From positions 1 to 34,424 of the IMG/VR virus record IMGVR_UViG_3300026094_000950: 34,424 nucleotides of DNA; one strand, written 5' to 3'. The translations under genes and the position numbers were made by a program. The notes under the pieces were generated by a model, which was not told the DNA's origin, made no database searches, and saw nothing but the letters and a program-made list of their open reading frames with translations. Numbering within the stretch: position 1 is the stretch's first letter; every line of letters starts with the position of its first letter. Shown one piece after another: positions 1 to 34,424 of the stretch. The DNA comes from a virus.

Positions 1-2
1 TT

Positions 3-953
3 GGCGAGCAGATGAATGCGCACGTTATTGATGTTCGTCTGTCACTTTGGGAGCCCACTGATATCAAGGGTATTCCTTACTTTGACTCAAACATTGGCAA
101 GATGGTTTGGGCTCCGCCGCTGGAACTACCCGACGAAGAGTTAGCCGCACAGCATGAGAACATTGTGCTGTTTCTTGATGAGATGAACTCTGCGGCTCCT
201 GCTGTACAGGCTGCTGCCTATCAGTTGATTCTCAATCGCAAGGTTGGTACTTACACGCTGCCTGACAATGTCTACATTGTAGCAGCAGGCAACAGAGAGG
301 CTGACAAGGGTGTTACCTATCGCATGCCGGCTCCGTTGGCTAATCGTTTTGTTCACCTTGAGATGACTGTGAACTTTGACGACTGGTTCCAGTGGGCTGT
401 GGATCATAACATTCACAAGGACGTTGTAGGCTACTTAACGTTTTCCAAGAAGGATCTCTATGACTTTGATCCTAAGTCACCGTCGCGCTCATTTGCTACT
501 CCGCGTTCATGGAGTTTTGTAAGCGAGTTGATTGAAGACGATTTAGATGCTGGTACTACTACTGATCTTGTGTCAGGTGCTGTAGGCGAAGGTCTTGCTG
601 TAAAGTTTATGGCACATCGCAAGGTTGCTTCGCAGATGCCTAATCCAGAAGACATCCTTGACGGCAAGGTAAAAGAACTGAATACAAAAGAGATCTCCGC
701 AATGTATTCGCTCACAGTGTCGCTCTGCTACGAACTAAAAGAAGCAAGTGACGCAAACGACAAGAAGTTTGACGACAAGGTGAATAACTTCCTGCGCTTT
801 GCTATGGACAATTTCGAAACAGAATTGGTAGTAATGGGCATCAAGTTGGCACTGACGCAGTACAGCCTGCCTATTGATCCTGACGCGATCGAGTGCTTTG
901 ACGAGTTCCACGAGCGTTATGGCAAGTATATTACAGCAGCGCAGAAAGCCTAA
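3..953 (+). CDS. MoxR-type AAA+ ATPase, 5' truncated by the window
   Basis: This is the C-terminal part of a MoxR-family AAA+ ATPase; these act as ATP-driven chaperones that usually work with VWA-domain partners. Visible are Walker B (IVLFLDEMNSA), sensor 1 (YIVAAGNRE) and the arginine-finger region (MPAPLANRFVHLEM), followed by a helical lid. The Walker A loop is missing, and the frame stays open to the left edge (GEQ before the first ATG at position 12), so the gene starts outside the window and that ATG is probably internal. It is followed by a hairpin and then by a VWA gene with its own promoter, the usual MoxR-VWA pairing. Family assignment is firm; the phage role is unknown. Confidence 0.88.
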   Translation, partial: GEQMNAHVIDVRLSLWEPTDIKGIPYFDSNIGKMVWAPPLELPDEELAAQHENIVLFLDEMNSAAPAVQAAAYQLILNRKVGTYTLPDNVYIVAAGNREADKGVTYRMPAPLANRFVHLEMTVNFDDWFQWAVDHNIHKDVVGYLTFSKKDLYDFDPKSPSRSFATPRSWSFVSELIEDDLDAGTTTDLVSGAVGEGLAVKFMAHRKVASQMPNPEDILDGKVKELNTKEISAMYSLTVSLCYELKEASDANDKKFDDKVNNFLRFAMDNFETELVVMGIKLALTQYSLPIDPDAIECFDEFHERYGKYITAAQKA

Positions 954-957
954 CGAT

Positions 958-980
958 AAGGGGAGATTCATTCTCCCCTT
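958..980 (+). terminator. Hairpin terminator after the MoxR gene
   Basis: A 9-bp perfect stem (AAGGGGAGA / TCTCCCCTT) with a 5-base loop (TTCAT) begins 4 bases after the MoxR stop codon. The T-tract after it is weak (GACTTTATTA), so termination may be partial. The last two bases of the stem are also the first two of the next gene's -35 box. Confidence 0.6.
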
Positions 981-1007
981 GACTTTATTACCTCAATGTT
1001 ATATACT
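979..1007 (+). promoter_or_regulatory. Sigma-70-type promoter for the VWA gene
   Basis: TTGACT (979-984), a 17-base spacer and TATACT (1002-1007), followed by a leader of about 22-23 bases with AGGAG at 1026-1030 before the ATG at 1037. It matches host housekeeping sigma consensus well and resembles four other promoters in the window that also begin with TTGAC. Confidence 0.72.
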
Positions 1008-1036
1008 GTAAGTACACTCGCAGTTAGGAGACAATT

Positions 1037-2299
1037 ATGACCGTCGAACAGAACGTGCTAGAACACGAAGATCTTAGCGAAGAAGAACTCAAAGCGCTAC
1101 AGGCAGACGTAAAAGAAAAAGTAATTACTGCTCGTGTCGGACTACTGCTACGCCATCCTTGGTTTGGCAATATGGCTACACGACTGCGTGTTCAGCCCTG
1201 CGACGGGTGGTGTCCTACTGCTGCTACAGACGGTCGTAATCTGTTTTACAATTCGCAGTTCTTTGACAAGCTTACTACCAAGCAGATTGAGTTTGTAATC
1301 GCACACGAGATTCTACACTGTGTGTTTGATCATATTCTGCGTCGCGATGACAGAGATCCTACGCTGTACAATGTAGCCTGTGACTATAAAGTTAATAACT
1401 CTCTTGTACGCGATCGCATTGGTGACAAGCCAGACATTGACATCTATCAAGACTTCAAATACGACGGTTGGACTTCGGAAGAGATCTACGACGAACTCTA
1501 CGAACAGGCTGACAAAATCGACCTTGACGAACTCGGAAAGATGCTGGACGAGCATGTGGACTGGGAGAAGGAACAGGAGAACGGTGGCAGCGGCAATGAC
1601 AAAAAAGACGGTGACGGCAACGGTCGTCCTCGTTACTCACGTGAAGAACTAGAAAAGATTCGCGATGAGATCAAAGAAAACATGATCTCCGCAGCGCAGA
1701 GTGCCGGCGCTGGCAATGTGCCTGGCGATGTAGAACGCATGGTTAAGGATCTTACTGAGCCTAAGATGAACTGGCGTGAGATTCTACAGCAGCAGATTCA
1801 GAGCACTATTAAAAACGACTTTACTTTTGCTCGTCCTTCACGCAAGGGCTGGCACATGGGTGCGGTTCTTCCTGGTCAGAATTTTGACGAGACAATTGAC
1901 ATCTGTATTGCGCTTGACATGAGTGGTTCAATCGGGGATGATCAGGCTCGTGTGTTTCTATCAGAAGTCAAAGGCATTATGGACCAGTACGAAGACTACA
2001 ATATTAAAATTTGGTGCTTTGATACCGAAGTGTACAACGAAGACACATTTACAGCAGACGACGGTCGTGACATGCTTGAATACGAAATTAAAGGCGGTGG
2101 CGGAACTGATTTTATGGCAAACTGGACATACATGAAGGATCAGGACTTTGTGCCAAAAAAATTCATCATGTTCACAGACGGAATGCCGTGGGGAGACTGG
2201 GGCGATCCTGACTACTGCGATACTGTGTTTGTGATTCATTCCGTGTATGGTCGTGCTCCGGAGTCTCCATTTGGTGTAACCACATACTATGACGACTAG
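1037..2299 (+). CDS. VWA-like protein with N-terminal HExxH metallopeptidase-like domain (DUF2201 type)
   Basis: A 420-residue protein. The N-terminal half carries an HEILH motif at residues 90-94, the zinc-binding HExxH pattern of the putative metallopeptidase domain found in DUF2201 proteins. Residues about 180-200 are a Gly/Asp/Lys-rich linker. The C-terminal third is VWA-like: DMSGS at 294-298 is the MIDAS DxSxS motif, with GGGGTDF and FTDGMPWG further on. The family is typically encoded next to a MoxR ATPase, as here, suggesting an ATP-driven chaperone or protease-like complex acting in the cytoplasm. The start is set by AGGAG six bases upstream of the ATG. The phage function is unknown; peptidase activity is inferred only from the motif. 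Confidence 0.85.
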   Translation: MTVEQNVLEHEDLSEEELKALQADVKEKVITARVGLLLRHPWFGNMATRLRVQPCDGWCPTAATDGRNLFYNSQFFDKLTTKQIEFVIAHEILHCVFDHILRRDDRDPTLYNVACDYKVNNSLVRDRIGDKPDIDIYQDFKYDGWTSEEIYDELYEQADKIDLDELGKMLDEHVDWEKEQENGGSGNDKKDGDGNGRPRYSREELEKIRDEIKENMISAAQSAGAGNVPGDVERMVKDLTEPKMNWREILQQQIQSTIKNDFTFARPSRKGWHMGAVLPGQNFDETIDICIALDMSGSIGDDQARVFLSEVKGIMDQYEDYNIKIWCFDTEVYNEDTFTADDGRDMLEYEIKGGGGTDFMANWTYMKDQDFVPKKFIMFTDGMPWGDWGDPDYCDTVFVIHSVYGRAPESPFGVTTYYDD

Positions 2300-2579
2300 G
2301 TATAAACCACGCAAAATTAATCCCTTAAACTTCTATGGTATTCGACAATGTGAAGTGCCACCGCCGCACTTTGAATACGTTACTATAGAAATGCGACGAT
2401 ACAATCTAGAACAAACTATTATAAAGTGGATCACACAGAATCTTAAAGGCAGATTTTATGTTGGCGCTATTCACGAGCTTAATCAGCACAACAAGCCACA
2501 AAAAGTAATAAAAATCGGCTTCGAAGATCCAAAAGAACTGTCTATATTCACTTTGAGTTGTCCTTATCTAAAGTATTAG
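2289..2579 (+). CDS. Small conserved phage protein, function unknown
   Basis: A 96-residue protein whose ATG overlaps the end of the VWA gene by 11 bases (ATGACGACTAG), which suggests translational coupling; no separate ribosome binding site is evident. The C-terminal half (GRFYVGAI, KIGFEDPKELSIFTLSCPYL) resembles small marine T4-like phage proteins with an aromatic, Gly-rich strand followed by a FEDP..A/L..F.L segment. No catalytic motif is visible. I consider it real because of the tight coupling and phage-like composition. Confidence 0.65.
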   Translation: MTTRYKPRKINPLNFYGIRQCEVPPPHFEYVTIEMRRYNLEQTIIKWITQNLKGRFYVGAIHELNQHNKPQKVIKIGFEDPKELSIFTLSCPYLKY

Positions 2580-2611
2580 TAAATAAAACACGTACATTAT
2601 AGGAGGAAACA

Positions 2612-2848
2612 ATGGCGAAAGAAGAAACCGCTCAGGTTGATGAAACTGCTGCTGCAGAAGCAACACAAGAGTCCGGCGCTGAACTAACAGTACAGGATCT
2701 AAACGCTATTAAGCAGATCATTGATGTCGCAAGTCAGAGAGGCGCCTTTAAGCCCAACGAAATGATGACTGTGGGGCAAACATATACAAAACTAGAAACA
2801 TTCCTCGCCGCTGTATCACAGCAGCAAGGAGCACAAGGAGAATCCTAA
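2612..2848 (+). CDS. Small conserved T4-like marine phage protein
   Basis: A 78-residue acidic protein with a low-complexity Glu/Ala/Thr N-terminus and a conserved-looking core (LTVQDLNAIKQIIDVASQRG, then FKPNEMMTVGQTY). From memory, this core occurs in small hypothetical proteins of T4-like cyanophages; I do not know a function. It has the strongest ribosome binding site in the window, AGGAGG at 2601-2606, five bases before the ATG. Its stop shares one base with the next start (TAATG). Confidence 0.8.
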   Translation: MAKEETAQVDETAAAEATQESGAELTVQDLNAIKQIIDVASQRGAFKPNEMMTVGQTYTKLETFLAAVSQQQGAQGES

Positions 2849-3459
2849 TGGCTCTTAAGCATGTAGGTAGAATCAAAAACAATCAGAGAAAAGTCGTAGT
2901 TGCTTATCGCACAGTACCAGGTGATGCAGAAAGCTGCATTGTAGTTACTACTGAAAATCTAATGGCAGACGAGCACGATGCTCTTATGAAATGTGTAGAA
3001 AGTCACACAGGTCAAAACGCTGTAGAATTTGCTGAAGCAATGGCTCGCACACAGTTGCCAGATGGTAGAAACATGCTTGCAGGTTTTCATACCACTGGTA
3101 GAATGATGAAAGTTGCTACTAACGAAGTAGAAATGGTGCCTGATCGCAACACTGCTATTCCGCTTAACGAACTTAATCAACAGATTGCAGAGCAGAAGGG
3201 TGTGTCTGTAGAAGACCTTGCTATAAGTGGCGGTGATCAGCCTGTCGACAATCAACGTGAAACGACAGTAGAAACTGTTGACTATGATGCTCCTCAGGCA
3301 GAACCTGTAAGGACACAAGGCGCTTTGTCAGATGAAGAGATTGCTGCCAAGTACCGCAGTGACGCAGATCGTCTTTATAAAGAAGCAAAGGCCTTGAGAG
3401 AGCAGGCAGAAGAACTGTCTCCTACAAAGAAAAAGACCAAAGCAGCAAGTGGCCAGTAA
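2848..3459 (+). CDS. Conserved T4-like marine phage protein, possibly virion-associated
   Basis: A 203-residue protein. The N-terminal 100 residues (HVGRIKNNQRKVVVAYRTVP, then ARTQLPDGRNMLAGFHTTG) look like a compact conserved domain that I associate with cyanophage T4-like genomes. The C-terminal 80 residues are charged and predicted coiled coil or disordered (ending in KKKTKAASGQ). Start: ATG at 2848 with AGGAG at 2836-2840. Membership of a conserved phage family is likely; a structural role is only a guess from neighbouring genes. Confidence 0.75.
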   Translation: MALKHVGRIKNNQRKVVVAYRTVPGDAESCIVVTTENLMADEHDALMKCVESHTGQNAVEFAEAMARTQLPDGRNMLAGFHTTGRMMKVATNEVEMVPDRNTAIPLNELNQQIAEQKGVSVEDLAISGGDQPVDNQRETTVETVDYDAPQAEPVRTQGALSDEEIAAKYRSDADRLYKEAKALREQAEELSPTKKKTKAASGQ

Positions 3460-3751
3460 AAAACTTCCGCCAGAAGTTATAGACTATTGGCCAGAGGTTT
3501 TTGAGGACGTAGAAGTAGAAGTTGTCCCAGTAGATTATCTTCATTCTGTCCGGATATCTTTCGAAGATGGAATAACCTGGGATATTGATCTTACGAAAGA
3601 AGAAGGTCTATATGATTTAGAGGCTTCAATTGCAGACCTCTTTGAAACCTATGAGGATTCAATAGTTCATATTGATTTCCGTTTGAACACAGAAAAGGTC
3701 AAGGAAGATATCTCAAAGCGTACTCATCTCTTTATGAAAAAGCGAAGATAG
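3449..3751 (+). CDS. Conserved T4-like marine phage protein (LPPEVI..WPEVF type)
   Basis: A 100-residue acidic protein starting with GTG at 3449, overlapping the previous gene by 11 bases. The string KLPPEVIDYWPEVFEDVEVE and the end DFRLNTEKVKEDISKRTHLF match what I remember of a small conserved family in T4-like cyanophages. There is no ATG upstream in frame, so the GTG start with coupling is the best choice. Function is unknown. Confidence 0.75.
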   Translation: MASKKLPPEVIDYWPEVFEDVEVEVVPVDYLHSVRISFEDGITWDIDLTKEEGLYDLEASIADLFETYEDSIVHIDFRLNTEKVKEDISKRTHLFMKKRR

Positions 3752-3766
3752 TATATAGACTAGATT

Positions 3767-3774
3767 GATAAATA
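3767..3774 (+). promoter_or_regulatory. T4-type late promoter element
   Basis: GATAAATA, one mismatch from the T4 late promoter consensus TATAAATA, lies 30 bases before the tail-fibre gene start and 15 bases after the previous stop. The same GATAAATA variant precedes two structural genes on the other strand. Confidence 0.55.
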
Positions 3775-3804
3775 CTTTAGTAAGATTAATCTAGGAGCAA
3801 ATTG

Positions 3805-4938
3805 ATGGCATTTCAATTTCGTCGTGGCACTGACGCAGAAAGACAAAGTATAACCCCCAAAGCAGGTGAACCTCTTTTTGTCACCGATACTGGCAAAGTA
3901 TATGTAGGTAACGGCACTACTCAAGGCGGAATACAAATATCTGCTAGTGTATCTGATGACGAAGATCCTAGTCTCGGCGGTAATTTAGATCTTAACAATA
4001 ACAGTATCATTGGTACTGGAAATATTAATATAAACGGTAATATAACTGCGACCGGTACTATCAATCTAGGGGACGGTGTAGAAGATAATATTGTTGTTGG
4101 CGGGGTAATAAGTTCAAACCTAATTCCTAATATAGACGGAGTATATGATCTAGGATCGAGCGATTTTTACTGGCGTAATGGATATTTTGAAGAAATAACC
4201 GTAGACGGAGAGCTAAGTATTAACAGGTTACTAGTTGACTCTATTCAACTAAATGACAGCACAACTGTGTTCGATGGAGAAACAAGTTCGCTTTTTGTAG
4301 AATCTATAATAGCAAACAATATTGACGGTGAGCTTAAAGGATCAGTGTTAAGTGACGATTCTACTATTCTAATTAACGCAGAAACTAACGCTGGTAGTTT
4401 TAATAACTTATCCACAGAATTTTTATTCACGTCTACAATAGAATCAGATCTTGGCAGTTTGTTAGTATCAAGACCGTCAGCTGGTAGAACAGATCTAGCT
4501 GTAGCTGGAAGACAAGATCGAGGATCATTATATCTAATTTATCAATCTAACGACGAAGATTTATCAAATCTTACAGATCCAGTCGGAACTGTTTTTTTTA
4601 CCGTTGTCGATACAAATGGCACAAAAATACCGTCATTAATTGCCGGCAGACCAGATAGCATTAGTCTTCAGGTCGATCCAACTGGTGAATATATCGGTAG
4701 CTGGCCAAAGGCTGTTCTTACAGGTGATGGCTATTTTGGAATTAATAAAGACGAACCAGAGCATCCGTTAGATGTTGTCGGAGAAATTGTAACTGACAGT
4801 TTTGTACAATTTGGGTCATTTACTACTTCGGAAAGAGACAACCTTACTGCTGTCAATGGCATGGTATTATATAATGTTACTGAAGAAAAATTCCAAGGTT
4901 ATCAAAACGGTAGTTGGATTAACCTCGACGGTACTTAA
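3805..4938 (+). CDS. Tail-fibre-like structural protein
   Basis: A 377-residue protein. The N-terminus (FQFRRGTDAERQSITPKAGE followed by LFVTDTGKVYVGNGTT) is the short receptor-fibre entry domain common in phage fibre proteins. The middle is rich in Asn/Gly/Ser beta repeats (IIGTGNININGNITATGTIN), with the frequent DGVYDLGSSDFYWRNGYFEE element. The C-terminus (TSERDNLTAVNGMVLYN, FQGYQNGSWINLDG) is a typical fibre end. I chose ATG 3805 rather than TTG 3802 because AGGAG at 3793-3797 is seven bases away. It is the only fibre-like gene here on the plus strand. Likely role: host recognition or fibre accessory. Confidence 0.85.
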   Translation: MAFQFRRGTDAERQSITPKAGEPLFVTDTGKVYVGNGTTQGGIQISASVSDDEDPSLGGNLDLNNNSIIGTGNININGNITATGTINLGDGVEDNIVVGGVISSNLIPNIDGVYDLGSSDFYWRNGYFEEITVDGELSINRLLVDSIQLNDSTTVFDGETSSLFVESIIANNIDGELKGSVLSDDSTILINAETNAGSFNNLSTEFLFTSTIESDLGSLLVSRPSAGRTDLAVAGRQDRGSLYLIYQSNDEDLSNLTDPVGTVFFTVVDTNGTKIPSLIAGRPDSISLQVDPTGEYIGSWPKAVLTGDGYFGINKDEPEHPLDVVGEIVTDSFVQFGSFTTSERDNLTAVNGMVLYNVTEEKFQGYQNGSWINLDGT

Positions 4939-5091
4939 TTTAAAATCTAGCTTATAAATTTGCTATATCGATTAATCAAACTCTTTATTTTTCTATCCTT
5001 ATATTGTTTTAGTTCCTAATTTACGAACCGTTGATTAAATTTCCTTTAAATAATACGATTATGAAGAAACGTATATTCGAAGAGATCTGAC

Positions 5092-6168
5092 ATGATAGCA
5101 TACGATGCCTGGGATCGAGATTATTTAGAAAATCAAGAACACTATCAAGAAATCTTTCATAGATTCATGTCTCAAACAAATTATGAAGATACAGAAGTAT
5201 TTGAACATACATTTGCCGAACTTGCTGATAGAAAACATGCAGTTACAGTAGCAAGTGCCACAGATGCTTTGTGTTTCTCATTACTATCGCAAGGAATCGG
5301 AGCCGGTGACGAAGTTTTAGTTACCGACTTTTCATGGATATCAACAGCGTCTTGTATATCGATGATAGGAGCCATTCCAGTTTTTTGTGATATTGATCTA
5401 GACTCTTATCATATTTCCTTCGATAGTATCAAACGAATGGTTTCGCCAAAAACACGGGCTATTATGTACACGCATCTATTTGGCAATATGTCTGATACTA
5501 GTAAAATTGAAAACTTCTGCAGAGAAAAAGGTATAGCAATAATTGAAGACGCTGCTCAATCACTAGGAAGCAGTTTGAATAAAAGAAAAGCAGGTTCTAT
5601 CGGTGATTGCTCTTCGTTTAGTTTTAACACGAATAAGGTAGTAGCAGGGTTAAACGGTGGTGGTGTATTTTTAACTGACGATCAAAGTAAAGCAGAATAT
5701 GTGAAAAAACTCAGACGGCATGGCCAATCTAGAGATTTTGAACTTGTAGGATACAATTCTAGGATGTATGTGCTCAATGCTGAAATTATCAATTTTAGAA
5801 TACAGCAGATGACAAAAAATAAACAACGGCGTCAAGCGATTGCTTCAATCTATAATCAAAATTTTAATCAACTACCGATAATTGTTCAGAAGCAGTGTAC
5901 GGAATTAGATCATAATTTTCACAAGTATGTTATAAGGTGCGAGGATAATCATACACGAGAACAACTTAGAAACAAACTACAAGCATCAGTACATTATAAT
6001 TTACCACTCAGCAGAAATAGCATGTACCAGAACATATACCATAGAAAAGATAATTGTATAAATTCTCAAATAGCAGCAGACACAGTTCTTAGTTTACCAA
6101 TACATGCTTGGCTAACTGATGAGGAGATAAATATTATCCTAGCAAGTGTAAAGGAACAGTTTCTATGA
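5092..6168 (+). CDS. DegT/DnrJ/EryC1-type PLP aminotransferase
   Basis: A 358-residue fold-type I PLP enzyme of the family that transaminates nucleotide-linked keto-sugars. Seen: substrate/PLP region VASATDALCFSL (53-64), GDEVLVTDFSWISTA (72-86), PLP-binding EDAAQ (152-156) and the Schiff-base lysine K182 in SFNTNKVVAG, followed by NGGGVFLTDD. Length is near the family's usual 360-400. The end overlaps the nitroreductase start by 4 bases (ATGA). It could supply an amino sugar for a glycan, consistent with the glycosyltransferase genes on the other strand; the substrate is not readable. A weak GAAGAG ribosome site precedes the ATG. Confidence 0.88.
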   Translation: MIAYDAWDRDYLENQEHYQEIFHRFMSQTNYEDTEVFEHTFAELADRKHAVTVASATDALCFSLLSQGIGAGDEVLVTDFSWISTASCISMIGAIPVFCDIDLDSYHISFDSIKRMVSPKTRAIMYTHLFGNMSDTSKIENFCREKGIAIIEDAAQSLGSSLNKRKAGSIGDCSSFSFNTNKVVAGLNGGGVFLTDDQSKAEYVKKLRRHGQSRDFELVGYNSRMYVLNAEIINFRIQQMTKNKQRRQAIASIYNQNFNQLPIIVQKQCTELDHNFHKYVIRCEDNHTREQLRNKLQASVHYNLPLSRNSMYQNIYHRKDNCINSQIAADTVLSLPIHAWLTDEEINIILASVKEQFL

Positions 6169-6824
6169 TAGCCGACACATTGAAAAATAGAAAATATGTT
6201 AAAGAATATGACCCTGATGTTGTAATTCCAAAATACTTAATCGATTCTCTCTTAGAGAAAACTTGGTCGTTGACTCCATCTAAGAACAATTTCATGCCAT
6301 ACACTATTCACGTGGTTGGCCCCGAACATCAAGAATATAAACAGAAGATATTTGATCATTGCATTGCTACCGAAGCCGGTGGCGATGGCGTTGCTGATCC
6401 TATGAAGGAAAGATATCATACCACTCTACCGAATTTTGCAAACATACTAAATTGCTCATATGTTTTTATTTTTACTATGAGGTTAGAGGATAAGCCTAAC
6501 CCTGTTCAACAGGAATTAATAAAAGCGGGCCATACATACAAAGCAGTCGACGAGGAAAGACTAGATGATCTATTGCCTATAGCTTCTCTTGAGGTCGGGT
6601 TGTTCATTAATACATTCAGTGTACTGTGTCTCGAAAACAACATTGATGTTTCTTTCACTGGATGCTTTGCTCGAAATCCAATATTTTGGAAGGGTTTGCC
6701 TTTCGTTAATAGAACCCCAATCATTATAATGACTGCCGGAAAGGCTAAGGTGTATAAACAAGATGTTAATAAAGGAAGTCTCAACATAAGACCTAATTTT
6801 GAAAGGATAGTTAACTATATCTAA
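6165..6824 (+). CDS. Nitroreductase-like flavoprotein
   Basis: A 219-residue protein with the layout of the nitroreductase family, FMN-dependent NAD(P)H oxidoreductases. It opens with KNRKYVKEYDPDVVIPKYLI, then SLTPSKNNFMPYTIHVVG, which corresponds to the FMN phosphate and SxxNxQP-like region. The C-terminal ASLEVGLFINTFSVLCLENN helix and the following Gly-rich segment fit the dimer-interface part. It is coupled to the aminotransferase by an ATGA overlap and followed 42 bases later by a radical SAM gene. The true substrate is unknown; the family also includes dehydrogenases acting on peptides and small molecules. Confidence 0.75.
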   Translation: MIADTLKNRKYVKEYDPDVVIPKYLIDSLLEKTWSLTPSKNNFMPYTIHVVGPEHQEYKQKIFDHCIATEAGGDGVADPMKERYHTTLPNFANILNCSYVFIFTMRLEDKPNPVQQELIKAGHTYKAVDEERLDDLLPIASLEVGLFINTFSVLCLENNIDVSFTGCFARNPIFWKGLPFVNRTPIIIMTAGKAKVYKQDVNKGSLNIRPNFERIVNYI

Positions 6825-6866
6825 TCTAACGCTTCTCATAATATTTCACAAAGAGATTATACCACA

Positions 6867-7679
6867 ATGCTAATGCTGGATGACATAAAAAATTCTAACT
6901 ACCTAGCAATTGATTTCTATCTATCAAAATCCTGTAATAAATCTTGCTACTATTGTACAGCTTGGACCAAAGAAATGCGGCACCTCACAGTTGATATGAA
7001 TTTTCTAAAAAAGATTTTAGAATATCTTAGTCCTTATAAAACTAAAATTTGTCTTCTAGGCGGAGAACCAGGTTTAATACGCAATCTAGATAATGTAATA
7101 TATGAAATTAAAAAACACAGCAATTTTATTGTGCAGGTACTAAGCAATTCTCTAATACGAAACAGCTACCCTTGGGTGTTGGAAGATTCTGAAATAATTT
7201 ATATGGAACACCTTGTCTTAGATTTTTACGAAGACAGGATAGAAAAACTAGGCAAGTTTGATTTTCTTGAAGAAAATAACAAAAATAACTATAATCTTAT
7301 TATTAAAACTCCTAATTATTTTAAATATAAAGACAATTTTGATCTAACAAAGATAGATCACAAAAATACAGAGTTTAAAGTATATAATTCTAGATCTCCA
7401 GAATTTAAAACGCAAGAACAGGCGCCTGAACTTGAAAGGCGGATATGCGCTCAGTTTCCTTTGGTGCCTGTTATAGATTTTGAACTACAAAAAATTCGCC
7501 ATTGCAGCAGGAAAGTAATTAACGGTTCAAAACAGTATGAAATTACCAAAGAAAACATAGATAAAATGATGAATTTTGATTTATTCAAATTTGAAAAATA
7601 TTGCGAAACCTGCATGGACGTTATTCCTCGAAGACCAGATCGGCAAAAACAGATCATCTTACAAAAGTTAGGGTCTTAA
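6867..7679 (+). CDS. Radical SAM enzyme with C-terminal four-cysteine set
   Basis: A 270-residue radical SAM protein. The [4Fe-4S]-SAM motif CNKSCYYC is at residues 23-30 and the SAM-contacting GGEP at 65-68. Four further cysteines (194, 213, 246, 249) lie after the core, in the place of a SPASM or twitch auxiliary cluster. It is shorter than the minus-strand radical SAM proteins and lacks their N-terminal cysteine set, so it is a different subgroup. Two in-frame ATGs (6867, 6873) are possible starts; neither has a strong ribosome site. It ends 24 bases before the convergent PP-loop gene. Reaction unknown. Confidence 0.85.
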   Translation: MLMLDDIKNSNYLAIDFYLSKSCNKSCYYCTAWTKEMRHLTVDMNFLKKILEYLSPYKTKICLLGGEPGLIRNLDNVIYEIKKHSNFIVQVLSNSLIRNSYPWVLEDSEIIYMEHLVLDFYEDRIEKLGKFDFLEENNKNNYNLIIKTPNYFKYKDNFDLTKIDHKNTEFKVYNSRSPEFKTQEQAPELERRICAQFPLVPVIDFELQKIRHCSRKVINGSKQYEITKENIDKMMNFDLFKFEKYCETCMDVIPRRPDRQKQIILQKLGS

Positions 7680-7684
7680 CAGTT

Positions 7685-7725
7685 AACTTATCGATTAGAT
7701 AATTTAAAATAAAGCTGCTTTTATT
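7685..7725. terminator. Weak AT-rich convergent terminator region
   Basis: Two short stems sit where transcription converges: TTATC / GATAA (7688-7702) before a short T-run on the plus strand, and AATAAA / TTTATT (7708-7725) overlapping the 3' end of the minus-strand gene. Both are AT-rich and weak. Confidence 0.3.
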
Positions 7726-8837
7726 GGTCTAATTGGAACGGCTTTAGTTTTAATAGCAGTAACGTCGCCTCGGTGGCCGATAAAGTCGTTATTAATATTT
7801 TGTTTTATATATTGATAATAATTTTGAAGTATATCTTTGTAAAAATGAGTTTTAAGATTAGCTGTTTTGAGGTTTAGTTCTTTAGAACGAATGCTATTTA
7901 ACAGTGCATTTGCTGCTCGATATCCCATAGCGTTATTAATTGTTTCGTAATATCTTCCAGTGTTTGACTGAAGTTCTCTTACTATTTTTTCGGTAAACGG
8001 CAGCTTGTGAGTCAATATAATCTTCTCTAGTATCTTAGACTTTAACCAAGCTAGTTTTATTTGAATTTCTGGAATATCGTCAGAGAAGTAAAAATCAATC
8101 GCATCAACATGGTCATTTCCGCATATTAAATCAACCCTGTGCAAATATCCACTGCGAAATTGCCATGCCCAAACAGAATCGTCATTAATTAGAGTTAATC
8201 TAGGCTTTTCGAACCCCATAACAATGCAACTATTTGTTTTCTGAGCAGTTACAATATGTCTAAGATCAGATTTTCCGTTTACCCACGATGTTGCTGCAAA
8301 CACGTCATTATTATAATCATGAAAATCGTTGTCTACTAATATTTTTTCGTATTGATTTCTCTCAAAAGATTCTCCTCTGTAAAAAAAATGTGTATAATTT
8401 AAATCCTTCATGGTTTGTTTATTTTGTTCAAGCCACTTCTCAACCGAAACTGTTTTTTCAAGATAACGGAAATTTTTTTCAAAATCAGTGCTTGTAAGGT
8501 CCATATTACCTCTGTTGGTAATTAGGGTAATATTTTTTATTTTCTCAGCAATAAATGCATCTAGCATTGTTTGACTGTCTGTTCCGCCTGTGTATAATAA
8601 AAAAATATTATCGTATTTTTCTGATATCAATCGTGCATGCTGTCTCAAATAGTGACTAATAGAATATAACGGTTCTTTTTTCCATAATTCAAAGTTGTAT
8701 ATAAAGTTATAGCCTATATCGTAGTATAGATCATTATGCGGATGGCAAGAATGATACACCAGTGCTTCAATGTTACTATCGAAGCTGTTGCCGCCGACTA
8801 TAAATTTTCTCTTAACTGATGTAAAGTTACAAGACAT
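7704..8837 (-). CDS. PP-loop ATPase, asparagine-synthetase-like
   Basis: A 377-residue protein with FLLYTGGTDSQTM at residues 79-91, the SGGxDS-type PP-loop that binds ATP pyrophosphate in N-type ATP pyrophosphatases (asparagine synthetase C-domain, QueC, ThiI relatives). There is no N-terminal Cys-2 glutaminase domain; the first 50 residues are instead a short variable segment (KRKFIVGGNSFDSN). The chemistry expected of the family is adenylation of a carboxylate or carbonyl followed by attack by an amine or sulfur donor. The ATG has no clear ribosome binding site. An 80-base leader with a strong hairpin separates it from TctC. The substrate is unknown. Confidence 0.75.
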   Translation of the reverse strand: MSCNFTSVKRKFIVGGNSFDSNIEALVYHSCHPHNDLYYDIGYNFIYNFELWKKEPLYSISHYLRQHARLISEKYDNIFLLYTGGTDSQTMLDAFIAEKIKNITLITNRGNMDLTSTDFEKNFRYLEKTVSVEKWLEQNKQTMKDLNYTHFFYRGESFERNQYEKILVDNDFHDYNNDVFAATSWVNGKSDLRHIVTAQKTNSCIVMGFEKPRLTLINDDSVWAWQFRSGYLHRVDLICGNDHVDAIDFYFSDDIPEIQIKLAWLKSKILEKIILTHKLPFTEKIVRELQSNTGRYYETINNAMGYRAANALLNSIRSKELNLKTANLKTHFYKDILQNYYQYIKQNINNDFIGHRGDVTAIKTKAVPIRPIKAALF

Positions 8838-8854
8838 TGTGTTATTTAGTCGTG

Positions 8855-8895
8855 AAAACAGACCAGCTATATGAAATACTCATACAACTGGTCTG
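8855..8895 (-). terminator. Strong hairpin plus T-tract after TctC
   Basis: On the minus strand a 16-bp stem with two G-T wobbles (outer arms CAGACCAG / CTGGTCTG at 8888-8895 and 8859-8866; inner TATGA / TCATA) closes a 5-base loop and is followed by TTTT (8855-8858). It looks like an intrinsic terminator for TctC. Because a promoter-like sequence ends two bases before it, it could instead form the 5' stem-loop of the PP-loop mRNA. Confidence 0.7.
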
Positions 8896-8897
8896 AC

Positions 8898-8925
8898 GTT
8901 ATAGAACGTTTTTACATTTAGTCAA
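8898..8925 (-). promoter_or_regulatory. Possible sigma-70-type promoter for the PP-loop gene
   Basis: On the minus strand TTGACT (8920-8925), a 16-base spacer and TATAAC (8898-8903). The -35 box overlaps the TctC stop codon, and the predicted start point falls inside the adjoining hairpin, so whether transcripts pass the hairpin is uncertain. Confidence 0.45.
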
Positions 8926-9781
8926 TACTATCGACGCTATCACGCATGTTGTTGAGAAGTTCAACGAGCGTGGTATATTGTTCTTCTGAAGGGTTAAGAA
9001 CAACCGAAGTATCATAACGACTACCTAATCCTTGCTTCCAGTCGTCGGTCTCGGTAACCGCTAGTAATGCCTCACGGATTACTTCAGCTTCAACATTGTT
9101 GCCGATTAGTGCAAATGAAAATGCATAATCATGAAAAATACCAGTATAGAAGTCTGATAAAAGAGCTATGTCGGTATTTTCTGGTGACGGATGTGTTGTC
9201 ATTACACATTCCATTCCTTCATCAGGAACAGTTGCAAAAATAAAGTCAACTTCGCCTGCAACTAAAGCTGCCTTGTAATCTCCTACTGAAGAATATGCTA
9301 CCGGATGACTTTTTCCGCCAAGACCAGCAAGAATAGTTTCTAGTGGTACATAGGTTTCGTTGCCTCTAAATGTACCAATTCGAGCACCTTCATCAATGAT
9401 GTGTGCAATTCCGTCGGAACCATCGGGCATTCTGCAAAAGTTAAAATGTGCTTGTCCAACAATTGTCTTAAATGTATTTTCATCTAAGATGTCACATGGA
9501 TGATTTTCTTCCTCATACAATGACAGAATGTCCCATGGTGCAATAATGGGTTCGTCGGTATTCTGGATGATTCGTGCAGCAGCAGCACAACTATCTACAC
9601 GAGTGATGGTGTCAGCAAATCCATCCTGCCTTGACAAGTGGTCCAACACACCATGAAACGCTCCGGTTACGCTCCAGTTCGATAGCAACTTCACTTCTTG
9701 ATCTGCTGCCATTGCACTCGAACTGAGAACTAAAAGTAACGAATAAAATAATGTTGGGGTTTTAAATTTCGTAAATTTCAT
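8918..9781 (-). CDS. tctC: TctC-like periplasmic solute-binding protein
   Basis: A 287-residue protein with a clear Sec signal peptide: charged MKFTKFK start, hydrophobic LFYSLLLVLSSSAMA, and AMA-A cleavage expected after residue 25, so it acts in the periplasm. The mature part has the pattern of tripartite tricarboxylate transporter binding proteins (VKLLSNWSVTGAFHGVLDHL; later SSVGDYKAALVAGEVDFIFA). It is shorter than the usual 310-330 residues and divergent; the adjacent TctA strengthens the call. GGAGA lies upstream of the ATG, and the gene has its own near-consensus promoter. The ligand is not predictable. The gene symbol is by family, not by proven orthology. Confidence 0.72.
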   Translation of the reverse strand: MKFTKFKTPTLFYSLLLVLSSSAMAADQEVKLLSNWSVTGAFHGVLDHLSRQDGFADTITRVDSCAAAARIIQNTDEPIIAPWDILSLYEEENHPCDILDENTFKTIVGQAHFNFCRMPDGSDGIAHIIDEGARIGTFRGNETYVPLETILAGLGGKSHPVAYSSVGDYKAALVAGEVDFIFATVPDEGMECVMTTHPSPENTDIALLSDFYTGIFHDYAFSFALIGNNVEAEVIREALLAVTETDDWKQGLGSRYDTSVVLNPSEEQYTTLVELLNNMRDSVDSID

Positions 9782-9806
9782 TTAATTAAGTCTCCTATTT
9801 AGAATT

Positions 9807-9837
9807 TACATTGCAAAGTAATCTACCAAGCAATGTA
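9807..9837 (-). promoter_or_regulatory. Inverted repeat at the TctC transcription start
   Basis: An 8-bp perfect inverted repeat (TACATTGC / GCAATGTA) with a 15-base spacer begins 3 bases downstream of the TctC -10 box and covers the expected start point. It may be a repressor operator or a 5' mRNA stem-loop. Confidence 0.5.
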
Positions 9838-9840
9838 TAT

Positions 9841-9869
9841 ATTATATCATCGTTTAACATCGAAGTCAA
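9841..9869 (-). promoter_or_regulatory. Near-consensus sigma-70 promoter for TctC
   Basis: On the minus strand TTGACT (9864-9869), a 17-base spacer and a perfect TATAAT (9841-9846), in the 95-base gap between TctA and TctC. It would transcribe TctC separately from TctA. Confidence 0.8.
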
Positions 9870-9876
9870 GTGATTT

Positions 9877-11214
9877 TTACCAATATAAAGATATTCCGGT
9901 AATCACAGTCCTATTTACTGATTCTGACAATATAAATCCATAAATTAATGGAAGTATATCAACTTTGCGCAAAGCTAGACCAAATGGCAAAAATACCGCA
10001 AATACCGTTAGATAGTACCATTCTGACAAAGTCTGAGAGCCTACATAATATAGTATAAGAATTAAAATACCTATAACAAAAATATAAATATATCTAAAAT
10101 TAATTTTTATAATCAAAGATACCCAGTTAACATACTTTCCTGAAATAAAAACACAAATAAAAGAAGTTATTATATATGCTAATATTGCTTTAGGATAAAA
10201 TGATTGAAAGAAAGAAATCGACATTGCTGTGCCGCTGCTTTCCATTATATTGTAAATCAAAGTCTGAGATCCAGTAATAGGAACTCCGACTAACAGTAAC
10301 GGTAGAATAACTGAGAGAGACCCTGCACTGTTTGCACATTCTGATGCAACTAGCGAATCTAAATCACCTGTTTCGTATGTTTTTTCCTTTTGCTTTTTCT
10401 CTCTTACGATAGAATACGATAAGCTGACTCCTAGTATATAGCTTATTCCTGGTATAAAGCCAGTTGCATATCCGAGTAGCGAACTCCTAAGCATCATCCA
10501 TTTACTAGAGATTAGTTCTTTTGCATTCTTAATGTACCCGCTGAAGGTGATTTTTTGATATGTAATGATTTGGTTTTTCAGCATGTGCGTTATTAGCATA
10601 GGCACAACGTATAATGAAAGTAACACGCTTAATAACGGAAGGCCGCCAAACAGGTGATAATTTCCAAATACCATAAAGTCGTGCGCCAGAAATCCGCCGC
10701 TAGCTGTATGGCCACCGACATGACCAAGAGTAAGACCTACTAGAACTAATGCTGCACTTAACCATTTGTTATTATGCGAAACCCATATAAATGCAAAAAT
10801 AGCAATTACGAATACCACCAATTTCACTCTGGTATCAAATAAACTATAAAACACAAACAGTACACTCAATAGTACAAGTGTTACAATAAGTGCAAACGTG
10901 CTGCCAAAAAAACTAGCAATAGCAGCATGCATTATTGCTCTATCTCCCTCGCCTTTACGAAAAAGAGCATGGCCTTCGGTTACTGCAGGTAACGCAGTGA
11001 TCGATCCAGGAATGCTGAATAAAGTTCCTGACACTGAACCAAAATATTGTGCGCAGGCACCTAGTGTAAGGTATAACATTATTACATTAACAATATCAAA
11101 CGTGATCAAGAGAGGATATAGAAGAGTAAGCATGATTAGAATACTAATTCCAGGAATCATGCCTGCAACAATCCCAGAAATCAGCCCGATTAAAAATGCA
11201 ATGATAGTTTCCAT
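9877..11214 (-). CDS. tctA: TctA-like membrane subunit of a tripartite tricarboxylate transporter
   Basis: A 445-residue, strongly hydrophobic protein with about ten or more membrane segments by eye. Both family hallmarks are present: a duplicated GxxxGxxPG element (around 14-22 and 248-256) and the conserved loop FGSVSGTLFSIPGSITALPA (58-77) with TEGHALFRKGEGDRA after it; SECANSAGSLSVILPLLLVG (291-310) matches the second conserved region. TctA is the large subunit carrying solute with TctC and the small TctB. No TctB-like gene is seen. It is shorter than the usual roughly 500 residues. The start lacks a clear ribosome site, and 128 bases separate it from the upstream gene. The gene symbol is by family. 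Confidence 0.87.
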   Translation of the reverse strand: METIIAFLIGLISGIVAGMIPGISILIMLTLLYPLLITFDIVNVIMLYLTLGACAQYFGSVSGTLFSIPGSITALPAVTEGHALFRKGEGDRAIMHAAIASFFGSTFALIVTLVLLSVLFVFYSLFDTRVKLVVFVIAIFAFIWVSHNNKWLSAALVLVGLTLGHVGGHTASGGFLAHDFMVFGNYHLFGGLPLLSVLLSLYVVPMLITHMLKNQIITYQKITFSGYIKNAKELISSKWMMLRSSLLGYATGFIPGISYILGVSLSYSIVREKKQKEKTYETGDLDSLVASECANSAGSLSVILPLLLVGVPITGSQTLIYNIMESSGTAMSISFFQSFYPKAILAYIITSFICVFISGKYVNWVSLIIKINFRYIYIFVIGILILILYYVGSQTLSEWYYLTVFAVFLPFGLALRKVDILPLIYGFILSESVNRTVITGISLYW

Positions 11215-11342
11215 GTCTTAAAATAATTTTTCTGTTACGTTTACCATCGAGTATTACTTATATAGAAAAAAAGAGTTTATATCACCGTTATGATTATGAT
11301 ATAGCGTTATTGTAAAGAAATTTGTCTAGTTTAGTTTTAATT

Positions 11343-12656
11343 TTATCGACGGTTAGCATAAAATTCTTCTAACCATGCAAAGTCGTTTATTTTCTGTAAT
11401 TCTTTTGGATTGTTTTTGTTTTCTTGACCAAATTTTTTGCCAGCAATAGCACCTTTGATAGCATCTATACCAAACGGTCTATTTACACCTTGATTGCACC
11501 ATACATCTAACCTCTGTTGTGTTTCTTGGTCATTTTGTCTATCTATAATACCGCTGGCTAATTTAGCACATTCTCTAAATCCCGACCTCCATGCACTAAA
11601 CGAATCTGTGTTAAATTGTGTAATATTTGAAATTTCAGGAACTGCTTTAAATTTACTAGATATAGAAGTTGTCATGTCTGGTTTAGATGTATCCATGTTA
11701 CGAGTTAAGTTCGTAGGAAGAAGTTTTACACCTCCATAACCGTATATTAAACCATTTACAGGATTTTTACTTCTCCATACATGCACAGCATCTTGATCCC
11801 ATTTAGGCACTTGATAGTCGAAATTAAAATTATTTATAATTTCAGCATCGCCGTCTACAACCCAAAACATAGTTGTATAAACTTGTTTTGCAGCTTCTCG
11901 ATGCGCATTATGTATGCCTTCTACCCCATGTACTCTTTTTACATTCGAAAACAGATTTTTAAGTTTTTGAAAATTTTCTTCTGCATTGGGTTCGTTATAG
12001 CTAATAAAAACTATGTCAAAAGTCTTAGGAGATGATGCTTGTGTGTCTACTTCTTTGGTTTGTGTGTAAAATCTGTATTGGAATTCTTTCTCTGTTACAG
12101 GTTTATTTTTATTGTGTAGGCTTATACCATCATAATAATTTTTGTTAAGAAATACATGGGTAAATTTCTCCCAGTATGGTGCTCGATAGCTGAAGTCGAA
12201 ATTATCTTCTACCATGATATCATCATACACAACCCAAAACATATCTGAACTTGATTTTTCGATTGCATTTATATATTCATCGTAGGTATTAAGATAAAAA
12301 ATGTCATAAGGCTTAGGAGTACTAGCTAAAATGTCTACTTCTTTTTTCTTTGTGAAAAACCTATGCTCGAATTCTTTTTTTGTAGGAAGATTGTTCTTTG
12401 ATATCAAACATAAACCGTCATAATGTTCTCCGTTTCGAAATACGTGTACTACATCTTGACTCCATCCGTCAGGAATATAAGAAAAATCAAAATCGGAATT
12501 AACAATTAAATCATCATACACTGTCCAAAAAAATCGAGTAAAACATTTTTGCGCAGCATCATCAAATGATTTTGCAAATTTAGCTGTAGGATACTGATCT
12601 TTAAAATTGCACCATGCAGTGTTTTTCGATTCTGCTATAAAGAAAATATCATACAT
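11343..12656 (-). CDS. Three-module glycosyltransferase-like protein
   Basis: A 437-residue protein made of three related modules. The last (about 213-437) is complete: FDIVFISYNEPNAEENF, KRVHGVEG, FWVVDGDAEI with a DxD-type D268-G-D270, VHVWRSKNPVNGLIYGYGGV. The first two (1-115, 116-212) keep the frame (DIFF/DIFY, FW.VYDD, HVF.N..YDG) but lack the NEPN/HGV part and have YDD in place of DGD. The modules are joined by linkers of the form KEF..RF.T..KEVD..AS.PK. The 299-residue protein at 23672-24571 is a single-module relative. The likely fold is GT-A; sugar-transfer activity is inferred from DGD only. A promoter lies directly before the ATG. Confidence 0.72.
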   Translation of the reverse strand: MYDIFFIAESKNTAWCNFKDQYPTAKFAKSFDDAAQKCFTRFFWTVYDDLIVNSDFDFSYIPDGWSQDVVHVFRNGEHYDGLCLISKNNLPTKKEFEHRFFTKKKEVDILASTPKPYDIFYLNTYDEYINAIEKSSSDMFWVVYDDIMVEDNFDFSYRAPYWEKFTHVFLNKNYYDGISLHNKNKPVTEKEFQYRFYTQTKEVDTQASSPKTFDIVFISYNEPNAEENFQKLKNLFSNVKRVHGVEGIHNAHREAAKQVYTTMFWVVDGDAEIINNFNFDYQVPKWDQDAVHVWRSKNPVNGLIYGYGGVKLLPTNLTRNMDTSKPDMTTSISSKFKAVPEISNITQFNTDSFSAWRSGFRECAKLASGIIDRQNDQETQQRLDVWCNQGVNRPFGIDAIKGAIAGKKFGQENKNNPKELQKINDFAWLEEFYANRR

Positions 12657-12663
12657 ATTTTTT

Positions 12664-12691
12664 ACTATACTATTAACAAAAGAAAAGTCAA
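12664..12691 (-). promoter_or_regulatory. Sigma-70-type promoter with almost no leader
   Basis: On the minus strand TTGACT (12686-12691), a 16-base spacer and TATAGT (12664-12669). Only seven bases lie between the -10 box and the ATG at 12656, so the mRNA would be leaderless or nearly so; no ribosome binding site is seen. The gap is very AT-rich, which lowers certainty. Confidence 0.5.
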
Positions 12692-12700
12692 TATATTTTT

Positions 12701-13429
12701 TTAAATTAAATTTTTTTCACGCAATAAGTTAAAAAGATAAATTGCATATTCGTCGTGTGCAGGTTTATAATGATGCCAATATTCAGAAAATTCATTATAA
12801 CCTAATGTAAATCGACAGTAAGGAAAATAAGCCTTGCTTTCATCCTCGGGTTCTGGATAATAGGTTTTATCGATCTTGTCAAGTATTGGTCCTGTATATT
12901 CTGTGCGTTCAATACCATTACACGAATTAAACATAAAATACGGAATTTCTAAAGACTTTAATATTTGCTGAGTAGAATAAGCTAATGTTGCTCTTTCATT
13001 TTCTTTTAAATGATAGTCGAACAGAATGTCAATAAATTTATTCAGTTTTTTCATCTTGTCATCAAGAATTAAATTTTTATGTGTTCCAGACGTGAAAGGG
13101 AAATATTTTCTATCTTCTAAATCTGCAAGGTTGTTATGTTCAAAATTGCTATTTTCAGAATATCTCAACTCCATCCTATCACTCGAAGTCCATCCTATTA
13201 GGAAAAAAACTTCTTTTGGACTTTCCATATAATTGGTTATGTATTCTATAACTTTTCTATGAATAAATTGATTACTTGCTCCATTAGCAGATACATTGAT
13301 ATATTCATAACCTAATTTATTGGCAAGTTGCGCAGCAAAACAGTTTTGTCTGTTGTAATAGCTTGCAGGGTTACCGTCTATATCTGCGCCCGCTGTGTGG
13401 CTACAACCCACTGCTACTAGAGTTTTCAT
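12701..13429 (-). CDS. SGNH/GDSL hydrolase-like protein
   Basis: A 242-residue protein. Near the N-terminus LVAVGCSHTAG holds the nucleophile serine in a GCSHT version of block I; NVSANGASNQF gives the Gly and Asn of the SGNH oxyanion set; near the C-terminus HHYKPAHDEYA supplies the Asp/His block. The family hydrolyses esters, for example acetyl groups on glycans or peptidoglycan. I chose ATG 13429 over the upstream ATG 13447 because it makes a 4-base ATGA overlap with the preceding radical SAM gene, as at other junctions here. The substrate is unknown; its place in a glycan-like operon suggests deacylation of a modified sugar or peptide. Confidence 0.72.
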   Translation of the reverse strand: MKTLVAVGCSHTAGADIDGNPASYYNRQNCFAAQLANKLGYEYINVSANGASNQFIHRKVIEYITNYMESPKEVFFLIGWTSSDRMELRYSENSNFEHNNLADLEDRKYFPFTSGTHKNLILDDKMKKLNKFIDILFDYHLKENERATLAYSTQQILKSLEIPYFMFNSCNGIERTEYTGPILDKIDKTYYPEPEDESKAYFPYCRFTLGYNEFSEYWHHYKPAHDEYAIYLFNLLREKNLI

Positions 13430-14772
13430 AGATAATCTCTTGTCCAAGGTATATAATTTTTTATGTCTACGTTACGGAAAGAATCGCTAGCATAGGTATT
13501 TCCTACAAAATGCTTCCAACTTTCGTCATTATTTTCTTCATCAATTAAATTTATCAAATTTTTAAAGTCTTCCAATTTATCTTGTTCCCAAGGTGGTATT
13601 TCTACAGTGTTTGGCAAGGCTTCGTAAACTTCCATTATCTTGTTTTTGGCGATTTCTTTTATTTCTTTAGGTAAATTCCTTACGTGCAACCACTCAGGTT
13701 CGTTTACTATATTAAAATGTGGCAACACGTTTTGAAATCCCCAATTATTCCAATTTTCGTCGTTATAATAATGCCAGTCCTTGTATTGATCCCTGCACCA
13801 ATATAACATTTTGTCTAAATCTAATATGTTTAACATACTTACAGTCGTATGAATGTGTACGGTAAATGATTCTCTTGATTCGGTAAATTTTTTTAATCTT
13901 TCTATATTTTTTTCAATCAGTTTCCATTTACTGGGATATCTAACATAATGAGCTAAATCTCCGATAGCATCTAAACTTAACGATAAGTTTATCGATTTAA
14001 AATGATCCCAAATATCTAATAAACGTTGTGGAAACATTGTTGCATTTGTATTATAATGAAGAGAGATATTAGAAGACCATCCTTTATCTATAATATGTTG
14101 TAGCCAATCATAATGCTCTTTAACTGCTAAAGGCTCCCCTCCTAGAAAATTAATAGTTTCTACATTAGGCAAGACTGGATCAAAAAAATTGTTTTCAAAC
14201 GCTTTTATATGCCAAGGATTGTCCTGCATAAACTTAGCAGACCTTATTGCATTTTCGTCCCAATTGGTATGAGGCATAGTTTTAGACTCTTCGATCCAAT
14301 GGTGGCTAGACCATGGGTTGCAACTCCTGCATTTCAAATTACAAACATTACCTAAAGTTATATCAAGATATTTTATAGCCTCCTTGTTTAAATACCCTGT
14401 TTCATCTATATAATGTAGTGTTTCATCAATTTGGTCCTTGTGCATCTCATTTTCAATCTGCCTTATGCTTGTAATTCCGGCATCTTCTCTCATCCAACAA
14501 AACTTGCAATTCTCTGGCTTTTCTCCATTTAACAGTGCTCTTCTAATTTCTATAAGTTCAGGATCATTAATGAAGTCTTCTATATTTTTTGCAACTTTTT
14601 GGTTTTTTAAGAAAGACCAAGAGCTAATATCAAGTCCTGTAGGATACGTTCTAGTTTTTCTACTATTGCTTACACAACACGATCGTGTCTTACCTGTGCT
14701 ATGCGTGCTTAATCCGTGAAATGCATAAAAACAAAATGTTTTATCTTTTATGTTATCATATTTTTTGCTCAT
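13426..14772 (-). CDS. N-terminal-twitch radical SAM protein (copy 1)
   Basis: A 448-residue radical SAM protein. The auxiliary cysteine set comes first: C14 (TFCFYAF), C32-C33 (RSCC) and CKFCW at 89-93. The core CNLKCRSC is at 144-151 and GGEP at 211-214, then a conserved block with LSLDAIGDLAHYVRYPSKW. It is the most divergent copy at the N-terminus (FYAFHGL in place of PW.H). ATGA overlaps couple it to the radical SAM gene before it and the SGNH gene after it. The N-terminal twitch family is known in marine phages and bacteria; its reaction has not been defined to my knowledge. Confidence 0.87.
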   Translation of the reverse strand: MSKKYDNIKDKTFCFYAFHGLSTHSTGKTRSCCVSNSRKTRTYPTGLDISSWSFLKNQKVAKNIEDFINDPELIEIRRALLNGEKPENCKFCWMREDAGITSIRQIENEMHKDQIDETLHYIDETGYLNKEAIKYLDITLGNVCNLKCRSCNPWSSHHWIEESKTMPHTNWDENAIRSAKFMQDNPWHIKAFENNFFDPVLPNVETINFLGGEPLAVKEHYDWLQHIIDKGWSSNISLHYNTNATMFPQRLLDIWDHFKSINLSLSLDAIGDLAHYVRYPSKWKLIEKNIERLKKFTESRESFTVHIHTTVSMLNILDLDKMLYWCRDQYKDWHYYNDENWNNWGFQNVLPHFNIVNEPEWLHVRNLPKEIKEIAKNKIMEVYEALPNTVEIPPWEQDKLEDFKNLINLIDEENNDESWKHFVGNTYASDSFRNVDIKNYIPWTRDYL

Positions 14773-15749
14773 ATTTTACTCTTTGTAATATTAATGTCTG
14801 CTGCACAGTGACAATGGTCTTTTGGACAGATAATACTTTGACTTAGTTCTGTGTCAAACTCTCCCTTTACAATATTTCCTACAATAGGACCAACTCCGCA
14901 GCTAGCCTGTTGAATTTTCCCGTCAGGGTGAATGTGAAGACTCTCATGAATGTTGCATTTCCATCCTTTGAAAAAATTCATTCCATTGGTAATTATTTTA
15001 TTTGTGTCAATAGGCTCAACAGCATCATTTTCCCAATGAACTTTAGCCCAAGCATAATTTGGTTGTTTTTTAATTTTTTCCTTTTGTTGTACTTCGGTAC
15101 TATTATGTTTAAAAAAATCCTGTTGCCATTCTGTGTCGTACTTCCAAGGATCGGTATGAGGTCTAAGCTCATCATAAACAGGTGCATACTCGATGATGTA
15201 GTTTTTGCATTGTTTTTTAATTTTTTTACCAAAATCAATACACTGTTGAAATTTATTTTCGTCATGATGCATCATTATTCTAGCACAAAGATAATTCTTT
15301 TTATCTTGTAAAAATTTATAATTTTCCAAATATTTTTCTTCTTTGCAGAATTCTGAATGATAGCTAGCAACAACATCCTCAAACAAGTAATGATATTCTT
15401 TCCACCACTTTAAAGAACGACTAAAATTTGTGTTAATACCTACACAACTACCGGGCCATTCTACTAAATCTCTAAACTTTTCAACAACTGGAACAAGACC
15501 CTGCCAATAAGTAGGTTCTCCCCCACTTAAAAACAATTTAAAGTATCTATATCCTTTATTTTGATAATATTTTATTATTTTTTCAAGAGTATCATTTATT
15601 AATGGTATATCGTGTTCGTTTTTATTTCTACCTGCCCAGTTCCACTCATTACAATAAGAACATCTAAAATTGCAAAAGTCGTTTACTTGCCATGCTATTG
15701 AAATCCATTTGTCTTTTGCAGGAATAATAGCCTTGATATCATTGTGCAT
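14769..15749 (-). CDS. Radical SAM protein with C-terminal SPASM-like cysteines
   Basis: A 326-residue protein. CNFRCSYC at 26-33 is the SAM-cluster motif and SGGEP at 75-79 the SAM-binding turn. After the core come C265, C284, C308, C313 and C315, in segments (KGWKCNIHESLHIHPDGKI, ASCGVG, CPKDHCHC) like the SPASM extension of peptide-modifying enzymes, including a DGKI-type strand followed by GNI. No N-terminal twitch set is present, which sets it apart from its neighbours. It overlaps the preceding gene by 11 bases and the next by ATGA. It may act on a peptide or on a small molecule; the sequence does not decide. Confidence 0.87.
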   Translation of the reverse strand: MHNDIKAIIPAKDKWISIAWQVNDFCNFRCSYCNEWNWAGRNKNEHDIPLINDTLEKIIKYYQNKGYRYFKLFLSGGEPTYWQGLVPVVEKFRDLVEWPGSCVGINTNFSRSLKWWKEYHYLFEDVVASYHSEFCKEEKYLENYKFLQDKKNYLCARIMMHHDENKFQQCIDFGKKIKKQCKNYIIEYAPVYDELRPHTDPWKYDTEWQQDFFKHNSTEVQQKEKIKKQPNYAWAKVHWENDAVEPIDTNKIITNGMNFFKGWKCNIHESLHIHPDGKIQQASCGVGPIVGNIVKGEFDTELSQSIICPKDHCHCAADINITKSKI

Positions 15750-16941
15750 TTAAAACCTCGCCTAGTTCGAGAAAAGTTTTGTAGAAATTAAAACGTCTAT
15801 ATCTATCATTAATCTCGATATAGGTTTTCATTCTTTCTAAAAGATCTTTAGAGTACTTATCGGTGTTTTTAGTGTATTCGATTATCCTGGCGATAGGATC
15901 TCTGTGAGATCTGGTATTAATAGTAGATAACTCTTCAATGGCTTTGTTTCGAACATATTCTGGCCATACGCAACTGTGTAATTGATCTGGATATTCTAAA
16001 AAGATTGGAACAAAATCTATTCTTCTGCGCTGTGTGTTTATAAGCCATTCAACTAACGGCTTAACATCAAAAATATTCCAGGCTTGATAGACAAAATATA
16101 TTTTTAACTGTACTTTTTCTGGAAGCCGCTGTGCTTTTTCAAAGTTTCTTTCAACTTTTTGCCAAGCAGTAGGATATCTAATATATTGGTTATGATCTCC
16201 GAAACCATCTATACTCATCTGTATTTCTGAACTATCAAAGAAATCTAGCTTATCATAAAATTCATCAGGCCAAGTAGTAAGGTTAGTTGTCCAGGCAACA
16301 TGACAAGACTGATTGCCGGTCTCTACTAATTTATCGATAACATATTTGTTTGCTTGTATAAGAGTTGGTTCTCCTCCGGTAAGATATAATCTCTTAAGAT
16401 GAGGAGCTACTCTGTCGATAAATCGTCGAAATTCTTCTGTTTCAAACCATTCCCAGTCGAATTTTTCTACAGATTTTACCTCATGATTCCATTGATCCGA
16501 TAACCACTCGGGAACTGATTCGTTTTGTAAAATCTTAGATCTTTCTTTGTATAATTGATCACTGCTTACACTCCAGCAAGAATTACATTTAAGATTACAG
16601 TGATTACCTAGACGAAGCTCTAGATGTGTAGGATCAAAAACTTCTGTGCTTTTTATAGGAAACTGTTTATTTGCCCACTGTCTACTGCTCTCTATTCCCT
16701 TATCTTCATGTTCGTAACACCTAGAGCATTCGCCTACAGGTTTTCCTGTAAGCATTCTTTCTCTAACTTTGGTCATATAACCGCCATGCCATATTTCATC
16801 GAATGAATCTTTTCCTAACACAGCATCTTTGCCATCTACTTGTATATAATCTTCGGTATATACGTGGCAACATAATTTACATCTACCGTCTGTGTTCGTA
16901 TGCAAATTTAACCAAGGATACACACAAAATGTCTCACTCAT
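15739..16941 (-). CDS. N-terminal-twitch radical SAM protein (copy 2)
   Basis: A 400-residue protein. N-terminal set: C6 (TFCVYPWLNLH), C21/C24/C25 (RCKLCC) and C72-x-x-C75 (ECSRCYEHEDKG). Core CNLKCNSC at 115-122; TGGEP at 188-192; MSIDGFGDHNQYIRYPTAW after the barrel midpoint. The C-terminal tail ends in the shared RRFNFYKTFLELGEV motif, comparable with the NFYKVFPEL and NFSSIFPEL ends of copies 3 and 4, so the paralogues share their C-terminus as well. It is coupled to copy 3 by an ATGA overlap. Confidence 0.88.
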   Translation of the reverse strand: MSETFCVYPWLNLHTNTDGRCKLCCHVYTEDYIQVDGKDAVLGKDSFDEIWHGGYMTKVRERMLTGKPVGECSRCYEHEDKGIESSRQWANKQFPIKSTEVFDPTHLELRLGNHCNLKCNSCWSVSSDQLYKERSKILQNESVPEWLSDQWNHEVKSVEKFDWEWFETEEFRRFIDRVAPHLKRLYLTGGEPTLIQANKYVIDKLVETGNQSCHVAWTTNLTTWPDEFYDKLDFFDSSEIQMSIDGFGDHNQYIRYPTAWQKVERNFEKAQRLPEKVQLKIYFVYQAWNIFDVKPLVEWLINTQRRRIDFVPIFLEYPDQLHSCVWPEYVRNKAIEELSTINTRSHRDPIARIIEYTKNTDKYSKDLLERMKTYIEINDRYRRFNFYKTFLELGEVLNAQ

Positions 16942-18137
16942 TCTATACCTTTTAGTTCTGGAAAAACTTTGTAAAAATTTTCTTTTCTAATTTCGTCCAT
17001 TTGTTTTGTTTTAAAAACAAATACAAATCTATCTTGTTCGTTATCAGTTTCCATAAATTGCAGTATACTTTTGTAATCATCAATAACAGAATCAATATTA
17101 GAAAACTGCTTCAAATAGTCAATATGTTCGTCATAACGAGTTCTGACTATATCCTTTTGCGCAGGTGTAAGTATTTGCAATCTCATGTAGGTAGGATCTA
17201 ACAAAATATTAATACGTAGATTTTGAGGTTCTAATAATCCTTCTTCTATCCATTCTTTATGAAAATCGGGTAAATTTAAAACATTGTAAGCACTAACTGT
17301 CGGAGTAATTTCGAAATAAACGTGCGGACACTGTTTAATCATTTTCCGTCTATTATCTACCACTTCACTCCATTTCATGTTTTTGCGCAAATATTCTGCT
17401 CTGTCATGATTAGCATCAATACTTCCTGCAACTCTTACATGTTCAAAACTATTCCAATAATCAAAAACACTTTTATCACGATAATTCATTTTTGTAAAGT
17501 TGGTAGTATAATCCATCTTTACATCTCGCTTTCCCATTTTCATCCATTTATCGAGTATTTTATAGTGTTCTTCTGTAATAAGAGGTTCGCCGCCTGCCCA
17601 ATACACCCTTTCTACAGATTCTAATAGAGGATCTAGTTCATCCATAAAATCCTTCATATCATCTCTAACAGTTAACATTTTTTTATGGCCAGGATCGCCA
17701 TGTACTTTTACATGATCATCAAACCAACTAGTAGAGAACTGCGGTCCGCAACTTCTACATTTTAAGTTACATAAGTTAGAAAATCGTATGTCCATATAAG
17801 CCATATTAACATCACCTGCAGAACCGTCTTCTGTTGTTTCTAAAACTTTGTAATGGTGATGTTTAAAATTTTCATTAGCACTGTTTCTTAATGTCCACAT
17901 GCCGTTTTCTTCTAATTCGTAACATCTTCGACATTCAAGACTTTTCTTTTCGTCTAGCATATTCAAACGCAGTTGACGCATTTGTTTGCCATTCCAAATT
18001 TCCTGTAAAGACTGTTTTTGAGTATCTCCAACAGGTAAATTAGGATCGCTCATACAGCAAGGATAAGTTGTCCCTGCAGGCCAAAGGTGCATGTGTGTCC
18101 AAGGAAGCATGCAAAATGTTTTAGTATCTTTATTCAT
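16938..18137 (-). CDS. N-terminal-twitch radical SAM protein (copy 3)
   Basis: A 399-residue protein. TFCMLPWTHMHLWPAG (7-22) with C9, YPCC at C27-C28, and CRRCYELEENG at 69-79 form the auxiliary set. Core CNLKCRSC at 123-130 and AGGEP at 181-185; SIDANHDRAEYLRKNMKW follows. The C-terminus reads RKENFYKVFPELKG. Its start overlaps the previous stop by 8 bases (ATGAATAA). It is the same length as copy 4 and the two look closest to each other (IRFSNLCN / VRFSNLCN and a matching GDTYPCC / GTTYPCC segment), pointing to tandem duplication. Confidence 0.88.
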   Translation of the reverse strand: MNKDTKTFCMLPWTHMHLWPAGTTYPCCMSDPNLPVGDTQKQSLQEIWNGKQMRQLRLNMLDEKKSLECRRCYELEENGMWTLRNSANENFKHHHYKVLETTEDGSAGDVNMAYMDIRFSNLCNLKCRSCGPQFSTSWFDDHVKVHGDPGHKKMLTVRDDMKDFMDELDPLLESVERVYWAGGEPLITEEHYKILDKWMKMGKRDVKMDYTTNFTKMNYRDKSVFDYWNSFEHVRVAGSIDANHDRAEYLRKNMKWSEVVDNRRKMIKQCPHVYFEITPTVSAYNVLNLPDFHKEWIEEGLLEPQNLRINILLDPTYMRLQILTPAQKDIVRTRYDEHIDYLKQFSNIDSVIDDYKSILQFMETDNEQDRFVFVFKTKQMDEIRKENFYKVFPELKGIE

Positions 18138-19329
18138 ATATTTCTTTAAGTTCTGGAAAAATTGAAGAGAAATTTTCGTTACGAATTTTATCTAGCCGTT
18201 TAGTAGTTTCTTTAAATTCAGGAATGAGATGGGTATTATCTTCGCTATACATAAATTCTATAATTTTTTCTAATCTTGATGTAATGTGTTTATGTCGACC
18301 TTGATCTATTGAATATTTTTCCAAAAAATCAAAAGTTTTTATTATGTTTTTTTCTGCTTGTTTTTTAAGATGGTATGGTAAAATTGTACAGCTTAAATAT
18401 TCCGGAGTTACTAACAAATTGTTAAGATTAATGTCGAAGTTATAAGCTAAATCGTTGTCGTAAAGGCATTCGATAATTTTGTCAATATCCATAATATTCA
18501 AAACTGATATAGTAGGACTTGGAATTATTTTAACATGCGGAACATTATCTCTAATCCAGCAGAGATTATCAAAAATCTTGTCCCACTTCTGTCCGTGTCT
18601 GGTATAATTTGCTTTTTCGCCTATTTGATCACAACTTACACCAAAAACAATATTGTCAAAATATTTCCAATAATCTTTCACGTGCTTGTCTTTTAAATGT
18701 AGTCTACTTGCATTACTATTATACATTAGTTTAGGAAAATGACCAATCTCAATTAGCCTATCAAGTAATTCATAGTGTTGCTGCATGAAAAGGCTTTCTC
18801 CGCCAGTAAAATAGATTTCTTCTGTGGTTTCTAATATTTCGTCTATTTCTTCCCAAAGATGTAGATAGTCTATTTCTACCACGCGACCTTTACCTTCCTC
18901 GTCCTCTGCCCAGCGTGAACTAAAATGAGATCCGCAGGTTCTACACTTCATATTACACAAGTTAGAGAATCTAACATCAAAAAAAGCAATATTTAATTTA
19001 TCTACTGTTCCGTCTTTTTTGGTTTGCACTACTAAATCTTGGTGGTGAGCATAGTCTTTATTCATTTTATATCTATAAGAAAAAACACCCTGCTTCTCAT
19101 AATCAAAACATTTCCTGCAACCATGTGTTGGTTTGTCTTCCAACATAGCAAGACGAAGTTCTTTCATCTTTTCGTTATTCCATACTCCTTTAAATCCTTC
19201 TTCGTTAACATTACCTATAGGAGTTTCATAATCGTAAGCGCAGCAAGGATAAGTGTCTCCGGACTGCCAAGTGCTTAGATGAACCCACGGTGCCATGCAG
19301 AAGTATTTTGGAAATTCAGTATCTGCCAT
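18130..19329 (-). CDS. N-terminal-twitch radical SAM protein (copy 4), GGES variant
   Basis: A 399-residue protein. Auxiliary set: C11 (YFCMAPWVHL), C29-C30 (YPCC), C71-x-x-C74 (CRKCFDYEKQG). Core CNMKCRTC at 125-132. The SAM-contacting motif is GGES (176-179) rather than GGEP; substitutions of the Pro occur in active radical SAM enzymes, so this is not evidence of inactivity. Later VSCDQIGEKANYTRHGQKW replaces the SIDG block of the other copies. The end is NENFSSIFPELKEIYE. It overlaps the preceding gene by 14 bases and the next by 8. Confidence 0.87.
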   Translation of the reverse strand: MADTEFPKYFCMAPWVHLSTWQSGDTYPCCAYDYETPIGNVNEEGFKGVWNNEKMKELRLAMLEDKPTHGCRKCFDYEKQGVFSYRYKMNKDYAHHQDLVVQTKKDGTVDKLNIAFFDVRFSNLCNMKCRTCGSHFSSRWAEDEEGKGRVVEIDYLHLWEEIDEILETTEEIYFTGGESLFMQQHYELLDRLIEIGHFPKLMYNSNASRLHLKDKHVKDYWKYFDNIVFGVSCDQIGEKANYTRHGQKWDKIFDNLCWIRDNVPHVKIIPSPTISVLNIMDIDKIIECLYDNDLAYNFDINLNNLLVTPEYLSCTILPYHLKKQAEKNIIKTFDFLEKYSIDQGRHKHITSRLEKIIEFMYSEDNTHLIPEFKETTKRLDKIRNENFSSIFPELKEIYE

Positions 19330-20590
19330 TTCTTAAATCCTGGTCTAATTTGTATATGTTAGGTAACACACTGCGAAATTTTCCTTTATCTAAAATACTA
19401 TCATCATTGCAGAAAACCAAATCTTCATGTTGAAATGTATCTTTACTGTACATTAGAGTAACTGCGCCTTCTAAGGCTTCTATTAAGAATTCTTTAGCAG
19501 GATCAATTAACGGAATATCAGTATATTCTAATGATTTTACAAAATTTAGTATTTTTTCTGCATAATAATCTTTATATGCCAATGGTAAACTTGTAATGCT
19601 ATATGGTAGGGGGTCAAAAGCAATATTTAGTGAAGGCCAAGATCGTTCGTTTAGGAGATTATTTTTGAACAAATAGGTATACATTGCAGGGAGATGTTCT
19701 ATATTAAGAATACTAACTACGGTATCTATATTTAAAAGTATATTTTCATAGTGTAACAGTTCTTTCATGTTGCTTTGAATTTTTAACCATTTTGTTCCTG
19801 TTCTTATTAATTCTGCAACGTCTCCAACACCGTCTATGCTAGCACCTAGTTTAATTTGTTCGAAATTTTTCCATATATCTGTTAGTTTCTTACCTTTATA
19901 ATTTATTGTACTTAAATTGGTATTATAACGTATTCTAACGTTATAGGCACCGTAACTATCTAGTAAATCAAGGACTTTATAGTGTTCGGGCATAATTAAT
20001 GGTTCGCCGCCTGCAAAATAAACTTCTTCGGCATGCGGTAAATGAGGCTTGAGTTGATCTATTATAGATTTTTTTGCATTTTCTTCTATCTTAAAATACT
20101 CTAGGTCGACTCTTCCTTCGACATCAGTATCTCTTTTTTTAATTGTTTCTATCCATTTAGTACTAAATGATCCTCCGCAAGTAGAGCATGCAAAATTACA
20201 GGTATTGCTAAATCTTATATCAATGTATTTAAATTTTGGGTTTTTTATACTTCCGTCATCATCGGTTTCTTCGACTAAATCAACGAATTTTCCAAAATCT
20301 GTATTAGCAAAATTTCTATAACTAAATCCTCCGGATTCGTCTACTTCGTGACACCTGCGACATATTGGATTTTTTATTTCATTTAGCATGTCTAAGCGAA
20401 GTTTCTTCCAATCGTCGCTGTTAAAAACTTCTTCAATTGTTTTTTCTTTTAGATTTTGATCTATGGTATCTTGTTCAGCGGTGCAACAGGGAAAAGCCTT
20501 TCCGTCTGGGTTTGCATATATGTGCATCCACGGAAATACACAGAAAGATTTACTTTCTTTTAATAAGAAATCTTTTTTATCCTCATTCAT
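19316..20590 (-). CDS. N-terminal-twitch radical SAM protein (copy 5)
   Basis: From ATG 20590 the protein has 424 residues. The auxiliary set is SFCVFPWMHIYANPDGK with one Cys, FPCC, and CRRCHEVDESGG; the core is CNFACSTC and the SAM turn AGGEP. ASIDGVGDVAELIRTGTKW follows. Another ATG nine bases upstream (20599) is possible, but the 20590 start gives an 8-base ATGAATGA overlap with the preceding gene, matching other junctions in the operon. The tail is longer than in copies 2-4 and ends in KFRSVLPNIYKLDQ, a degenerate form of the shared C-terminus. Confidence 0.86.
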   Translation of the reverse strand: MNEDKKDFLLKESKSFCVFPWMHIYANPDGKAFPCCTAEQDTIDQNLKEKTIEEVFNSDDWKKLRLDMLNEIKNPICRRCHEVDESGGFSYRNFANTDFGKFVDLVEETDDDGSIKNPKFKYIDIRFSNTCNFACSTCGGSFSTKWIETIKKRDTDVEGRVDLEYFKIEENAKKSIIDQLKPHLPHAEEVYFAGGEPLIMPEHYKVLDLLDSYGAYNVRIRYNTNLSTINYKGKKLTDIWKNFEQIKLGASIDGVGDVAELIRTGTKWLKIQSNMKELLHYENILLNIDTVVSILNIEHLPAMYTYLFKNNLLNERSWPSLNIAFDPLPYSITSLPLAYKDYYAEKILNFVKSLEYTDIPLIDPAKEFLIEALEGAVTLMYSKDTFQHEDLVFCNDDSILDKGKFRSVLPNIYKLDQDLRNGRY

Positions 20591-21761
20591 ATAGTGCATG
20601 ACCTATTTTTGTAATAAAATTATTAAAAGAAATTTTTCTAGTAAAAAAGTTATTCCAGTTGTGTTCTATTTTTGTTTGAGTTTGCAAATTATATTCAATT
20701 AATTCTTCTGTTGAAATGTTATTTAATTTTTCCATAAATTTCATGCAATCTTTAGGATTATCTATATGTTCAAATCTAAAAATTTCGTCATATAGTTTAT
20801 AACCTCTTTCTTTTAATCTCAAATTAATATTTGACCCTCCTATGGTTATAAAAGGGTGACTATGAACTATTGCTTTGAAAGTTTTTTCCGTAAGAAAATC
20901 ATGTGTTTCTAGGCTTTCTGTGATAATCGAAAGAGCACTTTTTTCGAAATACTCTTTGATATTAGATTGTAAATTGATTGGGTATTGTGCATCTAGTTTA
21001 TCTAATGGACTATCTTGAAAAAGTCTTTTATTTTTTTTAATTTTTTCAAAGAGAAAGTCATCATTATATTTCCTTAATTCTTCTTTAACCCATTCTTTAA
21101 AAACTAAACCGTCTTTCTTTGCAATTCTGGGTAGATAATAGCTATAAAAACTGTCTTCGTGCAATCCGGTTTTTAACAAATAATAATATGTCCAGACTCT
21201 ATGAATTTTAGCATTTCGATTTAAACATAGAGACTTTTTTTCAATTGCGTCCAAGTTTTCTATCCTACAGTCTGGTGTTATAAAACTTATATCATCTTTT
21301 GTTTTTAATAGATGTCGATAATATGCTTCCCACCATTCAGGAAAAGAAACGTATTTTATACCTGCAATTGTAGATCCATCTACCTTATAATCACTATTAG
21401 TAACGATTACTTTGTCTAACCTAAATCCTTGTTTTTTAAGATAAACAGAAAAATTGATATGATTTAAAGTTGCTTCGTGTGGCGAAAAAATCCATAAAAA
21501 AGTATTAGAATCATTATTAATTTTATTCTTTAAATCTCGAGAAATATATATCTTAGGAGTATGAGGTAAATGACAGATATTCAAAACAAGTTTGGTTGTA
21601 TTCTGAGGTAATACATCGATAAATTCTGATTTCCAAAGTAGACTATATCGAAAATCATCAAAAAAACCTAAATAGGATTCTATGTCGAATTGATTTTTAA
21701 TTAGAAGTGCCTTATACGGATTATTATTAGTTTCGCTAATAATTATCTTAAAATCATTCAT
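20583..21761 (-). CDS. Putative glycosyltransferase (TEKTFK..HPF type)
   Basis: A 392-residue protein without a standard DxD motif. The C-terminal third contains LSIITESLETHDFLTEKTFK followed by AIVHSHPFITIGG, then LKERGYKLYDEIFRFEHI. This E-K-T/F-K...PF arrangement resembles the nucleotide-sugar site of GT-B enzymes such as fucosyltransferases and exostosin-like proteins, and recurs in unassigned marine phage proteins. The N-terminal half (LWIFSPHEATLNHINF, KSLCLNRNAKIHRVW) fits the acceptor domain of such enzymes. It is coupled by 8-base ATGAATGA overlaps to the oxygenase-like gene before it and radical SAM copy 5 after it. The enzyme class is inferred, not certain. Confidence 0.55.
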   Translation of the reverse strand: MNDFKIIISETNNNPYKALLIKNQFDIESYLGFFDDFRYSLLWKSEFIDVLPQNTTKLVLNICHLPHTPKIYISRDLKNKINNDSNTFLWIFSPHEATLNHINFSVYLKKQGFRLDKVIVTNSDYKVDGSTIAGIKYVSFPEWWEAYYRHLLKTKDDISFITPDCRIENLDAIEKKSLCLNRNAKIHRVWTYYYLLKTGLHEDSFYSYYLPRIAKKDGLVFKEWVKEELRKYNDDFLFEKIKKNKRLFQDSPLDKLDAQYPINLQSNIKEYFEKSALSIITESLETHDFLTEKTFKAIVHSHPFITIGGSNINLRLKERGYKLYDEIFRFEHIDNPKDCMKFMEKLNNISTEELIEYNLQTQTKIEHNWNNFFTRKISFNNFITKIGHALYE

Positions 21762-22290
21762 TCAAAAATCCGCTTACCTGTAAAGTATATTTGTCATACA
21801 TTCCTGCATTTGCACTTAGATGTAAAATATCATTATCCCACATCCATCCTTCGCCTTGATTCCAATGAGTGCTATTATGCCATTCGTTATTTAATTGATA
21901 CTGTATAAAGTGACCTACGCTCCAGTTTTCTAGATATATGTTTGCTCTTACTTTCCTTCTTTTATCGTTAGGAAAACGTTTTCTAATTTGAAAGAAAGTA
22001 TCTCTATGAATAGGTATTATATTACCCGGGGGCTGAAGTATAGAACTAATAGTAATTACCTCCATACCAAGTTGGCTGCCTATGTAGTCAAAATCTACCC
22101 ATTCTCTATCCCACCATAACTGTCTAATTTTGGTGTTTTTATTTTCGTAACTATCTGGAAATCCTCCATAATCTTCATGTATATCCTTTAGTTCGTGTAC
22201 TTGATGGGCTATGCAGGAACCTTCATGAACTGAATAGTCTGCAGTTGTAAAGATATCAAAGTCATAGTCTAGATGTATTGCTTTTAACAT
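21754..22290 (-). CDS. 2OG-Fe(II) oxygenase / aspartyl hydroxylase-like protein
   Basis: From ATG 22290 the protein has 178 residues. It shows the iron triad pattern H95-x-D97 (IPIHRDTFF) and distal H157 (DILHLSANAG), set in a double-stranded beta-helix layout (RRKVRANIYLENWSVGHFIQ, GEGWMWDND). The residue binding the 2-oxoglutarate carboxylate is usually Arg; here the equivalent position appears to be K167 (DKYTLQVSGF). I prefer 22290 over the upstream in-frame ATGs because AGGAGA, overlapping the previous stop, sits five bases before it. Similar genes are common in marine T4-like phages. Expected role: hydroxylating a protein, sugar or small molecule; substrate unknown. Confidence 0.68.
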   Translation of the reverse strand: MLKAIHLDYDFDIFTTADYSVHEGSCIAHQVHELKDIHEDYGGFPDSYENKNTKIRQLWWDREWVDFDYIGSQLGMEVITISSILQPPGNIIPIHRDTFFQIRKRFPNDKRRKVRANIYLENWSVGHFIQYQLNNEWHNSTHWNQGEGWMWDNDILHLSANAGMYDKYTLQVSGFLNE

Positions 22291-22298
22291 TATTTCTC

Positions 22299-23675
22299 CT
22301 ATTGTTCCTTGCATAAATTCCAAAAATCTTGCATCTCAGGAAACGTTTCTACAAGACTTGCATTTCTTCTACGATCGTGTTCTGAAAACCATGCGTTAAA
22401 ATTTTTACGAGCAATAATTAATTTGTCTTCTTCATAATTAGTAGTTTCCATATAATCAACTACTCGCTTGAATTTTTCATATTCAAGATCTGTAAACTGT
22501 GTCCTATCAGAATTGTCTAGATTCTTTTTTATAAACTCTAAGTGACTATGCATATAAGGCATAAACTCGTTTTTGGGTAGAATGTTCATATCGAATATAG
22601 TAGGCTCTTTTAGATGAGGCGTATCAAAGCGAATTCTCTGCCACTGTGTTTCATTTTCGTCAGAATTGTACTTGGTTCTCCATTCTAGTATCTTTTCTAG
22701 AAGACTAGTAAAACTGGTAACGCCAAATATGTTAAATGTAATCATAAATGTCACAGGCAATCCTGTGTTTGACAAATAATAGTCAAGATTGCGTTCCCAT
22801 AATTTGATATCTAACCCATGTCGTGCGTACTCAGCCCGCTTACCCCAGGTATCAATAGAAGTATAGAGTTTAAAACTCTTAATAGCACTGATGCTGCGTA
22901 AATGGGTAATTCGATCTACCAATCGTTCTACCAGTTTGGGCTTAACTCCGAGATTAGAGTTAATTTCTATCTGTATATGCGGTTTAGGATCTTCTTCCAG
23001 TCTATCAAACAGATCCCAGGTGCTTTTGTGCATTAAAGGTTCGCCGCCGGTGATGCGCAGTATGTTCAGAGTCTTTGAAACTTCTGGCCACCAACGCCAC
23101 CATGCTTCTACGTAAGGGTTTTCTTCTTCTTTCTGATAGATTTTAAACCAGTCTATGTCCTGTCTGTGGTCTGTAGAAGCATCATAGGGGCCGTGGTCGT
23201 TGATCTCCTTCCAGTATCTTGAACTTGCTTTAGGATGGCAATATCCGCATTTGAAATTACACTCATTTGAAAAAGAAATTTCTATGTATTCGGGATTTAC
23301 ATTGTATTCTGCGCCGCCTTGCTTGATTTCTTCCAGTCTTTCCGGTGTGTAGATAGAAGCAGTTTTAATATGACGATCGGACACATAGTCTTTGCCCATT
23401 GCTTCTATCTTCCAGCAATAGGAACAGCCTGTGGGCTGCTTGCCTTTCATCATAAACTCGCGTTCTTGCTTCTTTTGTTGAGTATTATGAAGTGCAGACG
23501 GATTGAGTTTGAGTTCTTCTAGAGGTATTGGATGAGGCGCAGGATGATAACAACTATGCGTTTCACCTGTTTGAAGGTAGATCGTAGTATGGTGCCACTT
23601 TGCCATACAGAAAGTAGGCGATATCTCTTGATTTGTGTAAGGAATAATTTCCTTTATCTTTTCTAGTTCGCTCAT
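22299..23675 (-). CDS. N-terminal-twitch radical SAM protein (copy 6, most divergent)
   Basis: A 458-residue protein, the longest of the set. Auxiliary cysteines: C23 (TFCMAKWHHTTI), a single C42 (HSCYHP, where others have PCC) and C84-x-x-C87 (GCSYCWKIEAMG). The set still has four cysteines, so C42 marks which member of the CC pair is the likely ligand. Core CNFKCGYC at 139-146; TGGEP at 209-213; YTSIDTWGKRAEYARHGLDI follows. ETFPEMQDFW replaces the FPEL tail. It is separated from the other copies by the oxygenase-like and glycosyltransferase-like genes. Coupled by ATGA to the DGD-motif gene upstream. Confidence 0.87.
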   Translation of the reverse strand: MSELEKIKEIIPYTNQEISPTFCMAKWHHTTIYLQTGETHSCYHPAPHPIPLEELKLNPSALHNTQQKKQEREFMMKGKQPTGCSYCWKIEAMGKDYVSDRHIKTASIYTPERLEEIKQGGAEYNVNPEYIEISFSNECNFKCGYCHPKASSRYWKEINDHGPYDASTDHRQDIDWFKIYQKEEENPYVEAWWRWWPEVSKTLNILRITGGEPLMHKSTWDLFDRLEEDPKPHIQIEINSNLGVKPKLVERLVDRITHLRSISAIKSFKLYTSIDTWGKRAEYARHGLDIKLWERNLDYYLSNTGLPVTFMITFNIFGVTSFTSLLEKILEWRTKYNSDENETQWQRIRFDTPHLKEPTIFDMNILPKNEFMPYMHSHLEFIKKNLDNSDRTQFTDLEYEKFKRVVDYMETTNYEEDKLIIARKNFNAWFSEHDRRRNASLVETFPEMQDFWNLCKEQ

Positions 23676-24571
23676 TGTCTGCTTTTTAATATTCTAGGTG
23701 TGTTATGATAGACTCTTTTAAAAAATCTACTAGCATCTTCGTCAAGTAAAGCAATTTCTAATCCTAAATCAGTAGCAAGTGCATTTCCTGCTTGTTGTAT
23801 GTGAGAAATTAAGTCGTCATTTTGAATTTTAGAATAATGATTGTTCCACTGCTCTGTCAAATATTCAAAATCTCTTACTTGAGTATAATCCCAGTCTGTA
23901 CAGTTGGTTAAAAAACAGCCTTCTCTTGCTCCGTATATGCTCCATAGACCGTTTTCTACATCGGCTCCTACAGAACACCATATAAGTAGACGCTCTAGGT
24001 TTTGCCACCACACTGAATGAATATCTTTTACCGGAGCACCTTGATTTAAGCTCATCTTTACACCTTCTCTAAAGCCCGCTCTGAATGCTTGAAAGGGCGA
24101 AGCGTTTGTATATGAAGTGGAAAAGTTCTCATTAAATTGATAATACAAATCATCGAAGCAGAATTCTACTAGAGAGCGAGAATCAATGCCATCTGATGCT
24201 TCGTGAGTTTGCATATTGTTAACGAATTTTTTATTCCATAATTTTAAGCCGCCGTTGCCGTACATTAATCCGTTCACATGAATTTTACCGCACCATGAAA
24301 ACACATGCTCCACTGTTAATCCTAAGTCTTCGACGTCGATTTCTAAATTAAGGAATTCGGAGTTTATCTGATTGTCGCCGTCTACAGTTACAAAGTGTTC
24401 AGTGTCAGATAGTTCTGCGCAGGCTTTATGTGCTGCGTCAGATCCTTTTACACCATGTACTCTTTTTGCCCAAGGTATCTTTTGGCAGAGGTCTGCATAG
24501 TTTTTTTCGGCATTAGGCTCGTCATAGGATAAAAAGATAATGTCTTGCTCTACTATTCTAATTTTATTCAT
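23672..24571 (-). CDS. DGD-motif glycosyltransferase-like protein
   Basis: A 299-residue protein related to the third module of the gene at 11343-12656. Shared features are DIIFLSYDEPNAEKNY (10-25), KRVHGVKG (37-44), HFVTVDGDNQI (59-69, D64-G-D66) and VNGLMYGNGGLKLWN. DxD-type motifs bind the metal and nucleotide sugar in GT-A enzymes. The C-terminal part (FQAFRAGFREGVKMSL) also aligns by eye with FSAWRSGFRECAKLAS in the other gene. It starts within an 8-base ATGAATAA overlap. The family is common in marine T4-like phages, but donor and acceptor are unknown. Confidence 0.7.
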   Translation of the reverse strand: MNKIRIVEQDIIFLSYDEPNAEKNYADLCQKIPWAKRVHGVKGSDAAHKACAELSDTEHFVTVDGDNQINSEFLNLEIDVEDLGLTVEHVFSWCGKIHVNGLMYGNGGLKLWNKKFVNNMQTHEASDGIDSRSLVEFCFDDLYYQFNENFSTSYTNASPFQAFRAGFREGVKMSLNQGAPVKDIHSVWWQNLERLLIWCSVGADVENGLWSIYGAREGCFLTNCTDWDYTQVRDFEYLTEQWNNHYSKIQNDDLISHIQQAGNALATDLGLEIALLDEDASRFFKRVYHNTPRILKSRQ

Positions 24572-25139
24572 CTAGTATCCTTCTAAATTGGTAGGTGTCA
24601 AAGCGTCTTGCAGTAAAAACAGATAGAGGTGTGTTTTCTGTCTCAAACGGCATAGAAAAATCTATTACTGCGTAGTTATCATTTAATATGCGGGCAAAGT
24701 CTACAGAAAGAGTTTTGTAAAGTATATTAGGGTCGTGTTTTGCTGTAACAGAGAAAGACAATTTAGTGTTTAGCCTTATTCCTTTCTTGCGTAGATTCCT
24801 TTTTAACTGTTTCCCTAGTTTAATTCTCCAGCAGGTGTTTGGTTTATCCTGTTCTACAACGATATCAGCATCTTCTATTGTGTTTTCTGGTATTTCATAT
24901 ATAAAGTCATTCACACTAGACCCGTCAAAACTTTGTTGATGTTGATCTTGTAATTCTAGCTGTTTTGTTTTGGGATTATATTCAACTCTGTAATTTCTTT
25001 TTCGTTCAGTTCCATTCAATAAACCGATTACATCAGAAAGATGTACAGGAATCGAATTTTCATTCTCTGCTTTAGGAGAAATTCCTAATACTTTTCCTGT
25101 ATCTCGTTCAAAAATCACATACATTATAGTTTCAGACAT
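24564..25139 (-). CDS. Unknown protein in the glycosyltransferase operon
   Basis: A 191-residue protein that I do not recognise. It opens with MYVIFERDTGKVLGISPKAE after an in-frame MSETI; AGGAA nine bases before ATG 25139 supports the longer start. The sequence is rich in charged beta-strand-like segments (YRVEYNPKTKQLELQ, NTCWRIKLGKQLKRNL, ILYKTLSVDFARIL) with no catalytic motif and no membrane segment. The composition looks more like a phage structural or adaptor protein than an enzyme. It lies between a GT8-like gene (16-base overlap) and the DGD-motif gene (8-base overlap), so it is probably co-expressed with them. Confidence 0.7.
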   Translation of the reverse strand: MSETIMYVIFERDTGKVLGISPKAENENSIPVHLSDVIGLLNGTERKRNYRVEYNPKTKQLELQDQHQQSFDGSSVNDFIYEIPENTIEDADIVVEQDKPNTCWRIKLGKQLKRNLRKKGIRLNTKLSFSVTAKHDPNILYKTLSVDFARILNDNYAVIDFSMPFETENTPLSVFTARRFDTYQFRRILDE

Positions 25140-25954
25140 TTTTCATATTTCCTTATGATGTCATCTGTTACAAAATCGTTTTCTGTGTAATGAAATACAG
25201 TATCCTGCCTATGATTCCCTATTTTCAGTTGCAAATTCTCATCAAGATACACACCTACTTTGTCCTGCCAACGACTTTTTGGATTGCGCCACTGCTGGGC
25301 GCGAGGCTTCATATGGACTATTTCTGGCATATTCTGTTTTTGATTGGAAATTTCTCGGTCACAGTCTAGTATTTTAGAAACAATAGCAACAGTAATATCC
25401 ATACTGGGCTGTTTTGGATAGTATTCTTTGCAAAAATTACCATAAAACAGTTCCCAGTTGTTGTTTACTGTCTCTACCCACTCATAGAATTGTTTTGTCC
25501 AGTTGCATTTTTTAAAGTAGTGTAAAACATTGTAGAAATTAGGAAGATCGTTAGCAGTAAATGCTTTTCTATAGAAATCTGTTTGGATTAGTTCTTTCCT
25601 GTAAGTAAAAACCCTAGTAGGAAAATATAAATCGTAATTTTTGACAGAATTCCAAAAATATTCTAGATCTTGTAGTACTAGCACATCAGAATCCAGTACT
25701 ATAGTTTCGTCATAGGGTGTTGCATGATAGATCTTCCAACGATTTTCAGTTTTTAAAAGAGTATTATCTTGCTTGTACCACGGAATATCTATAATTTTGT
25801 CGAAAATTTCACGATGTTTATCATCTGCGACACAATTTGTAACAACACTTACAGGATATATGTTGCCGGCTGCTCGAATACTTAATGCAGCGAGGTATGC
25901 CTGACGAAAATACTCTTCTCCTTCGGCAAAAATTACAAATCCTCTAGACTTCAT
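25124..25954 (-). CDS. GT8-like glycosyltransferase (copy A)
   Basis: A 276-residue protein. It begins with RGFVIFAEGEEYFRQAYLAA, a GT-A nucleotide-binding start, and has TPYDETIVLDSDVLVLQDLE with D88-S-D90 as the DxD metal site, the arrangement seen in GT8 and related retaining transferases. EIVHMKPRAQQW in the C-terminal part may supply the second metal-binding His. The 11-base overlap with copy B and their matched starts (MTTRGIVVFA / MKSRGFVIFA) suggest a duplication. The donor sugar is unknown; cytoplasmic by lack of signal or membrane segments. Confidence 0.73.
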   Translation of the reverse strand: MKSRGFVIFAEGEEYFRQAYLAALSIRAAGNIYPVSVVTNCVADDKHREIFDKIIDIPWYKQDNTLLKTENRWKIYHATPYDETIVLDSDVLVLQDLEYFWNSVKNYDLYFPTRVFTYRKELIQTDFYRKAFTANDLPNFYNVLHYFKKCNWTKQFYEWVETVNNNWELFYGNFCKEYYPKQPSMDITVAIVSKILDCDREISNQKQNMPEIVHMKPRAQQWRNPKSRWQDKVGVYLDENLQLKIGNHRQDTVFHYTENDFVTDDIIRKYEKCLKL

Positions 25955-26831
25955 CTATACACCTATTCAAACTGAACTTGTTCATAGCATGTAGATTGGC
26001 ATTTTCGATTCTTATTGGAGTATATTCGCCGTCGTATGTAGGCTTTTCAAGCAATATTACAAGCGATCTATCCTGTATTTGCCATAAAATACTTTTATCT
26101 GTGATAAAATAGAGCGTACCGGGCATAGGTTTAGCAAAATCCCCAGTCTGATATCCGTTCATAATATGAATAGCCATAGAAAATGCATAGTCATTGCGGT
26201 AATAAGGAGAATTTATTTGAAAAATATTCTTATAATGATTCCAATTTTCTTGAATATGCTTTACTAGATCAAAAAATATTCGATTTTCTTGGGTTTTTCT
26301 AAAAAATATACAGGTAGCCCAGTAAAAATCTACCGAAGTATCTGAAACTCTTGTAAAATCGTCGCCTCTATCGCAATCTAGTAGTTCAGTTGCAGTTTTA
26401 TAAAGTAGTAAATTATGCTGTTGTTCGAAGCATTGTAAAAATATATCGTTAGAGATTACAATATCCGAATCCAATACCAGTGTTTCGTCGTAAGGAGATA
26501 CGTCATATACCACTGTTCTTGCTTCGTTCTTCCATTCTAGTTGTTTCGATACAAGCGCACCATCATAAAATTTCTTTTGACTGTGTTGTTCTCCGCGGGA
26601 CAACACTGTATCTTCAGTAGTATCTTCAGCCTTCCATACTATCGACACTACTTTATCAAACACAGTTTGCCAATCAGGATACTCAACATCCAAAAACTCT
26701 ATGCTATCTGTTACAAGCGTAGTAGGTAATCCAAGGATGTCTCTTGCTCTCTTTGCTAGGAAATGAGCCTGTTTTACATAATCAACTTGACTATTGTTTC
26801 TAGCAAATACAACAATACCTCTAGTCGTCAT
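25944..26831 (-). CDS. GT8-like glycosyltransferase (copy B)
   Basis: A 295-residue relative of copy A. RGIVVFARNNSQVDYVKQAH starts the nucleotide-binding fold, and SPYDETLVLDSDIVISNDIF carries D121-S-D123. It has about 30 extra residues before the DxD site (KAEDTTEDTVLSRGEQHSQK). The C-terminal His and Lys residues of copy A are not obviously conserved, so copies A and B probably differ in acceptor or donor. The start overlaps the previous gene by 11 bases within ATGACGACTAG. Confidence 0.72.
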   Translation of the reverse strand: MTTRGIVVFARNNSQVDYVKQAHFLAKRARDILGLPTTLVTDSIEFLDVEYPDWQTVFDKVVSIVWKAEDTTEDTVLSRGEQHSQKKFYDGALVSKQLEWKNEARTVVYDVSPYDETLVLDSDIVISNDIFLQCFEQQHNLLLYKTATELLDCDRGDDFTRVSDTSVDFYWATCIFFRKTQENRIFFDLVKHIQENWNHYKNIFQINSPYYRNDYAFSMAIHIMNGYQTGDFAKPMPGTLYFITDKSILWQIQDRSLVILLEKPTYDGEYTPIRIENANLHAMNKFSLNRCIDEV

Positions 26832-27177
26832 AGTCTACCAGTTTTTCTACACTGCGCTTAGATAACAGTTCTTTATATGCGGTATGATATTGATTTGTTA
26901 CAGAAAAATATCTGTCAAGAGTGTCTGCAAGAAAACTATCTGCATCAGCAATCAATACGGGAGTTTCATTGTCATCTACAAGAACTATGTCTTCTGACAC
27001 TCCTCGATCTACTAGCATGTTAACAAATGTAATTAAATCTTGCGTAACTGTAAATTGTCCACCGTTGTAATAATGAACAATATTTTCTCTAAATTGTTCT
27101 TTGAGAATACGCTTTTGATTGTTAAGCGTAACCATGTAATTGGAAAATTCAAGGGCTTTTTCTAAACGTTCGTCCAT
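26821..27177 (-). CDS. Small conserved T4-like marine phage protein, first gene of the operon
   Basis: A 118-residue protein with ALEFSNYMVTLNNQKRILKE, YYNGGQFTVTQDLITFVNML and VLVDDNETPVLIAD. I associate this pattern with a small conserved family in T4-like cyanophages; its role is unknown to me. GGAG (27184-27187) precedes the ATG at the proper distance. A full-consensus promoter begins 20 bases upstream, so this gene leads the glycosyltransferase and radical SAM operon and may be expressed early. Confidence 0.8.
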   Translation of the reverse strand: MDERLEKALEFSNYMVTLNNQKRILKEQFRENIVHYYNGGQFTVTQDLITFVNMLVDRGVSEDIVLVDDNETPVLIADADSFLADTLDRYFSVTNQYHTAYKELLSKRSVEKLVDYDD

Positions 27178-27196
27178 ATATTACTCCTGTATTTTA

Positions 27197-27225
27197 ATTA
27201 TACAAGAGTAAAAACAAAATGTCAA
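27197..27225 (-). promoter_or_regulatory. Perfect-consensus sigma-70 promoter of the accessory operon
   Basis: On the minus strand TTGACA (27220-27225), exactly 17 bases, TATAAT (27197-27202), with both hexamers perfect. It sits in the 51-base gap between a structural gene and the first accessory-operon gene, so it divides late structural from early accessory transcription. Confidence 0.88.
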
Positions 27226-27228
27226 GAA

Positions 27229-28251
27229 TTATTCAAATGTGTCTACGATGCTAAATGCAGGGAAAGGTAGTACAACTTCACCGTTTGCTCGACGTGCTGA
27301 ATATTCAAATTCTAGATCAGCAGTCACCGGCTCAGTTACGCCTCCGGAGATTGATCCTACTTGACCTGCATCTGAGTCACTTTCAGGTCCGTCGTCAACG
27401 AGTGTAATTCTAAATCTTAAAACTGTGCTGCTGTCTTCTCTAGCATCGATCTTCCAATATGAATCGCCGTAGGTGCCCCCGTTGGCATCTTTTCTAAATA
27501 TTTCTTGAAAGGTTGCAGTAAGAGAATCGTTGCCTACTACGCCGGCTGGAAAAGAAACTCCAGTAGTACTGCCTGTTAAAGTAGTAGAATTATAATCGAA
27601 TCTAATAGTACCTGGATTTTCTAGTAGATCATTCCATCCTTCGTCTCGAGCAAGGCTGCCTCCGGTCGATGTAGATAAATCAACTGTTCCTTCAAATCTA
27701 ATATCACCACCAGAATTAAAAAAATGCCTTCTTGCATTTTCGTCAGAAAAACTTACAATAAACTGTGATGTTATAGTGCCATTCCAGCTAGACGTTCTTT
27801 GATCTGAATCTCTAACTTGAACATCTTCTTGACTCGGATGTATTACAAATCTATTAGCTTCTAGATCTGTCATTATTATAAGTAAATCATTAAGTCCTTT
27901 TGAAGTATCTTGATTTTCAAATATATAATTGCCGCTTTGATCAAAATTAAGATCCGTTCCAGACTCGTCAGCTCCGATTATATCACCGGCTGTAAAACTG
28001 TTAATTGGAATATCCGAGCCTTCTTGGTGTTTGTATGCCTTTCCAAGATCAGTTCTAAGTTCGTTAAATTGCGAAGCAAGCACAGAATCACCGTTTGGAA
28101 TATCGGGATCTGTTAAAGAAGTTACTTGGCTGCTAGAAACTGATTGACCATATCCAAAGTCTCCCGAGCCGACGCCCAAAACCTGTGCTATTCTACTTTG
28201 AAGATTGTTAAAATCCGCTGCGGTAATTGTATCGCCGGGTGAAACTGCCAT
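27229..28251 (-). CDS. Virion structural protein of T4-like marine phages
   Basis: A 340-residue protein. ITAADFNNLQSRIAQVLGVG, GDFGYGQSVSSSQV and LRTDLGKAYKHQEGSDIP form an N-terminal pattern that I recognise from cyanophage T4-like virion proteins. The rest is Ser/Thr/Gly-rich beta sequence (FRKDANGGTYGDSYWKID) ending in ADLEFEYSARRANGEVVLPF. It has no signal peptide or enzyme motif. A canonical late promoter lies directly upstream, and AGGA precedes the ATG. It probably belongs to the tail-fibre or baseplate periphery with the fibre-like genes upstream. Confidence 0.78.
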   Translation of the reverse strand: MAVSPGDTITAADFNNLQSRIAQVLGVGSGDFGYGQSVSSSQVTSLTDPDIPNGDSVLASQFNELRTDLGKAYKHQEGSDIPINSFTAGDIIGADESGTDLNFDQSGNYIFENQDTSKGLNDLLIIMTDLEANRFVIHPSQEDVQVRDSDQRTSSWNGTITSQFIVSFSDENARRHFFNSGGDIRFEGTVDLSTSTGGSLARDEGWNDLLENPGTIRFDYNSTTLTGSTTGVSFPAGVVGNDSLTATFQEIFRKDANGGTYGDSYWKIDAREDSSTVLRFRITLVDDGPESDSDAGQVGSISGGVTEPVTADLEFEYSARRANGEVVLPFPAFSIVDTFE

Positions 28252-28277
28252 ATTAACGTCCTTTTAAGTGCGTACTT

Positions 28278-28285
28278 TATTTATA
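28278..28285 (-). promoter_or_regulatory. Canonical T4 late promoter
   Basis: TATAAATA on the minus strand, 26 bases before the ATG at 28251. It overlaps the TAA stop of the upstream fibre gene (28281-28283). Confidence 0.75.
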
Positions 28286-29771
28286 CTTTTAAAACGCACT
28301 CTACTAGTTTTTCTTCTGAGGTTGTATCGGATGATAAAGCAATTCCTACAAGATCGCCTGAGCCGTTTATAGACGCAGCGCCGTTTCCAATAGCATATAC
28401 TTTTTGACCTTTTTGTACCGCATCAACGATTCTTACAGGCACTCGGCCAGTAAACGCAACTGCTTGACCTTCTGCTTCTGAATTCATTAGGTAGGCAGGA
28501 TTTTCTGATATAACACCAATTACATTACTATCTTGTTTGTCGCATACCTCATGATCGCCGTGTTCACATACAGATACAACTGTTCCTACTGAAAACGCTT
28601 CCGCAGTAGAATAAATTTCTGCTAGATCAGCATATTTTGCCTGTGTAGCTACTCCCCTAAAAAGAACTGCACTTAGACCGCCGGATGCATCTCTTACTGC
28701 AACAGTGTTAGCAGTATCAGATACATCGCCAAATCTATCATTTCCGTTAACTACAAGTGCAGTTGCTCTCTCTGATACTCCGATAAAATTCTCAGCATAC
28801 ACGTCATTGAATTTATCAGTAGAATTACCTAAATCAACCTGTTCTATAGAATCACCGTCCGGAGTTTCACCAGGCAAAACAGAGTTAGAAAAAATTCTAA
28901 GTGGAGTTTTTACAATACCAGAGATGTCTTTTGTTTTTAGACTTATTAAATTTCCTACAGCATTTTCTAAGACAGCTTGATCGTCGTTTTCTATGAAAAC
29001 TCTTAAGTCATTAGAGTCACCAACAGCAAATCCTACGTCCGCGAATTCAACTAAGTTGTTGAAAGAAGGATTACTTTGTTCAATATACTGATCTGCATCT
29101 TTTCCGCCTAGTTTATCCGAATCAGAAGCAGTTCCCCAAAAAATATAATTATCTGTTGCTCGACTTGTTACACCGCCCGAACCTGCTAGTGTATCTCTTA
29201 AAGTAATACCTTGTTTTACAATATCAAAACCTGGAATTGAATTTTCAGGGCTAGGTGCAATTGTAAACTCTTCGTTGGAGATTATATTAACTACACTATC
29301 ATTAATAACAGCGATAATTACAGATCTAGTTAATCCATCAGTACCAAGAAGGGAGGTACTTTGCATTTGGGTAATGCCTTCGCCTGCATCTTGAGGTCCT
29401 ACAAGAACAAAATCAGTACCATTATAGGCGTATAGTTGTTCATTTTGAGTATCCCACCAAAAATCGCCTTCTGTTAGACCAACTGGAGTTTCTTCGCTGA
29501 TTTCTGCGCCGCCAGTTGTTCTAAATTTAGAACCATCGTAGAATTTTAGTTTAGAATTGTCTGCATCGAACCAAATCTGTCCTGAAATGGGTCTAGGAGG
29601 CGGAGATTGACTAGAAAAGTTTTCCAGCAAAAATATAAAATTTTCATTTTGTATTTCGCCGTAGCCTGCAAAGTTTTTTCCAACTATTTTAAGATCAGTA
29701 AAGTTATCTACAGTACCGTCCTGAACCTCAGTTAGAACAGATCCGTCAAATCGATTAATAATATACGCCAT
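28281..29771 (-). CDS. Tail-fibre-like protein with GQIWFD module (paralogue 1)
   Basis: A 496-residue protein. The N-terminal 130 residues carry the module shared by three consecutive genes: VGKNFAGYGEIQNENFIFLL, ISGQIWFDADNSKLKFYDGS, EGDFWWDTQNEQLYAYNGT. A beta-rich middle follows, with DKLGGKDADQYIE and LGNSTDKFNDVYAENF. The C-terminal domain (KYADLAEIYSTAEAFSVGTV, VIGVISENPAYLMNS, VPVRIVDAVQKGQKVYAIG) is a conserved end seen in many T4-like marine fibre proteins. Expressed from its own late-type promoter. Likely part of the host-recognition apparatus. Confidence 0.85.
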   Translation of the reverse strand: MAYIINRFDGSVLTEVQDGTVDNFTDLKIVGKNFAGYGEIQNENFIFLLENFSSQSPPPRPISGQIWFDADNSKLKFYDGSKFRTTGGAEISEETPVGLTEGDFWWDTQNEQLYAYNGTDFVLVGPQDAGEGITQMQSTSLLGTDGLTRSVIIAVINDSVVNIISNEEFTIAPSPENSIPGFDIVKQGITLRDTLAGSGGVTSRATDNYIFWGTASDSDKLGGKDADQYIEQSNPSFNNLVEFADVGFAVGDSNDLRVFIENDDQAVLENAVGNLISLKTKDISGIVKTPLRIFSNSVLPGETPDGDSIEQVDLGNSTDKFNDVYAENFIGVSERATALVVNGNDRFGDVSDTANTVAVRDASGGLSAVLFRGVATQAKYADLAEIYSTAEAFSVGTVVSVCEHGDHEVCDKQDSNVIGVISENPAYLMNSEAEGQAVAFTGRVPVRIVDAVQKGQKVYAIGNGAASINGSGDLVGIALSSDTTSEEKLVECVLKV

Positions 29772-29795
29772 TTGTTAAGTCCCTATCATATATGG

Positions 29796-29803
29796 TATTT
29801 ATC
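29796..29803 (-). promoter_or_regulatory. T4-type late promoter element
   Basis: GATAAATA on the minus strand, in the 41-base gap upstream of the fibre gene that starts at 29771; one mismatch from TATAAATA. Confidence 0.6.
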
Positions 29804-29812
29804 GAAATTTGA

Positions 29813-31714
29813 CTAAACTGTACTCTGATGAACCCAAGCGCCGTTTTGCACTATAAACGTAAAGGTTAATCTAGCAGGTACAGGAGAAAAAGTACCAGAA
29901 ACTGGGTCGAAAGATATACTCTCGACAACACTTATAGCGCTGCTATCATCTGAAATTACACTAGTAGTATTAATATTTGCTGCCGATTGCACATCGATAC
30001 CGCTTATTATAGTGTTATTGTATGCAGTTCCGTGTATTCTTGCTAGTGTTCCTTCTCGTTTTTCGCTAGCAGGTACAATTGATTCTAAAATTACAGCTAC
30101 ATCGTTTCTTGGGTCCGAAATCACAGGATCAGACAATCCTGTAATATCCAAAGCAAGAGCAACGTTCTCTTGCTTTGCAAGAATTTCTGAATCTACATAT
30201 TGTTTTGTTGCAGCATCTTGATCATCTTCAGGATCAGTTAAATCTGTTATTCTTGAATTTGATACTGATACATCTGCAGACGGATCTAATACAATACTTT
30301 TGTTAACTCCGGATACTGAAGGAGCAGAAATAACGTTTGTGTCGATCCTTAAATCGTCAACTGCTAAACTTTGTAATTTTCCTATACTTGTTAATCCGTT
30401 TGCAGTTTTGACTAGAGGACCTAGCTCTGTAAGCGATAGCACATTTTGTCCGTTAATTTTATAACTGTTTCCTTCAGATAAATTAAAATTAACATTGGCG
30501 TTCCAGCTGTTTAATTGTTTATCCCAAAATAAATCTTTTGACCCGTTTAGAGACCTAAGCGTTATACCGCCTCCGTCGACGATGTCGTCGTCGCCTTCAG
30601 TACTGTCGTCAAGCAATCCTAATTCTATATTCTTATCTAATACCTGCAGGGTCTGTACATTGAAATACGAAGCAAGTCCTTTTACTGTTAGGTCGCCTTC
30701 TACAATTGCGTCACCGGTAGTTCTTAAATCTCCTGTTAAATCAAGACCAAACTCTGGACTGTCGTTATGAATTCCTATTCTTTCTGCCTGTCCTTGAATG
30801 TAAATAGCATTGTTAAATGCGTTACCTGTTTTTGTTCTTAAAGCAATATCAGTTTGTCTTTCTTGGTTTTCTATTACAGTAGTTGTCCCTAACACTTTAA
30901 AAGTAGCATATGCAGTGTCTTGAACACCGATCGTAATACCATTAGAGTTTTTAATAAAGAGAGATCCGGTTGTTTCTTCATTTTCATTTGCTGCAAGAAA
31001 GTCGGCAGTTGTTTTTACATTATCGTCTATATCGACAAGTGCCCTAGCAGATTCAGCTGTTCCTCTATAAAAAGAGTTGCTATCTGCAAGATTAAATCCC
31101 TGTCTAAATCTCTGTGTTGCTGGCACATTATTATCGTCTGGATTGTCAGGGTAGCCCTGTATTTTATTTGTGCCTGATAGAAAGAATTCTCCGTCCCCGT
31201 CTGCCTTTGTAATAACTGCAAAAAGATCACCTGCAATAAACACTTTTAAAATAACACGCTCTTTTGCAGTTGTATCTATAACCGATTCAACTTCTAGTCC
31301 GGTTTTCCCTTGTGCTTGGTCGTAAGCAGGGCCTACTAGAGTAATTTCGTTATCTTCGTTACCATCATAGAAATATAATTTTCTATTTAGATTATCTATC
31401 CAGATGTCTCCTTGAACTAGAGAGGGTCTACTAGAACTAACAACAGGCGCACCTGCTGTTCTAAACTGATTACCGTTATATATTTTTAAACGCTGTTCGT
31501 TAGTATCGTACCATAATTGGCCTGTTAAAGGTGCATCAGGAGCACTAGTATTTGCAAAATTTTCCGTAATCTTGATAAAATTTTCGTTGAAAAGTTCACC
31601 AAACCCTCTATAATTTCTTCCGACTAGAGTAATATCAGTGCTAGTATTATCTATTTGGCCGTCTGCAAGTTCAACTATTAGCTCGCCGTCTGTTTTGTTT
31701 AATCTATAACTCAT
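29813..31714 (-). CDS. Tail-fibre-like protein (paralogue 2)
   Basis: A 633-residue protein. It has the shared N-terminal module (VGRNYRGFGELFNENFIKIT, LTGQLWYDTNEQRLKIYNG, QGDIWIDNLNRKLYFYDGN), then long beta repeats typical of trimeric fibres (DLTGDLRTTGDAIVEGDLTV), and LTDPEDDQDAATKQYVDSEI, an element found in many phage fibres. It ends with ARLTFTFIVQNGAWVHQST without a collar domain or chaperone-like end. No promoter is visible in the six-base gap from the upstream gene, so it is probably read through from 34382. Confidence 0.86.
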   Translation of the reverse strand: MSYRLNKTDGELIVELADGQIDNTSTDITLVGRNYRGFGELFNENFIKITENFANTSAPDAPLTGQLWYDTNEQRLKIYNGNQFRTAGAPVVSSSRPSLVQGDIWIDNLNRKLYFYDGNEDNEITLVGPAYDQAQGKTGLEVESVIDTTAKERVILKVFIAGDLFAVITKADGDGEFFLSGTNKIQGYPDNPDDNNVPATQRFRQGFNLADSNSFYRGTAESARALVDIDDNVKTTADFLAANENEETTGSLFIKNSNGITIGVQDTAYATFKVLGTTTVIENQERQTDIALRTKTGNAFNNAIYIQGQAERIGIHNDSPEFGLDLTGDLRTTGDAIVEGDLTVKGLASYFNVQTLQVLDKNIELGLLDDSTEGDDDIVDGGGITLRSLNGSKDLFWDKQLNSWNANVNFNLSEGNSYKINGQNVLSLTELGPLVKTANGLTSIGKLQSLAVDDLRIDTNVISAPSVSGVNKSIVLDPSADVSVSNSRITDLTDPEDDQDAATKQYVDSEILAKQENVALALDITGLSDPVISDPRNDVAVILESIVPASEKREGTLARIHGTAYNNTIISGIDVQSAANINTTSVISDDSSAISVVESISFDPVSGTFSPVPARLTFTFIVQNGAWVHQSTV

Positions 31715-31720
31715 TTTAGT

Positions 31721-33745
31721 TTAATTACCGGTATATATTATATAATTTAATGTTAGGGTAGGATTCATTGTATTTACAGGTACTCCGAGCGGGTCGTTGA
31801 TATTTTCTTTTAAAATTCCGCCACTTTTCGGTAATGCTTGGCCGTTTCCTGTTCCTGTCGGAGCGTCATACTGTAAACCACCATCGTCCTCGGGGTCTCC
31901 TGCTACATCTCTAATAACATAATATTGATTTACACTACCTCTCAAATCGTGCTCGTGTTCTGGAAGATTTTCTACATTAATTGCCTGTGTTTCAGACCCG
32001 CCAATTTGACCAATACCTTCTGCATATTGACCTGTAACTACATTTGCACTAGTTCCTCCCATGTTGTCTGCACCTAATGGCATTCTTCCTCGCAGATCAG
32101 GTACTTTAAAAAATCCTTGAGTTACTGTAGGGCGTGCTCCAAATTGATACTGAATGGCCTGAAATAAATTACTAAATTCAGAAATTCTATATTCAGAACC
32201 GTCACAAAGTAACCAACCTCCTGGAATGAATTCGCCTGCATAGGGCATTATTATGCCCGGCGGATTAACAGGCACAGCATCTAATAATGCTCGTCTGGTT
32301 ATTTTAAATAGACCTGTTGTGCCGCTTTGCCGGTTTATTAGTATTTCATCATCTACATTTGAGGCGAATACTTCGTCTTTGTTAGAAATAATAGAATTGC
32401 TAATACTAGAATTAAATATCTTTAAGGATCCGCCGGTTTGCCCGTCGAATACTACATCAGGAGCCGATATATCGCCAGAAATTCTAAAAGTAGTAGCAGT
32501 GGTAATTCTGTTTGCAGAACCAGCAATGCCAGACACTGTGCCATTAACATTACCAGTCACATTGCCTACAAATGTTGTGGCATATGCTGTTTGCCATTTC
32601 GATTCTGGTGATCCAAGATTTCTAGTATTATTACCATCTGGAATAACATTAGCAAAAGTTGCTGTATTAGCAAAAGTTGAATCTCCTCCTACATTGAGAT
32701 TCTTTGCAATACCTACGCCGCCTTTTGTGGTAATAGCACCTGTGCTAATAGAAGTACTTTGGTCAGTGCCGTTTATAAAAGCAGAACTATTTGTTTGAAT
32801 ATTACCTATTACATCTAACGCCTCGTCTGGAGCCTCATTGTTTATTCCTAGTCTTTGTGAACTGTCTACTCTTAACACTGTTCTTGATGTTCCACCTGAT
32901 CTTACCCTAACGTCAATATTAGAACCTTCGATTTGATGTTGAATAATTCCCGCTTGTCCTTCTACACCAATGTTTAATGCAGCATCGGTGCCTATAACAA
33001 CACCGGTGTTATTTTGTATGTTTATTGGAAATAGTGAAGTACTTGTTGTATCGCTTCTTAGAAAATTACTAGCTTCTACTGTGTCATTGCCTACAATGAG
33101 GGATTCTGCTTTTTGAGAGGTTCCAACAAATCGAGGGGCGCCGTCTCCGGTTATATTTCGATTTGATAGGTTTATGCCAGGCTCTATTGTTGTAAATCCT
33201 GGAATAACTGTCTTAGGAGTAAAACTGTCGGATGATATAACAGCAATCGGTTGTGCTCTTACTTCTACTAATACAATTGTATATTCTTGGTTATCTGTAC
33301 CAATAACAGTTGTAGGCGATGAGCCTGTGGCAAGTCCGTCAGAAAAGTTAGGTCCGACAAGTACCCAACCAGCTCCTGAGTTAAGGTACAACTGTTGATT
33401 ATCTGTATCTACCCATAAATCTCCAGTTTGAGATTGAGCAACATCTGGTTCGTTAGGAGCTTTGTTTAATCCTCCTGATGGTATCCAATTCGTGCCGTCA
33501 TAGACTTTTAATTGTTCTGCCCCCGGTGTAGTGTCATACCACAACTGTCCTTCTGTTGGTCTAGGCGGTTCTGTTGAACTTGCAAAACTTTCGAGTAAAT
33601 GTAGAAAGTTTTCAGCAATTACTAGCCCGTATCCTGAAAAATTCCTTCCAGGAAATTTTAAACTGGTCTGTTCATTAAGTGTGCTATCAACAACAGTAAT
33701 TGTGCCGTTGTTTGCTTCGTCTGTGTAAGGTATTGAATATGCCAT
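31721..33745 (-). CDS. Tail-fibre protein with tail-collar domain (paralogue 3)
   Basis: A 674-residue protein, largest of the three. N-terminal module: PGRNFSGYGLVIAENFLHLL, TEGQLWYDT, TGDLWVDTDNQQLYLNSGA. The middle contains DVIGNIQTNSSAFINGTDQS and IPDGNNTRNLGSPESKWQTA. Near the C-terminus PPGIIMPYAGEFIPGGWLLC, FFKVPDLRGRMPLGADN and NVENLPEHEHDLRG form the tail-collar domain found in T4 short-tail-fibre (gp12-type) proteins, ending NPTLTLNYIIYTGN. A role in irreversible attachment is likely by analogy; orthology to gp12 is not shown. Confidence 0.88.
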   Translation of the reverse strand: MAYSIPYTDEANNGTITVVDSTLNEQTSLKFPGRNFSGYGLVIAENFLHLLESFASSTEPPRPTEGQLWYDTTPGAEQLKVYDGTNWIPSGGLNKAPNEPDVAQSQTGDLWVDTDNQQLYLNSGAGWVLVGPNFSDGLATGSSPTTVIGTDNQEYTIVLVEVRAQPIAVISSDSFTPKTVIPGFTTIEPGINLSNRNITGDGAPRFVGTSQKAESLIVGNDTVEASNFLRSDTTSTSLFPINIQNNTGVVIGTDAALNIGVEGQAGIIQHQIEGSNIDVRVRSGGTSRTVLRVDSSQRLGINNEAPDEALDVIGNIQTNSSAFINGTDQSTSISTGAITTKGGVGIAKNLNVGGDSTFANTATFANVIPDGNNTRNLGSPESKWQTAYATTFVGNVTGNVNGTVSGIAGSANRITTATTFRISGDISAPDVVFDGQTGGSLKIFNSSISNSIISNKDEVFASNVDDEILINRQSGTTGLFKITRRALLDAVPVNPPGIIMPYAGEFIPGGWLLCDGSEYRISEFSNLFQAIQYQFGARPTVTQGFFKVPDLRGRMPLGADNMGGTSANVVTGQYAEGIGQIGGSETQAINVENLPEHEHDLRGSVNQYYVIRDVAGDPEDDGGLQYDAPTGTGNGQALPKSGGILKENINDPLGVPVNTMNPTLTLNYIIYTGN

Positions 33746-33748
33746 TCA

Positions 33749-34363
33749 TTACACCTCGTTAAATCCGCTGAGAGATTGGACTCTTACTGTATAGTCTATC
33801 TGTATTAATCTGTTAAGACTCTTCTGAACAGGGTGAAATATAACATGAGTCAGCAATCTTCCTTCTCCAGACGACGAAAAAGCACGCAGTCCCAGTTCAT
33901 CAAATATAAATGCGCTGGTTTGATCTGTTGCTGTATCAAATGCATCTTGTCCTTGAGGTTCTCCGTAGTCCAACAAACAGGTTACTACAACGTCAGTGTA
34001 GTTTGTACCGCTAACGTGTCTTGTTTCTATTTTATTCCTAACAGGATCTAGATTATTAACAGATCTATCGTCTACTACTTTTGAGTAAGTTTGGTTATAC
34101 AAACTAGCATTTGTGCCTGTAGAATTAGGAGTTAGGTATGTTATTATTCCGGTAGGATCAATCGAAGTACCACCGTTGCCAAAACTCATTTCTGAAATAA
34201 AACCTGTACCTTGGTTAGCAATACTTTCTGCTAGAGATATAGAGATATTTTCGTAGTGGATAGCATTTCTTTTATCTACTATAGTTTCACCTGATTCGGG
34301 GTCATGTATTTTAATGTGCCCCTGTAGCAAAACTCCGTTGTAATCATTGAATGTGTCAGTCAT
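33749..34363 (-). CDS. Virion structural protein, fibre or baseplate associated
   Basis: A 204-residue protein. VLLQGHIKIHDPESGETIVD and ISEMSFGNGGTSIDPTGIIT followed by YLTPN resemble a conserved marine T4-like structural protein; AFIFDELGLRA and HVIFHPVQKSLNRLIQIDYT complete a compact beta-sheet domain. There are no enzyme motifs. AGGAA precedes the ATG, and a late-type promoter lies 20 bases upstream. Only three bases separate it from the collar-domain gene, so the two are co-transcribed. Confidence 0.78.
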   Translation of the reverse strand: MTDTFNDYNGVLLQGHIKIHDPESGETIVDKRNAIHYENISISLAESIANQGTGFISEMSFGNGGTSIDPTGIITYLTPNSTGTNASLYNQTYSKVVDDRSVNNLDPVRNKIETRHVSGTNYTDVVVTCLLDYGEPQGQDAFDTATDQTSAFIFDELGLRAFSSSGEGRLLTHVIFHPVQKSLNRLIQIDYTVRVQSLSGFNEV

Positions 34364-34381
34364 TTGTTATTTCCTATACAA

Positions 34382-34389
34382 TATTTATC
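34382..34389 (-). promoter_or_regulatory. T4-type late promoter element
   Basis: GATAAATA on the minus strand, upstream of the structural gene starting at 34363. It probably drives this gene and the fibre genes behind it. Confidence 0.6.
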
Positions 34390-34424
34390 GTGGCAAGTCC
34401 GTAGAGCCTGCTTGTAAGAATCTT
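34385..34424 (-). CDS. Possible 3' end of an upstream structural gene, cut by the window
   Basis: One minus-strand frame reads RFLQAGSTDLPR and stops with TAA inside the late promoter, the same stop-in-promoter layout as at 28278-28285. Two other frames also run in from the edge (one ends TSRLYGLATINIV), so the true frame is uncertain. Confidence 0.3.
   Translation of the reverse strand, partial: RFLQAGSTDLPR

Follow-up and report, generated by a model that had tools for sequence, protein, structure and literature searches.

An ordered cassette of six N-terminal-twitch radical SAM paralogues, probably for sugar remodelling, in phages

Six paralogous radical SAM genes are kept in order by many phages and seem to encode a genuine multi-step pathway that probably remodels sugars. 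The genes were found in a marine phage fragment of 34,424 nt (IMG/VR record IMGVR_UViG_3300026094_000950, positions 1 to 34,424), referred to here as the window. To our knowledge, sets of six radical SAM enzymes are seldom maintained.

Results

A sequence-only reading of the window had described six proteins that share one order of motifs, a seventh with its extra cysteines at the C-terminus, and coupled gene junctions. On rechecking, the coordinates and motifs were all correct (A to F and s in Table 1). The seventh, s, matches PF04055, and its cysteine pattern is conserved in its relatives, which occur at 92 loci. As to coupling, 14 successive junctions between 12701 and 27177 overlap by 4-25 nt, some of which may be over-stated because starts were chosen mechanically. 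The coupled run reaches 27177 and takes in glycosyltransferase-like genes, and the interior of the array also holds two genes, G and H, that do not encode radical SAM proteins. G and H, the extent of the run and an eighth radical SAM gene, on the opposite strand, were all absent from the earlier reading.

Table 1. Features of the radical SAM array and its surroundings in the window.
Label	Feature	Position	Strand	Evidence
	Eighth radical SAM protein, C-terminal cysteines, 270 aa	6867..7679	+	PF04055, 31.6 bits vs 29.5
M	437 aa protein	11343..12656	-	C-terminal half homologous to T1, 34% over 209 aa
N	SGNH-hydrolase-like DUF6071 protein (GCSHTAG)	12701..13447	-	PF19547, 34.8 bits vs 27
A	N-twitch radical SAM paralogue, 448 aa	13426..14772	-	NF033640, 344 bits
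s	Radical SAM protein, auxiliary cysteines C-terminal, 326 aa	14769..15749	-	PF04055, 32 bits vs 29.5
B	N-twitch radical SAM paralogue, 400 aa	15739..16941	-	NF033640, 312 bits
C	N-twitch radical SAM paralogue, 399 aa	16938..18137	-	NF033640, 398 bits
D	N-twitch radical SAM paralogue, 399 aa, GGES	18130..19329	-	NF033640, 373 bits
E	N-twitch radical SAM paralogue, 427 aa	19316..20599	-	NF033640, 349 bits
G	Conserved cassette partner, 392 aa	20583..21761	-	Upstream of D in conserved cassettes
H	Putative non-haem iron/2OG-type oxygenase, 189 aa	21754..22323	-	HRD...H motif, sequence reading
F	N-twitch radical SAM paralogue, 458 aa, CY not CC	22299..23675	-	NF033640, 316 bits
T1	Recurrent partner, DxD-bearing, transferase-like, 299 aa	23672..24571	-	
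T3	GT-A/mannosyltransferase-like glycosyltransferase, 276 aa	25124..25954	-	PF11051, 24.8 bits vs 22
T4	T3 paralogue, 295 aa	25944..26831	-	24% identity to T3, E 5e-12

A to F all belong to NCBIfam family NF033640 (N_Twi_rSAM), scoring 312-398 bits against a cut-off of 170 over nearly the whole model. We know of no characterised member of this family. All six share FC, a Cys, CxxC, CX3CX2C and GGE(P/S); five have CC where F has CY, and D alone has GGES. Across about 700 relatives, conservation of each of four N-terminal cysteines reaches about 98% or more, a fifth is found in 80%, and CX3CX2C and GGE are invariant, which places the family in the radical SAM superfamily. Profile scores and conservation together rule out a chance or motif artefact, and the common descent proposed for A to F is supported. 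PF04055 was found in the six, in s and in the eighth protein, with C just below the cut-off (28.4 vs 29.5). No NF033640 match was listed for s, and all seven proteins of the array score below 45 bits with the MoaA equivalog model, for which at least 284 bits are needed.

The N-terminal domain of A to F matches the twitch domain of BtrN, the 2-deoxy-scyllo-inosamine dehydrogenase (PDB 4M7S/4M7T), at E 8e-6, with the same four-cysteine pattern and all four auxiliary-cluster cysteines aligned. By this alignment the two domains appear homologous, and the four cysteines of A to F, numbered C9, C27, C69 and C72 in C, are putative cluster ligands. However, the BtrN twitch is C-terminal in a protein of about 250 aa, whereas that of A to F is N-terminal (residues about 8-80 of C), and the model of C carries a helical C-terminal extension. 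In classical SPASM/twitch radical SAM enzymes the auxiliary domain lies C-terminal to the core (PMC9012708), as it does in s but not in A to F. PF13186 matches B, C, D and E as a related domain. A full SPASM domain, with two auxiliary clusters and about seven cysteines, was not found in A to F, where four N-terminal cysteines are near-invariant.

The AF2 model of C has a pLDDT of 96.4 and a pTM of 0.92. Its top Foldseek match is BlsE, cytosylglucuronate decarboxylase (PDB 7VOB; E 2.4e-6, TM about 0.40-0.47, 228 aligned columns), followed by CteB and anSME. Over the whole chain, TM to solved radical SAM enzymes is only about 0.4, too low for the fold to reveal the class of substrate, and no full-length solved structure with an N-terminal cluster domain was matched. 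Matches to alpha-1-antitrypsin in a PDB profile search with six sequences disappeared with a larger alignment and were taken as chance. The model of s (pLDDT 92) matches SuiB, anSME, ChlB and MoaA at TM about 0.45.

SuiB, ChlB and anSME are peptide maturases, and the resemblance of s to them, with that of C to CteB and anSME behind BlsE, raises the alternative that the array, like SPASM/twitch RiPP maturases, modifies a small peptide or a structural protein of the phage such as a tail fibre. The end of the coupled run adjoins tail-fibre genes, and in most of 13 other loci a methyltransferase gene and a radical SAM gene flank the gene of a conserved 74-aa protein. However, no variable core is evident in the 74-aa protein, a conserved 33-aa peptide found in other loci travels with carbamoyltransferase genes, and a search for small ORFs found neither in the window. 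The coupled run of the window contains no precursor gene or gap for one, so the pairing of precursor and maturase genes that marks RiPP clusters is missing, though a host-encoded or structural substrate would still fit. We consider peptide or protein modification unlikely.

The copies are arranged in tandem, as they would be if recent duplication had raised gene dosage without distinct roles. Yet pairwise identity among A to F is just 22-35%, and each forms a separate clade with essentially one member per locus: A, 23 sequences from 23 loci (support 1.0); B, 14 from 14 (0.998); C, 20 from 18; D, 10 from 10 (1.0); E, 7 from 6; and F, 14 from 14 (0.984). Every radical SAM copy is under purifying selection (dN/dS 0.03-0.12). 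Tree and identity contradict recent duplication as the source of the copies and, with orthologues of all six in many phages, make amplification for dosage scarcely credible. Specialisation rather than redundancy, as the sequence-only reading had suggested, is supported by these results.

With copies assigned from the tree, 23 viral loci repeat exactly the order D-C-B-s-A, and the full order F-E-D-C-B-s-A is found in the window and three other loci. The 28 conserved loci examined fall into 18 groups at 95% nucleotide identity. The expectation that the gene order would recur in other viral contigs was thus borne out, and phylogeny and order are both consistent with a shared history rather than unrelated acquisitions. 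The presence of non-redundant copies in fixed order in about 18 phage groups indicates that a single phage requires several of the enzymes in combination. The name and description of NF033640, whose cut-off all six exceed, are silent on tandem arrays, subfamilies and function; the ordered set of six plus s is an added observation.

Members of NF033640 are common in marine viral contigs. Among cultured phages, C was matched only by Vibrio phages K566 and K567, along with a single-cell contig, at 24% identity, and s had no match. Several NF033640-type genes are present in K566 and K567. NF033640-type genes were present in 30 of 114 sampled Bdellovibrionota genomes, versus 3 of 200 from the phylum that includes Poseidonocella.

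The commonest partners that are not radical SAM genes are G and T1. G has no family match in Pfam, PHROGs or a PDB profile search; it has a TEK motif that, by sequence reading, resembles GT10 fucosyltransferases, and it is present in 62 of 80 carbamoyltransferase loci. Among the N-twitch loci examined, 63 have relatives of T1, which lacks a Pfam match. H, also lacking a Pfam match, looks like an O2-using non-haem iron oxygenase from its HxD...H motif; the oxygen sensitivity and multi-step nature that the sequence-only reading ascribed to the pathway are conjectural. N follows A, downstream, in most cassettes. The coupled run of the window includes a PF11051 glycosyltransferase, T3, and 41 of the 45 loci with T3 relatives also hold N-twitch genes. 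Neighbourhoods of the relatives contain carbamoyltransferases, nucleotide-sugar dehydrogenases, group 1 glycosyltransferases and SGNH proteins. Per 20 kb, N-twitch genes number 3.77 near the carbamoyltransferase and 1.96 near the GT8-like gene, against 0.15 near a background gene taken from related phages. This enrichment is partly built in, since the background control samples another part of the genome and the carbamoyltransferase used as query had itself been chosen from N-twitch loci.

Discussion

The favoured, though tentative, reading is that A to F are dedicated, non-interchangeable radical SAM oxidoreductases that act successively on a carbohydrate and alter a surface glycan of the phage or its host. 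We infer a carbohydrate substrate because the array is genetically linked to glycosyltransferase-like genes and, in other phages, to sugar-tailoring genes, and from the resemblance to BtrN and BlsE. The auxiliary cluster of BtrN has four Cys ligands and a low potential, and is the proposed electron acceptor in aminocyclitol dehydrogenation (PMC9012708). Neighbouring glycosyltransferases would help to build the substrate, which may be a nucleotide sugar, a lipid-linked glycan or a polymer. Each copy would generate a 5'-deoxyadenosyl radical and abstract hydrogen at its own position of the substrate, and the fully ligated auxiliary cluster would accept the electron, as in BtrN, for a net two-electron oxidation. 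The outcome would be a keto, epimerised or otherwise altered sugar and, finally, a changed surface glycan. The glycan reading is weakened by chromosomal arrays in Bdellovibrionota (e.g. L072 and L086) that lie amid housekeeping genes with no obvious glycan genes, and by the lack of a family for G and T1.

Weak matches to the QueE-like PHROG 2076 and to viperin models, and QueC-like PP-loop proteins in some related loci, would fit nucleotide or nucleobase chemistry, either QueE/QueC-like DNA modification or viperin-like nucleotide products. However, the viperin (pVip) scores of 20-36 bits, with a cut-off of 180, span only the generic core, and a viperin or defence gene identity was rejected on that ground. 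No QueD, FolE or DpdA-type gene was identified within the window, and one of the QueC-like proteins carries a fused MobA-like NTP transferase domain, which is compatible with sugar activation. Nucleotide chemistry therefore seems improbable.

A role in the host's synthesis of haem, Fe-S clusters or other cofactors, as proposed for "ahbD" auxiliary metabolic genes, is very improbable. D does match the AhbD and NirJ profiles weakly, 261 ahbD calls were reported on Baltic Sea viral contigs (PMC9301287), and PMC5332604 treats radical SAM genes alongside Fe-S assembly genes. However, D scores only 19.7 bits with AhbD, against a cut-off of 500, and the cluster-binding stretch alone matches. No haem or sirohaem gene was recognised within the window, and a single cofactor step poorly fits six divergent copies.

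The sequence-only reading had regarded the pathway as not described. This holds for the ordered cassette and its subfamilies: our literature search found no report of them, of an N-terminal SPASM domain or of such radical SAM arrays. It does not hold for the family, already named as NF033640, or for radical-SAM-rich marine T4-like phages. The marine T4-like genome TARA_ERS488813_N000010 has 12 radical SAM genes (PMC5332604), and host-recognition regions of pelagimyophages hold radical-SAM cassettes (PMC7029224). These phages likewise carry many radical SAM genes, a likeness drawn from their description rather than from gene comparison; as far as the accessible parts of the two papers go, they give counts or mention cassettes, with no family assignment, order or subfamily analysis. 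To that extent, the ordered cassette and the subfamilies are what is new here.

A broader and more speculative possibility is that the permuted-twitch enzymes, each with a step of its own, form an as yet undescribed radical SAM toolbox shared by marine and jumbo phages and predatory Bdellovibrionota for unusual sugar or surface-glycan modification, with the ordered cassette exchanged among phages and used in infection or host recognition. NF033640-type genes may be misannotated as haem-synthesis (ahbD) auxiliary metabolic genes, and caution is warranted. If several radical SAM copies are needed together in one phage, then an unknown product, and the chain of radical reactions that makes it, are yet to be found.

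Results

The virus fragment, an IMG/VR record of 34,424 bases, harbors six radical SAM paralogues of one family in a single array. Proteins A to F match the N-terminal-twitch (N-twitch) model NF033640 of NCBIfam at 312–398 bits (cut-off 170) and cover it nearly end to end, with pairwise identities of 22–35%. The invariant columns of their alignment include C14, C32, C89 and C92 (numbering of A), CX3CX2C and GGE. The sequence-only reading had listed these six ORFs and a seventh, protein s; all are present as stated, and s falls outside NF033640. Its tally overlooked an eighth radical SAM protein, encoded on the strand opposite to the array. From 12701 to 27177, fourteen consecutive gene junctions each have an overlap of 4–25 nt.

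Features of the virus fragment (a single number is a start position)
Feature	Position	Strand	Description
VWA-type protein	1037
Gene group	5092-8837		aminotransferase, nitroreductase-like, radical SAM and PP-loop-like proteins
Eighth radical SAM protein	6867-7679	+
TctA-family protein and solute-binding-like neighbor	8918-11214	-	TctA-family member matches PF01970, 195 bits
T1 homologue	11343-12656
A	13426	-	NF033640 match
s	14769-15749	-	radical SAM, C-terminal auxiliary cysteines
B	15739	-	NF033640 match
C	16938	-	NF033640 match
D	18130-19329	-	NF033640 match
E	19316	-	NF033640 match
F	22299	-	NF033640 match
T1	23672-24571		DxD-bearing partner
Tail-fibre-like genes	27229-33745
Three fibre-like proteins	28281-33745
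Phage protein	33749

The window is most likely a piece of a large tailed phage. The closest cultured relatives of the protein at 33749 are in the jumbo phages Sinorhizobium phage Phosso and Agrobacterium phage Atu_ph07, and the VWA-type protein is common to large myoviruses too. A tRNA search of the window found none. The N-terminal regions of three fibre-like proteins are related (28–37% identity), which makes them apparent paralogues. The TctA-family tripartite tricarboxylate transporter membrane protein adjoins a secreted, solute-binding-like protein without a Pfam match, an unusual transporter pair in a phage. A DegT/DnrJ sugar-type aminotransferase, a nitroreductase-like protein, the eighth radical SAM protein and, on the minus strand, a PP-loop-like protein with LLYTGGTDS are possibly a second tailoring module. 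T1 and a protein whose C-terminal half is homologous to it (34% over 209 aa) flank the array, one on each side.

The N-terminal domain of A to F resembles the auxiliary-cluster region of BtrN. When residues 1–100 of 34 relatives were built into a profile, BtrN was its sole match in the PDB (E 8e-6); the alignment spans BtrN residues 164–238 and pairs all four cysteines (169, 187, 232 and 235, counted off the printed alignment). Among about 700 relatives these cysteines are near-invariant (690/690, 693/700, 704/704 and 704/704 filled rows). At the second position of the CC pair, 80% of them have Cys and the others mostly Tyr or His, which explains the previously noted "CC or single Cys": this second cysteine is no conserved ligand. 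The BtrN auxiliary cluster has four Cys ligands, versus three in MoaA, and a low potential, and is the proposed electron acceptor in a two-electron oxidation (PMC9012708). A to F appear to have a like four-Cys site, but at the N-terminus; since the same review gives twitch domains as C-terminal extensions, A to F are permuted.

AlphaFold2 models C with confidence (pLDDT 96.4, pTM 0.92). No chain among solved structures matched this model along its whole length; the fold search ranked BlsE at the top and CteB, anSME and viperin after it, at TM-scores around 0.3–0.5. The predicted fold of s, also confident (92.1), is like SuiB, anSME, ChlB and MoaA, and the C-terminal auxiliary cysteines are conserved in its relatives.

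Viral loci were taken from a scan with C (40) and a scan with the six-protein alignment (80 further), the latter alignment also yielding 77 loci in bacterial genomes. In a tree of 512 representatives, A to F form six separate clades whose sequences and loci are equal or nearly equal in number (23/23, 14/14, 20/18, 10/10, 7/6 and 14/14). The exact order D-C-B-s-A, by clade, occurs in 23 loci, and F-E-D-C-B-s-A in the window and three further loci (L002, L008 and L040). About ten more loci have other combinations, among them L025, which has the same members rearranged as F-B-s-E-D-C-A. Clustered by the nucleotide sequence of C at 95% identity, twenty-eight such loci fall into 18 groups. Unrelated acquisitions without shared order, which would have spoken against the proposed operon, are thus not what phylogeny and order reveal. 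The cassette has at least two different gene neighborhoods: that of the window adjoins glycosyltransferase-like and fibre genes, and the D-C-B-s-A group adjoins other phage genes, with the partner gene G immediately upstream and SGNH genes usually downstream. Compared with the close relative L002, the radical SAM genes have dN/dS of 0.028–0.123, indicating that every copy is maintained.

It is common for a locus to have at least five N-twitch genes, with a maximum of 9 in 21 kb. Two loci of 21 kb each (L064 and L168) encode 13–14 proteins with CX3CX2C, a motif count that overstates certainty; several of these proteins belong to another radical SAM family, of CPMC type. Bacterial loci are mostly in metagenome bins, a few of them viral-looking, and copies are concentrated in Bdellovibrionota, where 30 of 114 sampled genomes, including four previously known carriers, are above cut-off. 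Only 3 of 200 sampled genomes of the phylum of Poseidonocella, itself counted, have the family; Bdellovibrionota are strongly enriched by comparison. Single genomes of Bdellovibrionota, such as G003, contain up to 20 copies.

Discussion

The family is already named in NCBIfam. No description of N-twitch arrays, subfamilies or conserved order was found in the open-access journal literature searched. Baltic Sea viruses were assigned 261 "ahbD" auxiliary genes (PMC9301287). Part of these may be N-twitch genes, given that D has a weak AhbD match confined to the cluster domain.

The neighboring genes lean toward a carbohydrate substrate. Two paralogous proteins, one of them glycosyltransferase-like by its match to PF11051, are encoded in the coupled run of the window, and relatives lie near carbamoyltransferases (NodU type), nucleotide-sugar dehydrogenases and group 1 glycosyltransferases, as well as SGNH/DUF6071 proteins, Asp/Asn hydroxylases, nitroreductases and QueC-like PP-loop proteins. 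N-twitch genes number 3.77 per 20 kb at carbamoyltransferase loci (65/80 loci) and 1.96 at GT8-like loci (41/45), versus 0.15 at control VWA loci of related phages (5/80), an imperfect control as the queries came from N-twitch loci and the matches are related phages. Against a carbohydrate, some Bdellovibrionota arrays are surrounded by housekeeping genes, and G and T1 have no assigned family. A carbohydrate is a tentative assignment, somewhat short of an even chance. Modification of a peptide or protein is unlikely, action on a nucleotide is improbable, and a role in cofactor metabolism is very doubtful.

Two small proteins recur in these neighborhoods. A basic peptide of 33–34 aa ending in KRDPFIYK (L149:14762-14863 and about 35 other loci) lies upstream of the carbamoyltransferase gene, usually adjoining it, in most of the 36 loci; its position and PFIY ending are reminiscent of DUF5989. 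The other is a conserved protein of 74 aa (LQxESARAL...GPGKDV), encoded in 13 loci (L129:13296-13526 and 12 more); in most of these its gene comes right behind a class I methyltransferase-like gene and ahead of a radical SAM gene.

Radical SAM catalysis begins with cleavage of SAM, and the 5'-deoxyadenosyl radical so formed abstracts hydrogen. BtrN yields a ketone, and its auxiliary cluster probably takes up an electron. By sequence, A to F have the SAM-cluster motif and a BtrN-type four-Cys auxiliary site, and the fold is predicted with high confidence. Each of A to F may catalyze one such oxidation or a rearrangement, at its own position or on its own intermediate, with s and the eighth protein contributing extra radical steps. 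The product would then be put onto a surface glycan by the glycosyltransferases.
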